Assembly: GCA_029916745.1 (NCBI GenBank)
Contig: JARXWK010000003.1
Location: forward strand, 1-64,000
From: Dysgonomonadaceae bacterium PH5-43
Lineage (GTDB): Bacteria; Bacteroidota; Bacteroidia; Bacteroidales; Azobacteroidaceae
Direction: 5' to 3'
DNA length: 64,000 nucleotides
The translations under genes and the position numbers were made by a program. The notes beneath the pieces were generated by a model. The model was not told the DNA's origin, did no database searches, and was given only the letters and a program-made list of their open reading frames with translations. Positions 1 through 64,000 of the stretch are shown in pieces. Position 1 is the stretch's first letter; every line of letters begins with the position of its first letter.

Positions 1-63
1 GTTGTTTTGTCACTTACAAAACGTTTCCTTCTCTTCTTTAGTATTTAAAATACTAACTATTTA

Positions 64-801
64 TTGTTCAATTACAAAAAGTTTAAATCACTTCAATATA
101 TACAAAGTAATTTGCAAAATTCTTTTTCAAACATTCTAAAAGACTTAAAAAATGGTAAAATGGTTTTATTTACCGGTACGCCATGCCAAACTGCTGCTCT
201 AAAAAAATACATTCCCTATACACTATCCAAAAATTTATTTTTGTGTGATTTTGTTTGTCATGGAGTATCAAGTCCTATTATCTGGAAAGAGTATTTATAT
301 TTTATAGAAAAAGAATATGACAGTAAAATAGTTGCAACTAATTTTAGAGACAAAGACAAGGGTTGGAACACCCATTTCGAATCTTTTACTTTTGAAAATA
401 ATGAAAAAGTATACACTCTTGAGTTTGCAAAACTATTTGGCCGACACTTTATTATGCGTCCAGCTTGCAATAACTGTAAATATACTAATTTCAATAGACA
501 TTCAGATTTTACAATAGGAGATTTATGGTATAAAGGAAATAGCAATATAAACCATGATAATCTAGGTGCCTCTCTATTATTAATCAACACACATAAAGGA
601 GATGAATTATGGGCTAAAATAAAAAATAATTTTCATTATCATTATATAGAGCCTGATTTATTAGCTCAACCCAATCTAAAAGAACCTACAAAATCTCACC
701 CCGCAACTATATATTTTTGGGAAGATTACAAAAAATTAGATTTTAACAGATTATTAAAAAAATACACAAGCGATAGTTTATTTTACAGAATCAAACACTA
801 G
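64..801 (+). CDS. FrhB/FdhB-like protein (coenzyme F420 hydrogenase beta subunit C-terminal domain), truncated
   Basis: The product matches the C-terminal half of the FrhB/FdhB family, common in Bacteroidetes polysaccharide loci beside pyruvyl transferases. Visible motifs are KFKSLQYIQS (the SKYVQS block), LFTGTPCQ, CDFVCHGV and a CNNCKYTN cysteine pair followed by DFTIGDLW. The N-terminal ferredoxin part is absent: the reading frame is closed by TAA at 46-48, and 64 is only the first usable (TTG) start, so this is either a 5'-truncated gene or a decayed one. The 3' end is also damaged. The final His and stop come from the insertion sequence at 796. Rejoining the flanks gives an open frame that continues for 17 more residues (VKTIEIWYNKILKRIVL) to a stop at 2172-2174. 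Substrate unknown; probably redox chemistry on a glycan precursor. Confidence 0.7.
   Translation: MFNYKKFKSLQYIQSNLQNSFSNILKDLKNGKMVLFTGTPCQTAALKKYIPYTLSKNLFLCDFVCHGVSSPIIWKEYLYFIEKEYDSKIVATNFRDKDKGWNTHFESFTFENNEKVYTLEFAKLFGRHFIMRPACNNCKYTNFNRHSDFTIGDLWYKGNSNINHDNLGASLLLINTHKGDELWAKIKNNFHYHYIEPDLLAQPNLKEPTKSHPATIYFWEDYKKLDFNRLLKKYTSDSLFYRIKH
787..795. repeat. Target-site duplication, left copy (AGAATCAAA)
   Basis: The 9 bases AGAATCAAA directly precede the insertion sequence and are repeated exactly at 2112-2120 directly after it. Nine bases is a normal duplication length for IS4-family elements. Confidence 0.85.
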
Positions 802-2111
802 TGTCCCATTAAAATTGGGACGTTATTAAAATTTAAATAAACTTGGCTCATTAGAGTCGCATCGTTCTTTGTCATATTGAAAATTAGTTTTGTTAAAGAG
901 GTCTTTCAAGTGCGTTTTATCCGTCAGTGAGATGCTTAGTATTTGTAAAACTTCGTATGTACTTCTGTCAAGTTTCATGTCATGTTGGATGATTGCAACT
1001 AAGCAGTAAGCACAAATCGCAGCATAGATTTGTATTCTTACGGCATTTTCTGTAGTACCCCAGAACTTTTTAATTTTGAGGTGCTGTTTGAGCCATTTGA
1101 AGAACAGTTCCACTTGCCAGCGGTTCTTATATAACTCGGCAACTTGCAGGGCGGATATGTCCATGGCGTTGGTTAAGAATACAAACTCTCGTTTTTGTTC
1201 TTCATCCCAATATCTAACTAACCGAAGTTTATCGGGGTAGTATTGTTTGGGATAAAACCCTGTCAATTCAATGGTAATATCCGAGAGCACATTCTTAGGC
1301 ATCCTTCGTTTCCATTTGAGGGCTCTATACTGAAGATTTTTCTTTGCTCTGACAACGAAACAGGCTTCTATCTGATGGATCCGATATAACATCTTGAAGT
1401 TGTTATAGGCACGGTCAAAGATATAATAAGAGCCTGGTTCATAAGGAATCTTATCCATTACTTTAGAATCGTGAACAGAAGCTGTTGTAATATGGAAGAA
1501 CGTTGGTATCTGGGTTTCTACATCATACAGGGTATGAACTTTGATGCCGCCTTTCTTCTTTCGGAACTTCGCCCACCAAAAGACATTCAGACATAAATCG
1601 ATTGTTGTTGAATCGAAAGCATATACGTTTCCTCCTAACTTGAAAATGTCTGTTTTACGCTTTTGCCGTGCTTCATTGACAAGGAAGTAAGCAAACTCTT
1701 CAAAGATTCGGTAGTCTCTATCTTGATTCGCCCGAGCTAAAGATGATTTTGATACGTTCTTGCCCATCCCTAAATGATAACACTTGGAACGATGAGCACC
1801 CAGAGCAATAATCAAATCTCTCAGACTTTCACGGTTGGATAGCTGACCGAACATGAGCGCAAGTAATTGATTCCAACAGGTAAAGTGTTTGACATATTTG
1901 TCACCACCATACTTGGCAACAATTCGATTAAACTTACTTCGGTTGAGAAATGCAACCAATTGAGCGAAGACGAATTTATCTTGAAACATAGCAATCAGAT
2001 TAAACTGATGCGAAATTACAAATTCAAGTCCGTTCGCTTGAAAAACCTCTGTAACTAACTAAATTTCAAATATTTCAAAGAGCTTTTTGCGATTTTAATG
2101 GGACAGCAATG
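796..2111 (-). mobile_element. IS4-family insertion sequence, 1316 bp, complete
   Basis: The ends are imperfect inverted repeats. The left end reads CACTAGTGTCCCATTAAAAT (796-815). The right end (2092-2111), read inward, is CATTGCTGTCCCATTAAAAT, giving 17 of 20 matches with an unbroken 14-base inner core. A perfect 9-bp direct repeat, AGAATCAAA, abuts both ends, so the borders are firm and the insertion is probably recent. The element carries one intact transposase gene on the minus strand. It landed in the 3' end of the FrhB-like gene and separates it from the pyruvyl transferase gene, with which it formerly overlapped. Confidence 0.93.
826..1989 (-). CDS. IS4-family DDE transposase (DUF4372 N-terminal domain)
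   Basis: A 387-residue transposase that moves the surrounding insertion sequence by cut-and-paste. The N-terminal region (about 1-70) fits the DUF4372 domain. The catalytic core has Asp126 (YAFDSTT), Asp192 (IFDRAYNNF) and Glu294. Glu294 sits in the IS4 signature Y-(2)-R-(3)-E-(6)-K, seen as Tyr287, Arg290, Glu294 and Lys301. The frame is intact and full length, so the enzyme is probably active. The start is the ATG at 1989, about 120 bases inside the right end of the element. Confidence 0.95.
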   Translation of the reverse strand: MFQDKFVFAQLVAFLNRSKFNRIVAKYGGDKYVKHFTCWNQLLALMFGQLSNRESLRDLIIALGAHRSKCYHLGMGKNVSKSSLARANQDRDYRIFEEFAYFLVNEARQKRKTDIFKLGGNVYAFDSTTIDLCLNVFWWAKFRKKKGGIKVHTLYDVETQIPTFFHITTASVHDSKVMDKIPYEPGSYYIFDRAYNNFKMLYRIHQIEACFVVRAKKNLQYRALKWKRRMPKNVLSDITIELTGFYPKQYYPDKLRLVRYWDEEQKREFVFLTNAMDISALQVAELYKNRWQVELFFKWLKQHLKIKKFWGTTENAVRIQIYAAICAYCLVAIIQHDMKLDRSTYEVLQILSISLTDKTHLKDLFNKTNFQYDKERCDSNEPSLFKF

Positions 2112-2120
2112 AGAATCAAA
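2112..2120. repeat. Target-site duplication, right copy (AGAATCAAA)
   Basis: Exact copy of the nine bases at 787-795, directly after the right end of the insertion sequence. Its three codons (Arg-Ile-Lys) are in frame with the interrupted FrhB-like gene. Confidence 0.85.
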
Positions 2121-2137
2121 GTAAAAACAATAGAAAT

Positions 2138-3298
2138 ATGGTACAACAAAATATTAAAAAGAATAGTACTTTAAAGAAAGTAGGTATTATTTCTTACCAT
2201 GCAGTCCCTAATTACGGAGCTGTATTGCAAACATTTGCTCTCTACAAGACCCTAGAAAACTTAGGTGTAAAACCCTATATAATAAACAGGCAAGCAACTA
2301 AGGTCTATTTTGGCAAAAGAGCTTCGTTCGTAAGATATTATTTGCTAAAAACATTACCTCTTTCCTTATTTAGAAAATTAAATAAATTGGTTCTACCAAA
2401 ACATGTTTCTAATTTTTACAATAAATATTTGAATTCTGTATCAAAGCCTTTTTTCTCTGATGAAAGTTTATGTAAATACAATTTTGATTTAGATTATATT
2501 ATTGCAGGCTGTGATCAGATATGGAACTTTCATATGGCGGAAGAACACTCTGAACACTTGAGTTTTAATTTCTTCCTAAATTTCATAAAGAAACCTAATA
2601 TAAAAAAACTTTCTTATGCTGCTAGTTTTGGGAAAAACTATTGGGACAATGATATCAACGAAGAAACAAAGTACATAAAAGACCTTATTAATAAGTTCTC
2701 TCATATCTCCGTTAGAGAAACATCTGGGGTAAAACTGTGCAAAGAGATATTCAACGTAGAAGCTTGTTGCGTATTAGATCCCACATTGCTATTAGATGGA
2801 GATTTTTACTCTTCTCATCTAAACATAGATGATATTTCGTATCCTAAAGATGGCGTAGTATTCTTTAAGTTTTGCCAAGACCCTAAATTCTTCGAATCTG
2901 TAAAAGTACTGGCAAGTAATTCAGAAGAAAATTTTTACATAATAAATTCAGAAGAAAATTCAGAATACTATTATAATATACAAGGTCCATCTTTTGAAGA
3001 ATGGTTATCTGCTATAAAGCACTCAAAGTTAGTAGTTACCGATAGTTTCCATGGAATGGCTTTTGCAATTATATTCAGGAGACCATTCGTTGTTCTTAAT
3101 TGGATACCTGAACGAATCATACGACAATTAGATTTAATGGATAGATTAAATATTAAAAATAGATTTGCAGATTACGATTTACTTATCAATAATTTCAACG
3201 AATATCTAAATATGGACTATTCTACTGTTGAAGATTATTTGAAAAAAGAGCAAGATTCATCTTTGTGCTTTCTAAAAAAAGCCTTAGGTACTTCGTAA
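2138..3298 (+). CDS. Polysaccharide pyruvyl transferase family protein
   Basis: 386 residues of the pyruvyl transferase (CsaB/WcaK-like) fold, which adds pyruvate ketals from phosphoenolpyruvate to sugars of surface glycans. Family motifs are GIISYHAVPNYGAVLQTFAL near the N terminus, IAGCDQIWNF, the SVRE block, and VVTDSFHGMAFAI with the conserved SFHG near residue 305. The only ATG before the conserved start is at 2138. Before the insertion sequence arrived, this gene overlapped the end of the FrhB-like gene by 37 bases, so the two were co-transcribed. It now begins 26 bases after the element and may have lost its promoter. It converges with the glycosyltransferase operon (15-base overlap at 3284-3298). 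Confidence 0.88.
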   Translation: MVQQNIKKNSTLKKVGIISYHAVPNYGAVLQTFALYKTLENLGVKPYIINRQATKVYFGKRASFVRYYLLKTLPLSLFRKLNKLVLPKHVSNFYNKYLNSVSKPFFSDESLCKYNFDLDYIIAGCDQIWNFHMAEEHSEHLSFNFFLNFIKKPNIKKLSYAASFGKNYWDNDINEETKYIKDLINKFSHISVRETSGVKLCKEIFNVEACCVLDPTLLLDGDFYSSHLNIDDISYPKDGVVFFKFCQDPKFFESVKVLASNSEENFYIINSEENSEYYYNIQGPSFEEWLSAIKHSKLVVTDSFHGMAFAIIFRRPFVVLNWIPERIIRQLDLMDRLNIKNRFADYDLLINNFNEYLNMDYSTVEDYLKKEQDSSLCFLKKALGTS

Positions 3299-4324
3299 TA
3301 CATTTATTTTATTTTTACATTTTCTTACAACTTGTAAACTTGTAGTAAAACACACTCCTAAATACTTGTTACGTTTGTATATTTCTAACGTTGGCACATA
3401 TAAAGGCCATTGTAATAGATAATTTCTAATTTGAGGAATGTTTAGATAACCAGATTGTAGCAACTCTTTAGTTTCTTTGGGATACTTGTTGATTATTTCG
3501 CTATTACCTGTAAACAGACAGTAATAGAGGATGTAAAGATGATGAGTTTTATATGAATACAAAAACTGTTTCGAAGATAAATATTTTAATTTATCAAAAA
3601 AAGAACCCAACCATATCATATTACGAAATTCACCTTCAAAGTCTTGGTATTTTAATTTTTTTGTTATAGACGACGGATTATCTCTAAAGTAATGTACTAC
3701 ACTTGTACATCGTCCTATTCTATCAGCGTAAGCCGAAAATTGCAAATGCAGCATTTTATCCTCTCCTAATGAATTATCTTTTAGAATTACAATATCATTT
3801 TTTAATATAGAAGATTTATATAACTTGCCATGCAAATAAGTATCTATATAGTCAAAACTTATAGGAATATAATTTATCGGAGATAATACATCAAAAATAA
3901 AACGACCCTCTCTAAACTCTAATAAATTTCCATTTTTAGTCATTCTTTGTATACTACCAATAACAATATCTGTTTTATTCTCTATTGAAGATGCAAGAAG
4001 ACTTTGAATAGCATTTGGACTCAGCATATCATCCCCATCTAAAAACATAAAATAATCACCTTTAACTGCTCCCAAGCCAATCATACGACCATCTCCAATA
4101 ACAGAGTTCTTTGTATTATAAACAAGTTTAATACGGTCATCCTCTAATGATATTTTTTCCACCAATGCTTTAGTATTGTCCAAACTACATCCATTAATTA
4201 CTATAATTATCTCTAAATGCGAATATGATTGATTGCAAATTGAATTTATCGCATCTTCAATATAAGGTTCTACATTATATGCTAATGTTATCGTTGATAC
4301 TAAAATAGATCCTTTCGTATTCAT
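3284..4324 (-). CDS. Glycosyltransferase family 2
   Basis: A 346-residue GT-A glycosyltransferase that adds a sugar from a nucleotide donor to a growing surface glycan. The N-terminal fold is clear: VSTITLAYNVEPYIEDAINSICNQSY, then the metal-binding acidic motif FLDGDDMLSPNA near residue 97. Linkage and donor sugar cannot be told from sequence. It is the last gene of the ten-gene minus-strand operon, starting 10 bases after the end of the GT4 gene upstream. Its 3' end overlaps that of the convergent pyruvyl transferase gene. Confidence 0.88.
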   Translation of the reverse strand: MNTKGSILVSTITLAYNVEPYIEDAINSICNQSYSHLEIIIVINGCSLDNTKALVEKISLEDDRIKLVYNTKNSVIGDGRMIGLGAVKGDYFMFLDGDDMLSPNAIQSLLASSIENKTDIVIGSIQRMTKNGNLLEFREGRFIFDVLSPINYIPISFDYIDTYLHGKLYKSSILKNDIVILKDNSLGEDKMLHLQFSAYADRIGRCTSVVHYFRDNPSSITKKLKYQDFEGEFRNMIWLGSFFDKLKYLSSKQFLYSYKTHHLYILYYCLFTGNSEIINKYPKETKELLQSGYLNIPQIRNYLLQWPLYVPTLEIYKRNKYLGVCFTTSLQVVRKCKNKINVLRST

Positions 4325-4334
4325 TATTATTTAT

Positions 4335-5516
4335 TTATCCTTGATTATATCTTCCTGTCCATTTACTTAACAACACTTTACTGAACAAAGATTTATTATT
4401 TTTTTTGTTTTTAATACTATAATCTATTGCAGCAATAGCTCCAGAAGAAAATCTATCCAATCCCCATTCTGAAATTATAGTCTTACTCATACTCCCCATT
4501 TTATCTAAGTCTTCATCTGTTAAAGAACTTATTTTTAAGAATATATCCACCAACTCAGTTTCATTATTGGCATCAAATACAAATCCATTTTCATTATTAT
4601 GGACTAGTGAATTAGTACAACCTAATTGTTTTGAGGCAATAATAGGTAAAACGGCCGCCATAGCCTCATTAATTACCAGACCCCATTGTTCGTAGTAACT
4701 CGCTAAAACAAACGCAGTGGCATTCTGATATATACGTCTCAATTCAACAGGAGTTTGAAATGGCAAGAAGATTATTTTATTCTTCAATTCTTCAGATAAT
4801 AACTCTAAACCGTCTCGTTCAGGCCCCTCTCCTATCAATAATAATTTAAGATCCGGATTTGAAGACTTATTATAAAATTTAATAAATGCTGAGATTATTG
4901 TATGGAAATTTTTTCGTTGTATTTGTCTACCTACAGATAAAATATAGCGGTCTGGGTTATCTATTGGGTTAACTTTCTTACCCCAAAACGAATTATCCAC
5001 AACATCGACACCAAAAAACACTGCAGAACTTTCAAATCCCCAAAACGTATATGTATCTAACCAGTCCTCCGTCGGACACAATATTGCATCTACATTTGAG
5101 TATATTATTTTCTTTACCAAATTAACAATAACATTTCTTTTTACATTTTCCAATTTAGAATCATCGAATATAACAACAGATTTATTGTTCTTTTTAGCCC
5201 AATAAACAGCTGCGGCTCCTGATGTAAATGCAATAGCTCCAGACAAAACAACTTCAGGCTTTATTTCATCTAATTTTTCCACTACACGCTTCTTTGCTAT
5301 AGCGGGAACCACATCCTCTATTTTTTCATCAGGAAATAAACAAACCCAATTAATCGAATCAGAATTTACCTTTTCTGAAAAAGCATAAGGACTACCTTTT
5401 CCTGCTATTTCAATAACAATAAGTTCATCCCCTCGTATCGCTAAATCTAAAGAAAGTTGTTTTAAACGAGCTGGCCAATATACTCTAAAGTCAGTATGTA
5501 AAGCTACTATTTTCAT
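4335..5516 (-). CDS. Glycosyltransferase family 4
   Basis: A 393-residue GT-B glycosyltransferase. The C-terminal half carries the GT4 (Glycos_transf_1) features: ILSVGRQIQRKNFHTIISAF, LLIGEGPE, and the EX7E motif in YEQWGLVINEAMAAVLPIIAS. The N-terminal Rossmann domain is more divergent. Acceptor and sugar are unknown. The start codon overlaps the previous gene's end by 4 bases, typical of translational coupling in this operon. Confidence 0.88.
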   Translation of the reverse strand: MKIVALHTDFRVYWPARLKQLSLDLAIRGDELIVIEIAGKGSPYAFSEKVNSDSINWVCLFPDEKIEDVVPAIAKKRVVEKLDEIKPEVVLSGAIAFTSGAAAVYWAKKNNKSVVIFDDSKLENVKRNVIVNLVKKIIYSNVDAILCPTEDWLDTYTFWGFESSAVFFGVDVVDNSFWGKKVNPIDNPDRYILSVGRQIQRKNFHTIISAFIKFYNKSSNPDLKLLLIGEGPERDGLELLSEELKNKIIFLPFQTPVELRRIYQNATAFVLASYYEQWGLVINEAMAAVLPIIASKQLGCTNSLVHNNENGFVFDANNETELVDIFLKISSLTDEDLDKMGSMSKTIISEWGLDRFSSGAIAAIDYSIKNKKNNKSLFSKVLLSKWTGRYNQG

Positions 5517-6439
5517 TGATTACCAAATTTACGAAATATTAATAGGGAAAAATTATTAGGAAAGGGTAACAGGAATATATATATCCAAACCTTAATGTTA
5601 AGTGGATTAAATTTTAATGAATTCAACGATTCCTTTAAACTATTTTTTTTATCCCCAACTAGTAAAAACATAGAAGCTCTCATTTTATACCAAAGAGAAA
5701 CATATCGTTTCAAACCTGCTATATTCTTATTGTTATCAAGTAAAAACTTTAATTCTTTTCCTAAATCATGTTTTTCTTTTTGTATTCGTGGTAATTTTGT
5801 AGAATAATTAGTAGATGCTTCATTTACAAAATAAACACTTATTTTGTTACTATATGCAATCTTATATTTAATTGCTAATTTAGCCCAAGTAATCAAATCT
5901 TCACCTTCAATAACACCCTCAGGAAAAGCACCTATAGACAATATTGCTTCTTTTTTCACTACTACTGCTGACGTCCACAACGGTGGAGTAGAACAAGATG
6001 CTATTTCAAAATAATTAGACAACACGCCTTTTTCTCCTTCAAATGGTATCTTATTTAATATTATAGGTTTTACAACATCTGCATGTTTCATTTCATATTT
6101 AGTCGCATATACAGAACATTCTGGGAATGATTTTATCAAATCAACTTGAGCTTCTAAATAATTAGGTTTCCATTCGTCATCAGCATCTAATAATGCTATA
6201 TAATCATATTTAGCCTCTCTTATTCCTTTATTACGTGCTACAGAAACACCTTGATTTTGTTGTTCTATTAATCTAATTCGAGGGTCTTCTAGCGACTTAA
6301 CTATATCTACGCTTTTATCTGTACTGCCATCATTTACTATTACCACTTCAAAATCTTGAAATGTTTGATTAAAAACAGAATTCAAAGTATTAACAATCTG
6401 TTTCTCTTTATTGTATAATGGAATAACTATACTAATCAT
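5513..6439 (-). CDS. Glycosyltransferase family 2
   Basis: A 308-residue GT-A enzyme with SIVIPLYNKEKQIVNTLNSV at the N terminus, VIVNDGSTDKSVDIV, and the DxD-type motif ALLDADDEWKPNYL near residue 95. Residues after about 280 are hydrophobic (WIYIFLLPFP) and could form a membrane-associated helix. It overlaps the genes on both sides by 4 bases and probably acts on the same polysaccharide as its neighbours. Confidence 0.9.
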   Translation of the reverse strand: MISIVIPLYNKEKQIVNTLNSVFNQTFQDFEVVIVNDGSTDKSVDIVKSLEDPRIRLIEQQNQGVSVARNKGIREAKYDYIALLDADDEWKPNYLEAQVDLIKSFPECSVYATKYEMKHADVVKPIILNKIPFEGEKGVLSNYFEIASCSTPPLWTSAVVVKKEAILSIGAFPEGVIEGEDLITWAKLAIKYKIAYSNKISVYFVNEASTNYSTKLPRIQKEKHDLGKELKFLLDNNKNIAGLKRYVSLWYKMRASMFLLVGDKKNSLKESLNSLKFNPLNIKVWIYIFLLPFPNNFSLLIFRKFGNQ

Positions 6440-7347
6440 AATCTGTCATTTATCCTTTTAATCACTTCTTCTGTAATCTCTCGCTGTCCTTTAGGATTTA
6501 AATGTATAGCATCAAAAAACAGACTATAATCAGAACTGAACTTATAGTTCAAATCCCAATACTCTATCAATTCGTTATTCTCGGTATAACTTGTGAATAT
6601 ATTTGCAACTTTCGCATATCCATCTTTATCAACCTCGTTAAGCACATCAACGACAGGTGTTTGTACTAATATCACATTTACACCTCTATCAGTAATCATC
6701 TTTAATGTTTCATCAAAAACAACAAGCAAATTTTCATCAATAGTTATTGCTCTATTATGATGACTTGTACCTGTTTCCATCTGCATCTTTAGACTTTCTA
6801 TATCCAAAGTTCCTTTCTTTAAATTTGAATAATCTCCTCTCCAACCTCTCTGAGATGCATTTATTAAAACATCGGAATATCGTGTTAATGAAAATACTTT
6901 ATGGATAAAATAATCCAACTTCGTGTCTTCAGAAATTTTCACATAATCATTTATTACATCATTATCCATAAAAGGATAAAACAGTTTATACGAATTTTCG
7001 CTCAGTCCCGAACCTACAAATGTAAATTGATCTACACCATACAATACATATTTTAATGAATCCGAGTAAGGTGATTCTAAATACTGCTTTGTCATTGTAT
7101 AACGATCTATTACATTAACTCCTTCTCTTGTATATTTAGAAACGGACAACTCAGTTTTGTTCTCTAACATCTCCTTATCAACAGAAAGCATAAGCATAGA
7201 GTGTCCTATCATTAACACTTCTGAAAATTGATTAAGTCCATAAAATTTATTCACTCCTTCAAGCAATATCCTCCCGAGTGCAAAGTTAATGATTATAAGT
7301 ACGGTTACAAATATCAATACAGCTCTTACTATTTTATTTTTTTTCAT
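6436..7347 (-). CDS. SGNH-hydrolase-like membrane-anchored protein, partner of MBOAT
   Basis: 303 residues with one N-terminal membrane helix (about 8-28) and an outside domain of SGNH/AlgJ type. The possible nucleophile is the Ser of MIGHSM, and the C-terminal catalytic Asp/His is FFDAIHLNPKGQ (DxxH). The gene follows the MBOAT gene by 19 bases. In alginate and related systems an MBOAT protein moves acetyl groups across the membrane and an SGNH partner places them on the polysaccharide. That is the likely job here, inferred from the pairing. Sequence identity to known families looks low, so the exact reaction is uncertain. Confidence 0.65.
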   Translation of the reverse strand: MKKNKIVRAVLIFVTVLIIINFALGRILLEGVNKFYGLNQFSEVLMIGHSMLMLSVDKEMLENKTELSVSKYTREGVNVIDRYTMTKQYLESPYSDSLKYVLYGVDQFTFVGSGLSENSYKLFYPFMDNDVINDYVKISEDTKLDYFIHKVFSLTRYSDVLINASQRGWRGDYSNLKKGTLDIESLKMQMETGTSHHNRAITIDENLLVVFDETLKMITDRGVNVILVQTPVVDVLNEVDKDGYAKVANIFTSYTENNELIEYWDLNYKFSSDYSLFFDAIHLNPKGQREITEEVIKRINDRL

Positions 7348-7366
7348 CTTTATACTAAATAATTAC

Positions 7367-8809
7367 CTAAAACTGAAAATAAACAAAACCACCGTCACTT
7401 ACTCCAAAGAGCTGAATCATAGCTAAAAGGCAAGCATAACCAATCGCTGACATGTATGGATTGAATTTAACCTCTTTATATTTAATCCAATCTAAACCTA
7501 TAAATGCAATAAGTAACAACAATGTCAATGCTGTTGTAAATGCAGATGAGCCCCAGATAAACACTCCTGATTGATTAAACATTCCCATTACCACCCCATA
7601 AGCCTTTTCAATATCTTCTATTCTAAAAAACACCCATGCAATAGAGACAAGAGTAATGACTATAAGGGTCGAAAATATATTTCTTAATATTGAATATATT
7701 GTGTTTTTTCTATCCAACAATATATAGACATTTGTTTTTTTCCAATAATATTCTGCAAGGTAATAAATGGCGTGTAATGCACCCCAAAGTATAAACGACC
7801 AATTAGCACCATGCCACAATCCACTTAGAAGAAACACCGACGAAATATTAAATATCCAACGATATTCAGAAACTCGGTTACCACCCAAAGGAATATAAAC
7901 ATATTCGGTAAACCACGAAGTTAGCGATATATGCCACCTTTTCCAAAATTCTTTTATTGATGTTGAAAAATAAGGATATTTGAAGTTTTCGTTTAACTTA
8001 AAGCCCATTGCTCTAGCAACTCCTATAGCCATATCTGAATAGCCGCTAAAATCTGCATATATCTGAAATGAGTAAAATATAGCTACCACAATTAATGTAT
8101 ATGAAGAATGATGTTCTGGATTACTAGCATACACCATATTGATATACACAGCCAACCTATCTGCAATCACCATTTTCTTGAAAGCACCCCACAAAAAACG
8201 CTTTCCTCCTTCAATAAGACATTCTAAATTTATTTTTGTTGGCGATTGAATTTGTGGCAATAAATTCCGAGCACGCTCTATTGGTCCAGATAATATAGTA
8301 GGAAAGAAAGATACAAACAATGCATAATCAGTAAAACTCTTAGTAATAAGCATTTTACCTTTATAAACATCTAATGTATATGTTAATGCCTGAAACGTAA
8401 AAAATGAAATACCCACAGGCAATATTATCTTTAACAAACCTAACTTAACACTAATTCCCAGAACCTCTAAAGCATCATTAACTGAACCAATAAAAAAATT
8501 GACATATTTGAAATATCCTAAAATACAGAGCGAACCAACCACCGCTATCCACAACCAATATTTAGTTTTTATATTATTGCTTAACTTATACTTGTCTATC
8601 TTAATTGCCGACACATAATTGATTAAAGTTGTAACTAACAATAATATAACAAATTCCCATTTTAGGAAAGCGTAGAAATAATACGAACTCAACAATAAAA
8701 TTAGATTTCTAAATTTAACTTTATTATCCGATGGCAATGCTTGCAAAGCTATACAACAAAGAAGTATAATTGCAAAGAAAAAACCAAAAGACAGAGAATT
8801 AAATATCAT
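7367..8809 (-). CDS. MBOAT-family O-acyltransferase (AlgI/DltB-like)
   Basis: 480 residues, mostly membrane helices, with the hallmark blocks FWKRWHISLTSWFTEYVYIPLGG and LSGLWHGANWSFILWGALH; the latter holds the invariant histidine of the family. It is expected to transfer acyl (usually acetyl) groups across the inner membrane for O-acylation of an extracytoplasmic glycan. It sits directly upstream of an SGNH-like gene, the usual acyl-acceptor partner, and overlaps the polymerase-like gene before it by 11 bases. Length and motifs are normal for the family. Confidence 0.92.
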   Translation of the reverse strand: MIFNSLSFGFFFAIILLCCIALQALPSDNKVKFRNLILLLSSYYFYAFLKWEFVILLLVTTLINYVSAIKIDKYKLSNNIKTKYWLWIAVVGSLCILGYFKYVNFFIGSVNDALEVLGISVKLGLLKIILPVGISFFTFQALTYTLDVYKGKMLITKSFTDYALFVSFFPTILSGPIERARNLLPQIQSPTKINLECLIEGGKRFLWGAFKKMVIADRLAVYINMVYASNPEHHSSYTLIVVAIFYSFQIYADFSGYSDMAIGVARAMGFKLNENFKYPYFSTSIKEFWKRWHISLTSWFTEYVYIPLGGNRVSEYRWIFNISSVFLLSGLWHGANWSFILWGALHAIYYLAEYYWKKTNVYILLDRKNTIYSILRNIFSTLIVITLVSIAWVFFRIEDIEKAYGVVMGMFNQSGVFIWGSSAFTTALTLLLLIAFIGLDWIKYKEVKFNPYMSAIGYACLLAMIQLFGVSDGGFVYFQF

Positions 8810-10106
8810 CAGAATAATATCGTTTAAAACCTAACATTAAACCATATAAAGCAAAAGGAAACGATAATGTCATTAATGAATAATTTACAACATTATCGGT
8901 GTATAATGTAGACAACATACCAGCAAGACTAACACCTGCAATCCCACCCATAAGTTTCGCTATTGCATTTTTATCTGTAAAATATACAAATATAGAATGT
9001 ATTATAAGAGCTAACAAGGTAAGAGCATATAAAACCAAACCTATTATTCCCGTATCGCACAATATTTGTATATAGTCATTATGAACAATTTTTATAATTC
9101 CAAAAGGGTGATCCCAATCATAAAAAGCATGCTGTAACATCCCGAGTCCTGAACCCATTAATTCTTTTTCTTCATAAAAATTTTTCAAACTCCACTCCCA
9201 CATAGCAAACCTACCACTGGAATCTATATCATCTTTTGAAAGGCTTTCTCCTCTTTCAACTATTTCGTCTGCCGACATTTGCTTAATAAACATCTTCTCT
9301 CTAACTTGAGGAACAAACAATACTGTACCCACAAGAAGAGCACAACCTAAAACCACATAAGGTATTGACCTAACTTTATAACGCAATATTGCGAATATCA
9401 CTATAGTTATAGAAGATGCTAATATACCCGTACGAATAGACCCTAGTACTGACGGTAATATAAATAAGACTACATAAAATAAGTATTTATACTTTCCTGT
9501 ATACGAAAAAAGGAATAAAGATATGGTGATAGGCACAACGTAAAAGTCAACAATTGCTGGCCCCCAATATACAACACTATCTAAAACTTGGCTTACAAAA
9601 GGAATCTGAAATAAAAGTAACTGCCAAATTGATCCCAATAAACCCACATACAATACAACATTCAATACTTTTAGAAAATACATATTAGGATTCTTTTCCA
9701 TAGGCATCTTAGATGCAAAAAGCATAATAATGAAAGGGTATAGATATTTTAGGAATACTCTCAAACCATATCCCTTAACGGGCGACAAATACATTTCCAC
9801 TATAAGCCAACATAAATATATGAAATAAAAGAAAATAGCTGGTGTTATTTTTATTTTCTCTTTTGAAAGAAATATTCCTATAAGTGTGACTATTATACAT
9901 ATCAACAATCTATTAGCCATCATAACACCACAACCTAAAATTGCGGTTGCTAATAGGAATAAAAATAAATATTGTTGATTATTTACTACAAATAAAGTAT
10001 TTTTATTGAAAGGATCTTTTAATAAAAATATCTTGTTGTTAAATAGGTAACTAAGCCCCATAACGGTAAGAATAAAGAATATTAGATATTGTAGTACTGT
10101 ATACAT
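8799..10106 (-). CDS. O-antigen ligase/polymerase family membrane protein (Wzy-like)
   Basis: 435 residues with about ten to twelve hydrophobic helices. The large periplasmic loop contains a Wzy_C-like pattern: SSGRFAMWEWSLKNF, GSGLGMLQHAF and IVHNDYIQILCDTGIIGL. Such proteins polymerise repeat units or ligate polymer to lipid A core. Polymerase is favoured because the locus has many glycosyltransferases, but ligase cannot be excluded. It overlaps the upstream GT4 gene by 25 bases. No flippase (Wzx) gene is seen in this window. Confidence 0.8.
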   Translation of the reverse strand: MYTVLQYLIFFILTVMGLSYLFNNKIFLLKDPFNKNTLFVVNNQQYLFLFLLATAILGCGVMMANRLLICIIVTLIGIFLSKEKIKITPAIFFYFIYLCWLIVEMYLSPVKGYGLRVFLKYLYPFIIMLFASKMPMEKNPNMYFLKVLNVVLYVGLLGSIWQLLLFQIPFVSQVLDSVVYWGPAIVDFYVVPITISLFLFSYTGKYKYLFYVVLFILPSVLGSIRTGILASSITIVIFAILRYKVRSIPYVVLGCALLVGTVLFVPQVREKMFIKQMSADEIVERGESLSKDDIDSSGRFAMWEWSLKNFYEEKELMGSGLGMLQHAFYDWDHPFGIIKIVHNDYIQILCDTGIIGLVLYALTLLALIIHSIFVYFTDKNAIAKLMGGIAGVSLAGMLSTLYTDNVVNYSLMTLSFPFALYGLMLGFKRYYSDDI

Positions 10107-11212
10107 TGACTTCCTATATTTTCTATTGAAAAACGTTTAACATTATCTTTTGCTTTTAAACCCATTGTCTTTCGCAATGTTTCATCGCTCATTAACAAGT
10201 TCATTTTATTTGCCAATTCGTCTATATTTCTTAGTTCTACAAGGAAACCGTCTTCCTTATTAGTTATTATTTCTCCAGGACCGCATTCGCAATCAAAGGC
10301 TATACAAGGCACTCCGCATTCCATTGCTTCGGTTAAAACCAATCCAAATCCATCATACAAAGTCGGCAATACAAACAACGATGCTTGTTGCATTATTTGC
10401 TTAACATCATCTTTTGGAGTTTCCAATAGAACTTTAGCCTGCAAAGATAGTGTATTTATTTCATTTTGTAGTAATTCTTTATCATGACCATCACCATATA
10501 TCTTTATTTTCCAATCAGGATATTGTTTATGTATCTTAGCAAAGGCTCTAATCAGATATTGAAAACCTTTAGGATAAACTAATCGCCCCATCGAAACTAT
10601 TGTTTTAGAATCTAAATTCGACAGTTCATCTGATTTAAATGATAAGGGATTAGGTATAACCGTAAATTTTTCTCCTCCTCCCCAAAGCATCTTATCTCTT
10701 TCGGTTAGTAAAACTATATTATCGTAATGCGAAGCCGTCCGTTCTTCTCGCCACAAAAGCAGTCTCAACCAATATTTACGGATAAAGCGAAACTTATCGT
10801 TCTCCATTGCATTTCCTAAATGCGTAAGATAATTCTTCGTAAAATGAAACTCTAATATTTTCGTGCTCCCATCTTTTAGTTTATACAGAAAAGAAGCATC
10901 TCGTCCGAAAACACTGATAGTTATATTTGGTTTTATCTCTAAAAGTTTAGACTCCAGAACCTGTTTATATGTTTTAGTTTTGGAGTTTCCGAGTATTAAA
11001 TCCCAAGGTTTTAAATTAGGAAGAATTATATCTAGATAATGAAACTGTATTTTATCGGAAAATGTAAAGAATAGCGACTTTGGTTTGCTCGAAGCCACGA
11101 TTATATGAACTTCACAACATAATACATCGGCAAAATAATTAGCCTTTGTTGAAATCACACGTTCTATACCACCCGAATTACCAATAGAGCTAAGAGAGTA
11201 TGCTATTTTCAT
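10082..11212 (-). CDS. Glycosyltransferase family 4
   Basis: A 376-residue GT-B enzyme. It starts with the glycine-rich acceptor loop SSIGNSGGIERV and has the donor-site signature VSMGRLVYPKGFQYLIRAF, IKIYGDGHDKE and YDGFGLVLTEAMECGVPCIAF. The first acid of the usual EX7E pair is Asp here. Best general match is the WaaG/WcaL-like group. It overlaps the acetyltransferase-like gene by 4 bases. Sugar specificity is unknown. Confidence 0.88.
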   Translation of the reverse strand: MKIAYSLSSIGNSGGIERVISTKANYFADVLCCEVHIIVASSKPKSLFFTFSDKIQFHYLDIILPNLKPWDLILGNSKTKTYKQVLESKLLEIKPNITISVFGRDASFLYKLKDGSTKILEFHFTKNYLTHLGNAMENDKFRFIRKYWLRLLLWREERTASHYDNIVLLTERDKMLWGGGEKFTVIPNPLSFKSDELSNLDSKTIVSMGRLVYPKGFQYLIRAFAKIHKQYPDWKIKIYGDGHDKELLQNEINTLSLQAKVLLETPKDDVKQIMQQASLFVLPTLYDGFGLVLTEAMECGVPCIAFDCECGPGEIITNKEDGFLVELRNIDELANKMNLLMSDETLRKTMGLKAKDNVKRFSIENIGSQCIQYYNI

Positions 11213-12261
11213 TTAAGTAGTTTTTGTTTAAAAAGATTTGTAGATCTTTTTATTTTACTAATAAATGCTTTATTCTCAAAAGTTACATTATATACCATTT
11301 TTGTATCTTTTGCCCAAATACGTTTATAAGCCTCTTCGCCTTTAAGATGATCTACAACAACAAAATCATTGTTTATTGCATATTCCACACATGATAATAA
11401 ACTAATTTTACCTGGAGAATAAACCGAATATTCCGAATGAATTGCAGGCATGTACAAAGCCATATATCTGTTATATGCAAAACAAATATACCAAGCAATA
11501 GAAACACCAGAAACCTTATGTACCACAAAAAACAAAACATTGCTTTTCAATCCTTCTTTTATTATATTTTCATGAAAAAAAGGAGCTTTATAGGCTTTAG
11601 GCCAACGTTTAGAATGAAAATCTAACATAATTTTCAATTCATCAATAGCGTCTGTAACGGTATTATATGAATACGAAATAGTTTCTATTTCTCCTTTATG
11701 TTCTATCAAACGTTTAGTTGTTCGTTTCAAATCAGCAACAAATGATTTTTTCAAGGTAGAAGTATAATCTTCGATTTTATCGAATTCTTTAATTGAAAAA
11801 TAAGGACAAGCTTGTTCTGATAATTCTTGATAATTATTAGGGATAAACATACTGTGCAAACCATCTAAAATAATTAAATCATAATAAGGCAATAGCTTCC
11901 ACAATTCACAATAGAAAGACTGCACATCATCGCACCCTACTTCTTCAGAAAATATTGGGTCGTGATAATCAAAATCAGAATACCCCATTGGAACTATCAA
12001 TTTTCTATAAGCATTTTTCCAATTTTGATGCCACCTGACTAAAGGAAAAATCACTTCTTTTTTCGATTTTTCATGAATACCATACACGAATAAAGGTTCT
12101 AATTTTCGCAAAGGCATATACGTTTTTACCCAAGCCTTAACTATTGCTGGATGAAAAAAAACATGAGAATTTGGACTATCATCCATTACCCTCAACCATT
12201 TATTTTGAAAATTATCACTCCAAATAGTGCCCCAATCTTTAATTATTTCTATTTTCCACAT
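11209..12261 (-). CDS. GNAT/FemAB-like acetyltransferase family protein
   Basis: Probably an N-acyltransferase of the Acetyltransf_6/FemAB-like group (350 residues from the chosen start), acting on an amino sugar or similar. Visible pieces are HVFFHPAIVKAWV at the N terminus and an HKVSGVSIAWYICFAYNRYMALYMPA segment that fits the acyl-CoA-binding strand. The start at 12261 (MWKIEII) is preferred over the longer frame open to 12348, because the first 29 residues would overlap the PIG-L gene by 86 bases and look unlike the family. With this start, one base separates the two genes. Next to a deacetylase, it suggests that an N-acetyl group is removed and replaced by another acyl group. Confidence 0.68.
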   Translation of the reverse strand: MWKIEIIKDWGTIWSDNFQNKWLRVMDDSPNSHVFFHPAIVKAWVKTYMPLRKLEPLFVYGIHEKSKKEVIFPLVRWHQNWKNAYRKLIVPMGYSDFDYHDPIFSEEVGCDDVQSFYCELWKLLPYYDLIILDGLHSMFIPNNYQELSEQACPYFSIKEFDKIEDYTSTLKKSFVADLKRTTKRLIEHKGEIETISYSYNTVTDAIDELKIMLDFHSKRWPKAYKAPFFHENIIKEGLKSNVLFFVVHKVSGVSIAWYICFAYNRYMALYMPAIHSEYSVYSPGKISLLSCVEYAINNDFVVVDHLKGEEAYKRIWAKDTKMVYNVTFENKAFISKIKRSTNLFKQKLLK

Positions 12262-12262
12262 T

Positions 12263-13012
12263 CTATTTTGCTTCAAAATAAAGTTCTTTATTCCATTTAT
12301 TTGCCTTAACAAACACCGACGGCAATTCTCCCGAATATGATTTTCCAAAATCCGTTAATGGTTCAATATATTCGTTTATTGCTGCCAACTTAGTGTTATA
12401 CTCTTCTTTCGTCAATTTAAATAATTTACTATTTTTCCAATTTAGTTTCAATATTTGTGAGTATGGCATAGAGTACCAAAGCCATACACAATACTTGAAA
12501 TTACGAATATTAAATTCCATAAAATCTCGCACTATCCTATCTGCTAACTGCGCAGTTGCAATATGATCCGACCAACCTTCAAAACTATGTGTCGAAAACA
12601 TAGCTTCTGGTCGAATATCATTAACTATTTGCATTAATCCTTCATAATCAGCAAATTTATCAATCTCTCCGTCTTTCCAATGTAAGTAAGTAATATTATC
12701 AACATTAACACTCAATATCTTTGCAGCCTTGTGAGTTAAAGACAATCTTTGTTGTGCTAATTCTTTTTTAGATATTAAACTCTCTGGATATGCAGCATCT
12801 CCATCTGTAAGTATCGCTATATGCACTTTACAGCCCCGCTTTTGATAGTATTGAATTAGTCCCGCACAACCAAAAACTTCATCATCGGGGTGAGGTGCAA
12901 GAATTAGAATGGACTTAAAATCTCCCAATCCTTTTTTAGCAAAAAGCCAAGCACAAAAACGAATAGTCAATACTCGTAGGTAACGATATATGTTTTTTAG
13001 GTTATTCACCAT
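12263..13012 (-). CDS. PIG-L (LmbE-like) family deacetylase
   Basis: A 249-residue zinc-dependent N-deacetylase. The motif LILAPHPDDEVFGCAG (about residues 35-50) gives the metal-binding His-Pro-Asp-Asp, and HSFEGWSDHIATAQLADR supplies the second histidine cluster. Family members remove acetyl from N-acetylglucosamine-type sugars. Its position between a glycosyltransferase and an acyltransferase-like gene suggests modification of an amino sugar during glycan assembly. It overlaps the first gene of the operon by 11 bases. Confidence 0.9.
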   Translation of the reverse strand: MVNNLKNIYRYLRVLTIRFCAWLFAKKGLGDFKSILILAPHPDDEVFGCAGLIQYYQKRGCKVHIAILTDGDAAYPESLISKKELAQQRLSLTHKAAKILSVNVDNITYLHWKDGEIDKFADYEGLMQIVNDIRPEAMFSTHSFEGWSDHIATAQLADRIVRDFMEFNIRNFKYCVWLWYSMPYSQILKLNWKNSKLFKLTKEEYNTKLAAINEYIEPLTDFGKSYSGELPSVFVKANKWNKELYFEAK

Positions 13013-14144
13013 TCAATTGTTTCATATAAAATTCCACATATTTCTCAGCTGCTTTTCTCCATGTAAAAAGCCCTGCCCTATCTAACGCTTTGGCTTTAAG
13101 TTCAGATTGATTATATTTTCCTTTTTCAAAATCAAACATAAAATCTGCCATCTCGGTATTGCTATCTTCCGACACATAAAAAGCAACATCTCCTCCCACT
13201 TCTTCTAATGAAGAATTTCTACATGTAACAACAGGTGTACCGCATGCCATAGATTCTAAAATTGGTAATCCAAAGCCTTCATACTTCGATGGAAAAAAGC
13301 TTGCTATTGCACCTGAATACAGTGTTCGCAATTCGTTATCTGAAATTCCTCCAAGCAAATGAATTCTTCCTTCTTTGATTTCTTTTTCAAATCTCACCTT
13401 TATTGCTTCCGGACATTTATGCCACACCAAAACCAAGTCATAACTTCCTCCCTGTTCTACATAATTATGGAAATTTTCCATTAACAATTCTGTATTTTTT
13501 CTACCTATATCACAAGAAGCCATAACAAAATATGGACGTTTCAGTACGTATTTCAACTCTACATTTTTTATATTTTCTTCTGTTTCCGGAAAAAAATTAT
13601 CCTTAGAGATACCCCAATGAATAACAGTAACCTTATCTTCTGGCACGCCAATATATTTAACAATATCTTGTTTTGATGAATGCGAACAAGTAACTATAGC
13701 TTTACACGACTTTCCCAACTTAGTGCAATTAATTCTATCCGAATCATGTCCTAAAAAAGACTCTTGATAAGAAAAAAACATAGCATCATGCAACGTCAGC
13801 ACCGTCTTCTCCGGCTTTGCAACATATCCGAAATTATGAGGAATATGCAGCAAATCGTACTTAAACAGCATTTCTTTAAGCCTTAACTTAGCAACCCATT
13901 CGTTATAAGGAGATCTATCGCGAAGATAAATATGTTTATTTTCAAAAGGCAAATCAAACTTTTTCGAGGTTACTCCTTTAATATTTTGTGTATATAAAAC
14001 CAAATTAAAAGGCAATTCATCTTTCATCTCTGCTAAAGCCTGCACCAACTCCAATGTCGTACGCCCAACACCTGACAAATACCCCCTTACAAACAGTGGC
14101 ACCACTGAATTAACATCTATACAAACCGTCTTTTTTCTTCTCAT
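13002..14144 (-). CDS. Glycosyltransferase family 4, first gene of the operon
   Basis: A 380-residue GT-B enzyme. Motifs include SGVGRTTLELVQAL (acceptor-side glycine loop), LHDAMFF, VVTCSHSSKQDI and the C-terminal donor site KYEGFGLPILESMACGTPVVT with EX7E. It resembles the mannosyl/rhamnosyl transferase branch, but specificity is not safe to assign. It leads the minus-strand operon; a TAnnTTTG box lies about 60 bases upstream. Confidence 0.9.
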   Translation of the reverse strand: MRRKKTVCIDVNSVVPLFVRGYLSGVGRTTLELVQALAEMKDELPFNLVLYTQNIKGVTSKKFDLPFENKHIYLRDRSPYNEWVAKLRLKEMLFKYDLLHIPHNFGYVAKPEKTVLTLHDAMFFSYQESFLGHDSDRINCTKLGKSCKAIVTCSHSSKQDIVKYIGVPEDKVTVIHWGISKDNFFPETEENIKNVELKYVLKRPYFVMASCDIGRKNTELLMENFHNYVEQGGSYDLVLVWHKCPEAIKVRFEKEIKEGRIHLLGGISDNELRTLYSGAIASFFPSKYEGFGLPILESMACGTPVVTCRNSSLEEVGGDVAFYVSEDSNTEMADFMFDFEKGKYNQSELKAKALDRAGLFTWRKAAEKYVEFYMKQLNGE

Positions 14145-14202
14145 ATCCTATCGTTACATTTCACCAGAAAAATCACATCTTCCGTCCTTTTTGATTAGCC
14201 TG

Positions 14203-14210
14203 CAAAGATA
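14203..14210 (-). promoter_or_regulatory. Putative -7 box of the glycan operon
   Basis: On the minus strand the bases read TATCTTTG, fitting the Bacteroidetes -7 consensus TAnnTTTG, 59 bases before the first start codon at 14144. No good -33 TTTG is seen at the right distance, so the call is moderate. Confidence 0.45.
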
Positions 14211-14287
14211 CAACATTTATCGGCAATTTCCTACTAAATCGCCACTTTTCATCAAAACGACATAATCATAGTGAGCTATCAAAAAAG

Positions 14288-14361
14288 CTCACTACATTTC
14301 CCTCAAAAACTCAAGGAGATTCGACCAAAAGCTCACTGAGTTTTTTGAAAATTGTACTGAG
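14288..14361. repeat. Degenerate repeat series with about 22-bp spacing (CTCACTGAG-like)
   Basis: CTCACTA (14288), CTCAAGG (14310), CTCACTGAG (14332) and TACTGAG (14355) begin units about 22 bases apart. Similar cores at similar spacing occur at 35387-35436 and 58954-59000. Confidence 0.45.
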
Positions 14362-14564
14362 TTTTTCCAGCATAAGACAGTTTTTTAAAGTTAAAACGTA
14401 GCGAATAGCTTTAAAATGTACATTTTCAAACTTTTTAACAAATAAAACACAGTGTTTTACTGTGTGAAAAAGATGATAATTAACGCTACTCACAAAAGGT
14501 TATATCGTTGATTTTTAACAAGTTGATTTTCAAATGTAAACATGATGTTACACGATGTTACTCT

Positions 14565-14610
14565 AAGTAAAAGGAAGTAAAGAAAGTAAAGGAAGTAAAG
14601 AAAGTAAAAA
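14565..14610. repeat. Five tandem units of about 9 bp (GAAGTAAAG)
   Basis: The GTAA core recurs at 14567, 14577, 14586, 14595 and 14604, giving five direct units of the form (G/A)AAGTAAAG. It lies in noncoding DNA upstream of the protease promoter. Function unknown. Confidence 0.75.
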
Positions 14611-14612
14611 AA

Positions 14613-14665
14613 ACACCCCCCAACCCCCTCGCAAGCGAAGGGGTGTAGAGAAATTCTTTTTTTTA
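14613..14665 (+). terminator. GC-rich hairpin followed by T-run
   Basis: ACACCCC (14613-14619) can pair with GGGGTGT (14640-14646), and an inner CCCCTCGC/GCGA-A-GGGG stem is also possible. A run of eight T follows after a short spacer. It may be an intrinsic terminator, but no upstream plus-strand gene is apparent. Confidence 0.4.
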
Positions 14666-14734
14666 TTTTTTCAAGCCCAAACTACATCAACTCTGGCAAG
14701 AAAATCATTATTGCAAAAAACATTCCGAAAACGC

Positions 14735-14765
14735 TTGGAAAACCCTCCAAAATTTACTACCTTTG
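14735..14765 (+). promoter_or_regulatory. Bacteroidetes-type promoter of the tricorn-like protease
   Basis: TTG at 14735-14737, 20 bases, then TACCTTTG at 14758-14765, matching the TTTG-N19-TAnnTTTG consensus. Transcription would start near 14772, leaving a leader of about 50 bases. Confidence 0.7.
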
Positions 14766-14821
14766 CAATCGCCATTTAGCTCAAGCTTTTAACAACAACT
14801 CAAATTTCACAAACAAACGCA

Positions 14822-17800
14822 ATGAACAAAATCAAATTAATCGTCCTGTCGTTACTTTTTTCGATAACAGTTTTCGCTAACCCTCTGTGGATGAGATACC
14901 CTTCGTTATCGCCAGACGGACAAACAATAGCTTTTGCCTACAAAGGTGATATCTACACAGTTGACGCTAAAGGCGGAGAAGCTAAGCAGATAACTCTTCA
15001 TTCGGCTCACGACTATATGCCTATCTGGTCGCCCGATAGCAAAAACATTGCATTTGCAAGTAATCGATTCGGAGGTTTCGATGTGTTTATCGTTTCAGCA
15101 AATGGAGGAACACCTATGCGCTTAACAACTTTTTCGGGAAACGAACTTCCATTATCTTTCACTCCTGATGGCAAATCAATTGCGTTTAGTGCTAAAATTC
15201 AAGCTCCAGCCCAGAGTGCTGCATTCCCTTCGGGGGTAGTATCTGAGATTTATAAAGTCCCTGTTAGCGGAGGTCGCACCGAGCAAATATTAGCGATTTC
15301 AGCTGATGCAATGTCTTTCGCATCTGATGGCAAATCGTTTGTTTATCAAGACCGTAAAGGGTTTGAAGACAAATGGCGCAAACATCACACTTCGTCTACA
15401 ACTCGCGATATTTTGTTTTACGATGCCAATAGTCAAAAGCACACAATACTAAGTTCTTACGCTGGCGAAAACACCGACCCTGTGCTTAGCACCGATAATT
15501 CGACTGTATATTTTCTGAACGAACAATCAGGCTCTTTCAATGTTTGGGCTATGCCATTAAACAATCCTAACAGCCTTAAACAAATAACCAACTTCAAAAC
15601 TCACCCTGTACGTTTCTTGAGTATCGATAAGGCAGGTAAACTTTGCTTTTGGTACGATGGCGAAATCTACACAATGGCAGCATCGGGCAAACCCGAAAAG
15701 GTTAAAATATCGATTATTGAAGATGATAAGTTGAACGATTTTGAAACCATAAACAGAGGGGCTTACGCCGAAGCTGTATCGAGCGATGGTAAACAAGTAG
15801 CCTCAGTTATGAGAGGTGAAATATTTGTTTCTTCGGTCGATTATAAATACACAAAACGCATAACCAACACTGCGGCTAAAGATGCTATGCCTTCATTTTC
15901 TCCAGATGGCAAAACGCTTGTTTATGCTTCGGAACGAACAGGCGTATGGAGTCTTTACACTGCAAAAACAGGGAGAGAAGAAGAACCTTTCTTTTTCAAT
16001 GCAACACTGATAGAAGAAGAGCCATTATTCAAAGAATCTAAAACGGAAAGAGTTCACCCTGAATATTCGCCCGATGGAAAGAAAATTGCTTTCATTCAAG
16101 ACCGACACAAAGTGATGGTTTACAATATCGACAGTAAGAAAACAACAGAGATAACTGATGGTTCGGATAATGCCAACTCTTCAGGAGACATACACTTCGA
16201 GTGGTCGCCCGATAGTAAATGGTTAGCAATAACTTACTCTCCAAACAAACACGACCCCTATTACGACATTGGTTTGGTAAGCGCTGAGGGAGGCGAAGTG
16301 ATAAACCTAACAAATAGCGGATACACTGACGTTAACCCCAAATGGGTGTTAGACGGTAACGCAATCCTTTTCTTATCGGAAAGATACGGTATGCGCAACC
16401 ACGCCTCGTGGGGATCGCTCAACGATGCATTCTTAGTGTTTATGAATCAAGAGGCTTACGACAAATACCGTTTAAGTGAAGATGATTACAAGCTTTTTGA
16501 AGAAGAGAAGAAACTGAAATCTAAGGATAAAGCCGCTGAAAAAGACTCAACAAAAAAAGATGATAAAAGCATCAAAATAGAGCTTAAAAACATCGAAGAC
16601 CGCATAGTAAGGGTTACACCTAACTCTTCTAACTTGGCTGACGCTATGCTCACTAAAGATGGCTCAAAACTTTATTACCTGTCTGCATTTGAAAAAGATT
16701 ACGATTTATGGTCGATAAACACTCGAACACGTGAAACTAAAATAGAAATCAAGGGTGCAGGTAGAGGACGATTAAATCTTGATAAAGACGGAAAAATATT
16801 GTTTTCGTTAGGTAGTTCAGCTCAAAAAATCACTTTAGCTGGCAACAAAAAAGAAACGATAAACATAAACGCCTCTATGGATTTAGATTTAGCTGCCGAA
16901 CGACAATATATGTTCGACCACGTATGGACTCAAGAAGACAAGCGATTCTATGTTAAGGATTTACACGGCGTAAATTGGAAGCTTATGAAAACCTCTTACG
17001 AAAAATTCTTACCTCATATAAACAACAATTTCGATTTCTGCGAATTATTAGGAGAGATGCTGGGAGAACTAAACTCATCGCACAATGGAGCTCGTTACAG
17101 TCCGAGATACAACAACCCCGACGTAACAGCTAACTTAGGTTTATTGTTTTCTTGGACATATAATAAAGACGGACTACTTATAGACGAGGTATTAGAGAAA
17201 GGTCCTTTCGACACTGCCGAAAGCAAAGTTAAAGCAGGTTGTATTTTAACAGCTCTAAATGGCGTAGAAATTAAGAAAGATGAAGATTATTTCCCTCTAT
17301 TAAATAAAATAGCAGGGCAAAACACTTTATGTTCTTTCTCAAATCCAGAAACAAACGAAAAATGGGACGAAGTAATTAAGCCAATATCAATAGGCACGGC
17401 CAATTCTTTACTTTACACTCGATGGGTGAAACAACGAGAAGCCGACGTTGAACGCCTATCTAACGGACGTTTAGGTTATGTACACATTCAGAGTATGGCA
17501 GACCCCAGTTTCCGTTCTATATACTCCGATATTTTGGGTAAATTCAACAATAAAGAAGGTATAGTAATAGACACTCGTTACAATGGAGGTGGTCGTTTAC
17601 ACGAAGATATAGAGATATTATTCAGTGGCAAAAAATACTTCACACAAGTAGTTAGAGATGTTGAAACTTGCGATATGCCAAGTAGACGATGGAATAAACC
17701 TTCAGTAATGATAATGGGCGAAGCAAACTACTCTAATGCTCACGGTTCACCTTGGGTTTACAAACACGTAGGCATAGGCAAACTTGTTGGTATGCCCGTA

Positions 17801-18022
17801 CCTGGCACTATGACTTCTGTTTCGTGGGAAAACCTGCAAGACCCTTCTTTATTATTCGGTATTCCTATCGTTGGTTATAAGTTAGCTGATGGCTCGTATT
17901 TAGAAAACCAACAGTTAGAGCCCGACGTTAAAATAGCTAATTCTCCTGAAAAGTTAGTAAAAGGAGAAGACGAACAACTTGCAAAAGCAGTTTCAGTTCT
18001 TTTGGAAGAACTGAAAAGATAA
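14822..18022 (+). CDS. Tricorn-like S41 family peptidase, exported
   Basis: 1066 residues. A signal peptide (MNKIKLIVLSLLFSITVFA) points to the periplasm. Residues from about 20 to 680 form WD40/TolB-type propeller repeats, with recurrent SPDGK and WSPDSK blades. A PDZ-like region follows (GLLIDEVLEKGPFDTAESKV), then the S41 catalytic part with VIDTRYNGGGRLHEDIE and NYSNAHGSPWVYKH. Ser971 is the likely nucleophile by comparison with the tricorn active site. The role is probably degradation of peptides. It is monocistronic with its own promoter. Confidence 0.88.
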   Translation: MNKIKLIVLSLLFSITVFANPLWMRYPSLSPDGQTIAFAYKGDIYTVDAKGGEAKQITLHSAHDYMPIWSPDSKNIAFASNRFGGFDVFIVSANGGTPMRLTTFSGNELPLSFTPDGKSIAFSAKIQAPAQSAAFPSGVVSEIYKVPVSGGRTEQILAISADAMSFASDGKSFVYQDRKGFEDKWRKHHTSSTTRDILFYDANSQKHTILSSYAGENTDPVLSTDNSTVYFLNEQSGSFNVWAMPLNNPNSLKQITNFKTHPVRFLSIDKAGKLCFWYDGEIYTMAASGKPEKVKISIIEDDKLNDFETINRGAYAEAVSSDGKQVASVMRGEIFVSSVDYKYTKRITNTAAKDAMPSFSPDGKTLVYASERTGVWSLYTAKTGREEEPFFFNATLIEEEPLFKESKTERVHPEYSPDGKKIAFIQDRHKVMVYNIDSKKTTEITDGSDNANSSGDIHFEWSPDSKWLAITYSPNKHDPYYDIGLVSAEGGEVINLTNSGYTDVNPKWVLDGNAILFLSERYGMRNHASWGSLNDAFLVFMNQEAYDKYRLSEDDYKLFEEEKKLKSKDKAAEKDSTKKDDKSIKIELKNIEDRIVRVTPNSSNLADAMLTKDGSKLYYLSAFEKDYDLWSINTRTRETKIEIKGAGRGRLNLDKDGKILFSLGSSAQKITLAGNKKETININASMDLDLAAERQYMFDHVWTQEDKRFYVKDLHGVNWKLMKTSYEKFLPHINNNFDFCELLGEMLGELNSSHNGARYSPRYNNPDVTANLGLLFSWTYNKDGLLIDEVLEKGPFDTAESKVKAGCILTALNGVEIKKDEDYFPLLNKIAGQNTLCSFSNPETNEKWDEVIKPISIGTANSLLYTRWVKQREADVERLSNGRLGYVHIQSMADPSFRSIYSDILGKFNNKEGIVIDTRYNGGGRLHEDIEILFSGKKYFTQVVRDVETCDMPSRRWNKPSVMIMGEANYSNAHGSPWVYKHVGIGKLVGMPVPGTMTSVSWENLQDPSLLFGIPIVGYKLADGSYLENQQLEPDVKIANSPEKLVKGEDEQLAKAVSVLLEELKR

Positions 18023-18295
18023 AAGTTAAAAACTAAAAACTAAAAGTTGGCGCAAAGCGTAAGCGAGCAAGCTCTCAGATAAAAGTTAAAGCTGCCTAAA
18101 GGGCAGAATTTGCATAGACGTATGGCGAGAGAAGCGTTGCCTACTGATATAAGGCGCAAAGCGACAAAATTAGATAAACGTTAAAACAATCGTGTATTTT
18201 CGTAGATACGTGGTGTGCTGCGTCTCTATTAATAATAAAGATTGGGCATCTCTTGTAGTAGCTGCTGCCTAAAACAAATTGAAGAATTAAAAATT
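18023..18295. other. Intergenic region with repeat-like debris and hairpins
   Basis: No gene is seen. GGCGCAAAGCG is repeated at 18049-18059 and 18153-18163. CTGCC-taaa-GGCAG-type pairing occurs near 18090-18105. TAGATACG (18203-18210) pairs with CGTCTCTA (18221-18228) apart from one mismatch, resembling REP-like hairpins. A -7 box for the MATE gene is not obvious. Confidence 0.5.
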
Positions 18296-19657
18296 ATGAA
18301 AAAAGATAATTCCCCTGTTTCTTTAGGAACAGAAAACATTGGGAAGCTACTTATGCAATATGCTCTTCCTGCAATTATTGCAATGACTGCTTCCTCTCTT
18401 TATAATATTACCGATAGTATATTTATCGGTCACGGTGTAGGTCATTTAGCATTATCTGGATTGGCTATAACATTCCCCTTAATGAATCTCGGAGCAGCTT
18501 TTGGGTCGTTGGTAGGAGTTGGAGCTTCCACCCTACTATCTATACGTATGGGGCAAAAAGATTACGAAACTGCCAACAATATACTGGGTAATGTTTTTAT
18601 TCTTAACCTCATTATGGGTATAGGTTTTAGTATAGTGGCACTTATATTTCTAAATCCGCTACTTATATTTTTCGGAGCAAGCGCAGATACACTACCATAC
18701 GCTCGCGATTTTATGGAAATTATATTGCTTGGCAATGTGGTTACTCACATGTATTTAGGATTAAATGCTTTACTTCGTTCGGCAGGTAAACCGCAAAAAG
18801 CGATGATGGCAACGATATACACAGTGCTTATTAACCTTGTATTAAACCCTCTGTTTATCTTCGGCTTTGGTTGGGGCATTAAGGGTTCGGCTTTCGCCAC
18901 TGTTATATCTCAGGTTGTAGTTCTTTGCTGGCAACTACATATTTTCAATGATAAAAACTTCTTCATTCATTGGAAAAAAGGAATATACAAACTTAAAAAG
19001 AGAATAGTTATAGATGCTTTATCCATTGGCACTGCACCCTTTTGTATGAATGCCGCAAGCTGTATAATAGTTATAGTAATAAATCAGCAATTGATGAAAT
19101 ACGGAGGCGATTTAGCCGTTGGAGCCTATGGTATAGTAAATAGAATAGCCTTCCTTTTTATTATGATTGTTATGGGACTTAACCAAGGTATGCAGCCCAT
19201 TGCAGGATATAACTTCGGAGCAAAACTATACGACAGAGTTACTCAAGTATTGAAGAAAACAATAATGTTTGCAACCATTATAATGACAGTAGGATTTGCT
19301 ATCGTAGAACTATTCCCTCTTGCGGTTGCATCTATCTTCACTACCGAAAGTAGTTTGATAGAGATAGCCGTACCAGGATTAAGATTAACACTACTTATGT
19401 TTCCTTTAGTAGGTTTTCAGATGGTAACATCAACATTCTTTCAGAGTATTGGCAAACCTCAAAAAGCCATATTATTATCTTTAACCCGACAAATGATATT
19501 CTTAGTGCCTCTACTACTTATATTGCCTCGATATTTTGAAACAACAGGAGTATGGGTTAGTTTTACTATTGCCGACTCGCTGTCGATAATATTTGCAGCA
19601 ACGTTATTGTGGCACGAATTTAAGAATATTAAATCGCAAAAAGAAACAACAATTTAG
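18296..19657 (+). CDS. MATE family efflux transporter
   Basis: 453 residues with about twelve membrane helices, matching the MATE/NorM-MepA family, which exports cationic drugs or metabolites using a sodium or proton gradient. Typical blocks are YALPAIIAMTASSLYNITDSIFIG, GVGASTLLSIRMGQ, NALLRSAGKPQKAMMATI and the C-terminal-half repeat QSIGKPQKAI. The ATG at 18296 (MKKDNSPVSLGTENIGKLL) is preferred: the 18 codons upstream that stay open begin at a TTG and look unrelated to the family. The cytidylate-kinase-like gene follows after 21 bases. Confidence 0.9.
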   Translation: MKKDNSPVSLGTENIGKLLMQYALPAIIAMTASSLYNITDSIFIGHGVGHLALSGLAITFPLMNLGAAFGSLVGVGASTLLSIRMGQKDYETANNILGNVFILNLIMGIGFSIVALIFLNPLLIFFGASADTLPYARDFMEIILLGNVVTHMYLGLNALLRSAGKPQKAMMATIYTVLINLVLNPLFIFGFGWGIKGSAFATVISQVVVLCWQLHIFNDKNFFIHWKKGIYKLKKRIVIDALSIGTAPFCMNAASCIIVIVINQQLMKYGGDLAVGAYGIVNRIAFLFIMIVMGLNQGMQPIAGYNFGAKLYDRVTQVLKKTIMFATIIMTVGFAIVELFPLAVASIFTTESSLIEIAVPGLRLTLLMFPLVGFQMVTSTFFQSIGKPQKAILLSLTRQMIFLVPLLLILPRYFETTGVWVSFTIADSLSIIFAATLLWHEFKNIKSQKETTI

Positions 19658-19678
19658 CAAACTTCAATCTTTTATATC

Positions 19679-20287
19679 ATGAATAATTATATAATAACCA
19701 TTGGTAGAGAATTAGGTAGCGGAGGCAAGCTATTAGGAGAAATGTTATCGAAAGAGCTAAACATACCTTGTTACGACAAAGAGCTAATAGCTCTTGCTTC
19801 TAAAGAAAGCGGCTTAGGCACAGAGTTTTTCGAAAAAGCCGATGAAAAGAGCAGTCACAGTATATTCGGGTCTCTATTCGGCTCACGCTCAGGATTTATA
19901 GGCGATTCATCAAACAACTACCTCTCTAACGAAACTCTATTTAAGATACAAAGTGATGTTATAAAAAATTTAGCAGAAAAAAGTTCGTGTATATTCGTAG
20001 GTCGTTGTGCCGATTATATTCTAAGAGATAACAAAAACCTACTAAGTATATTCGTAAGCGCAAACCTCGACAATCGCATCAACACAATATCTCAAAACAA
20101 TAATATCTCAAAAACCGAAGCTCAAACTTTAATTGAACAAACAGATAAGAAAAGAGCAAACTACTACAACTACTTTAGTAACAAAACTTGGGGAATGGCT
20201 GCTTCTTACGACTTATGTTTTAATTCGTCTAAAATAACTATGGAACGTATTATTGAGTTTGTGAAGCCACATTTAACAAAAACTTAA
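19679..20287 (+). CDS. Cytidylate kinase-like family protein (AAA_26)
   Basis: 202 residues. The N terminus IITIGRELGSGGKLLGEMLSKEL is the P-loop-like glycine-rich segment of this family, and CIFVGRCADYIL and KKRANYYNYFS follow. The family is related to cytidylate kinase, but substrates are unproven. It lies 21 bases after the MATE gene and is probably co-transcribed with it, ending before the pst promoter. Confidence 0.8.
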   Translation: MNNYIITIGRELGSGGKLLGEMLSKELNIPCYDKELIALASKESGLGTEFFEKADEKSSHSIFGSLFGSRSGFIGDSSNNYLSNETLFKIQSDVIKNLAEKSSCIFVGRCADYILRDNKNLLSIFVSANLDNRINTISQNNNISKTEAQTLIEQTDKKRANYYNYFSNKTWGMAASYDLCFNSSKITMERIIEFVKPHLTKT

Positions 20288-20320
20288 CAAAAAAACAAAG
20301 CACTTCAATTATATCTGAGT

Positions 20321-20328
20321 TACATTTG
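20321..20328 (+). promoter_or_regulatory. Putative -7 box of the pst operon
   Basis: TACATTTG fits TAnnTTTG, 18 bases before the pstS start at 20347. No clear TTTG is seen at -33, which could suit an activator-dependent (PhoB-like) promoter; that is inference. Confidence 0.5.
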
Positions 20329-20346
20329 TATTTAGAAATATAAGTT

Positions 20347-21381
20347 ATGGCAAATACACATAAACTATCTTGGATAATATTGCTATTTTCTATTTGTTTA
20401 AGTATTTGTAGTTGTAAAAAAGATAAAGACCCTACATTATCGAGTATAGGAGCAACATTCGCACTGCCGTTTTATGGTGCTGTTTTTGATAAATATTATA
20501 AAGAAACAGGCATAAAAATAAAAACAACGGGAATATCAAGCGGAGCTGGATTACGAACACTACAAGACAAAACTATAGACTTTGCCTATTCGGAGGCAAT
20601 AATAAGCGAAAAGGAATTAAATGAATTTAATGCCGAACTACTTATTATCCCTACCTGTTTAGGTGGAGTGGTTATTCCTTTTAACATTCCTGGTGTTGAC
20701 AAACTAAACCTAAGCGGAAACATTCTTGCCGATATTTTTATGAATAAAATAGAATATTGGGACAACAAAGCTATCAAAGCCATAAACCCTAACGTTAAGC
20801 TCCCTCACCTAAAAATTACAATAGTTTATAGATACAATGGTAGCGGAACTTCGTATATTCTATCTAATTATCTTAACAACGCAAGCAACGAATGGAAAAC
20901 ATCAAGAGGCATAAGTAGGTCTTTAAATATTAAAAATGGTATAGCAGTCGAAAGCGGCATAAGAATAGCTTCCTCTGTTGCCGAAATAGAAGGAGCCATA
21001 GGATATACCAACGCCGAATACTCAGAAATATTTAATCTCAACAATATTGCATTAGAAAATATAAGTGGTAATTATATACAGTATAGCACAGAAAGTGTTT
21101 TAGCAGCTGCCGATATAGAACTACCCGACTACCCTATTACTCTTACCAACTCAACCAACGAAAAGGCTTATCCATTAAGTTGTTATTCGTGGGTGTTCGT
21201 TTACAAAAACCAGAAGTATAAAGCACGAAGCATAGAAAAATATAATTCACTAAAAAACTTTATTGAGTTTCTGATAAGCGAAGACGTACAAAATGTGGCT
21301 AACAAATTAAACTACATTCCCCTACCCGACAATGCTTTGGTTAAGGCTAAAGAGTTGATTAATGAAATGGAGTGGAAATAA
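20347..21381 (+). CDS. pstS: Phosphate ABC transporter substrate-binding lipoprotein
   Basis: 344 residues with a lipoprotein signal ending SICSC (Cys22 or Cys24), so it is anchored in a membrane facing the periplasm. It binds inorganic phosphate for the PstCAB importer. The PstS pattern is recognisable: SIGATFALPFYGAVFDKY, SSGAGLRTLQDKTIDFAYSEA, VYRYNGSGTSYILSNYL, and EGAIGYTNAEY. In the usual GASD box, whose Asp contacts phosphate, the sequence reads AYSE, an Asp-to-Glu change by eye alignment. It is the first gene of pstSCAB-phoU-phoBR. Confidence 0.88.
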   Translation: MANTHKLSWIILLFSICLSICSCKKDKDPTLSSIGATFALPFYGAVFDKYYKETGIKIKTTGISSGAGLRTLQDKTIDFAYSEAIISEKELNEFNAELLIIPTCLGGVVIPFNIPGVDKLNLSGNILADIFMNKIEYWDNKAIKAINPNVKLPHLKITIVYRYNGSGTSYILSNYLNNASNEWKTSRGISRSLNIKNGIAVESGIRIASSVAEIEGAIGYTNAEYSEIFNLNNIALENISGNYIQYSTESVLAAADIELPDYPITLTNSTNEKAYPLSCYSWVFVYKNQKYKARSIEKYNSLKNFIEFLISEDVQNVANKLNYIPLPDNALVKAKELINEMEWK

Positions 21382-21390
21382 ACATTAAAA

Positions 21391-22254
21391 ATGTATATGG
21401 ATAAAGTATTCAGAACAATATTATTCGCATCTGCATTCCTATCACTTTTATTAGTAGCAGGAATACTTCTTTCGCTGGTAATAGAGTCTGTTCCTGCTCT
21501 AAAACATATCGGATTATTTGAATTTATTTCTTCTTCTAAATGGGATTCTCACTATGAACAAGAACACTACGGAACACTTTCTTTTCTTATTGCCACCTTT
21601 GTTACATCTATAATAGCAATGCTCATATCATTCCCATTCTCTATGTCTCTAACAATACTAAACGGAGGATATTTTGCAGAAACTAAATTTGCCTATATAT
21701 TAAATCTCATTATAAATTTCTTTGCAAATATACCATCAATATTATGGGGTATATTAGGTTATTTCAGTTTACGACCTATACTTATTTCGTTAGATATAGG
21801 GGTGCAAGGATTAGGTATAATAACTGCATCTATTGTATTAGCTATAATGATAACCCCAATAACAACATCGTTATGCTTAGACCTGATAAACAAGGTACCT
21901 TTTAATATCAAAGAAGCTGCATATAGCTTAGGTGCCTCGCCATTTGAAGTTATAAGTAAAATTTGCTTACCTTATTTAAAGAAAGAAATTGTAGCTACAT
22001 ATTTATTTGCATTTGGTAGAATACTTGGCGAAACTATGATTATTGTAATGCTTATAGGTAATAACAACCATTTACCCACTTCAATAGCCGATACGAGCAA
22101 CACTATGAGTAGTATAATTTTATTTCAGTTTGGCTCGGCAAGCGACCTTAAATTCAGTTCTTTATTTGCAATAAGTTTATTATTGTTTATTATAACAACC
22201 ATAATTAATTCTATAGTTATAAATATGCTAAAAGGAAGAAAATATGGATCATAA
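21391..22254 (+). CDS. pstC: Phosphate ABC transporter permease PstC
   Basis: 287 residues with about six membrane helices. The permease coupling motif is EAAYSLGASPFEVISKICLPYLKKEI (about residues 175-200), and GRILGETMIIVMLIGN carries the conserved Gly-Glu-Thr. It forms the inner-membrane channel with PstA. Two in-frame ATGs (21391, 21397) are possible starts. It lies 9 bases after pstS and overlaps pstA by 11 bases. Confidence 0.9.
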   Translation: MYMDKVFRTILFASAFLSLLLVAGILLSLVIESVPALKHIGLFEFISSSKWDSHYEQEHYGTLSFLIATFVTSIIAMLISFPFSMSLTILNGGYFAETKFAYILNLIINFFANIPSILWGILGYFSLRPILISLDIGVQGLGIITASIVLAIMITPITTSLCLDLINKVPFNIKEAAYSLGASPFEVISKICLPYLKKEIVATYLFAFGRILGETMIIVMLIGNNNHLPTSIADTSNTMSSIILFQFGSASDLKFSSLFAISLLLFIITTIINSIVINMLKGRKYGS

Positions 22255-23119
22255 TAAAACATATCGCAATATTATCAATAAGTTTTACTTAGTAGTAGTC
22301 TGTGTCTTTTCGGCAATCACCCTACTACCTTCATTCGTGATTGTGTTTAATCTGATAAAGAATGGCATTGCTTACATCGACATAGATTTCTTAATAAAAA
22401 ACCAACCATCTATAACAGAAATTATGTGGCAACGAATAAACAACAGTTCTGTAATTGATGGAGGTATTGCAAATGCCATTTTAGGAACTCTATATATGGT
22501 ATCAATAGGAATGTTTATCGCTATACCTTTAGGGATATTTGCGGGGATATATTTAACAAACAGTAAGAGAACCATACTTACTAACATATTAAATTATTCT
22601 TTTAATTTAATTAGTGTAACACCACATATCATTATAGGTTTAGTTGTTTATTTATGGATTGCTAAACCATTTAACACGTTCTCTGCTTTAGCAGGAGGCT
22701 TTTCTATTGCATTTATAACCTTCCCTTTTATGACTAAACAAACCATAACGGTGCTTAATAAGATACCTAAAGGAATTACAGAAGCCGGATTAGCTTTAGG
22801 ATTAAATTACAGTTCTGTTATTTTAAGAATTGTAATACCTTTAGCAAAAAGAGGATTATTAGCTGGTGCGTTTCTATCCATATCTAAAGCTTTAGGGATA
22901 ACAACTCCTCTAATTATTACGGCACTTGGTTCGTCGTATGTAAATTGGGATATACTTAAGCCGACAGCATCATTAACGCTATCATTATGGAATCTTTTTA
23001 ATAATCCTAATATGATAAACTTTATGTGGGCTACGGCTTTATTGCTGTTAATCTTAATCACATTTTTTTATTGTATTGGTAAACATCTAAATCGAGAATG
23101 GGAAAAGAAAATCATATAA
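22244..23119 (+). CDS. pstA: Phosphate ABC transporter permease PstA
   Basis: 291 residues with about six membrane helices. The EAA loop is TEAGLALGLNYSSVILRIVIPLAKRGL. The following helix reads SKALGITTPLI where PstA normally has a Gly-Glu-Thr-Ala-Pro block, so the conserved Glu is replaced by Ile. It overlaps pstC by 11 and pstB by 22 bases, indicating translational coupling. Confidence 0.88.
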   Translation: MDHNKTYRNIINKFYLVVVCVFSAITLLPSFVIVFNLIKNGIAYIDIDFLIKNQPSITEIMWQRINNSSVIDGGIANAILGTLYMVSIGMFIAIPLGIFAGIYLTNSKRTILTNILNYSFNLISVTPHIIIGLVVYLWIAKPFNTFSALAGGFSIAFITFPFMTKQTITVLNKIPKGITEAGLALGLNYSSVILRIVIPLAKRGLLAGAFLSISKALGITTPLIITALGSSYVNWDILKPTASLTLSLWNLFNNPNMINFMWATALLLLILITFFYCIGKHLNREWEKKII

Positions 23120-23880
23120 CACAAAGCATATTAGAGATAAAAAATCTTAATGTTTATTCTTCAATAACAAATAAACATATAATAAAAGACTTATCTTTAT
23201 CTATAGCTCCTAATACTGTAACAACTGTAATAGGGTCGCCTATGTCTGGTAAAAGCATTTTACTTAAAGCTATAAACAGGCTTAACGACTTACAAAACGA
23301 TATTAAATCTAAAGGAGAAATATATTTCAAACAAGAAAATATTAACAATATCAATATTGTTGAATTAAGACAAAAAATAGGTTTTGTGTTTAAAGACCCT
23401 CAAGTATTCCCCCACCTTAGCATATTCGATAATGTTATATCTGGTTACACTCTTAACAGAGTTAGGTTATCTAAAGATGAAAAGAATTATATTGTAGAAA
23501 GATGCCTGAACGATGTAGCCCTGTGGGATAATCTGAAAGACGACTTAAATAAAAAACCAGATTTCTTAACTAAAGGAGAACAGCAGCGATTGTGTATTGC
23601 AAGGGCTATAGCTCTAAACCCCGAAGTAATATTAATGGAAGAGCCTACTTCGTTTATGAGCGCATATTGCACAAACAAAATAGAGGAGATGATACACAAA
23701 TATAAAGAAAATACAACTATAATAATATCAACAAGTAAACTATCGCAAGCTGCAAGATTATCAGACTTCGCCTTGTATCTCGAAAATGGAGAACTTATCG
23801 AACACAACGAAACGTCTAAACTATTGTGGCACCCTAAAGATAAGAGAACCGAGAAATTTATTATTAATCAAATAGATTGA
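23098..23880 (+). CDS. pstB: PstB-like phosphate ABC transporter ATP-binding protein with altered catalytic motifs
   Basis: 260 residues in the pstB position, recognisable from VIGSPMSGKS (intact Walker A), the ALWDNLKD segment and QQRLCIARAIALNPEVILM. Several ABC hallmarks are changed. The Q-loop Gln is Lys99 (GFVFKD). The signature is LTKGE (157-161) instead of LSGGQ. Walker B has Glu181 for Asp before the catalytic Glu182. The D-loop is SFMS instead of SALD. The switch histidine is Ser213 (IISTSK). The frame is intact and coupled to pstA. It may be a slow or regulatory ATPase; loss of transport activity is possible. Confidence 0.85.
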   Translation: MGKENHITQSILEIKNLNVYSSITNKHIIKDLSLSIAPNTVTTVIGSPMSGKSILLKAINRLNDLQNDIKSKGEIYFKQENINNINIVELRQKIGFVFKDPQVFPHLSIFDNVISGYTLNRVRLSKDEKNYIVERCLNDVALWDNLKDDLNKKPDFLTKGEQQRLCIARAIALNPEVILMEEPTSFMSAYCTNKIEEMIHKYKENTTIIISTSKLSQAARLSDFALYLENGELIEHNETSKLLWHPKDKRTEKFIINQID

Positions 23881-23884
23881 AAAT

Positions 23885-24577
23885 ATGTATTCTATCAAAA
23901 AGAAATCACACTTTGAGGAATTGTATCACGACTTTGAACAACTTTCTGTAGCATTACTAAAACAATTAAAATTAGCACAGTATGTTTTAGAGAATGGTTG
24001 GAACCAACAAACAGAAGAAGAAACCGAAGATAATGATATTATGATAAACGATTTAGAGGTTAAAATCACAGATATATTCCCTATATTAATCACATTGTAT
24101 GCTCCTAAAGCCAAAGAATTAAGAAATATTATTTCGTGCCACGAAGCAACTATGTTTATCGAATTTATAGCAAACATATCTAAAAGCATAATTTACGATA
24201 TTAAACCTTTAGACTTTAACACTGAAGAATTAGAAGAATTAAGAAATATAATCAGTAACATATTTACAAGATTAAAAGAGAAGGTAAACGCTGCAACTTA
24301 TTCGTATCACAAAAACGATAAAGAACAAGCTATAAACATACTTAACTCTAAAAACGAAGTTAAGGAATTAGTATTAGAACTAAAAGAAAACATTATAGCT
24401 TCTTTCCAAGATATTGCATTGTCGGCACAAGACCTTTTAACGATAATAACATTAAATAAAATAGCTCAATCGTTAGAAAAAATAGATATTCATACTCTAA
24501 ATATCGCAAAAGCAACTATATTTGCAATAGATGGAATTAATATGAGATATAAAAACATTCAAAGTAAAGTATTATGA
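23885..24577 (+). CDS. phoU: PhoU-like phosphate signalling protein, divergent
   Basis: 230 residues, nearly all helical, with the two-fold repeated three-helix plan of PhoU (MINDLEVKITDIFPILITLYAPKAKELRNIIS in the first half). PhoU links the Pst transporter to the PhoR kinase. The metal-binding ExxxD boxes are weak: EFIANIS in the first repeat and EKIDIHTLNIA in the second, where ERIGD-type motifs are usual. It starts 4 bases after pstB and overlaps the response regulator (ATGA). Confidence 0.78.
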   Translation: MYSIKKKSHFEELYHDFEQLSVALLKQLKLAQYVLENGWNQQTEEETEDNDIMINDLEVKITDIFPILITLYAPKAKELRNIISCHEATMFIEFIANISKSIIYDIKPLDFNTEELEELRNIISNIFTRLKEKVNAATYSYHKNDKEQAINILNSKNEVKELVLELKENIIASFQDIALSAQDLLTIITLNKIAQSLEKIDIHTLNIAKATIFAIDGINMRYKNIQSKVL

Positions 24578-25281
24578 CAAGGTTATTGATAGTAGACGAT
24601 GAAGCTGATATTCGGGAAATACTGCAGTTTAACTTAGAAAACGAAGGTTTTATTATCGACACAGCAGCTTCAGGCGAGGAAGCTTTAGAAAAGCTTACTC
24701 CCGAACACAAATTAATATTATTAGATGTTATGATGGGGGGAATGTCGGGATTTCACGTTGCTGAAAAATGCAGAAAGAGCGGCATACTAACGCCTATAAT
24801 CTTCCTAACAGCAAGAACTTCTGAGAATGATTTACTTACAGGATTTTCTGTAGGTGCCGACGACTATATTGTAAAACCTTTCTCCATAAAAGAGGTGATA
24901 GCTCGCGTAAAAGCTATTACACGAAGAGAGTATGAAACAAAAGCCGTAGAAAAAGAAGAAAAAGAAATTATTACAATAGGCGATTTAGAAATTAATCTAA
25001 TAACCAAACAACTATATATAAAAGAAGAAGAAATTGTTCTTACAAAAAAAGAATTTGAAATCTTAAGCCTATTAATGCAATACCCACAAAAAATATTCAC
25101 AAGAAAAGAAATATTAGACCACGTTTGGCAAGACGAGAGTTTTGTGCTAGAAAGAACCGTTGATGTACACGTTGCTCGCTTAAGAAAAAAACTAAACGAA
25201 TACGGCGCATATATCACAAACAAATCAGGCTATGGATATTCTTTTAACGATAACATAAGAATTGTAGAGAATGAAAATTAA
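24574..25281 (+). CDS. phoB: PhoB-like response regulator (OmpR family)
   Basis: 235 residues. The receiver domain has the acidic pair Asp8-Asp9, phospho-acceptor Asp51 (LILLDVMMGG), Thr79 and Lys101 (DDYIVKPF). A winged-helix DNA-binding domain follows (LTKKEFEILSLLMQYPQKIFTRKEIL through VDVHVARLRKKL). Its place between phoU and the kinase gene indicates control of the phosphate regulon. It overlaps the kinase gene by 11 bases. Confidence 0.9.
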   Translation: MTRLLIVDDEADIREILQFNLENEGFIIDTAASGEEALEKLTPEHKLILLDVMMGGMSGFHVAEKCRKSGILTPIIFLTARTSENDLLTGFSVGADDYIVKPFSIKEVIARVKAITRREYETKAVEKEEKEIITIGDLEINLITKQLYIKEEEIVLTKKEFEILSLLMQYPQKIFTRKEILDHVWQDESFVLERTVDVHVARLRKKLNEYGAYITNKSGYGYSFNDNIRIVENEN

Positions 25282-27001
25282 GTTCAGAGAACGTTTGTAT
25301 ATAGGTTTCTTAGCTGTATTTACTATATACACATTAGTCTTTATAGTCTTTATAGTTTTTATCTTTATTAGAGACAAAAACTATAAAGACGAAGTAATTT
25401 ATAAAACACAAGATATATACATAACCGAAACCGCAAACTATATAACTCTTAACAATATAGATGAAAACAATATAAACGAGCTGGCTCAAATAAATGAAAT
25501 ATTCCCTAAAGAATTGAGAGTTTCAATACTTAACAAAGATGGATATATTATATACGACAACATATTACCTGAATCGGAATGGACTAGTACTCGTAAGGAA
25601 AACTTAGAAGTCAGACACGCTTTAATAAGTGGTGAAGGAAAAAACATTAGAACAAACGAATTTAATAAAAAGACATATATATTTTATGCCAAGCTACACA
25701 ACAACCTAATTATTAGAGTTGGTTACGAATACGGAGTAAAAATTATTAAAACTAACTTCTATTTCTGGTGCGCTGTTGCTTTGTTGTATATAACAATGCT
25801 TATTTTCTTAACTTCGTTCTACAAGAAGTATGGCAGTGCAATTAAAGACTTAAAGAAATTCGTACTATCGTATTACAACGATGAAATTAAACCAAGCAAA
25901 ACAATATCAGACGATGATTTGGGCGACATACAAAACTTAATAATAAAACTAAACAACAAACTCGAAACAAATAAAAAAGATGTAGAAGTAGAAAAAGAAA
26001 AACTACTACAACACCTTCAATATGCCGAAGAAGGTATATCGTTTTTTACTTTCGACAGAAAAAACATATACACCAATTCTCGCTTTATTCAATATCTGAA
26101 TGTTTTATTAGAAACACCTACTTTCGACGTTAACAGCATATTCAGCAATCCCCTATTTAGCGAAGTTGTAAACTACCTTAGAGGGGCTAAGAAAGAAAAA
26201 ACTTTTAAGACAAAAATAGCCAGCAACGGAAGATACTTCCTTCTAAAAGTTATAGTATTCGAAGATAAAAGCTTCGAGATAATACTAAAAGACATAACTC
26301 AAACAGAAAAAGCTCATTTAGATAGAACTCAGATAACAAACAACATAGCTCACGAGCTAAGAACTCCCGTTACGAGTGTTAGAGGATACTTAGAAACCCT
26401 TATAGAAAATGAAACTATTAATCCTGAAAAACAAAGAGAGTTTATAAGTAGAGCCTACTCTCAAATTAATCGATTAACGGAAATCATACAAGATGTTGCT
26501 CTTCTTTCTAAAGTATCAGATATTTCAAGGCAATTAGAAAAAGAAGATATTAATATCTACGAACTACTTGAAGAACTAATTGCAATAGACTCTTCCGAAA
26601 AAATAAAAGATAACAATAGTAAGGTGGTTCTCGAAATGGATAAAAACATAGTCGTTAAAGGCAATCGCACCCTGCTGGCTTCTGCTTTAAGAAACTTAGG
26701 ACACAATGCTCTTAAATATGCTGGCGAAGGAATTACTATTACAATTAATTGCTATGCCGAAGACGAAGAATTTTATTATTTCTCTTTCTCAGACAATGGA
26801 ATAGGTGTAAAAGAAGAATACCTACCTAAAATATTTGAACGCTTCTTTAGAGGAGACGAAGGTCGAACCCGAGATCAAGGCGGCTCAGGATTAGGACTTT
26901 CTATTGTAAGAGATGCCATAGAGTTTCATCACGGCGAGATAATAGCAAAAAACAAAACCGAAGGAGGTTTAGAGTTCTTATTTTCTATTCGCAAGTATTA
27001 A
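25271..27001 (+). CDS. phoR: PhoR-like sensor histidine kinase
   Basis: 576 residues. There are two membrane helices (about 10-33 and 164-186) flanking a periplasmic domain, then a linker/PAS-like region. The dimerisation domain has His361 (NIAHELRTPVTSVRGYLETL). The ATP-binding domain shows the N box (LGHNALKYAG), FSDNGIGVKEEYL, the F box FERFFRGDEGR and GGSGLGLSIV. It should phosphorylate the adjacent PhoB-like regulator. Confidence 0.9.
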   Translation: MKIKFRERLYIGFLAVFTIYTLVFIVFIVFIFIRDKNYKDEVIYKTQDIYITETANYITLNNIDENNINELAQINEIFPKELRVSILNKDGYIIYDNILPESEWTSTRKENLEVRHALISGEGKNIRTNEFNKKTYIFYAKLHNNLIIRVGYEYGVKIIKTNFYFWCAVALLYITMLIFLTSFYKKYGSAIKDLKKFVLSYYNDEIKPSKTISDDDLGDIQNLIIKLNNKLETNKKDVEVEKEKLLQHLQYAEEGISFFTFDRKNIYTNSRFIQYLNVLLETPTFDVNSIFSNPLFSEVVNYLRGAKKEKTFKTKIASNGRYFLLKVIVFEDKSFEIILKDITQTEKAHLDRTQITNNIAHELRTPVTSVRGYLETLIENETINPEKQREFISRAYSQINRLTEIIQDVALLSKVSDISRQLEKEDINIYELLEELIAIDSSEKIKDNNSKVVLEMDKNIVVKGNRTLLASALRNLGHNALKYAGEGITITINCYAEDEEFYYFSFSDNGIGVKEEYLPKIFERFFRGDEGRTRDQGGSGLGLSIVRDAIEFHHGEIIAKNKTEGGLEFLFSIRKY

Positions 27002-27041
27002 TAAAATATCTTAAATCACTTCTTTTTATAAGTTCAACGTT

Positions 27042-27049
27042 TACCTTTG
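27042..27049 (+). promoter_or_regulatory. Putative -7 box of the metallophosphoesterase gene
   Basis: TACCTTTG overlaps the TTG at 27047 that begins the open frame, which argues that the TTG is not the start codon and that translation begins at the ATG at 27074. Confidence 0.55.
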
Positions 27050-27073
27050 CAGGCTAAACAAATTGATCACATT

Positions 27074-28207
27074 ATGTCGTTTTTTATTATTGTTTTTATA
27101 GTGCATACAATAATTAATGCCTATATATTCTACAGAGGCTGGAGAGCTTTCCCTAAATCTCCTTACGTAAAGGTTTTATACAGTGCCATATTCGTTATAT
27201 TTTACGGCTCGTTTGCTGTTATGATGTTAGGACGCAATCATTTCCCGTTAGAACTTCAAAAGATATTCTACTCTTTAGGCACTACCTGGCTGGCTATAAT
27301 GCTTTATATTACACTATACTTTGTTATAACCGACCTTATATTATTAGCAAATAAATACATAAAGTTTATACCTAAAACTATTACCTCAAAAACGTATCGT
27401 CGAATACAAGTGTTTTCGGGATATGCATTAGTGTTTGCTGTTTTGCTTATAGGTAATCAGAAATACAACAACCCAACAATAGTACAACAAGATATTGTGA
27501 TTAATAAATCGGGTCACAATCTAAAACAACTAAAAGCTGTAGCCGTTAGCGATATACACTTAGGTATAAACATCGATAAAGGTAAACTAAAAAAATACGT
27601 AGATATTATAAACGAACAAAATCCTGATATTATACTTATTGCAGGAGATTTAATCGACAACAACCTTCGCCCTCTATGGGAAGAAAAAATGTATGAAGAA
27701 CTAAACAATCTAAAAGCTCCATTAGGCACATATATGTGTTTAGGAAACCACGAATATCTGAGTGGATTAAACGAAAGCTTAGAATTTATCAAACACACAA
27801 ATATAACACTTCTTAAAGATAGTGCAGCTCATATAAACAATAGTTTTTGGATTATAGGAAGAGACGACAAACACAACCCCGAACGCTTACAACTAAATCA
27901 AATAACAGACTCTATTAAAGCCACAAACGATTACAACAATCAACCTATAATATTATTGGATCATCAACCCTACAACTTAGAACAGGCAGAACAAAGCAAT
28001 ATAGACCTACAGTTTTCGGGGCACACACACCACGGACAACTATGGCCTCTTAACTTAATAGTTAACAAGATATACGAAGTCGGACACGGATATAAACAGA
28101 AAGGAAATACCAATATATATGTATCTTCGGGCTTAGCATTATGGGGACCTGAGTTTAGAGTAGGAACTCAATCGGAAGTAGTAGTTTTTAATATTCGCTT
28201 AAATTAA
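27074..28207 (+). CDS. Metallophosphoesterase, membrane-anchored
   Basis: 377 residues from the chosen ATG. Four or so membrane helices occupy residues 1-135. A calcineurin-like phosphoesterase domain follows: VSDIHLG, IILIAGDLIDNN, YMCLGNHEYLSG, and the distal GHTHHGQLWP. The residues for a two-metal centre are all present. Its membrane part resembles the YkuE/YaeI-like group, whose members act on lipids, but the substrate is unknown here. The start at 27047 (TTG) was rejected because it lies inside a promoter box. Confidence 0.85.
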   Translation: MSFFIIVFIVHTIINAYIFYRGWRAFPKSPYVKVLYSAIFVIFYGSFAVMMLGRNHFPLELQKIFYSLGTTWLAIMLYITLYFVITDLILLANKYIKFIPKTITSKTYRRIQVFSGYALVFAVLLIGNQKYNNPTIVQQDIVINKSGHNLKQLKAVAVSDIHLGINIDKGKLKKYVDIINEQNPDIILIAGDLIDNNLRPLWEEKMYEELNNLKAPLGTYMCLGNHEYLSGLNESLEFIKHTNITLLKDSAAHINNSFWIIGRDDKHNPERLQLNQITDSIKATNDYNNQPIILLDHQPYNLEQAEQSNIDLQFSGHTHHGQLWPLNLIVNKIYEVGHGYKQKGNTNIYVSSGLALWGPEFRVGTQSEVVVFNIRLN

Positions 28208-28208
28208 C

Positions 28209-28216
28209 TACCTTTG
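28209..28216 (+). promoter_or_regulatory. Putative -7 box of prfB
   Basis: TACCTTTG lies just after the stop of the preceding gene, 41 bases before the prfB ATG. The -33 element is weak (TTTT). Confidence 0.5.
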
Positions 28217-28257
28217 TCGCCGCTATAATTAGATAATAACAAATAAACAATAACAAA

Positions 28258-29371
28258 ATGATAACATTAGACCAATTACGTGATGTATTGGAGCGCGAGT
28301 CTGCGCTGAGGGGGTATCTTTGACATTGATGCCAAAACAATTCAATTAGAAGAAGAAGAACTTCGCACTCAGGCTCCTGGCTTTTGGGAAGACGCTAAAC
28401 AAGCGGAAGAACAAATGAAAAAAATAAGAAGCCTTAAAGCATGGATTAACTCTTACAACGAAGTAAAATCATCGGCCGAAGAACTTAATCTTGCCTTCGA
28501 CTTCAACAAAGAAGGAATTACATCAGAAGAAGAAGTTGACGCTGAATATGCAAAAACAATAAATCTTTTAGAGAAGTTAGAATTAAAGAATATGCTTCGC
28601 TCCGAAGAAGACCACTTAGGTGCTGTTCTTAAAATAAATGCTGGAGCCGGAGGAACTGAGGCACAAGACTGGGCTGAAATGCTTTATCGTATGTATAGCA
28701 GATGGTGCGAAAGCAAAGGCTATAAAGTTACGGTTACTAACTGGCTTGATGGCGACGATGCAGGAATAAAATCAGTAACCATACAAGTAGAAGGCGAATA
28801 CGCTTACGGATACTTAAAGAGCGAAAATGGAGTACACCGCTTAGTTAGAGTATCGCCATACAACGCACAAGGCAAGAGAATGACATCTTTCTCTTCCGTA
28901 TACATTGTGCCTTTAGTCGACGACACAATAGAAATTGAAGTTAATCAAGGAGATATTACTTGGGATACTTTCCGTTCGAGTGGAGCTGGAGGTCAGAATG
29001 TAAACAAAGTAGAAACAGGAGTACGCCTACACTACAACTACAAAGACCCCGACACGGGAGAAGTAAAAGAAATAGTTATCGAAAACACCGAATCGCGTTC
29101 TCAGTTTGGAAATAAAGACAATGCTATACGCTTACTTAAGTCGCAACTATACGAAATAGAATTAGAGCGAAGAAGAAAAGCATCAGCCAAAATAGAAGCA
29201 GGTAAGAAAAAGATAGAATGGGGATCTCAAATTCGTTCTTATGTATTTGACGACCGACGAGTTAAAGACCACCGAACAGACCATCAAACATCTAACGTTG
29301 GCGCAGTTATGGACGGCGATATAGATGATTTCATAAAAGCTTACCTTATGGAATTTGGCGGAGAAGAATAA
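28258..29371 (+). CDS. prfB: Peptide chain release factor 2, made by programmed +1 frameshift
   Basis: RF2 ends translation at UGA and UAA. The first frame (28258-28320) encodes 21 residues, MITLDQLRDVLERESALRGYL, and meets an in-frame UGA at 28321-28323. Translation resumes in the +1 frame at GAC (28322) and runs to 29371, giving 370 residues. The site is canonical: AGGGGG (28309-28314), then CTT TGA C. The GGQ motif is in SSGAGGQNVNKVETG. The stop-codon recognition tripeptide, usually SPF, reads SPY (SPYNAQGKRMTS), which may be normal for this phylum. Not a pseudogene. Confidence 0.95.
28309..28324 (+). promoter_or_regulatory. RF2 programmed frameshift site
   Basis: AGGGGG, three bases, then CTT TGA C. 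The internal Shine-Dalgarno-like run and the slippery CTT before UGA form the autoregulatory site: low RF2 favours the +1 shift and so more RF2. Confidence 0.95.
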
Positions 29372-29431
29372 TAAGACACATTGTAGTTAGAGAAAAAAAA
29401 GAAAAAACTACGATAAAAAATTCAGAAAATA

Positions 29432-29462
29432 TTTGCAAGTTAAAATTTAATATGTAACTTTG
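29432..29462 (+). promoter_or_regulatory. Consensus promoter of the tRNA gene
   Basis: TTTG (29432-29435), exactly 19 bases, then TAACTTTG (29455-29462): the best match in the window to TTTG-N19-TAnnTTTG. Confidence 0.8.
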
Positions 29463-29485
29463 CACTCGCTTAAGAAAAGGAAGCA

Positions 29486-29559
29486 GGTCCCATAGCTCAG
29501 TTGGTTAGAGCACCTGACTCATAATCAGGGAGTCCTTGGTTCAAGCCCAAGTGGGACCA
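29486..29559 (+). tRNA. tRNA with CAT anticodon (Met, or Ile2 read with lysidine)
   Basis: A 74-base cloverleaf. The acceptor GGTCCCA pairs with TGGGACC, the D arm is GCTC/GAGC, the anticodon arm CCTGA-CTCATAA-TCAGG, a five-base variable loop, and the T arm CTTGG-TTCAAGC-CCAAG; discriminator A, no encoded CCA. CAT can serve elongator methionine or, after lysidine modification, isoleucine AUA; sequence alone does not decide. It is not an initiator, because the acceptor is fully paired. Confidence 0.95.
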
Positions 29560-29570
29560 CAAACAAAAAG

Positions 29571-29601
29571 AGAGATTCACAGTCGTGAGTCTCTTTTTTT
29601 T
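29571..29601 (+). terminator. Intrinsic terminator after the tRNA
   Basis: AGAGATTCAC (29571-29580) pairs with GTGAGTCTCT (29585-29594) across a 4-base loop with one G-T pair, followed by a T run. Confidence 0.85.
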
Positions 29602-29644
29602 ATCAATTAACTACACCACCGAGTTTCTCAATTTTAATATGACT

Positions 29645-29774
29645 GTTTCATACTTTGAAACTACTTATTTCTTACTTTGAAACAGACCGTTTCATACATT
29701 GAAAGAATTTGTTTCATATAGGTGAAACTACTTGTTTCATATAGGTGAAACAACTCGTTTCACACGGGTAAAAC
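29645..29774. repeat. Palindromic tandem array A, six 22-23 bp units
   Basis: Units start at 29645, 29667, 29689, 29711, 29734 and 29757. Each has a 17-18 base core with inverted ends, such as GTTTCATATAGGTGAAAC, and a 5-base link (often TACTT). The last unit is degenerate (GTTTCACACGGGTAAAAC) and is followed by AAATTCAGCCAAAAA. The array lies between the tRNA terminator and the convergent tamB gene. A sister array is at 45349-45523. Confidence 0.85.
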
Positions 29775-29817
29775 AAATTCAGCCAAAAACTATCTCTTGT
29801 AATATAGCCAATAATTT

Positions 29818-32800
29818 TTAGTTCTCAGTTCCATTAACCTGCTTCGATTTTTTTCTAAAGAATAAGTTTTTCCAATTATTAAAGTCTTTTCGATACACCA
29901 CCCCTACTCCCTGTGTCATTTCGGGTGAAGTGCTAAAATAGTTTCTATAATTATATCTATTAAACCCCTTTAGGCGAATATCACCTTTGGGCGTAAGCTT
30001 ATATTCTACATCAAAATCGCCAATTAGCGATAGATTATCATTATTGTTTTGAAGATAAGGATTATCTACATATCCGAAGTTTCCGTTTATTACAAGTCTA
30101 TTATTCAGCAGAGTGCTTGAGAGCAGCAATTCAACTTCGGTGCTGGTTTCCTCCCCTTCGCCAGAGTAATGAAACTTAGTTCCTACTTGTACATTATCGG
30201 TTATCGTTCCTAATATGTTGGTTATTTGGTTAGATAAAGTATTAGTTATCAAAGATAAATCGTTGTTATACCTTCCGTTTGTTCGTGTGTATTCGGGCGA
30301 TGTATAAAATCGTCCGATAACAAGCAGATAAACTATTTGTCGGTTTAGCATATCCTCCGTTCTGATATAACTTTTAACCTGACGTTCGAGTTCGGCTGTA
30401 GAGTTTGGCAATTCGAGATCGAATTTAATCATAGGTTGCTCTAAAGAGCCGTTAAGCAATAATATACAATCGATAGGCACATTGTTACGTGCGCTTACTT
30501 GCAATAGTTGCTGGTCTAAATCGCCAAGATTTGCAGTTACTGTATATACAGCTTTTATATCTAAATCGGCTAAGAAAGGATCTCCTTTGAAAGAGATTGT
30601 ACTACCCTCTCGTATATCGAAGTTTCGGAATATTGCCTGTTGAAAGCTAAAGTTGTATTTACCTCTTTCGATATTATAATTACCATATACTTTTAGTGAA
30701 GTTTTTGAGCCATACTGCAGGTTAATATTTCCGTTTCCATACCCTGTTATTTTATCTCCAGAAGAAGGATCCATAATCATATTAATTGCAGCCTGACTAT
30801 TTACATTAAGATTTAAGTTGAATATAATTTCAGTACCTTCATTGTTTTCTTCTTTCTTTGTTTCAGACGCCTCCCACTCCCAAGGATTTACTACAGCAAC
30901 GGTATCCTCAGCTTTTGGGGTCTTAAAGTTTATAAAGTTGTATGTTTCAACATCTCTTGCCTCCATAAAGTTAAGAGTAAGCTGAGTGTTTTCGCTATTG
31001 TTCATCGAAACGTCTATATTTACTGTCTGTTCCGTTCCTTTTATTGAAGCAGAGCCAGAGCCAAACACAGGACCATAAAAATTAGGATTAGTTTTTTCTG
31101 TGGCATCAAAAATCTTAAAGTCGCTATAGGTTAAACCAGCTTCAAACTGAAAGTTTGCAAATTCTTTATGATTAACAAATCCATTAGCGAGAGCTTTGTT
31201 TCCGTGTCCATCGTCGAACAATACATTTGTTAGTCTTATTTGTTCGGGAGTACATCTTACCCAGTCGCTAAACGAGTATTCTGTATTTAAGAAGTCAATC
31301 TTAAATCGTCCATCTTTTACGAAAGCATCACCTTCTACGGTTGGATTGTTTAAGTCGCCAAACAAGCGTAGCTTCCCTGTTATTCTGCCAGATAGGTTTT
31401 GCACTACATTGTCTAAATATCGGCGCAAGAATGTAGCATCGGCATTTAGAGCATCGAATGTCATAGATATTTCTTCTTTCACAGGGTGTATGTATCCATT
31501 TACGGCTACATTGCACGAATCATTATCATAAACAAAACCGTCCATTTCAATTAGCATATCTTCATCGTTCCAGACACCCTTTAAGTCGAGGTCTCCAAAT
31601 GTTGTTTTATTGAAAGAAAAACTATCTACATTTAACACTGTAGATAGTTGTCGGGTATTATAAACATCTTTAGCTGTTACATATCCGCTTGCTACGCCTC
31701 CGAATGTTAGAGCTTTTTTATTCAATGATTTGAATATATAGTCGAGACTTACATTATCGAGAAGTATATTCAGTTCGTCTTCTGGAACTTTAGACACAAA
31801 TCCATCTATATTAATCTTTTGTTGTTCGGTTGAAGCCTCGAAATTGTTAATGTTTAACACTTCGTTTTTGTATTCGATAATAGTTGGCGAAATGAGCCAC
31901 AAAGAATCATTAAACACAAGTTCTGAAGAGTCGAATTGCATTAGAGCTTTTGGTAAATTTCGGTTTTCTAAATCGAGATGAGTTGTAAAGTTTAATTCGC
32001 CTTTATATTTTCCTTTATTGTTTTCTATCCATTTAAGCGACGAATATATTGAATCGTTAAAAGCATTAAACCCTGCATCTATACTTATTTTATTTTTCTT
32101 CTGAAAAGCAATACCCTTTATATTAATATCAATAGCCTCATCGTTATTAGTTAACAATATTTCTCCATTTTCAATTCTATTGTTTTTGTATTTAAGAGCT
32201 GGACACAAAGCATTAAAGTTAAGTATATCGTTATCGCTATTGTAGTCTCCTTTTATGCTAAATCCTTTATTGAAAGAGATGGGCAATTCGAGTATATACG
32301 AAAACTTGCGAGTATCGTTTACTAATAGTTCTAACGCTATGTTATTATCTTGATGTTTTTGCAATTTAGCATCTGGTATTATAGATGGAATATGTTTCGA
32401 CAGTGTATTTTTAATACTACCGACTAATGTTTTCATAGAGTAATTACCTTTTACACTCCCTTTAAGAAGGTCTGAATCTATTACCCATTCTTTATATTTG
32501 CCATCTACATTAGAATATATATCTATATGGTCTATATCATAATCTCCTTTTTCAGTTGAAAACAACACATTATCTATGTTTATAGTACCTTGCATATTCT
32601 CTGGTCTATCTCCTGTAAAGTTAGCATCTATGTTAAACGACAGTGATGGATTTATGTATTTATGTGTAAGGTTTAGTTTATCTAAAAAGAGTTTAGAAGC
32701 ATTTGCCTTAAAGTTAAACTCCGAGTTTTCTCCATCTAATAAGAATAATCCTTCGGCGTTTAGTTGTCCGTCAACACTTTTGGCGTTTAGAGAGCCATTA

Positions 32801-34257
32801 AAACTATTAGAGGTTAGTTCTCCAAGAAGACTAATATTTTCGTATTTATAGTTTTTATATACTATTTCGTTAATTAGGGCATCTATCTTACCTTTAGGAT
32901 TTTTATTGTTATCGACCGTAAAGTCCATACTTATATTAAAGATAGCATTACCAACATCAGAGTTGTTTAATAGCCCCTTAAGATTAACCGACGATGATTG
33001 TATATTCCCCTTAACAAACGAATTAGCCGATTTACCAAAGTTAACATCTATAGCTAAATCCCCTACTTCGCTATCTATTTTTATTTTATTATGTAAATTA
33101 TTAGAATACCCTGATATATTTCCATCTATTAATATAAGTCCTAAATTGTTTAAGTATTTAGTATTAAGAGGATTTTCGGCAAAGTTATTAATTATTGTAG
33201 TTAGACCATTTGCGTTGATATACGATTTCTTAATGTTTGCATTTACGAAAACATCTGATGGGTTATCGCTCAACAGATTTTTTATATTTGCATTTATCTG
33301 TAACCTCATATCTTTACCATCTTTTATTGTTAGGTCTGAACAATAAAGATTATTCAATGAGCCTTTAACTGTAGTCTGCACATCAATATAGTCGTCGAAA
33401 CCAGTAAACGCAGGAACAAAAGCAGCTATATCTTGCAACGTTATTTTAGTTTGCGTTATCTGCAAGCCAAAGTTTGCTTTTTCGAGTATATTATCTTCTT
33501 CTGCAAGATCCTTAAAATCGGCATAAACGTCTTTAAGTTTAATTTTCGACTTAGGTAGTTCTATATTTATATTGTTAACCACAATTCCTTCGTTGTTTTT
33601 TTCAATATCTAACGATAAATGTTTAAGGTTAAATCCCGATTTCTCTGAAAAACGAAGACGTTTAATATCTGCATTAAGTTCGTTGTTGGTTAGTTTATGT
33701 AAGTTAATCTTAGCCGATATATTTGACAGATGCATATCTTTAGGATTAAACTTTATATTATCAGATACTTTATCTTTTACTTTATAAGAGAAAGTTCCGT
33801 GTCCTAATGATATTGTTTTAATGTTTACATCTATAGGTGAGCTACTGCTTTCGCTGTCCGACTTAAACGCATCTATTATATATTGTAAGTTAAGAGGTGC
33901 ATTATCTGACTCTTTCTTCAGATGCAGCTTAAAGGTATATAGCTGAGCCGAACTAAAATGAAATTTTTTACGAAACAAAGGCAATAAATCGAAGCCACAG
34001 GCTACTCGTTTTGCCGAGAATAGAGTATCGCCGTCTTGGTCTTCTATAAAAATATTTTTAAGTATAAGTTTATTGAAAGGCTGAAAGCTAATTTGCTCTA
34101 TAGAAACTTCTGTTTCAATCTTTTCTTGTAAGTAATCGGATATTTCTTCTGATATTTTTCTCTGAAAGTAAGGCACTTGAAGCAAAGAGGTTGGCAATAT
34201 ATAGAATATCACCACCACAATACAAATAACCCACACTATATACTTAAATATCTTCAT
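29818..34257 (-). CDS. tamB: Translocation/assembly module TamB family protein
   Basis: 1479 residues. It has one N-terminal membrane anchor (about 5-25, YIVWVICIVVVIFYILPTSLL), a very long beta-rich body with AsmA-like repeats, and a C-terminal DUF490/TamB domain (ERGKYNFSFQQAIFRNFDIREGSTISFKGDPFLADLDI, then GRFYTSPEYT and VQVGTKFHYSGEGEETSTEVEL). Such proteins span the periplasm and help move lipids or beta-barrel proteins to the outer membrane. Length is normal for Bacteroidetes. It diverges from tsaD. Confidence 0.9.
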   Translation of the reverse strand: MKIFKYIVWVICIVVVIFYILPTSLLQVPYFQRKISEEISDYLQEKIETEVSIEQISFQPFNKLILKNIFIEDQDGDTLFSAKRVACGFDLLPLFRKKFHFSSAQLYTFKLHLKKESDNAPLNLQYIIDAFKSDSESSSSPIDVNIKTISLGHGTFSYKVKDKVSDNIKFNPKDMHLSNISAKINLHKLTNNELNADIKRLRFSEKSGFNLKHLSLDIEKNNEGIVVNNINIELPKSKIKLKDVYADFKDLAEEDNILEKANFGLQITQTKITLQDIAAFVPAFTGFDDYIDVQTTVKGSLNNLYCSDLTIKDGKDMRLQINANIKNLLSDNPSDVFVNANIKKSYINANGLTTIINNFAENPLNTKYLNNLGLILIDGNISGYSNNLHNKIKIDSEVGDLAIDVNFGKSANSFVKGNIQSSSVNLKGLLNNSDVGNAIFNISMDFTVDNNKNPKGKIDALINEIVYKNYKYENISLLGELTSNSFNGSLNAKSVDGQLNAEGLFLLDGENSEFNFKANASKLFLDKLNLTHKYINPSLSFNIDANFTGDRPENMQGTINIDNVLFSTEKGDYDIDHIDIYSNVDGKYKEWVIDSDLLKGSVKGNYSMKTLVGSIKNTLSKHIPSIIPDAKLQKHQDNNIALELLVNDTRKFSYILELPISFNKGFSIKGDYNSDNDILNFNALCPALKYKNNRIENGEILLTNNDEAIDINIKGIAFQKKNKISIDAGFNAFNDSIYSSLKWIENNKGKYKGELNFTTHLDLENRNLPKALMQFDSSELVFNDSLWLISPTIIEYKNEVLNINNFEASTEQQKINIDGFVSKVPEDELNILLDNVSLDYIFKSLNKKALTFGGVASGYVTAKDVYNTRQLSTVLNVDSFSFNKTTFGDLDLKGVWNDEDMLIEMDGFVYDNDSCNVAVNGYIHPVKEEISMTFDALNADATFLRRYLDNVVQNLSGRITGKLRLFGDLNNPTVEGDAFVKDGRFKIDFLNTEYSFSDWVRCTPEQIRLTNVLFDDGHGNKALANGFVNHKEFANFQFEAGLTYSDFKIFDATEKTNPNFYGPVFGSGSASIKGTEQTVNIDVSMNNSENTQLTLNFMEARDVETYNFINFKTPKAEDTVAVVNPWEWEASETKKEENNEGTEIIFNLNLNVNSQAAINMIMDPSSGDKITGYGNGNINLQYGSKTSLKVYGNYNIERGKYNFSFQQAIFRNFDIREGSTISFKGDPFLADLDIKAVYTVTANLGDLDQQLLQVSARNNVPIDCILLLNGSLEQPMIKFDLELPNSTAELERQVKSYIRTEDMLNRQIVYLLVIGRFYTSPEYTRTNGRYNNDLSLITNTLSNQITNILGTITDNVQVGTKFHYSGEGEETSTEVELLLSSTLLNNRLVINGNFGYVDNPYLQNNNDNLSLIGDFDVEYKLTPKGDIRLKGFNRYNYRNYFSTSPEMTQGVGVVYRKDFNNWKNLFFRKKSKQVNGTEN

Positions 34258-34273
34258 TACTGCAAAATCAACG

Positions 34274-34302
34274 CAAAGCTATTAAAAAAAACGCTATTTT
34301 TG
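34274..34302. promoter_or_regulatory. Divergent -7 boxes for tamB (minus) and tsaD (plus)
   Basis: On the minus strand 34274-34281 reads TAGCTTTG. On the plus strand 34295-34302 reads TATTTTTG. Both fit TAnnTTTG and lie 17 and 40 bases from the respective start codons. The -33 boxes are not clear. Confidence 0.5.
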
Positions 34303-34341
34303 CACTAAAAATAGGAAAGTTAAATAGTTTCAATATATTTT

Positions 34342-35358
34342 ATGATAACAATACTTGGCATAGAGTCGTCGTGTGATGATACTTCGGCAGCAATAATCAG
34401 AGATGGTGTAGTTTTATCTAACGTTATTGCCGGACAAAAGATACACGAAGCTTACGGAGGTGTAGTGCCCGAATTAGCCTCAAGAGCTCATCAACAAAAC
34501 ATTATTCCTGTTGTTGATCAAGCTATTAAACAAGCTAATATAAATAAAGCCGACATTAGTGCTGTGGCTTTTACTCGAGGACCAGGCTTGTTAGGCTCTC
34601 TTTTAGTTGGCACATCGTTTACTAAAGGGTTTGTGTCGGCTCTAAATATCCCAATGATAGAAGTTAATCATTTGCAAGCTCACGTATTGGCTCACTTTAT
34701 AAAGCAAGACGAGAACGACAACAATCAACCTAAGTTTCCTTTCCTCTGTTTATTGGTTTCGGGTGGTAACTCTCAAATAATATTGGTTAAAGACTATAAC
34801 GATATGGAGGTTGTAGGACAAACCATCGACGATGCCGCTGGTGAAGCGTTCGACAAGTGTGCTAAAGTAATGGGGCTTCCCTATCCTGGCGGACCTATTA
34901 TTGACCGATTAGCCAAAGAGGGCGATCCTAATTCTTTTAAGTTAAGCAAACCCAACATTAAAGGATACGATTATAGCTTTAGCGGATTAAAAACTTCGTT
35001 TTTGTATCTTCTAAGAGACAATCTGATTGAAGACCCTCAGTTTATAGAGAAAAACAAAGCCAATCTTAGTGCCAGTCTTCAATCAACCATAATAGATATT
35101 CTTATGCACAAACTAAGGAAAGCCGCTAAGGATTATAAAATAAAGGAAGTTGCCGTAGCTGGCGGTGTATCTGCTAATTCGGGCTTAAGAAAAGCTTTTG
35201 AAGAACACGCAGAAAAGTATAATTGGAAAATACATATCCCTCCGTTCTCTTTCACTACCGACAATGCTGCAATGGTTGCTATAAGTGGGTATTTCAAATA
35301 TCTTAATAATGATTTCTCTTCGGTAGAGGTGGCTCCGTTTTCAAAGATACAGATGTAG
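34342..35358 (+). CDS. tsaD: tRNA N6-adenosine threonylcarbamoyltransferase TsaD
   Basis: 338 residues, full length. With TsaB and TsaE it transfers threonylcarbamoyl to A37 of ANN-decoding tRNAs. The N-terminal ILGIESSCDDTSAAIIRDG, the metal-binding HLQAHVLAH, LLVSGGNSQIIL, GEAFDKCAKVMGLPYPGGP and GGVSANSGLR are all standard. It is transcribed away from tamB and ends before a hairpin at 35386-35417. Confidence 0.97.
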   Translation: MITILGIESSCDDTSAAIIRDGVVLSNVIAGQKIHEAYGGVVPELASRAHQQNIIPVVDQAIKQANINKADISAVAFTRGPGLLGSLLVGTSFTKGFVSALNIPMIEVNHLQAHVLAHFIKQDENDNNQPKFPFLCLLVSGGNSQIILVKDYNDMEVVGQTIDDAAGEAFDKCAKVMGLPYPGGPIIDRLAKEGDPNSFKLSKPNIKGYDYSFSGLKTSFLYLLRDNLIEDPQFIEKNKANLSASLQSTIIDILMHKLRKAAKDYKIKEVAVAGGVSANSGLRKAFEEHAEKYNWKIHIPPFSFTTDNAAMVAISGYFKYLNNDFSSVEVAPFSKIQM

Positions 35359-35385
35359 CAGATAGCCAACAAGTTTTACCTCGCA

Positions 35386-35417
35386 ACTCACTGTGATTTA
35401 ATAGAAACCCAGTGAGT
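35386..35417. other. Hairpin after tsaD (ACTCACTG/CAGTGAGT)
   Basis: A perfect 8-bp stem (35386-35393 with 35410-35417) and a 16-base loop; no T-run follows directly. CACTGTG, CAGTGAG and CACTACA cores at 35389, 35410 and 35430 are 20-21 bases apart, like the series at 14288. Confidence 0.5.
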
Positions 35418-35483
35418 AATTAAGTTTCGCACTACAAGTTGTCGTTTTTTGTTAAAAGCTTCTAACAAAAGTAATTTTATTTT

Positions 35484-35491
35484 TACCTTTG
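35484..35491 (+). promoter_or_regulatory. Putative -7 box of the giant surface protein gene
   Basis: TACCTTTG, 29 bases before the ATG at 35521. A TTTTG occurs upstream (35447-35451), but 32 bases away, too far for a standard -33. Confidence 0.5.
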
Positions 35492-35520
35492 CGCCTTAAA
35501 CTACTATTACTAAATATTAT

Positions 35521-38500
35521 ATGACAACAAAATTAAGGAAAGCAAAAGGAATAAGAAAAATATTCCTTTTATGTACTATGTTTTTGTGTTTCTTATCGTT
35601 TACGGTAGAAGACACACAAGCAGCCTGCCAGTGGATAGACAGCAATTTCAGGGTCATCTACAATCCTATGTATGCTCGATTTGAATTTACAATACGGGTA
35701 AAGTATCGTGAAGACAATAGCGGTGGAGCTGACCACCATGCTATATTAACAGAGCGAGACGGCAATAAGCCCAGAATTAGTGTAAGAGTTAGCGGATACA
35801 CAGATTACTCTTCTCTTTTCTTTCTTAATGTTCCAAAAAAGAAAGATGGAGGTAAAGACGATTACGACTGTGGCTATATAGAGCTTACTCGAAAATTACA
35901 AGATGGAGCATTATGGCACGGAACCAATGGGACTTACAAACGTGTATCGGGGACAAGCACAGGCACATACGCTCTTACCCAAAACAAAACAGACGATTTT
36001 AATTATTTCCACACTGTTTATTGGTATCCATCATCAGAGTATGCTGGCAAAAAATTAGAATTTTCTCTAAACGAAGGGAAATGGGATATAAGAAGTAGCC
36101 CCCCTGATGACACAAACTTTAACGACAAATCCGTTACAAGAGAAGCTACTATGGAAGATAAGTTAGCTACTCCCGACATAACATCTATAGACATTCAAAA
36201 GAATGGAAATACCAGAGTAAGGTATCAGTTTAGTTCGCTTACCAATGTATATCCAAGCACTAAATTAGAGCTATTAAGAAAAATAAAAAATGACAATAAA
36301 GAAGCTGTTGTTATTGATACTAAATATCCCGAACACCAAACTTCAAGTTATTTCGAGGGCAAATACATTACAGATAACAAAGAGTATGAGTTCTACTTAA
36401 GATACACTACTATTCCCGACTCTGCAAAATATACCCCAAGTGCGCATAATTATGTATTTATTAAATCATCAGAGTTATTCACTGCCACAAGGTTATCTTC
36501 GATAAAGAGTCTTGAAGTTAAAGCATTAGACAACGCAACTTTAGATATTATATGGACTTACGATAAAAAAGATGACGACGATGATAGTAAGTTTATAATT
36601 TCGGTATACAACTCCTATACAAAAACATGGGTTGATGCAACTAAAGCCACTCAAGGTATTACTGTAAACAACGATATTATCGATTCTTTTACATATCCAA
36701 TACCTGCCGCTGAAACTCAAAAAGGGGTAGTTGATTATACAGTTAGAGTTCATCGTAATTACTTCAATCAGGGTGTAAACTCTAGTTACTTCGAAAGAGA
36801 CCAGAAAGTTGAAATAAATACAAATTATAAAGCAATAGACAATTTTGTTTTTGATGCGGGAGATGGAGGTTCAACTGTATTTAAGTGGGATATTACAAAG
36901 AAAGGTTTATGGAATCCTGATTTATTAGAATATAAACTTGAAGTAACAGGCGACGGAGTTAAACAAACATATACTCCAAGTATAAACGAACAAAGTTGCA
37001 TAGCCGACGGATTAATGTCGTGTGTTGATTTGAAAGCTAAATTAAGCTTAATTATTTCGTCGACTAAAGAAGTTGTTAGTACCGACAGTACATACTTTAG
37101 AGCACCTGATGACAAGCCTAGTAAAATCAGTAATTTTACAGCATCGAAAGGTTATTATCCCGACAAGGTAGAATTAAACTGGACTATACCTTCCGACTCT
37201 TCAAACTTTAGTAGATTTATTATTTCGCGGAAAAACTTAAGCACTAATGTAGTCGACAGTGTTTATCAAACAATTACAGCAGACAAGAGATCTTTTATCG
37301 ACGAAAACATCGAAACAGGTGTTTACTATGGTTATAGAATTGGTGGCTTTTTAGACTGTGGAGATAAAAGCAGTACTCAACCTTTAGCTAAATTAGAGAC
37401 TTTAGGGTTTTCTCAGCCTTATGGTGTAGTATCGGGTAGAATTACATATAATGGCGACCAAGGAGTAAAAGGTGTTGATGTTTTAATTAAAGGAGATGAA
37501 AACGTCCCCAACAGAGGACTTGTTCTTTCATCTAAAGGACAGAAAGCTTCTTATATAAAAATACCTACAGAGGCTTTCAATCCAAAAGAATTTACATTCT
37601 CGGCTTGGATTAGTGCAAGCGAATATCCTACCAAAGGCAATAAGAAAACAATATTAAGAGCTCCTGGCATTATGGAGTTATTTGTTAACTCATCTGGTAA
37701 TTTAGCTATAAAAAAAGACGCTACATTAGCTACAGATCAAACCGATGCGGTAGTAATGGAGCAATTGGCACTACCTCGTCTCGATTTTACTCATTTAGCA
37801 ATTACTGCAAAACACGATAGTTTGTTGTCTGTTTATAATGTATGCATATTTAATATGGGCGAAAAGATATGGGAAGCTTCAACTCCTATTTCTATTCCCG
37901 ATAAGGTTTACTCCGAAAATGTTTTTGTAGGAGCTTTCGATACTAATCGCAATAATGAGTTTGACGGATTTATTGACGAAATAAGATTTCACTCTGTTGC
38001 TTTAGATTCGGAAACAATTCTTGACGAATATGATAGGTTCTTGAATGGTAAAGATGATAAACTGTCGGCTTATTATCGTTGCGATGAGAATACATCTATT
38101 TATCACCTTAATTACATATTCGACATTTCAAGAAAAGAAAGTGTTTACAATAAACGTGACGCATATATTGGAGACGGTGTAAGCTGGTCTTACCAAACTC
38201 CTTCGTCTGATTTATTAACTAACAAAGCTAAAACAGACGAAAATGGTAACTATCTTATGAATACCGTACCATATACAAACGATGGTATATTGTACACGGT
38301 TACTCCTATGTTTAAGACTCACTCTTTCAATCCTAACAATCGTCCGGTATTTGTTAGCCCCGACTCTCGTGTGATAAACAATCTTGACTTTACCGATAAC
38401 TCGTCGTTCCCTGTTTCGGGTAGAATTGTATATGAGAACACAGATATACCAGTAGAAAAAGTTACTTTTTATGTAGACGGACAAATCTGTATGAAAAATA

Positions 38501-40596
38501 ATACTGCAGTAACCTCTGCCGAAGACGGAACATTTACGATAGATGTTCCTATTGGTGAACATTCGATAACAATAAAGAAAGAAAAACATACCTTCGTAAA
38601 CAACGGTCGTTATCCTGCAGACGATTTGAATGCTAAAACACATAATTTCAACTCTGAAATAAATAATCTTACATTCTACGATAATACTACTATCACCGTT
38701 GCCGGTAAAGTAGCCGGAGGTAGCATTGAGGCAGACAAACCATTAGGTTTGGGCGATGGTATTGCAACTATAGGACAGGCAACAATAGAACTACAAATGC
38801 TAAGTGCTGGAAAATATATGCTTAATAATTTCACTGATAGCATATTTAACTTTAGCTTAGCTAATCAATTTGTATCTTCTAAAGCTACTGTCGAGCCGGG
38901 ATCTGACATAATACGCATAACAACCGATAGTATAAATGGTGAGTTCGTATTCAAGATGCCCCCTGTAGCCGTGCAAGTGATTAATGTTTACACAAAAGAA
39001 CTTAACAAACACGACTTAAATTACGAATCGGTAGAAAGCATTGCTGCAACAGACTTACTTGTTAATTTACAAGATTCGGTAAAAAAAGAAGATGGTAAGA
39101 TATACAAAATAGATTACAATCACGCAATGAATATAAATTATCGAAAAGAACCTACATTTATAGTTAAAGATGTTACAAAATCTAACAATGTATATGGTGC
39201 CTTCGGTGAAGAATTTATTGATTACATTGAAGTTGTAGAAAAAGATGGAGTGTCGGTTGTTGACACTATCGCCGTTAAAGCTTTTACGGTAGACTCTATC
39301 GCAGGAACTGTTAATTATACTTTTGGTCACCCTGTATTTCTGCAATTAAAGACATACAGATTCGAGTTAGAAGCTTTCGAAGAGTATTTTAATCGCGATG
39401 ATGAAAAACAAATAATTACGACTAAGAATCCTTTGGCGTTTAGCAAAGTATATATCGACAACGAGCTAAGTGCTGCCGATGTTGCTATCTATGCCGACAC
39501 TGCTGCTTTGGATAGTCTAAACATCGACAAAAGTAAATACGGAACAATAGCTCAAGTGGAGCAATACACTCTTGCTTTAGACTCGGTTGGTTTTGGTGAA
39601 TATGAGTTTGCTGCTGGTTTTCCTAATGTTAATAGCGACTACACTTGGGGTATTAATATAAAGTACAAAAACGGAGATAAAGATCAAGTCTGGGATCAAA
39701 ACGGTGACTTCTTTGCTTACATTTTTGGTAATCTTCCTACAGGAACAGACTTTATAACAAAGGGACCAGATGAAGTACATTATGTATTAAGAGACCCTCC
39801 AGGCTCTAACAGCTTGGCAGTATTAGAAGAACAATCAATTTTTACAGGTGGAGTCAATTTTAATTTAGCATTCTCTAGAATGAGAGGCATCAACTACGAT
39901 GTACAAAGTGAAATGAATGTAAAGACTGCCATAGGAATTCCAGGAGCATACAAAATTACAGAGCAGTATTTTGAATACGGAAAAGTCAGAGGCTTAGATG
40001 CTACATTTACATTTTCAAATGGATTTAAGTACACCCATTCAACAGTAAATACAAAAAGAATAACAACTGCAGCCGACGCATTGAATGTTGGAGCATCTGC
40101 CGATGTATTTATTGGCAATGCTACTAATATAGTAATAGGGACAGCTACAGATGTAGGTTTAATAAAACAAAACGATGGTAGCTTTATTGTTGGAGATAAA
40201 GAGGTTGACACTATGGGGTCGAAATTTAGCACAGAGTTTGTTTATACATCTTCTCATATAGAAAGGTCTTTAATCCCTGAGTTGAAAGAGAGTCGAAACA
40301 ATCAGTTGATAAAAGTTGATAAAAGTGTTTACAACACAAGATACCCTAACAACACAGATAAAATAATATACATCACTACTTTAGACGAAGGTCACCCTTA
40401 TTATGGTAGAAACAATAACGATAACGTTTTTGGAGACCCAGATGATCTTGATCCTGCAATATATGGATATGAAGATGACGACCTGAATGATAATGTTGGA
40501 GTTATATCTGGGAAAAGCTATATTATGATTTTTCCAAAAAATTTCTTTGATGCTAACTCCACACACACACACAGAGGATACAATATCTTGGCATAA
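35521..40596 (+). CDS. Giant T9SS surface protein, N-terminal part (LamG and carboxypeptidase-regulatory-like domains)
   Basis: The first 1691 residues of a protein that would be about 3250 long if the frame were continuous with 40574-45274. The signal peptide ends near Ala35 (FLSFTVEDTQAA). Fibronectin-like segments occupy about 220-630. GRITYNGDQGVKGVDVLI (about 637) and FPVSGRIVYENTDIPVEKV (about 962) are carboxypeptidase-regulatory-like beta-sandwiches. A LamG/concanavalin-like domain lies at about 673-845 (FTFSAWISASEYP, DGFIDEIRFHS). The frame ends 23 bases after a (CA)7 run with an unrelated tail (RGYNILA). Without the C-terminal sorting domain this form would not be secreted by T9SS. 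Confidence 0.85.
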   Translation: MTTKLRKAKGIRKIFLLCTMFLCFLSFTVEDTQAACQWIDSNFRVIYNPMYARFEFTIRVKYREDNSGGADHHAILTERDGNKPRISVRVSGYTDYSSLFFLNVPKKKDGGKDDYDCGYIELTRKLQDGALWHGTNGTYKRVSGTSTGTYALTQNKTDDFNYFHTVYWYPSSEYAGKKLEFSLNEGKWDIRSSPPDDTNFNDKSVTREATMEDKLATPDITSIDIQKNGNTRVRYQFSSLTNVYPSTKLELLRKIKNDNKEAVVIDTKYPEHQTSSYFEGKYITDNKEYEFYLRYTTIPDSAKYTPSAHNYVFIKSSELFTATRLSSIKSLEVKALDNATLDIIWTYDKKDDDDDSKFIISVYNSYTKTWVDATKATQGITVNNDIIDSFTYPIPAAETQKGVVDYTVRVHRNYFNQGVNSSYFERDQKVEINTNYKAIDNFVFDAGDGGSTVFKWDITKKGLWNPDLLEYKLEVTGDGVKQTYTPSINEQSCIADGLMSCVDLKAKLSLIISSTKEVVSTDSTYFRAPDDKPSKISNFTASKGYYPDKVELNWTIPSDSSNFSRFIISRKNLSTNVVDSVYQTITADKRSFIDENIETGVYYGYRIGGFLDCGDKSSTQPLAKLETLGFSQPYGVVSGRITYNGDQGVKGVDVLIKGDENVPNRGLVLSSKGQKASYIKIPTEAFNPKEFTFSAWISASEYPTKGNKKTILRAPGIMELFVNSSGNLAIKKDATLATDQTDAVVMEQLALPRLDFTHLAITAKHDSLLSVYNVCIFNMGEKIWEASTPISIPDKVYSENVFVGAFDTNRNNEFDGFIDEIRFHSVALDSETILDEYDRFLNGKDDKLSAYYRCDENTSIYHLNYIFDISRKESVYNKRDAYIGDGVSWSYQTPSSDLLTNKAKTDENGNYLMNTVPYTNDGILYTVTPMFKTHSFNPNNRPVFVSPDSRVINNLDFTDNSSFPVSGRIVYENTDIPVEKVTFYVDGQICMKNNTAVTSAEDGTFTIDVPIGEHSITIKKEKHTFVNNGRYPADDLNAKTHNFNSEINNLTFYDNTTITVAGKVAGGSIEADKPLGLGDGIATIGQATIELQMLSAGKYMLNNFTDSIFNFSLANQFVSSKATVEPGSDIIRITTDSINGEFVFKMPPVAVQVINVYTKELNKHDLNYESVESIAATDLLVNLQDSVKKEDGKIYKIDYNHAMNINYRKEPTFIVKDVTKSNNVYGAFGEEFIDYIEVVEKDGVSVVDTIAVKAFTVDSIAGTVNYTFGHPVFLQLKTYRFELEAFEEYFNRDDEKQIITTKNPLAFSKVYIDNELSAADVAIYADTAALDSLNIDKSKYGTIAQVEQYTLALDSVGFGEYEFAAGFPNVNSDYTWGINIKYKNGDKDQVWDQNGDFFAYIFGNLPTGTDFITKGPDEVHYVLRDPPGSNSLAVLEEQSIFTGGVNFNLAFSRMRGINYDVQSEMNVKTAIGIPGAYKITEQYFEYGKVRGLDATFTFSNGFKYTHSTVNTKRITTAADALNVGASADVFIGNATNIVIGTATDVGLIKQNDGSFIVGDKEVDTMGSKFSTEFVYTSSHIERSLIPELKESRNNQLIKVDKSVYNTRYPNNTDKIIYITTLDEGHPYYGRNNNDNVFGDPDDLDPAIYGYEDDDLNDNVGVISGKSYIMIFPKNFFDANSTHTHRGYNILA

Positions 40597-43500
40597 CAAC
40601 CAGATATATGCTTGGGAAGCTGAATTACGTGCAAACGAAGAAGCTAAGGTTATAGCCAAACACAAGGCTGCTTCGAAAAACTATTCTTTCGACTCTGGTT
40701 CGGGAGGAATAACTTCAAGCCATACAAGCTCCGATAATGTTCAGAATACTGTATCGTTCGATCTTACTATTACTAAAATTAAAAATAGAAATTTAGATGT
40801 AAAAGGTGTCGCAAAGCTAAGAACTGCAGTAATTAAAAAGACTCGTACAGGTAAAGGTACTTTAAGCGGTTTTGTCGACTATAACGAGAAAAAGACCGTC
40901 AGTTATACTCTTAACGATAATAATGTATATAACTACTTCACCGTAGATGTGCACGAAGATCCAGAAGATGGGTTTGGTCCTATATTCATAACAAAGGCGG
41001 GGCAATCATCTTGTCCTTACGAAGGAGCTTCGTACACAAAATATTACGAGAAAGGCACTAAGATTAATGAGGCTACTCAAAAACTATACTCACCAAGCAT
41101 AGAGGCTAACAAACGATTTATTACAGAACAACCAGCAGGCAGAGCAGTTCCTGTTACGTTGTACCTACGCAATAACTCTGAAAGCAAGATGCCTCTATTC
41201 CATAATTTAAGAATGGGGCAAAACTCTAATCCTAATGGAGCTGTTGTACTGTTAGATGGTGCTCCGTTAACCGAAGATGGTTCTCCTCACACTTTCTCTA
41301 TTACAGCTGGAGATATTATGCAAAAGACTATTACTATAGCTCAAGCTAACACAGATGTTTTAGATTATAACGATTTAGAGTTTATCTTATATTCAAGTTG
41401 TGGAAGCGCTATAGGTTACGACTTAGCCGATACTGTTAAAGTTTCTGTTCAGTTTATTCAGAGCTGTAGCGATATAGAATTAAACATAGACAACCGAACC
41501 GTAAACACTGTTTCGGGTGATAGCTTATATGTAGAGTTTTCTAATTATAATTTAGATTACAAAAACTTCTATTCTTTAGAACTACAGTATCAAGGACCTG
41601 GAGATATTGATTGGAGACGCGCTAAAGAGTTTGTTCTTGACGCAGATGATTTAACTGCCAACAACGAACTGCTTAAAGGTGGTAAAACTGCTTTCTATTT
41701 GCCTATGAAAGAATTTTCTGACGGTAATTATCAATTCAGAGCAGCAACATATTGTACTAACGGAAGCGATAAAATTTGTTTTAGTACAGAACCTATCAAT
41801 ATTGTTAAAGATATGACTCCTCCTGTTAGTATGGGTTCTCCTAATCCGAGCGACGGAATACTCACTCCTTCTAAAGAACTTTCTATCTTGTTTAACGAAG
41901 ATATTCAAAAAGATAAGATTACTTACTCAAACTTCGAGATAAAAGGTTTGCTTAATGGATACGAAGTAAACAACAACGTTGCTTTAGATTTCAGTGGTGT
42001 TGGTTCGGCTTACACAGAAATGAACTTAACGGCAAATAACAGTTTTTCTATAGAGTGTTGGTTTAGAAGAACTCCCGGACAAGCTGGTAGCTTATTCTCT
42101 TGGGGGTCACAAGATAGGTATATATCGTTGGGCTTTACTGCCGACAACAAACTTAAAGTTGTTAACGAAGCCGATAGTATATTCTCCGACGATTATAATA
42201 CTGATACCGACTGGCAATATGTTTCTATGACATTCGACAGAGATGATATGTTAGTGTCTGTTTATGTTAACAATGCACAATACAACAAAGCCGTTATAGC
42301 AGAAAAGAAATTCAAAGCTCCTATATCGGGTCGATTATATTTAGGTAAATCAAACTCGGCTCCTTTGTTTAACGGACAAATACGTCAGGCGCATTTCTGG
42401 AATACTAAACGTGTATTAAGCGACACTGGCGATATGAATACTTCAAAAACAGGAAAAGAAAATAATCTTATAGGTTATTGGAGTTTAGATGAAGGTTTGG
42501 GAGATATTGCTTACGATAAGGCTCGTTCTCGACATCTTTATGTAAATACCGACTGGTATATTAATCCTGCGGGTAAGGCTTTCGTATTTAATGGAAGTAA
42601 TTACTTAAAAGTTCCGAGCGAAGTTCACCCTATAGCCGACGATGCCGACTATACTATAGAATTTTGGTTCAAAGGCGATAAAAAAGAACGTGCTACAATA
42701 TTCTCTATCGGTCACGGTATAAACGATTCTTATCCTGATGATAAGATTTCTATTGGTACTAACTTCGACGGTTCGTTGTTCCTACGTAATTCGGGATTAG
42801 ACCGTAACATAGTAAACTTCGACGTGTTAGACGGACAATGGCACCACTTAGCTTTAAGTATGCGTAGAAATGGAAGCGTAAACATATATTTAGACGGAGC
42901 TTATACAAGCCAGCTTAAAGCAAGTCTGTTTACTCGCTTAGCTGCTGCTAATATTTACCTTGGTGCTTGCCACTACACCAACTATTCTCTTGTTGATGTT
43001 ACAACTGAATATTTCACTGGCGAGATTGACGAATTAAGACTTTGGGACGCCGCTTTAACTGCCGAACAGTTAGACTTGAACCGTAATCATAAGCTAAGCG
43101 GAGAAGAATCGGGCTTAATGCTTTACTATCCGTTCGAAACTTATAAATTAGACGAAGGTAACCAACTGCAATTAGAAGCGTCGCTAAACAATCAGGTTGT
43201 TGAATACTCAGATGAAGAAGCTATTGCTTCTACTGAATTATTCTCTAATCACGGACCGGCAATTAAAGATGTGCGTCCGATAGAAGATGTTGCTTTCTCT
43301 ATCACTCCTTCTGATAATAAAGTTATACTTACTATTACCGAACCAATAAAGAGAATAGAAAACTCTATCTTAGAAATTACTTCTAAGAATGTAATGGACG
43401 TAAACGGTAATAGATTGGTATCGCCTGTTAAGTGGACTGCTTATATTAATATGAATCGTTTACAATGGAGCGAAGATGTTATTAGTGTAGAAAAAACACT

Positions 43501-45274
43501 TTATGAACCCAAAAACATTAAAGTGAATATTTCGAACACAAGCGGTATGAATGAGTATTACACAATAGACAATCTTCCGGTTTGGTTAAGCTGCGGCGAA
43601 ACTACCGGAATATTAGGACCTCAAGAATCTAAAGAAATATCTTTAGTTGTTAATGATGCTCTACCTATAGGCTCTTACGAAAGCTCTATTACATTGGTTG
43701 GTAATAACGATTATCAAGAAACATTGTTAATCAATCTTAGTGTATTGGGCGAAAAACCAGATTGGGACGTTAATCCTAACGACTACCCTACTTCTATGAC
43801 TGTTACGGCTCAACTTAAAATAAAAAACATTTATCAAGAAGACGAAAATGATATTATAGCCGCATTTGTTAATGGAGAATGTAGAGGTATTGCATCTCCT
43901 AAATACATTAAAGCTCTAAACTCATACTATATCCTTATGGATATTTATGGAGGCGATAGTTCTCAGAATAATATTGCTAACGATTATTCTCAAGAAATAA
44001 CCTTCCAAGTATGGGACGCAAGCACCGGACATACTTATGTAGATGTAACGTCAAATACTAAGATTGTTTACGAAGCTCTTACGTTTAAGGGTTCGTTAAT
44101 ATCCCCAGTTATTCTTAATGCTCGCAACAGTATTGAGCAAAACATAGGATTAAACAAAGGTTGGTCTTGGATTTCATTTAATGTAGAATCCAATAATATA
44201 TTCGATCAGGTATTAACGCAAATAGCTCCTTATGGTGAAATTATTAAAGATTCTAAATCTTATGTTCAATCTCCAACTTGGACTGGTGGATTAGACACAA
44301 TTACGAATAACACTATGTACAGAGTTAAAACTAAAGAAGCGTCAAACTTAAAGGTAATCGGAATACCTGTTGAACCTGCCGATATTTCATTAGCATTAGT
44401 TAAAGACTGGAACTGGATACCTTATCTGCCTTCTATTGCACTACCGGTTAATATGGCTTTATCTGGAATAGAAGCTAAGACAGGAGACCAAATTCGTTCT
44501 CACACTAATTATTCTTTGTATATCGAAGGTATTGGTTGGTTAGGTAGTCTTACCTATATGATGCCCGGACAAGGTTATTTATATTATAATACAGTAGCGA
44601 AAAACACTTTAGTTTATCCATCTATCATTAACGAAGAACTAAGAAGTTTGGTAGACCTACGTAACGAACAAGCGTATTCGCCACATTGGATTGTCGACTA
44701 TCGAGGTTTCCAAACAAATATGACGGTTACAGCTTCGCTTTCTATCAACGACAAACTGATAGAAAATAACAACTACGAAGTTGGTGTATTTGTTGGAACA
44801 GAATGTAGAGGTACTGCCTTGTTGCAATACGAAGAAGCTATAGATAAATATCTTCTTTACTTAATGGCATTTGGTACAACCGGAGAAAAAATGAGTTTCA
44901 GACTGTATGACCACGAATTAGAGAAAGAAATAGAAATAAAAGATTTATCTTTCACGTTCCATTCTGATTTAATTCTTGGTAATCCGGGAACTCCTTATCC
45001 TTTAGCACTTCAAACTCCAGACTACAACTCTATTGAAGACATTAATGCTACATTGTATGTTTATCCTAATCCTGTAAAAGACTATTTATACATTATAAAT
45101 AGAGGTCAACTAATCGACAGATATGAGATTACAGACATTACGGGTAAAGTAGTTATGAAAGACGATGCGGTAGTTTCAAATATGATTAATGTAACAACAC
45201 TACCCGAAGGTGTTTACTTCGTAAATCTGTTGGTTAACAACAAATCGCAAATGTTTAAGGTGATAAAAGAATAA
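40547..45274 (+). CDS. Giant T9SS surface protein, C-terminal part (two LamG domains, type A sorting domain)
   Basis: The continuation in another frame, joined to the first part at the (CA)7 run. The ATG at 40547 lies inside the upstream reading frame and has no promoter, so independent translation is unlikely. The region includes an Ig-like segment (PPVSMGSPNPSDGILTPSKELSILFNEDIQ), two LamG domains (about 41980-42430 and 42575-43090, each ending GQIRQAHFW or GEIDELRLWDAA), and a repeated GWSWISFNVES/DWNWIPYLPS module. The T9SS sorting domain (45040-45271) reads LYVYPNPVKDYLYI, YEITDITGKVV and LPEGVYFVNL. The whole is likely a surface adhesin or glycan-binding protein. Confidence 0.85.
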   Translation: MMLTPHTHTEDTISWHNNQIYAWEAELRANEEAKVIAKHKAASKNYSFDSGSGGITSSHTSSDNVQNTVSFDLTITKIKNRNLDVKGVAKLRTAVIKKTRTGKGTLSGFVDYNEKKTVSYTLNDNNVYNYFTVDVHEDPEDGFGPIFITKAGQSSCPYEGASYTKYYEKGTKINEATQKLYSPSIEANKRFITEQPAGRAVPVTLYLRNNSESKMPLFHNLRMGQNSNPNGAVVLLDGAPLTEDGSPHTFSITAGDIMQKTITIAQANTDVLDYNDLEFILYSSCGSAIGYDLADTVKVSVQFIQSCSDIELNIDNRTVNTVSGDSLYVEFSNYNLDYKNFYSLELQYQGPGDIDWRRAKEFVLDADDLTANNELLKGGKTAFYLPMKEFSDGNYQFRAATYCTNGSDKICFSTEPINIVKDMTPPVSMGSPNPSDGILTPSKELSILFNEDIQKDKITYSNFEIKGLLNGYEVNNNVALDFSGVGSAYTEMNLTANNSFSIECWFRRTPGQAGSLFSWGSQDRYISLGFTADNKLKVVNEADSIFSDDYNTDTDWQYVSMTFDRDDMLVSVYVNNAQYNKAVIAEKKFKAPISGRLYLGKSNSAPLFNGQIRQAHFWNTKRVLSDTGDMNTSKTGKENNLIGYWSLDEGLGDIAYDKARSRHLYVNTDWYINPAGKAFVFNGSNYLKVPSEVHPIADDADYTIEFWFKGDKKERATIFSIGHGINDSYPDDKISIGTNFDGSLFLRNSGLDRNIVNFDVLDGQWHHLALSMRRNGSVNIYLDGAYTSQLKASLFTRLAAANIYLGACHYTNYSLVDVTTEYFTGEIDELRLWDAALTAEQLDLNRNHKLSGEESGLMLYYPFETYKLDEGNQLQLEASLNNQVVEYSDEEAIASTELFSNHGPAIKDVRPIEDVAFSITPSDNKVILTITEPIKRIENSILEITSKNVMDVNGNRLVSPVKWTAYINMNRLQWSEDVISVEKTLYEPKNIKVNISNTSGMNEYYTIDNLPVWLSCGETTGILGPQESKEISLVVNDALPIGSYESSITLVGNNDYQETLLINLSVLGEKPDWDVNPNDYPTSMTVTAQLKIKNIYQEDENDIIAAFVNGECRGIASPKYIKALNSYYILMDIYGGDSSQNNIANDYSQEITFQVWDASTGHTYVDVTSNTKIVYEALTFKGSLISPVILNARNSIEQNIGLNKGWSWISFNVESNNIFDQVLTQIAPYGEIIKDSKSYVQSPTWTGGLDTITNNTMYRVKTKEASNLKVIGIPVEPADISLALVKDWNWIPYLPSIALPVNMALSGIEAKTGDQIRSHTNYSLYIEGIGWLGSLTYMMPGQGYLYYNTVAKNTLVYPSIINEELRSLVDLRNEQAYSPHWIVDYRGFQTNMTVTASLSINDKLIENNNYEVGVFVGTECRGTALLQYEEAIDKYLLYLMAFGTTGEKMSFRLYDHELEKEIEIKDLSFTFHSDLILGNPGTPYPLALQTPDYNSIEDINATLYVYPNPVKDYLYIINRGQLIDRYEITDITGKVVMKDDAVVSNMINVTTLPEGVYFVNLLVNNKSQMFKVIKE
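40560..40573 (+). repeat. (CA)7 dinucleotide run at the frame break
   Basis: Seven CA units followed by GAGG. With seven copies the first frame runs into a stop at 40594-40596. Adding one CA (eight) or removing two (five) makes the reading continuous: Ser-Thr-His-Thr-His-Thr-Glu-Asp-Thr-Ile-Ser-Trp. Confidence 0.9.
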
Positions 45275-45294
45275 AAACTTTTATATAGTAAAAG

Positions 45295-45340
45295 AGAGAG
45301 GGTTTACTTCAAAATGGAGTAAATCCTCTCTTAGTTTTTA
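45295..45340 (+). terminator. Intrinsic terminator of the giant surface protein gene
   Basis: A 16-bp stem with two G-T pairs (45295-45310 with 45316-45331), loop AAAAT, then TAGTTTTTA. Confidence 0.8.
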
Positions 45341-45348
45341 GCTTTTAA

Positions 45349-45523
45349 TTTTCTTACTTTGAAACTACTTATTTCATACTTTGAAATAAACTGTTTCTTA
45401 AATTGAGACTACTTATTTCTCACTTTTAAACTATTTGTTTCATACTAATGAAACTACTTGTTTCATATAGGAGAAACACTTTGTTTCATACTGATGAAAC
45501 TACTCATTTAACACGAGCAAAAC
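45349..45523. repeat. Palindromic tandem array B, eight 22-23 bp units
   Basis: Units start at 45349, 45371, 45393, 45415, 45437, 45460, 45483 and 45506. Cores include ATTTCATACTTTGAAAT, GTTTCATACTAATGAAAC and GTTTCATATAGGAGAAAC, joined by 5-base links (mostly TACTT). The last unit (ATTTAACACGAGCAAAAC) is degenerate and followed by AAACTCAGCCAAAAA, matching the end of array A. The rest of 45524-45661 holds no gene I can support. Confidence 0.85.
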
Positions 45524-45661
45524 AAACTCAGCCAAAAAGTACGCCACGCTGCGAACTATTATCTCTTTTATTTGGCGCATTATTAGTTTTTTTATACATT
45601 TGTTTCCTTATTAAGAGAGCTTATTGTAAATAGAAGATACAATGCTCTGTAATACAAACAT

Positions 45662-46567
45662 ATGAATGTTTCGCATATTTTGGTATCAATATTATACATC
45701 ATAGTTTATTTGTTGGCATTACTACCTTTGAGTGTTTTGTATGCCTTTTCAAGTTTTCTTTATTTAATTGTATATTATATAGTTAGATATAGGAGAAAAG
45801 TTGTACGAAAAAACTTAATAAACTCTTATCCCGAAAAGTCGACAAAAGAAATAATATCATTAGAGAAAAGATTTTATCTGCATTTTTGCGATTTATTTGT
45901 CGAAACATTTAAGTTGACAAACATCTCCCCTACTACTATGCTTAAGCATTTCGAGTTTAAAAATATTCAGGTGCTTGACGAACTTTACGAGAATAATCAA
46001 AGTATGGTGCTATATCTCGGTCATTACGGTAATTGGGAGTGGACTACTTTCGCTCGTGCGGCACAACCAAAAGAGCATCATCACGAATATAAATCTTACT
46101 CGGTATATCACCCATTAAACAGCGTAGCTTTTGACGAATTTATGCTCAAACTTCGTTCTAAATCGGGCAGCGTGCTTATTCCTCAGAAAAAAGTATTACG
46201 AACTATATTAGAACTAAAAAGAAGCAACACTCCTGCTTTTTTCTGTTTTATTGCAGATCAGAATCCTAAAAAAGGAAGTGAAGCTTTTTGGATGGAGTGG
46301 CTTAATCAGACTACAGCTCCTATTGTTGGTCCCGAAAAAATTGCACGACAAACGGGATACACTGCCGTATATCTTGATATTCAGAAAACAAAAAGAGGTC
46401 ATTATACTGGCGAATTTATTATTATGAGTGAAGATGTTGCTTCTTTACCCGAAAATGAACTCTCCAAACAATATATGAGACTTATGGAAGAAACCATTAA
46501 TCGCGACCCGGCATACTGGCTTTGGTCTCACAGACGATGGAAACGACAACCTAAAAAAGAAGTTTAA
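45662..46567 (+). CDS. LpxL/HtrB-like lysophospholipid acyltransferase
   Basis: 301 residues. There is an N-terminal membrane helix pair (about 5-42), then the acyltransferase domain with LGHYGNWEW (the HX4D/E-type catalytic box, His-X4-Glu here) and FCFIADQNPKKGSEAFWMEWLNQTTAPIVGPEKIARQTG. Such enzymes add a late acyl chain to lipid A, or to other lipids in Bacteroidetes. It lies 5 bases before the first Stealth gene, so it may be part of the same transcription unit. Confidence 0.87.
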   Translation: MNVSHILVSILYIIVYLLALLPLSVLYAFSSFLYLIVYYIVRYRRKVVRKNLINSYPEKSTKEIISLEKRFYLHFCDLFVETFKLTNISPTTMLKHFEFKNIQVLDELYENNQSMVLYLGHYGNWEWTTFARAAQPKEHHHEYKSYSVYHPLNSVAFDEFMLKLRSKSGSVLIPQKKVLRTILELKRSNTPAFFCFIADQNPKKGSEAFWMEWLNQTTAPIVGPEKIARQTGYTAVYLDIQKTKRGHYTGEFIIMSEDVASLPENELSKQYMRLMEETINRDPAYWLWSHRRWKRQPKKEV

Positions 46568-46572
46568 TAAAT

Positions 46573-47565
46573 ATGGAAATAGACTTTGTAGTTACTTGGG
46601 TAGATATGGACGACCCAAAGTGGAAAGCTGAATTTAATAAATACGCTGGAAAAATAGATAACTCTCATAATTCATTTTCTGAGGCTCGCTTTAGAGACTA
46701 CGGATTTCTTAAATATTGGTTTAGAGGTGTAGAAAAATTTGCACCTTGGGTGCGTAAGATACACTTCGTTACCTCTGGTCAAAAACCTGAATGGTTAGAC
46801 GAAACCAATCCTAAGATTAATTTGGTTAATCACTCCGACTATATACCTAAAGAGTTTCTGCCGTGTTTCAATTCTAGTTTATTAGAAATATACTTACATA
46901 AAATACCTGGCTTATCTGAACATTTTGTTTATTTTAATGATGATTTTTTCATAATAAACAATCTTTCTAAAGAACGTTTTTTTAAGAATGGAATTCCTTG
47001 TGATATTGCTGCTTTTAGATACAACTCAGGAATAGGACTTTGGAGTAAGTGCTTACTTAATAACATTAGGCTTATCAACAAATATTTTGATAAAAAACAA
47101 ATCATTAAACGAGATTATGATAAATGGTTTACCCCCATTTATGAAGGAGGAGACAAACTGAATTATTTATTCAAATTTTATCCTAAATTTTTAACACTAC
47201 GTACACCTCACAATGCACAACCATATATTAAAAGTACATACAATGAGGTATGGGCTACCTGCGAAAAAGAATTAACAGAGATGTCCTCTCACAAGTTTCG
47301 CAGTGCGGACGATTATACTCAAGAATTATTTCGCACCTGGCAAATATGCAAAGGTAATTTTCACCCTTACAACACATATAAAGACACAAAAATGTTTCCT
47401 CTTGTACTGAGGTCAAACAACGCTATAAAGGCTATAAGAAATCAGACTTATAAATTGATTTGTTTAAACGACAATGTACATATACGCAATTACACTCAGG
47501 TAATGAAAGATATTCAGGCTGCTTTTGAAAGTATATTACCAGAAAAATCAAGTTTTGAAAAATGA
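46573..47565 (+). CDS. Stealth family sugar-phosphate transferase
   Basis: 330 residues. Stealth proteins transfer hexose-1-phosphate to build phosphodiester-linked glycans. The conserved regions are in order: CR1 (IDFVVTWVDMDDPKWKAEF), CR2 (RFRDYGFLKYWFRGVEKFAPWVRKIHFVTSGQKPEWL, then NSSLLEIYLHKIPGLSEHFVYFNDDFF), CR3 (TPHNAQPYIKSTYNEVW) and CR4 (LICLNDN). A second Stealth protein is encoded at 52897-53835 on the other strand. It overlaps the next gene by 4 bases. Confidence 0.9.
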   Translation: MEIDFVVTWVDMDDPKWKAEFNKYAGKIDNSHNSFSEARFRDYGFLKYWFRGVEKFAPWVRKIHFVTSGQKPEWLDETNPKINLVNHSDYIPKEFLPCFNSSLLEIYLHKIPGLSEHFVYFNDDFFIINNLSKERFFKNGIPCDIAAFRYNSGIGLWSKCLLNNIRLINKYFDKKQIIKRDYDKWFTPIYEGGDKLNYLFKFYPKFLTLRTPHNAQPYIKSTYNEVWATCEKELTEMSSHKFRSADDYTQELFRTWQICKGNFHPYNTYKDTKMFPLVLRSNNAIKAIRNQTYKLICLNDNVHIRNYTQVMKDIQAAFESILPEKSSFEK

Positions 47566-48443
47566 ATAAGAAATTAGCAGAAATAATAGCTGGACTTATC
47601 CCTCACAAATTAACTCGCAACCAGTGGAGAGGCAAACTTCGTTTTGGACTTATTGAATCTATTCAATTAAAAAAATTCTTACGTAAGAATAAAGATGTTC
47701 CAACTAAATACTATATTGCCGTTTGTGCTATTGCTAAAAACGAAGGACCTTACTTTAAGGAATGGATAGATTGGCACCAAAAATTAGGCATAGATAAATT
47801 TTTTATTTATGACAATGAAAGTTCTGATAATACAAAAGAGATTTTAACTCCTTATATAGAATCAGGATTAATAGAATACACTTACTGGGAAGGAGAAAAA
47901 GAGCAACTAGCAACTTACGATGACTGTTTAAGAAAACACAGATTAGATTGTAGCTGGATAGCAATGATTGATCTTGATGAATTTATTGTACCTTCTACTC
48001 ATAAAACTATTTCTGAAGTTTTATTTGGATTAGAACAATTTTCAGTAGTAGAAATCAATTGGCTTATATACGGAAGTGGTGGCGCAAAAAACAAAGAATT
48101 AGGCAACGTAATGGATAGATTCAAAAAACATTCTTTACCTAATCATAAACTCAATAGATATATAAAGAGTATTGTTAATCCTCGCAAAGTTTACTCTTTT
48201 ATTGGCAGCCACGAAGTGGCACGTATATCGGGAAAAGCCGCAGACCCCCTGGGTAACCCTATCAAAAAATGTTTTAGAGACAGAGAGCCACAACAAGATA
48301 TTCTTCGCATTAATCATTACGCCGTCAAATCTCACGAAGAATTTTTGGAGAAACAAGAAAAAGGTAGAGCTAGCGGACGTACAAGAAAAATTAGCATGGA
48401 GTATTTTCATAGATTCGACTTAAACGATATAGAAGAACAATAA
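47562..48443 (+). CDS. Glycosyltransferase, GT92/Glyco_tranf_2_4-like
   Basis: 293 residues with YYIAVCAIAKNEGPYFKEWIDWHQKLGIDKFFIYDNESSDNT and the acidic motif WIAMIDLDEFIVP. The C-terminal part contains RINHYAVKSHEEFLEKQEKGRA, seen in related enzymes of capsule loci. Donor and acceptor are unknown. It overlaps the Stealth gene by 4 bases and precedes the first LicD gene by 29 bases. Confidence 0.85.
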   Translation: MNKKLAEIIAGLIPHKLTRNQWRGKLRFGLIESIQLKKFLRKNKDVPTKYYIAVCAIAKNEGPYFKEWIDWHQKLGIDKFFIYDNESSDNTKEILTPYIESGLIEYTYWEGEKEQLATYDDCLRKHRLDCSWIAMIDLDEFIVPSTHKTISEVLFGLEQFSVVEINWLIYGSGGAKNKELGNVMDRFKKHSLPNHKLNRYIKSIVNPRKVYSFIGSHEVARISGKAADPLGNPIKKCFRDREPQQDILRINHYAVKSHEEFLEKQEKGRASGRTRKISMEYFHRFDLNDIEEQ

Positions 48444-48472
48444 TATGATAACTTCTGATAAAAAACACAAAA

Positions 48473-49339
48473 ATGAGTAAGAACATAAAAAAGATAGAAG
48501 AAATAGAGCAATCAACAATAGAGGCAACTCAGTCGTTGATTTTAGATATATTGAAAGAATATCAAAAGATATGTGAAGAACATAATCTAAAATTTTACCT
48601 TACAGCAGGATCGTTATTAGGAGCTGTAAGACATAAAGGCTTTATCCCTTGGGACGACGATATAGACGTAGGTATGCCAAGAAAGGACTATGAAATATTT
48701 ATTAAAAATGCACACAAATGGCTTAAAGCACCTTTAGAATTAGATTGTCCAGAATACAATGATAAATATGTATACTTTTTCGCTAAAGTTGTAAACTACA
48801 ATACTACCATAGAACAAAGATATTGCGTTAGCGGTGCATATATAGACATATTTCCTTTAGATGGTGTTCCTGACAGTAAGCTAAGGAGGAGATTGCATCA
48901 GTTAAGATTTAAAGCTGCAAAAGAATTATTTTATATCTGTAGACGAAATCCATTTAGACACGGAAAATCATTTGGAGGATATATTAACTTATTAATCCAA
49001 AAAATAATATCACCAAAGTTAGCATATAAGATTTATAAATCAGTCATCACAAGCTATGATTTCGAAAAAAGTAATTCTTTTTCTGACCACAGTAATGAAA
49101 TAACTAATATGATGAGTAAAGATGTTTTAGGAAAAGAAAAAATAAAAATTCAATTTGAAGACTTTGAAAGCTATGGTATGAAAGATAATGATACGTATCT
49201 TACTTGCTACTTCGGAGATTATATGACTCCTCCACCCGTAGAAAAAAGAAGACCTCATCATTGTGCGTATCGTAATTTAGAATTACCTTACAGAGAATAT
49301 CTAAAACTAAAAAAAACAAGTAATATATGCAAGCTCTAA
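48473..49339 (+). CDS. LicD family phosphotransferase
   Basis: 288 residues. LicD proteins transfer a phosphoalcohol (phosphocholine in the founding member) from a CDP-linked donor to a sugar. The diagnostic block is LTAGSLLGAVRHKGFIPWDDDIDVGMPRKDYE (about 44-75), with the DDDID metal site, and YIDIFPLDGVP follows. It overlaps the fusion enzyme gene by 13 bases, a strong hint that the fusion makes its donor. No choline uptake or choline kinase gene is seen, so the transferred group may not be choline. Confidence 0.9.
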   Translation: MSKNIKKIEEIEQSTIEATQSLILDILKEYQKICEEHNLKFYLTAGSLLGAVRHKGFIPWDDDIDVGMPRKDYEIFIKNAHKWLKAPLELDCPEYNDKYVYFFAKVVNYNTTIEQRYCVSGAYIDIFPLDGVPDSKLRRRLHQLRFKAAKELFYICRRNPFRHGKSFGGYINLLIQKIISPKLAYKIYKSVITSYDFEKSNSFSDHSNEITNMMSKDVLGKEKIKIQFEDFESYGMKDNDTYLTCYFGDYMTPPPVEKRRPHHCAYRNLELPYREYLKLKKTSNICKL

Positions 49340-51135
49340 TATTAGCAGCGGGAATGGGTAAAAGGTTGGGCGAACTAACCAACAATAATACCAAGTGTAT
49401 GGTTAAGGTTAATAACGTAACCTTAATTGAGCGTGTATTAAAACAAATTGAAACACGAAACTTTGAACAGATAGTTATCGTAACTGGATACCAAGAAGAC
49501 AATCTGAAAGAATATATCAAAACTTTGAATATTTCTACTCCTATTGTATATGTATCTAATCCTATTTACGATACTACTAACAATATATATTCGTTATATC
49601 TTGCTCGCGATTATATGTCGAAGAACGATACAATATTATTTGAATCTGATTTGATATTTGAAGATGCTGTATTAGATAAGATTATGAACAATCCCTATCC
49701 CAACTTAGCCTTAGTGTCTAAATTTGAGAATTGGATGGACGGCACTTCCGTTGTTTTAGATAAAGATGATAAAATCAATAGATTTATCTCTGAGAAAGAT
49801 TTTGTACACGAAGATTCTTCAGAGTATTATAAAACAGTAAATATATACAAGTTTAGTAAAGAGTTTTCTAACACACACTACATACCTTTCTTAGAAGCTT
49901 ATTTGAAAGCCTTAGGAAATAACGAATATTACGAACAGGTATTAAAAGTGATTGCTTATTTAGACAAACCTGAACTTAAAGCTCTTAGGCTGGAAGGTGA
50001 AAAGTGGTACGAGATAGATGATGTTCAAGATTTAGACATAGCTGAATCTGTGTTTGCTTGCAAAGAAGAAAGACTCAGTAAACTTGAAAAAAGATATGGA
50101 GGTTATTGGAGATACGAATCAATTATTGACTTCTGTTATTTAGTAAATCCTTACTTCCCCGACTATAAATTATCATCAGAGCTTAAAGCCAATTTTGATT
50201 CCTTACTCAGGGAATATCCATCAGGAATGTCTGTTAACTCACTCCTTGCCGCTAAAATGTTTAATGTCAAACAAAAATATTCTTTAATCGGAAATGGAGC
50301 TGCTGAATTAATAAAAATATTACTTGAAACATTAGACGGTAAGTTTGGAATTGTATTTCCCACTTTTGAAGAATATCCCAATAGGCTAAAAGAAGAACAG
50401 TTAGAAATATACAATACTTCTAATGAAAATTTTGCATACACAGCAAAGTCTATCATAAATTATTTTGACAAAAAATCAATAGACACTTTTTTGTTGATTA
50501 ATCCAGATAATCCTTCTGGTAATTTTATTCCATACAATGACCTATTATTATTATGCAAGTGGAGTAAACAAAAACAAATACGTTTAATAGTAGATGAATC
50601 TTTTGTAGATTTTTCAGACGAATCGATAAACAATAGTTTAATTGACAATTCTATATTAGAAGAATATAGCAACCTTATTGTAATAAAAAGCATATCGAAA
50701 TCTTACGGAGTTCCAGGACTTAGATTAGGTGTTATGTTTTGCTCTGACGAAATTTTAATTACTAGTGTAAAAAAAGCACTCTCCATTTGGAACATAAATT
50801 CTTTTGCTGAATTTTTCATGCAAATAATTGGTAAATATAATAAGCGTTATCAAAAAGGATGTCAAGCAATAGCTAAAGAAAGATGTCGTTTTCATAAAGA
50901 ACTAGAAAAAATACCTTTTTTACGTCCTATTCCATCTCAAGCCAATTATATACTCTGTGAAGTGTTAAATCCATACACTTCAAAATTTTTAGCTATTGAG
51001 CTTTTGAGTAAAGCGGATATACTTATTAAAGATTGTAGTGGCAAAAAGGCTTTCAACAATAAGGAATACATAAGACTGGCAGTAAGAAACGAACAAGACA
51101 ACAATAAATTATTAGAAACTTTAAGGAAGTTTTAA
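49327..51135 (+). CDS. Fusion of nucleotidyltransferase (LicC/PntC-like) and PLP-dependent class I/II aminotransferase-fold enzyme
   Basis: 602 residues in two domains. Residues 1 to about 240 are a nucleotidyltransferase: LILAAGMGKRLGELTNNNTKCMVKVNNVTLIERVL, FESDLIFEDAVL and WYEIDDVQDLDIAE. Residues about 255-602 are a HisC/CobD-like PLP enzyme with LINPDNPSGN, LIVDESFVDF and the PLP lysine Lys458 in KSISKSYGVPGLRLGV. HisC-fold relatives include phosphoamino-acid decarboxylases that yield phosphoethanolamine or aminopropanol phosphate. One reading is that the second domain makes an amino-alcohol phosphate and the first activates it as a CDP derivative for LicD. That is inference; an aminotransferase is equally compatible. 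Confidence 0.85.
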   Translation: MQALILAAGMGKRLGELTNNNTKCMVKVNNVTLIERVLKQIETRNFEQIVIVTGYQEDNLKEYIKTLNISTPIVYVSNPIYDTTNNIYSLYLARDYMSKNDTILFESDLIFEDAVLDKIMNNPYPNLALVSKFENWMDGTSVVLDKDDKINRFISEKDFVHEDSSEYYKTVNIYKFSKEFSNTHYIPFLEAYLKALGNNEYYEQVLKVIAYLDKPELKALRLEGEKWYEIDDVQDLDIAESVFACKEERLSKLEKRYGGYWRYESIIDFCYLVNPYFPDYKLSSELKANFDSLLREYPSGMSVNSLLAAKMFNVKQKYSLIGNGAAELIKILLETLDGKFGIVFPTFEEYPNRLKEEQLEIYNTSNENFAYTAKSIINYFDKKSIDTFLLINPDNPSGNFIPYNDLLLLCKWSKQKQIRLIVDESFVDFSDESINNSLIDNSILEEYSNLIVIKSISKSYGVPGLRLGVMFCSDEILITSVKKALSIWNINSFAEFFMQIIGKYNKRYQKGCQAIAKERCRFHKELEKIPFLRPIPSQANYILCEVLNPYTSKFLAIELLSKADILIKDCSGKKAFNNKEYIRLAVRNEQDNNKLLETLRKF

Positions 51136-51136
51136 T

Positions 51137-52090
51137 ATGAAAATTTTCAGTTTTGAAGAAATAAAAAAATTAAACATTCACCCTAATGAGTGTATGTTAT
51201 GGGTGGAAGAAGCATTTAGACAAAAGCATTTAGTTAATTTGCCAAATAAAAAAAGTATTACATTCAATAATGGTTCTTGTTTTTTCAATACTATGCCATG
51301 TCTTTTTCCTCCTTTAAATAAATTTGGAGTTAAAGAAGTTTCTAGATATCCAAATAGAAATTCATCTATTTCAGGAGAAATTCTTTTATACAATTTAATT
51401 AATGGAGACTTGCTTTGTCTTATGGACGCAAATTGGATAACTTCAATGAGAACTGGTGCTGTCGCTGCTTTGTCTATAAAACATCTAAGAAGTACAAATG
51501 CAAAAATATTTTCATTCCTTGGTCTAGGAAACACAGCAAGAGCAACTATGTTATGTTTACTTGAAAACGAACCCGAACATAATTTTTTAGTAAGACTGCT
51601 TAAACACAAAGATCAAGCAGAACAATTCATCGAAAGATTTAAAGATTATAAAAATTGTTCATTCGAAATAGTTTCAACAAAAAAAGAATTAATTCAAAAT
51701 GCAGATGTAATTGTTTCGGCTGTTACTATTGCAAATGATTTGATTGGAGAAGATAGTTGGTTTAAAGAAGGCGTATTAGTGGTTCCTATTCACACAAGAG
51801 GCTTTCAAAATTGTGATTTATTTTTTGACAAAGTATATGCCGATGATACAGATCATGTTGTTGAATTTAAATACTTTAATAAATTCAAAAAATTTGATGA
51901 GTTTGCTAATGTACTTATAGATAAACATAAAGGACGATTAAATGATAAAGAACGAATACTTATTTACAATATAGGCTTAGCAATGTTTGATATTTATTTC
52001 GCTTCTCAAATATATGATCGTCTTGAAATACAAAATAAAAATAAACATAAAATACAATTAAGAAATAGCTTATCTCAGTTTTGGGTATAA
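51137..52090 (+). CDS. Ornithine cyclodeaminase/mu-crystallin family protein
   Basis: 317 residues. The NAD(P)-binding loop is FSFLGLGNTARATMLCLL, and the family block reads LMDANWITSMRTGAVAALSIKHL. Family members are ornithine cyclodeaminases, imine reductases or SbnB-like amino-acid dehydrogenases. It starts one base after the fusion gene, so a shared pathway making an amino-acid-like substituent or precursor is likely. The substrate is unknown. Confidence 0.87.
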   Translation: MKIFSFEEIKKLNIHPNECMLWVEEAFRQKHLVNLPNKKSITFNNGSCFFNTMPCLFPPLNKFGVKEVSRYPNRNSSISGEILLYNLINGDLLCLMDANWITSMRTGAVAALSIKHLRSTNAKIFSFLGLGNTARATMLCLLENEPEHNFLVRLLKHKDQAEQFIERFKDYKNCSFEIVSTKKELIQNADVIVSAVTIANDLIGEDSWFKEGVLVVPIHTRGFQNCDLFFDKVYADDTDHVVEFKYFNKFKKFDEFANVLIDKHKGRLNDKERILIYNIGLAMFDIYFASQIYDRLEIQNKNKHKIQLRNSLSQFWV

Positions 52091-52104
52091 TAATAAATAA
52101 TGAT

Positions 52105-52896
52105 ATGATGGTATTAACAATAAAAGAAATACAAGCTCTTGAGACAGAAATGCTCAAAGAAGTTATCGATATTTGTAATAACAACGAGATAGAATATTAT
52201 CTTGCATATGGAAGCACATTAGGAGCAATTAGACACGGGGGAACTATTCCTTGGGACGATGATGTTGACATTGTTATTCCTTATAATCAACTAAATAAAT
52301 TCATTTCAATAACTAGACAAAAGCTCAGTAACAAATTCTTTGTAGATTATTATGATATCAATAAATACTATACTCTTACATTTCCAAGAATAGGTCTAAA
52401 AGGATATTCTACATTATATCTACATGTTGATGTATTCTTTTTCTTAGGTCTTCCTGACGAAAGAAAAAAACAATTAAAAATAATGAAGACTTTGGATCGT
52501 CTAAAAAAACACAATACTACAAAAACAATAACTACAAAATATAATAAAAAAAAGGAGAGTTTATTTAGACTATCTATTCGTGCTTTTGCTAAATTATTAT
52601 ACACCCCATATACATTAAATAAAATAAGAAAACAAATTGATGATATGTGTACTAAATATCCTATTGAAACAGCAAATTTTGTAGGCGTTCATAATACAGC
52701 ATGGAGAAAAGCTCCAACGCCTAAAGAATTTTATGGAAAAGGTGTAATAAAAAACTACGAAGGATTTGAAGTCAAAATACCCGAACAATATGATGCTTAT
52801 CTTCGTCATTTTTACAATGACTATATGCAACTCCCTCCTGAACAAGAGCGTAATAATATCAATAATTTGTATACTATTGATAAAATAGAGTTTTAG
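52105..52896 (+). CDS. LicD family phosphotransferase (second copy)
   Basis: 263 residues from the ATG at 52105 (52108 is also possible); the longer frame from 52081 starts at a TTG inside the previous gene. The LicD core is YYLAYGSTLGAIRHGGTIPWDDDVDIVIPYNQL. It is clearly different from the first LicD, so the two probably place the group on different sugars or transfer different groups. The stop codon directly abuts the end of the convergent Stealth gene. Confidence 0.9.
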   Translation: MMVLTIKEIQALETEMLKEVIDICNNNEIEYYLAYGSTLGAIRHGGTIPWDDDVDIVIPYNQLNKFISITRQKLSNKFFVDYYDINKYYTLTFPRIGLKGYSTLYLHVDVFFFLGLPDERKKQLKIMKTLDRLKKHNTTKTITTKYNKKKESLFRLSIRAFAKLLYTPYTLNKIRKQIDDMCTKYPIETANFVGVHNTAWRKAPTPKEFYGKGVIKNYEGFEVKIPEQYDAYLRHFYNDYMQLPPEQERNNINNLYTIDKIEF

Positions 52897-53835
52897 TTAT
52901 TTTTCAAATTTAATCTTTTCAGGATATATATACTCTAAAATAGGACGTATTTGCTCTCTGTCGCTATCTTTAACTCTTTGACTATCATTCACACAAATAA
53001 ATTTTGGCTTATAACGTCTAAGCCTCGGGATAATAGCTTTGTGTCGATGTAAGGATATTCTCATAGATTCGTTTCTTCCCACATATTTTAATTCTCCATG
53101 TTGTATCGCTAATACATAATATGATATAGCTGAGCGATGGAAATCTCCTATGGTCCTAACTTTATTTTGGTAAGATTTTTCCACTTCTGTTTTAAATATA
53201 TTTTCAATAGCTTCTTTGTAGTCAGACTTTACAAAAGAATCAATTCCATGATGCGGTATTCCTGAAAAAACCTTACCATATCGCTTTTCCACCAAAGATA
53301 CAGAATTAACAATAAGCGATTTATAATACCTTAATCCTCCAGTTAATAAGCGTTTAAATTTATATCGTAATTTAATAAATGGAGTTCTTTTTAATCTGAC
53401 TATAGGAAATCCTTCTTTTGTGAAAAAATCTTCTTGACACATGGGGCTATACAACAACATATCATCATTAGCATATATAAAATGTTCTGAAAGATTCGGT
53501 ATTCTATAAATAAAGTATTCTATAACGCTTGAATTAAAGCACGGAAGACTCTCTGTAGGCATTATATCCTTATGATCTATAATTTTAACTTTAGAATTTG
53601 TAGTATCTAACCATTCTGGAATTTGATCGTCTGTAACTATAAATATGTTTCTAATCCAAGGTGCATATTTTTCTATTGAACGTAAGCTATATTTTAACTC
53701 ATCATTGTTTGTATAACGTCCTTTACCCGTAGTATCAGAGTTCTCTTCATTTTTTCCATTTATGTATTTATTTCGTTTCTTTATCCATTTAGGGTCATCT
53801 CCATTTACCCAAAGATACACTAAATCTATATCCAT
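52897..53835 (-). CDS. Stealth family sugar-phosphate transferase (second copy, opposite strand)
   Basis: 312 residues with CR1 (IDLVYLWVNGDDPKWIKKRNKYI), CR2 (GRYTNNDELKYSLRSIEKYAPWIRNIFIVTDDQIPEWLDT, ending SEHFIYANDDMLLYSPM), CR3 (GIPHHGIDSFVKSDYKEAIENIF) and CR4 (PKFICVNDSQRV). It differs from the first Stealth protein. Convergent with the LicD operon with no gap, and driven by its own promoter divergent from ugd. Confidence 0.9.
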   Translation of the reverse strand: MDIDLVYLWVNGDDPKWIKKRNKYINGKNEENSDTTGKGRYTNNDELKYSLRSIEKYAPWIRNIFIVTDDQIPEWLDTTNSKVKIIDHKDIMPTESLPCFNSSVIEYFIYRIPNLSEHFIYANDDMLLYSPMCQEDFFTKEGFPIVRLKRTPFIKLRYKFKRLLTGGLRYYKSLIVNSVSLVEKRYGKVFSGIPHHGIDSFVKSDYKEAIENIFKTEVEKSYQNKVRTIGDFHRSAISYYVLAIQHGELKYVGRNESMRISLHRHKAIIPRLRRYKPKFICVNDSQRVKDSDREQIRPILEYIYPEKIKFEK

Positions 53836-53911
53836 ACTATTGAAAGAGTTTATAGTTTTTGTACAATAAAAAAAATAATTTTCAACAAAAGTTTTTCTTT
53901 CGTTCTATACA

Positions 53912-53919
53912 CAAAGGTA
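53912..53919 (-). promoter_or_regulatory. Putative -7 box of the second Stealth gene
   Basis: On the minus strand it reads TACCTTTG, 76 bases upstream of the start at 53835. No clear -33 element. Confidence 0.5.
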
Positions 53920-53966
53920 ATTGTTTTTTTTAATATGCTCTTATTTAGCTGTTATTAATTATTTAC

Positions 53967-53974
53967 TACCTTTG
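53967..53974 (+). promoter_or_regulatory. Putative -7 box of ugd
   Basis: TACCTTTG, 47 bases before the ugd ATG at 54022. The -33 is weak. Confidence 0.55.
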
Positions 53975-54021
53975 TACCTTAAATAAAAAGATAAACAAAA
54001 CAACAATTAACAATATAATTT

Positions 54022-55329
54022 ATGAATATAGCGGTTGTGGGCACAGGATATGTGGGTTTAGTTACTGGCACTTGCTTTGCCGAAGTTGGTGTTAATGTAA
54101 CTTGTGTTGATGTAGATAAATGTAAGATAGAAAACTTAAAGCAAGGAATTGTACCTATCTACGAACCCGGATTAGAAAAACTTGTTAAACGTAACTATGA
54201 GGCCGAACGTTTAACGTTTACTACAGACCTAACTTCTTGCTTAGACGACGTTAAAGTTATTTTCTCTGCTGTGGGAACTCCTCCAGATGAAGATGGCAGT
54301 GCCGACTTACGATATGTTTTAGAAGTAGCTCGCACTATCGGACAGAATATAAATAAATATATATTGGTTGTTACTAAGAGTACAGTTCCTGTTGGGACTG
54401 CCGAAAAAGTAAAACAAACTATTCAAGAAGAATTAGATAAAAGAGGCGTTGACATTCCTTTTGATGTGGCTTCTAATCCTGAATTTCTAAAAGAAGGTAC
54501 GGCTGTAAAAGACTTTATGAGCCCCGATAGAATTGTAGTTGGCGTTGAAAGCGAACGTGCTAAAGTTTTAATGGATAAACTATACAAACCTTTTACACTA
54601 AATAACTACAGAACAATATTTACAGATATACGTTCTGCCGAAATGATTAAATATGCTGCTAATGCTATGTTGGCTACAAGAATCTCTTTTATGAACGACA
54701 TTGCAAACCTTTGTCAATTAGTGGGAGCAGATGTAAATATGGTTCGCAGAGGAATAGGCGCAGACTCTCGTATCGGAAATAAATTCTTATACCCTGGTTG
54801 TGGTTATGGAGGCAGTTGTTTTCCTAAAGATGTTAAGGCTTTAATAAAAACAGCATCTAAATACGATTACGATATGCAAGTATTAAAAGCTGTTGAAAGT
54901 GTAAATGAAAAACAAAAAACAATACTATTTGATAAACTATCGGTAATATATAAAGGAGAATTAAAAGGAAAAACCATAGCCTTATGGGGATTAGCTTTCA
55001 AACCCGACACCGACGATATGCGCGAAGCTCCTTCTTTAGTTATTATCGATTTATTATTAAAAGCTGGTTGCGAAATAAAAGTATACGACCCTATTGCAAT
55101 GGAAGAATGCAAACGCAGAATAGGCGATAAAGTAATATATACAAAAAATATGTATGAGGCTGCTTTAGATGCTGATGCCATATTACTTTTAACCGAATGG
55201 AAAGAATTTCGCTTACCAAGTTGGAAGGTTTTGAAAAAGACAATGAACAACACAGTTGTAGTAGACGGACGAAATATTTACGACAGAGAAGAAATGTTAT
55301 CGCAAGGATTTGTTTATGATTGCATTTAG
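54022..55329 (+). CDS. ugd: UDP-glucose 6-dehydrogenase
   Basis: 435 residues. It oxidises UDP-glucose to UDP-glucuronate for acidic surface polysaccharides. Features are the NAD-binding MNIAVVGTGYVGLVTGTCFAEVG, the catalytic-site KYAANAMLATRISFMNDIANL, the nucleophile Cys266 in GCGYGGSCFPKDVKAL, and the C-terminal UDP-binding KTIALWGLAFKPDTDDMREAPS. It likely supplies one or both glycan loci. It is a single gene with its own promoter. Confidence 0.95.
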   Translation: MNIAVVGTGYVGLVTGTCFAEVGVNVTCVDVDKCKIENLKQGIVPIYEPGLEKLVKRNYEAERLTFTTDLTSCLDDVKVIFSAVGTPPDEDGSADLRYVLEVARTIGQNINKYILVVTKSTVPVGTAEKVKQTIQEELDKRGVDIPFDVASNPEFLKEGTAVKDFMSPDRIVVGVESERAKVLMDKLYKPFTLNNYRTIFTDIRSAEMIKYAANAMLATRISFMNDIANLCQLVGADVNMVRRGIGADSRIGNKFLYPGCGYGGSCFPKDVKALIKTASKYDYDMQVLKAVESVNEKQKTILFDKLSVIYKGELKGKTIALWGLAFKPDTDDMREAPSLVIIDLLLKAGCEIKVYDPIAMEECKRRIGDKVIYTKNMYEAALDADAILLLTEWKEFRLPSWKVLKKTMNNTVVVDGRNIYDREEMLSQGFVYDCI

Positions 55330-55335
55330 AATTTC

Positions 55336-55365
55336 TTGATTTAATAAAAAAAGTTCATACCTTTG
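55336..55365 (+). promoter_or_regulatory. Promoter of the secreted ricin-like/GEVED protein gene
   Basis: TTG (55336-55338), 19 bases, TACCTTTG (55358-55365); a good consensus match, ending 32 bases before the ATG at 55398. Confidence 0.7.
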
Positions 55366-55397
55366 TTTTTTCATTAAATATTAAATAACAACAAAAC

Positions 55398-57350
55398 ATG
55401 AAAATCAAAGTGTATTTACTAACACTGGTATGTTTGCTTTTCGCAGCAAACACATCTGTTAAGGCAGATGAGTCTTTACCTTTTAAGACTACCACTAATC
55501 TTGCTGAGGCGACTTGGTATAAGATTACTTCTTTCTCGGGATATGTTGTAGGTCTTAATGACAATCTTTCCCTTAGTTTAACCTCTGCATCTTCTGAAGT
55601 TACAGACGATTTGCAATGGTGCTTCGTTGGCGATAACGACACTAATGGTTTTACTATCTACAATAAATCTAACACAAATCTTATTGTTGGCTTAAATGGA
55701 GAAATTCCGACACTAAAAGCAGACGACGGCACTCGCTGGTATATGCGAGAACTCAACAATGCTACAAAAGGTGTGATGTATGCCATAAGCTTGTTTGAAT
55801 ATCGTGATAATGCTTCGGCTTATAAAAACTGGAACAACCACGGAGGTTCTGGTCAGTCTGTTCAGTTTTGGGCTGGAGGAGCATCTAACAACCACTCTCT
55901 TTGGACATTCGAGAAATATGTTCCTAAAGAATTTCTACCTGTAACAATTAACAAAGACAATAGCTGGTATAGAATTAAAGCCTACTCTGGTTATTATGCT
56001 ATTGCTAAAGAAGATGGTTCTCTTGGTTTTTCTACTAAAGAAGAAAACGATTATCAACTTTGGTCATTCAGAGGAGACAGAAACGACACTGGACTTACTG
56101 TTTACAACAAAGGTTTAGAAGGAAAAACTTTAGACGTAAGCAATGATATACCTGTATTTACTGAAGACAACAATACTAAATGGTATCTTCGTAAGGTAGA
56201 AAATGCCGACAATGGTACTATGTACTCAATTTGCCCTATTGAATATAAAGATAATGCTACTGCAAACAAGCATTGGAATAATAAAGGACAAACAAATACA
56301 GAAATTCAACTTTATGCTGGAGCTAACTCTAACAAACATTCCCATTGGTGGTTCGAAGAATATCGCTCGCCTTACAACAGTAAGCTACAGGTTTACAGAT
56401 TACCTTGCGGTTCTCGCATTTCAGGAAATGCTGCTTTCTTAAGAAGCGCAACCATTGAAGGCGAAGCTGTAGTTGAGCCTTTAATGTACGAAACAGAAAT
56501 TGCTCCTTCTTCTTACTATCTGTTACACACCAACACTAAGCCTATTGTTGAAAGAGGTAAATCTTTCGAGCTTGTTCTTACCGGTAATCAAGACGACACT
56601 AAAAAAGATTTTTCGGCAACTAATGCTTATATTTATTGCGATTGGGATAGAGATGGAACCTTCGAGTATGCTTTACCTGTTCATACCGAAGCATTAAATA
56701 TTCGCCAAGCCATAACCGTGCCTGAAGATACTGATTTAGGAAAGATGCGCATAAGAGTTCGTTACACAGAGAAAGACATTACCCTATCGGGGGCAGAAGA
56801 TGATGTTTGGGGAATGACTTACGATTTTGTTTTCAAAGTTGTAGAACCTAAAAACGAAGGTCGCATAGTTACTGTCGCAAGCAACGAAAACAAGAGAGGA
56901 ACTGTTGAACTTATTGGCGAAACAAACTCTAACGGTAATTTCGATTATGGAACATCAGTAACTGTTAAGGCTACAATAAAAGGTAATAGTACTTTCCGCT
57001 ATTGGAAACAAGGTAATATTATAGTATCTACCAACGAAGAGTACACTTTCGATGTTAAACACGACACTAATCTTATTGCTTATTTCACTCCTAACACTAC
57101 TTCTGAGGCAGGAATTAAAAACATAGAAAACTTATCTTACCGTTTTTTAGAAACTAACGGAACTTTATCTTTCTATTTTGAAGAAGACGCTGTGTTAATG
57201 GAAGTGTATTCTTTAAGCGGAGGTTTAATGCTTAAATCTTTTAACAATCAGGTTTCGACAAGAAGTTTACCTACCGACACCTATATAGTAACTGCATATA
57301 CTGCAAATCACATTATTTCTACAAAAACAATATTAAATTACAACAAATAA
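55398..57350 (+). CDS. Secreted protein with ricin-like repeats, GEVED domain and C-terminal sorting-like domain
   Basis: 650 residues. A signal peptide ends near VKA. Two copies of a ricin-like (beta-trefoil type) repeat occupy about 25-175 and 180-330; both contain WYxxxxFSGYxx and KxWNNxG patterns. A GEVED domain follows (AYIYCDWDRDGTFEYALP through RVRYTEKD, about 415-490), then an InlB-type repeat (GTVELIGETNSNGNFDYGTSVTVKA). The C-terminal 75 residues resemble a T9SS type A sorting domain (LMEVYSLSGGLMLKSF, LPTDTYIV). It is probably a surface carbohydrate-binding protein; the sulfatase gene follows after 12 bases. Confidence 0.75.
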   Translation: MKIKVYLLTLVCLLFAANTSVKADESLPFKTTTNLAEATWYKITSFSGYVVGLNDNLSLSLTSASSEVTDDLQWCFVGDNDTNGFTIYNKSNTNLIVGLNGEIPTLKADDGTRWYMRELNNATKGVMYAISLFEYRDNASAYKNWNNHGGSGQSVQFWAGGASNNHSLWTFEKYVPKEFLPVTINKDNSWYRIKAYSGYYAIAKEDGSLGFSTKEENDYQLWSFRGDRNDTGLTVYNKGLEGKTLDVSNDIPVFTEDNNTKWYLRKVENADNGTMYSICPIEYKDNATANKHWNNKGQTNTEIQLYAGANSNKHSHWWFEEYRSPYNSKLQVYRLPCGSRISGNAAFLRSATIEGEAVVEPLMYETEIAPSSYYLLHTNTKPIVERGKSFELVLTGNQDDTKKDFSATNAYIYCDWDRDGTFEYALPVHTEALNIRQAITVPEDTDLGKMRIRVRYTEKDITLSGAEDDVWGMTYDFVFKVVEPKNEGRIVTVASNENKRGTVELIGETNSNGNFDYGTSVTVKATIKGNSTFRYWKQGNIIVSTNEEYTFDVKHDTNLIAYFTPNTTSEAGIKNIENLSYRFLETNGTLSFYFEEDAVLMEVYSLSGGLMLKSFNNQVSTRSLPTDTYIVTAYTANHIISTKTILNYNK

Positions 57351-57362
57351 ACACTTACAATT

Positions 57363-58805
57363 ATGAAATATAATAAGAAACTAGCAGCCACTCTCTCTGG
57401 TGCATTACTTGCTTCAGCAGGAGCTGTAGCTCAAACAGAGAACCCCAACATAGTATTCATACTTTGCGACGACTTAGGTTATGCCGATTTGGGTTGTTTC
57501 GGTCAACAATACATAAGTACGCCAAACTTAGACCGTATGGCTGAAAACGGTATGAAGTTTACTCAGCATTATTCTGGTAGTCCGGTTAGTGCGCCTTCTC
57601 GCGCGTCGTTACTTACAGGGCAACACACAGGGCATACTAAAATCCGCGACAATAAAGAATATTGGTCAGGTCAGGTAACTTACGGTGTTAATAAAGATTA
57701 TGCCGTTGCAGGACAAGAACCTTTAGATGTAAACCGACTTACAATTACTCAAATGCTAAAAAGTGCAGGTTACAACACAGGACTATTTGGCAAATGGGGC
57801 TTAGGTTATGAAGGATCTGTTGCTACTCCTAAAAAAATGGGTTTTGACGAATTCTATGGATATATATGTCAGTTTCAAGCTCACCTTTATTATCCTAACT
57901 TCATAAACAGAAACGAAGAGCGCGAAACATTAGAAGAAAACATAAAATATCCTATGTATGGTGTAGATTACAAAAAGCGGACACAATACACTCCCGACCT
58001 TATACACAACGAGGCTATTAAGTTTTTAGAAAAACAAACTAAAGACACGCCGTTCTTCGCTTTTCTTACTTATACCTTACCACACGCCGAACTTGCACAA
58101 CCAAACGATTCTATATTGCAGGCTTACAACGGTAATTTCTGCACAGAAAAATCTTACGCAGGCTCAGAAGGTTCGCGCTACAACCCTACCGATATAGCAC
58201 ACGCTCAATTTGCTGCTATGGTAACTCGCTTAGATACTTATGTTGGTGAAGTACTTAATCTCCTTGAAGAAAAAGGAATAGCTGAAAACACTCTTGTATT
58301 CTTCACGAGCGACAATGGACCTCACACAGAGGGCGGTGCCGACCCCGATTTCTTTAACACCGACGAGATGCTAAGAGGATACAAACGTGCGCTAACCGAA
58401 GGAGGAGTACGTGTTCCTATGATTGCGCAATGGAAGGGAACTATTGAGGCTGGAACTGAAAGCAATCACGTTTCTGCTTTTTGGGACTATATGCCTACTT
58501 TTGCAGAACTTACTGGCACTAATCTGAATGTTGAAACCGATGGTATTTCAATACTTCCTACGTTATTAGGCAAAAGTGAACAAGCTAAACACGACCATCT
58601 TTATTGGGAGTTTTACGGTCGTGCTGTAAGAAAAGACAACTGGAAACTTATTCGCACAGGAGGTAACACTTATCAGCTCTATGATTTAGCAACCGATTTG
58701 CACGAAGATAATAATTTAGCTTCTCAATATCCAGAAATAGTTAAAGAGTTAGATAAAATAATTGAAAAAGAACATACAGCTTCTTCTCTTTTCAATTTCA
58801 AGTAA
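57363..58805 (+). CDS. Sulfatase, serine-type (arylsulfatase family)
   Basis: 480 residues, exported (signal peptide ending AGAVAQ). The calcium site begins with FILCDDLGYADLGCFG. The modification motif is Ser76-Ala-Pro-Ser-Arg80 (PVSAPSRASLLTGQHTGH), so the active-site formylglycine must come from serine through a radical-SAM maturase (anSME), which is not in this window. FGKWGLGYEG, DNGPHTEGG and the C-terminal WKLIRTGGNTYQLYDLATDLHEDNNLA are normal. The substrate is probably a sulfated glycan. It is co-transcribed with the secreted binding protein. Confidence 0.92.
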   Translation: MKYNKKLAATLSGALLASAGAVAQTENPNIVFILCDDLGYADLGCFGQQYISTPNLDRMAENGMKFTQHYSGSPVSAPSRASLLTGQHTGHTKIRDNKEYWSGQVTYGVNKDYAVAGQEPLDVNRLTITQMLKSAGYNTGLFGKWGLGYEGSVATPKKMGFDEFYGYICQFQAHLYYPNFINRNEERETLEENIKYPMYGVDYKKRTQYTPDLIHNEAIKFLEKQTKDTPFFAFLTYTLPHAELAQPNDSILQAYNGNFCTEKSYAGSEGSRYNPTDIAHAQFAAMVTRLDTYVGEVLNLLEEKGIAENTLVFFTSDNGPHTEGGADPDFFNTDEMLRGYKRALTEGGVRVPMIAQWKGTIEAGTESNHVSAFWDYMPTFAELTGTNLNVETDGISILPTLLGKSEQAKHDHLYWEFYGRAVRKDNWKLIRTGGNTYQLYDLATDLHEDNNLASQYPEIVKELDKIIEKEHTASSLFNFK

Positions 58806-58830
58806 GTTGCTAACAAACGTTAATCACCGC

Positions 58831-58861
58831 TTGACAAAGGTGCTTTTATTTAGTATCTTTG
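58831..58861 (+). promoter_or_regulatory. Orphan promoter between sulfatase and terminator
   Basis: TTG (58831-58833), 20 bases, TATCTTTG (58854-58861), a good consensus match. No gene follows on this strand; a strong hairpin begins 17 bases later. Confidence 0.55.
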
Positions 58862-58877
58862 CATAAGCAAATAGTAT

Positions 58878-58911
58878 AAAGCTGTTAAGGGAGTCCTTAG
58901 CAGCTTTTTTT
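58878..58911 (+). terminator. Strong intrinsic terminator
   Basis: A 13-bp stem (58878-58890 with 58895-58907, one G-T pair), loop GAGT, then a T run to 58911. It ends the sulfatase transcript and would also end any RNA from the promoter at 58831-58861 after about 45 bases. Confidence 0.85.
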
Positions 58912-58971
58912 GTACTGTATTGCAAGAAAATTTCGGGGTTTTAAGAGCGAAAACTCACTGAGATTAAAGGT

Positions 58972-59012
58972 AAAAGACACTGAGATATTTCAAAACCTCA
59001 GTGTCTTTTTTT
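58972..59012. terminator. Bidirectional hairpin terminator between convergent genes
   Basis: AAAAGACACTGAG (58972-58984) pairs perfectly with CTCAGTGTCTTTT (58997-59009), loop of 12 bases, T run on the plus strand and four T on the minus strand. The stretch 59013-59135 has no feature I can support. Confidence 0.75.
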
Positions 59013-59135
59013 ATGAACTTACTACAATCGTGGAACAACTCTTTATGTTGTCGAAAAAGTACAATCGGCATTAAAACATCGACAGTTAAAGATTACAAAA
59101 TTGAGTTAAAGTTACAGTGTATTTATAGCCTGATT

Positions 59136-60194
59136 TTATTCTTTCAAACTAAATTGTTGCCTTTCTAATTCTTGTTCAAGTTCCTCTACCGATGGTAATT
59201 GAGGCTTTATATCGTCTGGAATTGCATTGGTTAACATATATTCACTTATACCCATTGGCTTATTAATATCTCGCAAAGCATATTCCACGTCTATTTTGTT
59301 TTTCTTTTTACATAAAAGTATCCCAATAGTAGGATTATCATCTTGTTTTCGTAGCTGACTATCAACTGCCGATAAATAATAATTAAGTTTTCCTGCATAC
59401 TCTGGAATAAACTTTCCCGCCTTTAACTCTATAACAATATAACATTTCAACTCTACGTGATAAAAAAGCATATCAAGAAAATGATCATTTTCTCCTATTT
59501 CAATTTTATATTGTCGACCGAGAAAAGCAAATCCCTTACCCAATTCCAATAAAAAATTAGTAATATTTTTAACAAGTTCGTCTTCAATTGCTTTTTCTAA
59601 TGCGTCATTCTCCAAACCAAGAAAGTCAAAATTGTAAGGGTCTTTCAAAGTTTGCATTGCAAGTTCAGATTGTTTTACAGGTAAGGTGTTACTGAAATTA
59701 TGCGTAGAACTTCCCAAAGTCAAATAATATTTATTGTCAATCTGAACTTCTAAAGTATCTCTATCCCAAGCGTTACGAATGGTTTCTTTGCAATAAAACT
59801 CAGCCTCTTCTATGTCTTTTATTTTTGTAATTATAAGTCTGTTATGCCCCCAAGGAATTTGTGCCACAGCTTGTGGCACAAATTGGTATTTATCAGAATA
59901 AAATTTATACCATTGTAGTATTGCATATAGGTTTCGTCGTGAAAAACCCTTTATTTCAGGAAAATCTCGCTTCAACTCTTTGGCTATTTGCTCAATAAAA
60001 CCACTTCCCCAATCCGAATTTTGTTGTTTTTCGGCAATATCTCTACCAAGTTCCCAATACAACTCAAGCACTTGTGAGTTTATGGAAAAAACTAATTTAT
60101 TCCTTGCTCTACGAATTTTACTCTTTATAGCTGTTAGCCAATCTAAAAAATCAGGAGTTGGTGTTTCTTTTGAAGGTTGATTTTCTTTGGTCAT
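59136..60194 (-). CDS. DUF1016 (YhcG) family PDDEXK nuclease-like protein
   Basis: 352 residues. The N-terminal DUF1016 domain (about 15-160) includes VLELYWELGRDIAEKQQNSDWGSGFIEQIAKELKRDFPEIKGFSRRNLYAILQWYKFY and QIPWGHNRLIITKI. The C-terminal half has a PDDEXK nuclease pattern: DMLFYHVELKCYIVIELKAGKF, with the Asp and Glu-Leu-Lys in place. Members of this family are often mobile and associated with restriction or defence genes, but a function is not established for this one. It stands alone next to gltX. Confidence 0.88.
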   Translation of the reverse strand: MTKENQPSKETPTPDFLDWLTAIKSKIRRARNKLVFSINSQVLELYWELGRDIAEKQQNSDWGSGFIEQIAKELKRDFPEIKGFSRRNLYAILQWYKFYSDKYQFVPQAVAQIPWGHNRLIITKIKDIEEAEFYCKETIRNAWDRDTLEVQIDNKYYLTLGSSTHNFSNTLPVKQSELAMQTLKDPYNFDFLGLENDALEKAIEDELVKNITNFLLELGKGFAFLGRQYKIEIGENDHFLDMLFYHVELKCYIVIELKAGKFIPEYAGKLNYYLSAVDSQLRKQDDNPTIGILLCKKKNKIDVEYALRDINKPMGISEYMLTNAIPDDIKPQLPSVEELEQELERQQFSLKE

Positions 60195-60220
60195 ATTATT
60201 TTTTCTAAGTCATTAAAATA

Positions 60221-60256
60221 AAAACCAACTATTCCGCAACGAAATAGTTGGTTTTT
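60221..60256 (-). terminator. Terminator of gltX
   Basis: A perfect 13-bp stem AAAACCAACTATT (60221-60233) with AATAGTTGGTTTT (60243-60255), 9-base loop. It lies just after the gltX stop; T-rich on both strands, so it may act both ways. Confidence 0.8.
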
Positions 60257-60275
60257 GCATATTAAACATTATATG

Positions 60276-61790
60276 TTATAATGTATTTATAGCCTTTTGT
60301 AGTCTGCTTATTGTTTCTTCTTTCCCTAATATCTCTGTGATATTAAAAATATGCGGACCCTTAGACTCCCCTACTAAAGCCAATCTAAAAGCATTCATTA
60401 TATTTCCTAAATGATACTCCTTAGAAGCAATCCAAGCTTTAACAATTTCTTCTGTCACTTCTGCCGAGAAATCTGTTATTGGCTCTAAAATAGAGATAAG
60501 TTCGGTTAGTTGCGCTGGAGTATCTTCTTTCCAACGTTTCTTTACAGTCTTTTCGTCGTAAGTTGTTGGTGCTACAAAAAAGAATGACGACTGACCCCAA
60601 AGTTCTTTTACAAAGTTTACTCTCTCTTTTACCAAACCTACAATTTTAACAACAGTTGCAAAATCGGCATCTATCCCTTGTTCTTGTAAGAAAGGAACAA
60701 ATAGTTCGGCTATTTCTTCGTTAGATTTTAATTGTATATATTGGTGATTAAACCATTCTCCCTTTTTATAATCAAATTTAGCCCCACTTTTACTACATTT
60801 TTCTAAAGAGAAGGCTTCAATTAGGTCTGCCATTGAAAGCATTTCTCTGTCGTCGCCAGGATTCCAACCCAATAACGATAGAAAATTAATAACTGCTTCT
60901 GGCAAATAACCCGATTCTCTGTATCCCGAAGATATGTCGCCCGACTTTGGGTCTTTCCATTCTAATGGGAACACAGGGAAACCAAGTCTGTCTCCATCTC
61001 TTTTACTTAGCTTACCATTACCCTCAGGCTTTAATAATAAAGGAAGGTGAGCAAACTGAGGCATTGTATCTTCCCAACCGAAATACTTATAAAGAGTAAC
61101 GTGAAGAGGAGCCGACGGCAACCACTCTTCGCCACGTATAACGTGTGTTATTTCCATTAAATGATCATCTACAATGTTTGCTAAATGATAGGTCGGAAGC
61201 TGGTCTGCCGATTTGTATAAAACTTTATCGTCAAGGATAGAAGAGTTAACTGTTACTTCGCCTCTTATCAAATCATTTACTACAATAGTCTGATTCGGCT
61301 CTATCTTTATTCTTACAACGTATTGTTTGCCTTCATTTATCAGAGTTTGCACTTCATTTGCAGGCAGAGTTAAAGAGTTTCGCATTAACGAACGAGTAGA
61401 AGCATCGTATTGAAAGTTTGCAATCTCAGTTCGTTTAGCATCTAATTCTTCTGGAGTATCGAAAGCAATATAAGCCAAATCTTTTTCTAATAGGTAGTCT
61501 ACATATTGTTTGTAGATACTTCTTCTTTCCGACTGACGGTATGGACCATAATTTCCTCCTTTGTGAGGACCTTCGTCGAAGTTTACGCCCAACCATTCAA
61601 AGGCATTTATTATATACTCTTCAGCACCTTCAACAAAACGTTGCGAATCTGTATCTTCAATTCTCAAAACAAAGTCGCCTTTGTGCTGTTTAGCAAATAG
61701 ATAATTGTACAAAGCGGTTCTTACTCCACCGATATGTAAAGGTCCTGTTGGACTGGGTGCGAACCTAACTCTTATTGTTTTATCAGTCAT
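60276..61790 (-). CDS. gltX: Glutamate--tRNA ligase
   Basis: 504 residues, class I aminoacyl-tRNA synthetase. The HIGH motif is HIGG ([24 protein letters not shown], His19), and KMSKS appears as KLSKR ([14 protein letters not shown]). The anticodon-binding C-terminal domain is complete. The phylum-typical insertion [24 protein letters not shown] follows the KLSKR loop. Its promoter overlaps that of the divergent membrane phosphodiesterase gene. Confidence 0.96.
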
Positions 61791-61797
61791 AATTCAT

Positions 61798-61815
61798 TAT
61801 TTTTGCGCAAAAATA
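61798..61815. promoter_or_regulatory. Overlapping divergent -7 boxes in one palindrome
   Basis: TATTTTTGCGCAAAAATA is a perfect 18-base palindrome. Each arm reads TATTTTTG, serving gltX leftward (start at 61790) and the HDIG gene rightward (ATG at 61864). Confidence 0.55.
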
Positions 61816-61863
61816 CTTATATTTATCCTGAAATCACTATATTTCGGCAAAATTTACATTAGT

Positions 61864-63888
61864 ATGAATAACAAAAGATTTAATATTCCGGCTTACATAT
61901 ACTTTATTGTAGCTACTATCATAATAATTGCAGCATTTCCAAGAGAAGGAAAGTTTCGATATAGCTTTACCGAAGGTAAGCCTTGGCAATACGGATTACT
62001 AACGGCTCCTTTCGATTTTCCTATTTATAAGTCGCCCGATCAATTAAAAGCTGAGCAAGACAGTGTACTTAAAAACTTTTCGCCCTATTTCACTTGGGAT
62101 AAAAAGGTATACGACACAAACCTTAAAAGTTTTAAGGAGAACATTCTAACCCAAGAAAACATTAGTTATCGTAGATATATAGAGTCTGCTTTTCAGGAGA
62201 TTTATTCACGAGGCATTATCTCAAATGCAGATATTGAGTTTCTAAAAGAAAATAATTATCATATCCTTCGTGTTAGAGAAGATGATAATAAAACTACCCC
62301 CTACTCTGTTGATGATATTTTCACTCTAAAGTCGGCTTACTCGTACATAACCGAGAATGTACCCGAACACTTAGATGTAAATATACTTCGCTCAATGAAT
62401 CTCAACAACTATATCCAAGAGAATATAAAGTACAATGAGGAGCTTTCGGATATGGTTAAAGAAGATGATTTGCAAAAGATTTCGCCTTCTTCTGGAATGG
62501 TACAGAGTGAAGAAAAGATTGTAGACAGAGGTGAAATTATTAATACAACAACGTATAATATACTTAGGTCGTTACGACAAATTTACGACAAACAAGAAAA
62601 CCCTATTCAAAAACAAGTCGGACTTATTGGAGGCATTTCAATATTAGTTATCGGTTTTATGGCTTGTTATCTTTTATACTTAATTTCGTTCAGAAAGAAG
62701 ATTTACGAGAACAAGAAAGACGTTGTATTCTTACTATCTATGTTATTCTTATTTGTATTACTAACAGAAATAACCGTAAAATACAATTTGTTTAGTGTTT
62801 ATATTATTCCGTATGCTATAATACCTATAGTTATACGCACATTCTTTGAGTCGCGTACAGCTCAAACAACTCACTTTATAACTATACTTATATGTTCTTT
62901 AATGGTAGAGTTCCCTTTCGAGTTTATTCTTTTGCAATCGGTTACCTGCTTAGTAGCAATGTATGTTCTTAAAGATTTAACTCAACGCTCGGAGCTTATA
63001 AAATGTGCTTTATATATTTTGTTGGCTTACGTTGTTACTTACTTTGGCTATCAGTTGTTTCAAGAAGGAAATCTGGCTAAAACCAATTGGGCAATACTGT
63101 TATTCTTTACTATAAACTTTATATTCGTAATGTTTACCTACGCCTTTATTTATATTGTAGAGAAAATATTTGGCTATATATCTAATGTTACTTTAGTAGA
63201 ACTTTCAGACATAAACACCCCTGCACTTACTCTTTTATCCGAACGTTCGCCCGGAACTTTTCAGCATTCTTTACAAGTATCTATGTTAGGTACTGCTGCT
63301 GCTGTAAAAGTTGGTGCTAACCCTCAGTTGGTGCGCACAGGTGCTTTGTATCACGACTTAGGCAAAATAGAAAATCCAGGCTTTTTTACCGAAAACAAAA
63401 TTGGAGATGCTAATCCCCACGATAAGCTTTCGTTCGAACAAAGTGCAAGAATTATAACTAATCACGTTCCCGAAGGAGTAAAACAAGCTCACCACTTTGG
63501 ATTGCCACCTTCTATCATAAAGTTTATACTAACGCATCACGGTAAAGGCAAAGCTAAGTATTTCTACAACTCACAAAAAAACAAATATCCCAATACACCT
63601 ATCAACGAAGAAGCCTTTTCTTATTCTGGCATAAATCCAGATACTAAAGAAACAGCAATCTTAATGATGGCAGATTCGGTAGAAGCAGCCTCGCGTAGCT
63701 TAAAAGAATACACAGAAGAATCGATACGTAATTTAGTTAATAAGATTATAGACGGACAAATAGCTGATGGTTTATTACAAGATGCTCCTCTTACATTCAA
63801 AAACATCACTACTATAAAGAATGTATTTGTAGATAAACTTATAACAACTTACCACTCTCGGATTAGTTATCCTGAGCTTAAAGAGTAA
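61864..63888 (+). CDS. HDIG-domain membrane phosphodiesterase (PgpH/7TM-HD-like)
   Basis: 674 residues from the ATG at 61864; the upstream in-frame extension to 61705 runs through gltX and the promoter, so it was dropped. There is one N-terminal helix (about 9-26), a periplasmic 7TMR-HDED-like domain (about 30-255), then about seven helices (255-470) and a cytoplasmic HD domain. HD motifs: His497-Asp498 (GALYHDLGKIENPGFF), NPHDKLS, HHFGLP and LTHHGKGK. PgpH relatives degrade cyclic di-AMP, the likely role here. Confidence 0.9.
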   Translation: MNNKRFNIPAYIYFIVATIIIIAAFPREGKFRYSFTEGKPWQYGLLTAPFDFPIYKSPDQLKAEQDSVLKNFSPYFTWDKKVYDTNLKSFKENILTQENISYRRYIESAFQEIYSRGIISNADIEFLKENNYHILRVREDDNKTTPYSVDDIFTLKSAYSYITENVPEHLDVNILRSMNLNNYIQENIKYNEELSDMVKEDDLQKISPSSGMVQSEEKIVDRGEIINTTTYNILRSLRQIYDKQENPIQKQVGLIGGISILVIGFMACYLLYLISFRKKIYENKKDVVFLLSMLFLFVLLTEITVKYNLFSVYIIPYAIIPIVIRTFFESRTAQTTHFITILICSLMVEFPFEFILLQSVTCLVAMYVLKDLTQRSELIKCALYILLAYVVTYFGYQLFQEGNLAKTNWAILLFFTINFIFVMFTYAFIYIVEKIFGYISNVTLVELSDINTPALTLLSERSPGTFQHSLQVSMLGTAAAVKVGANPQLVRTGALYHDLGKIENPGFFTENKIGDANPHDKLSFEQSARIITNHVPEGVKQAHHFGLPPSIIKFILTHHGKGKAKYFYNSQKNKYPNTPINEEAFSYSGINPDTKETAILMMADSVEAASRSLKEYTEESIRNLVNKIIDGQIADGLLQDAPLTFKNITTIKNVFVDKLITTYHSRISYPELKE

Positions 63889-64000
63889 TCTCGCCCGCTA
63901 AAGATTTTTTAAGATGTTCTTTAACTTCTTCTCTCACTAAGCCGTGCCCGAAAAGAAACATAAGTTTGGTTACAGCCGCTTCGGTAGTCATATCATATCC
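63878..64000 (-). CDS. Asparaginase, C-terminal end (partial)
   Basis: The last 40 residues of a minus-strand gene that continues beyond the window: GYDMTTEAAVTKLMFLFGHG, then VREEVKEHLKKSLAGEITL and stop. The block DMTTEAAVTKL is typical of type I L-asparaginase C termini. It overlaps the convergent HDIG gene by 11 bases. Confidence 0.75.
   Translation of the reverse strand, partial: GYDMTTEAAVTKLMFLFGHGLVREEVKEHLKKSLAGEITL

Follow-up and report, generated by a model that had tools for sequence, protein, structure and literature searches.

The window evaluated here, meaning the whole 64,000-nucleotide stretch of contig JARXWK010000003.1 from Dysgonomonadaceae bacterium PH5-43, carries a compact cassette of putative surface-glycan genes built around a gene that fuses a nucleotidyltransferase (NTP) domain to a PLP enzyme. 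The features are as follows.

45294..45332, + strand: terminator-like hairpin of 18 pairs (consensus scan), separating the upstream giant gene from the cassette
45662..46567, + strand: LpxL/HtrB-like acyltransferase (PF03279, 96 bits; cut-off 22.3)
46573..47565, + strand: Stealth protein 1 (CR1-CR4, all four above cut-off)
47562..48443, + strand: GT92-like glycosyltransferase (PF01697, 101 bits; cut-off 23)
48473..49339, + strand: LicD phosphotransferase 1 (PF04991, 138 bits; cut-off 22.6)
49327..51135, + strand: NTP-PLP fusion of 602 amino acids (each domain family above its Pfam cut-off)
51137..52090, + strand: OCD/mu-crystallin-family enzyme (PF02423, 106 bits; cut-off 24)
52105 (or 52081)..52896, + strand: LicD phosphotransferase 2 (PF04991, 115 bits)
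52897..53835, - strand: Stealth protein 2 (CR1 and CR2 above cut-off; CR3 and CR4 not listed)
54022..55329, + strand: UDP-glucose 6-dehydrogenase-like gene beside the cassette (TIGR03026, 475 bits; cut-off 189.8)

All genes that the first-pass annotation had listed were found where it placed them, each with its family above the Pfam cut-off, and the tight packing it described was confirmed, with LicD 1 and the fusion gene overlapping by 13 bases and a single base lying between the fusion and OCD genes; the alternative TTG start of LicD 2 at 52081 would add an overlap with the OCD gene. The upstream hairpin is a consensus match only, from a scan returning 6 sites in the region against 3.2 expected. 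Both LicD genes found in this genome lie in the cassette, and family membership of the Stealth proteins presumably indicates a sugar-1-phosphate transferase role. The LpxL-like acyltransferase gene falls within the range covered by that annotation yet was omitted there, and genes like it also occur in loci L085 and L082. At the other end, the UDP-glucose 6-dehydrogenase-like product scores 556 against the TuaD model, under the TuaD cut-off of 700, and is possibly a source of uronic acid.

The first-pass annotation had further noted a lack of choline genes and had proposed that the cassette makes its own amino-alcohol phosphate. Searching the whole of this 99.97%-complete genome, we found neither choline kinase (PF01633; the same search was positive in 5 of 14 control genomes) nor a BCCT choline transporter (PF02028; positive in 4 of 14), which extends the first observation genome-wide, reveals no such pair elsewhere in the genome to contradict it, and leaves in-house supply of an amino-alcohol phosphate rated as likely. 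Phosphocholine was set aside as the product because choline kinase was not found: a classical phosphocholine locus drawing its choline from genes elsewhere would account for the LicD and LicC-type domains, but is extremely improbable given the two missing families and the Glu, instead of Asp, at both amine positions of the cytidylyltransferase domain. A phosphonate product was set aside as well, as PEP mutase was not found in this genome and the one match, under cut-off, lies in a gene that reads by eye as PanB.

Evaluating the fusion itself, we found that residues 1-245 form a LicC/PntC-type cytidylyltransferase, scoring 49.8 bits with LicC and 49.3 bits with PntC, and that residues ~256-602 form a CobD/SMUL_1544-like PLP enzyme. 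In PntC, two glutamates (E104 and E196) grip the primary amine, and these positions are Asp in LicC (PMC6697681). Their counterparts in the fusion, E106 and E203, are identical in 81 of 81 sequences, as are its catalytic and amine-site residues overall and the PLP lysine K458, with E203 equated to PntC E196 and LicC D192 by motif where the HMMER alignment runs one column off, and with the alignment to LicC one column off at E106 as well.

The PLP part belongs to class I/II (Aminotran_1_2) and is closest to two decarboxylases. By sequence SMUL_1544 ranks top at 143.9 bits against 96.9 for CobD, and by fold, from the predicted structure, SMUL_1544 is best at Z 36.5 with CobD tied at 36.0. These affinities bear on whether the domain might instead be a transaminase of a phospho-aldehyde, acting like AEPT in the PntC fusion with no decarboxylase involved. 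The two-part layout is indeed that of the PntC-AEPT fusion, which makes CMP-aminoethylphosphonate and is the top whole-length Foldseek match, and HisC models match too (under their cut-off), but AEPT is a class V enzyme, and we consider a transaminase very unlikely. Use of O-phospho-L-threonine, which would build the group on (R)-1-amino-2-propanol phosphate, we also judge unlikely, even with CobD no more than 0.5 Z from SMUL_1544 and with the CobD equivalog TIGR01140 as the best NCBIfam model (170 bits, under its cut-off of 290.55); set against it are the sequence ranking of SMUL_1544, whose substrate we take to be O-phosphoserine, the pairing of OCD with an aminoethyl system as well (see below), and SerC, which can supply phosphoserine. 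Since SerC is present in this genome, phosphoserine should be makeable there, and the fusion is most likely to convert O-phospho-L-serine into CDP-ethanolamine, a predicted activity. The fusion also matches 463 plasmid records, 12 of which cover at least 80% of it (five were inspected), and in 8 non-fused pairs of NTP and CobD genes a CDP-alcohol phosphatidyltransferase comes next.

Assessing co-occurrence across 295 genomes of the order, we found that LicD is encoded by 10 of the 11 that carry the fusion and by 31 of the 284 that do not. An OCD or octopine dehydrogenase homologue of at least 38% identity was present in 8 of 11 versus 2 of 284, a count that excludes a single genome whose OCD match is 29% and six whose octopine dehydrogenase matches are 27-29%; 3 of the 11 had neither enzyme at the thresholds used. 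Altogether 26 genomes of the order match the fusion, 15 of them partially or as non-fused genes and hence scored as without it. Both associations exceed chance, the LicD linkage being controlled by a genome-wide count and the Fisher values ignoring kinship. Fusion, OCD and LicD were thus found linked in relatives, and the absence of linkage that the first-pass annotation had named as fatal to its reading was not seen.

The position directly behind the fusion proved to be an exchangeable slot. Among the best 80 of 438 fusion loci, picked by likeness to the window's fusion and the source of the loci named here, it holds octopine dehydrogenase in 37, OCD in 23, both in 0 and neither in 20. Profiles for the two enzymes and for LicD were derived from clusters of these 80 loci themselves and checked against Pfam afterwards, revealing PF02317 in 36 of the 37 octopine dehydrogenase assignments, PF04991 in all 56 of 56 LicD assignments, and PF02423 in 27 of 27 OCD sequences. 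The latter make up alignment A1 and come from 22 of the 23 OCD loci (one of which has two copies), from the window and from three further genomes, with L094 or L040 left out. Locus L086 has the N-terminal part of octopine dehydrogenase only, L035 encodes it on the opposite strand, and L038 belongs to the carrier strain Parabacteroides gordonii DSM 23371. On a quick tree of the fusion there are 10 changes between OCD and octopine dehydrogenase, and L081 is in its correct frame. Scoring each label against all others, including 'none', gives counts of 12 and 14 on a separate quick tree, in which L081, as a 'none' row, is misframed and sits on a very long branch. Loci L046 and L067 differ in the slot gene, and the six other compared genes are 93-98% identical. 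A single protein in L096 joins octopine dehydrogenase to LicD, and a SAM methyltransferase occupies the slot in two other relatives.

These exchanges also allow a simpler decoration to be weighed, namely plain phosphoethanolamine, with the OCD or octopine dehydrogenase making an unrelated product such as an amino acid elsewhere on the glycan. The fusion does occur without either enzyme in 20 of the best 80 of 438 loci, most of which truly lack an enzyme there because in only 4 of the 20 does the DNA downstream of the fusion run to less than 1.7 kb, and a LicD-family enzyme can use CDP-ethanolamine in vitro (PMC11982090). However, the slot adjoins the fusion, two reductase families are exchanged in it with neighbours near-unchanged, its enzyme is once joined to LicD and OCD once stands behind an aminoethylphosphonate set, such that we regard plain phosphoethanolamine as rather unlikely. 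Two observations on LicD speak against the main reading given below: of the 56 LicD proteins in the neighbourhood of the fusion in these 80 loci, 6 have a built-in IspD-type cytidylyltransferase domain and could draw on a different CDP-alcohol, and genome G042 combines fusion and octopine dehydrogenase with a CDP-alcohol phosphatidyltransferase and no LicD match.

The aminoethylphosphonate set lies in locus L126, where PEP mutase and Ppd genes are followed by a PntC-AEPT gene whose stop the OCD gene overlaps by one base. Because OCD follows this set, its amine in L126 should be 2-aminoethylphosphonate. This PntC-OCD pairing was observed once, which limits its weight; searching OCD across the 20 genomes of the G229 family returned one more match, which has an internal stop and lies on a contig that stops at OCD.

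Taken together, the slot swaps, the lack of both enzymes side by side in any of the 80 loci, the octopine dehydrogenase-LicD protein and L126 point to OCD as the probable N-carboxyalkylating enzyme, joining ethanolamine through its nitrogen to a 2-oxo acid (reductive N-carboxyalkylation). The first-pass annotation was right that an OCD-family gene is present and had left its role unassigned, a role for which we now offer this prediction. The OCD model matches the fold of 6t3e (TMq 0.84), and the sequence falls under the NCBIfam equivalog cut-offs of PRK08618 (101 vs 417), AlaDH (92 vs 409) and SbnB (78 vs 327); a genuine ornithine cyclodeaminase or alanine dehydrogenase was set aside on these missed cut-offs, and the product is probably no ornithine enzyme. 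It belongs to PF02423, outside the opine dehydrogenase family PF02317. An octopine dehydrogenase homologue was not found in this genome at E 1e-15 (the Pfam search for that family had no positive control), and an OCD search at E 1e-40 across 395 genomes of the phylum returned this genome only.

From the observed gene content, predicted folds, residue conservation, linkage and gene swaps, we interpret the cassette as making its own CDP-ethanolamine and tailoring it by an opine-type step, a reading to which we assign a probability of about 0.6 and whose substrates and products we infer as follows. The PLP domain would decarboxylate O-phospho-L-serine to phosphoethanolamine, which the cytidylyltransferase domain would turn into CDP-ethanolamine. 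OCD would then join the ethanolamine nitrogen to a 2-oxo acid, most likely pyruvate, with the imine reduced by NAD(P)H, giving an N-(1-carboxyethyl)ethanolamine group that could form either on CDP-ethanolamine or before activation. Finally, LicD would place N-(1-carboxyethyl)ethanolamine phosphate on a sugar of the glycan, the presumed acceptor, whose backbone the Stealth and GT92 enzymes would build.

Such a group is known from enterobacterial polysaccharides, the O-polysaccharide of Proteus mirabilis (serotype O14) among them. The first-pass annotation could match its decoration to no described one, a view that needs revising, as the accessible part of PMC9630907, which does not give genes for it, mentions N-[(R)-1-carboxyethyl]ethanolamine phosphate (R-Cet-EtnP) by name as a component of polysaccharide. 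A paper on Proteus clusters (PMC5560731) counts O14, in its accessible part, as one of the O antigens built without rare monosaccharides, and that part mentions none of ethanolamine, licD, cytidyl and carboxyethyl. Literature searches for carboxyethyl-ethanolamine phosphate in Proteus O-antigen found only PMC9630907, and nothing was found that joins carboxyethyl-ethanolamine to an opine dehydrogenase, that combines carboxyethyl, ethanolamine, phosphate, alanine and O-polysaccharide, or that concerns phosphoserine decarboxylase or DUF1015 with serine kinase. Papers on OCD, LicD, opine, octopine, CobD or capsule included none on this system, as far as titles and the beginnings of abstracts go.

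If this reading is true, it would provide a gene set for an orphan surface-glycan substituent, a zwitterionic phospho-tag made without host choline in gut and rumen Bacteroidales and some Bacillota and Fusobacteriota, and would explain the odd 'ornithine cyclodeaminase' in glycan loci. The exchange of OCD, octopine dehydrogenase and, in two relatives, a methyltransferase suggests a tailoring slot on a common CDP-ethanolamine core, in which case part of the carriers' glycan chemistry would be predictable from one gene. PF02317 octopine dehydrogenases commonly form an (R)-1-carboxyethyl centre and OCD-fold enzymes an (S) one. More tentatively, and we hold this doubtful, the slot could act as a chirality switch, such that a gene swap, with the rest of the locus left as it is, would exchange the (R) form of N-(1-carboxyethyl)ethanolamine phosphate for the (S) form without a change of glycan; this would be a mirror-image antigenic switch to which LicD, flippase and polymerase could be blind, and for which the L046/L067 pair would be the test case.

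Comparing the cassette to known systems, the lic pathway (LicA/LicB/LicC/LicD) likewise has a LicC-type domain for activation with CTP and LicD for the transfer, whereas the cassette's alcohol phosphate is predicted to come from an amino acid phosphate and then to be N-carboxyalkylated, in a genome where no choline kinase or BCCT transporter was found. The likeness to R-Cet-EtnP (PMC9630907, as far as accessible) is one of predicted chemical group. SMUL_1544 and CobD (PDB 6oux, 1lkc) share the fold at the Z scores above, the PLP lysine and the arginines, but the cassette enzyme is fused to a cytidylyltransferase, sits in glycan loci and falls under the CobD equivalog cut-off. SbnB and OCD-fold imine-handling enzymes (PDB 4m54, 6t3e, 1omo) share the fold of the window OCD, and SbnB structure 4m54 has, by its title, an N-carboxyalkyl amino acid bound; compared to 6t3e, the window enzyme has K38 for an arginine and an invariant R70 for a leucine, and it misses the SbnB equivalog cut-off. 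With the octopine and opine dehydrogenases (PF02317; PDB 3c7a, 1bg6), which fill the slot in 37 of the best 80 of 438 loci where the window has its PF02423 enzyme, the predicted chemistry is shared, an amine and a 2-oxo acid being reductively condensed. The Pnt system, with the PntC-AEPT fusion of Treponema denticola (PDB 6pd1/6pd2; PMC6697681), shares the cytidylyltransferase-PLP fusion, the two amine-site glutamates, LicD and a surface glycan context, and the OCD family behind such a fusion in L126, whereas the cassette, in whose genome no PEP mutase was found, has a CobD-like PLP part in place of the class V AEPT and a predicted phosphate ester as its product.

Gene calls and family matches bore out the packed set of LicD, Stealth, GT92, fusion and OCD genes described in the first-pass annotation, together with the tight junctions it had claimed (a 13-base overlap of LicD and fusion, and a one-base gap between fusion and OCD). 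Between a terminator-like hairpin and, on the right, a UDP-glucose dehydrogenase gene, the order is LpxL-like acyltransferase, Stealth, GT92, LicD, fusion, OCD, LicD and Stealth, with the second Stealth gene on the opposite strand:

45294-45332, terminator-like hairpin, left boundary of the cassette
48473-49339, plus strand, LicD
49327-51135, plus strand, fusion of cytidylyltransferase and CobD-like PLP domain
51137-52090, plus strand, OCD
52105-52896, plus strand, LicD

These are the only two LicD genes found in the genome containing the window (2.54 Mb, 46 contigs), which we place in Bacteroidales on its gene content and named relatives. Another uncultured Bacteroidales (L085) carries a near-complete copy (acyltransferase, Stealth, LicD, fusion, OCD, Stealth), without GT92 and with one LicD rather than two. 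Elsewhere in the window, two very long ORFs (35521-45274; 1691 and 1575 aa) lie in different frames with a 50-base overlap and could together represent a single secreted surface protein, split by a frameshift that is either natural or a sequencing error. By eye, a transposase-like ORF (826-1989, minus strand) sits within the upstream glycan gene cluster, and a series of genes for phosphate binding/transport, PhoU, a response regulator and a sensor kinase (20347-27001) lies ~20 kb upstream of the phosphate-using cassette.

Residues 1-245 of the 602-aa fusion match LicC/PntC-type cytidylyltransferases, and from ~256 on the protein is a class I/II PLP enzyme. Searching the PDB with the PLP part revealed as nearest sequence 6oux (SMUL_1544; E 5.9e-41), which decarboxylates O-phospho-L-serine to phosphoethanolamine, followed by 3ftb and CobD (1lc5), while fold comparison of the AlphaFold model (pLDDT 90.4) gave Z scores of 36.5 for SMUL_1544, 36.0 for CobD and at most 35.6 for HisC-type entries, differences below 1 being counted as ties. 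Whole-length Foldseek placed the PntC-AEPT fusion 6pd2/6pd1 first, though at a low TM of 0.35-0.39 that presumably reflects a different arrangement of the two domains. SerC, a source of O-phosphoserine, is present in the genome (452.5 bits vs a cut-off of 443.6). The window's fusion shares R13, K23, E106 and E203 with every one of the 80 relatives, likewise D108, E229 and D231, and the PLP-site residues N395, D423, K458, R466 and R583. PntC makes CMP-2-aminoethylphosphonate. Its E104 and E196, both Asp in the phosphocholine enzyme LicC, are positioned for hydrogen bonds to the primary amine, and alanine mutants at R15, K25 or K153 retain <10% activity (PMC6697681). E106 and E203 of the fusion correspond to these glutamates (E203 by motif), and with R13 and K23 likewise invariant the cytidylyltransferase looks suited, as judged by sequence, to a small primary amine, and we consider it likely that the fusion makes CDP-ethanolamine.

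The OCD protein scores above the PF02423 cut-off and below every NCBIfam cut-off shown, and its model (pLDDT 87.6) resembles in fold pyrroline-2-carboxylate reductase, archaeal alanine dehydrogenase, mu-crystallin and SbnB, which reduce or oxidise C=N bonds adjoining a carboxylate. An alignment of 27 members shows no variation at K66, R70 and R105 and almost none at K38, where 6t3e has arginine. Somewhat less firmly than for the fusion, we favor N-carboxyalkylation by OCD of the fusion's ethanolamine product.

A pattern scan of a species-genome collection revealed 438 stretches encoding a fusion relative, and in the best 80 of these the gene beside the fusion (the slot) was assigned by clustering neighbor genes and then by profile searches. 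Among these best 80 of 438, 23 carried OCD (21 immediately after the fusion, two ahead of it), 37 carried a relative of octopine dehydrogenase, and no locus had both (Fisher p 2e-8, kinship ignored). Pfam checks recovered PF04991 in 56/56 LicD assignments near the fusion and PF02317 in 36 of the 37 octopine-dehydrogenase assignments, the exception most likely being a cut-off piece in L086. The octopine dehydrogenase of L100 scored 119 bits against a PF02317 cut-off of 30, with 3c7a (octopine dehydrogenase) and then 1bg6 (carboxyethylnorvaline dehydrogenase) nearest in the PDB, and the His, Arg and Asp columns matching the octopine-dehydrogenase active site were invariant in 33 rows. On the fusion tree, 10 changes were needed between OCD and octopine dehydrogenase alone, and 14 and 12 with each label set against all other rows, supported branches forcing 12 each. 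A clean exchange separates L046 (OCD) from L067 (octopine dehydrogenase; its contig begins at the fusion), with fusion 95%, flippase-like gene 98%, LicD 98% and three further genes 93, 98 and 97% identical. The second, L053 vs L093, shows LicD 65%, Stealth-like 76%, next gene 64%, fusion 83% and five downstream genes 96.5-99.8% identical. At L096:11838-14603, octopine dehydrogenase and LicD form one 922-aa reading frame. Since one family repeatedly stands in for the other alongside this fusion and LicD, the simplest explanation is that both catalyze one type of reaction on a shared substrate. Other arrangements near the fusion include two tandem OCD genes behind one fusion (L080:1785-3785) and a DUF1015 gene (PF06245) after the fusion in Inconstantimicrobium porci (L055:2144-3187) and a Fusobacterium vincentii record (L121:8820-9866); a link of DUF1015 to free serine kinases, i.e., O-phosphoserine supply, is conceivable, and our literature search found no paper on it.

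Linkage across Bacteroidales, the check proposed in the first-pass annotation, was found. At E 1e-30, 26 of the 295 genomes of the window's order matched the fusion, 11 of them along the entire protein (a stop interrupts one of these copies). OCD/octopine-dehydrogenase homologues (at least 38% identity; seven genomes with 27-29% matches left out) occurred in 8 of these 11 vs 2 of the 284 others (p 6e-12); six of the eight have the gene next to the fusion, the remaining two on a separate contig. The two outside cases are the PntC locus L126 and a contig of 3.9 kb bearing OCD, LicD, a glycosyltransferase-like gene and a further LicD. LicD was present in 10/11 vs 31/284 (p 9e-9), and in 7 of the 11 its distance from the fusion was no more than 10 kb.

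Against this simple picture, 20 of the best 80 of 438 loci have neither slot enzyme, and only four of them (L049, L052, L066, L081) have <1.7 kb of DNA behind the fusion. Moreover, 6 of the 56 LicD proteins encoded close to the fusion (LicD alignment A6) have a cytidylyltransferase domain of their own, shown by a match to IspD/NTP_transf_3, the probable proteins, named by length only, being:

L044:4334-5926, probable IspD-LicD
L048:8422-9987, probable IspD-LicD
L052:8244-9992, probable IspD-LicD
L059:8409-9938, probable IspD-LicD
L066:8283-9938, probable IspD-LicD
L077:3127-4740, probable IspD-LicD

Two of these six loci have octopine dehydrogenase. Given the added domain, some fusion-linked LicD enzymes may draw on a different CDP-alcohol, a result that lowered our confidence from 0.62 to 0.60.

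As to the amine, L126 (genome G229) has an OCD gene of the same family, its product 49% identical to that of the window, which shares one base with the end of a PntC-AEPT fusion gene (6pd1, 904 bits); upstream of this fusion lie PEP mutase (TIGR02320, 391 bits vs 320) and phosphonopyruvate decarboxylase (TIGR03297, 525 vs 312.5). These genes leave little room there for any amine but 2-aminoethylphosphonate or its CMP form, the analogue of phosphoethanolamine. Related SAM methyltransferases at the slot in Gloeothece (L125) and a Coprococcus MAG (L099) point the same way. Nine order genomes have adjoining, non-fused NTP and CobD-like genes, followed in eight by a 208-218-aa PF01066 CDP-alcohol phosphatidyltransferase (8/8 tested), the ninth contig ending there; this fits a CDP-amino-alcohol as common product. 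The eight consecutive sets (L145-L152) look like a bacterial CDP-ethanolamine lipid route from phosphoserine. Further afield, a Bradyrhizobium sp. 187 plasmid (L124) groups PEP mutase, cytidylyltransferase, CDP-alcohol phosphatidyltransferase and a CobD/HisC-like gene, a possible phosphonolipid set; a Rahnella sikkimica plasmid (L122) encodes a fusion of 33.5% identity next to a CDP-alcohol phosphatidyltransferase and HAD enzymes, perhaps as a small-molecule cluster; and stand-alone CobD-like genes (L154, L155; 32-34% identity) lie near HAD-type and glutamine-synthetase-like genes (by eye).

The most economical reading, to which we give a probability of about 0.6, is that the fusion would convert O-phosphoserine to phosphoethanolamine and CDP-ethanolamine, OCD would N-(1-carboxyethyl)ate this with pyruvate and NAD(P)H, and LicD would transfer the resulting group, tagging the glycan with N-(1-carboxyethyl)ethanolamine phosphate. 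The NTP-CobD and octopine dehydrogenase-LicD fusions, with the small amine pocket, weakly hint that N-alkylation comes after CDP activation. Stealth enzymes are associated with phosphodiester-linked backbones and, by analogy, suggest one here. The predicted group is R-Cet-EtnP, which we take to be a Proteus component, and our literature search found no paper assigning any genes to it. A LicD-family transferase does use CDP-ethanolamine (PMC11982090), and R-Cet-EtnP is named in the glossary of PMC9630907 and in the legend of a figure there that shows structures of K. pneumoniae capsule and P. mirabilis O-polysaccharide. That the transferred group is exactly this one we put at even odds. A search of the genome found neither choline kinase nor PEP mutase, and we therefore class the cassette as neither a lic nor a Pnt system, although its predicted mode of working is like that of both.
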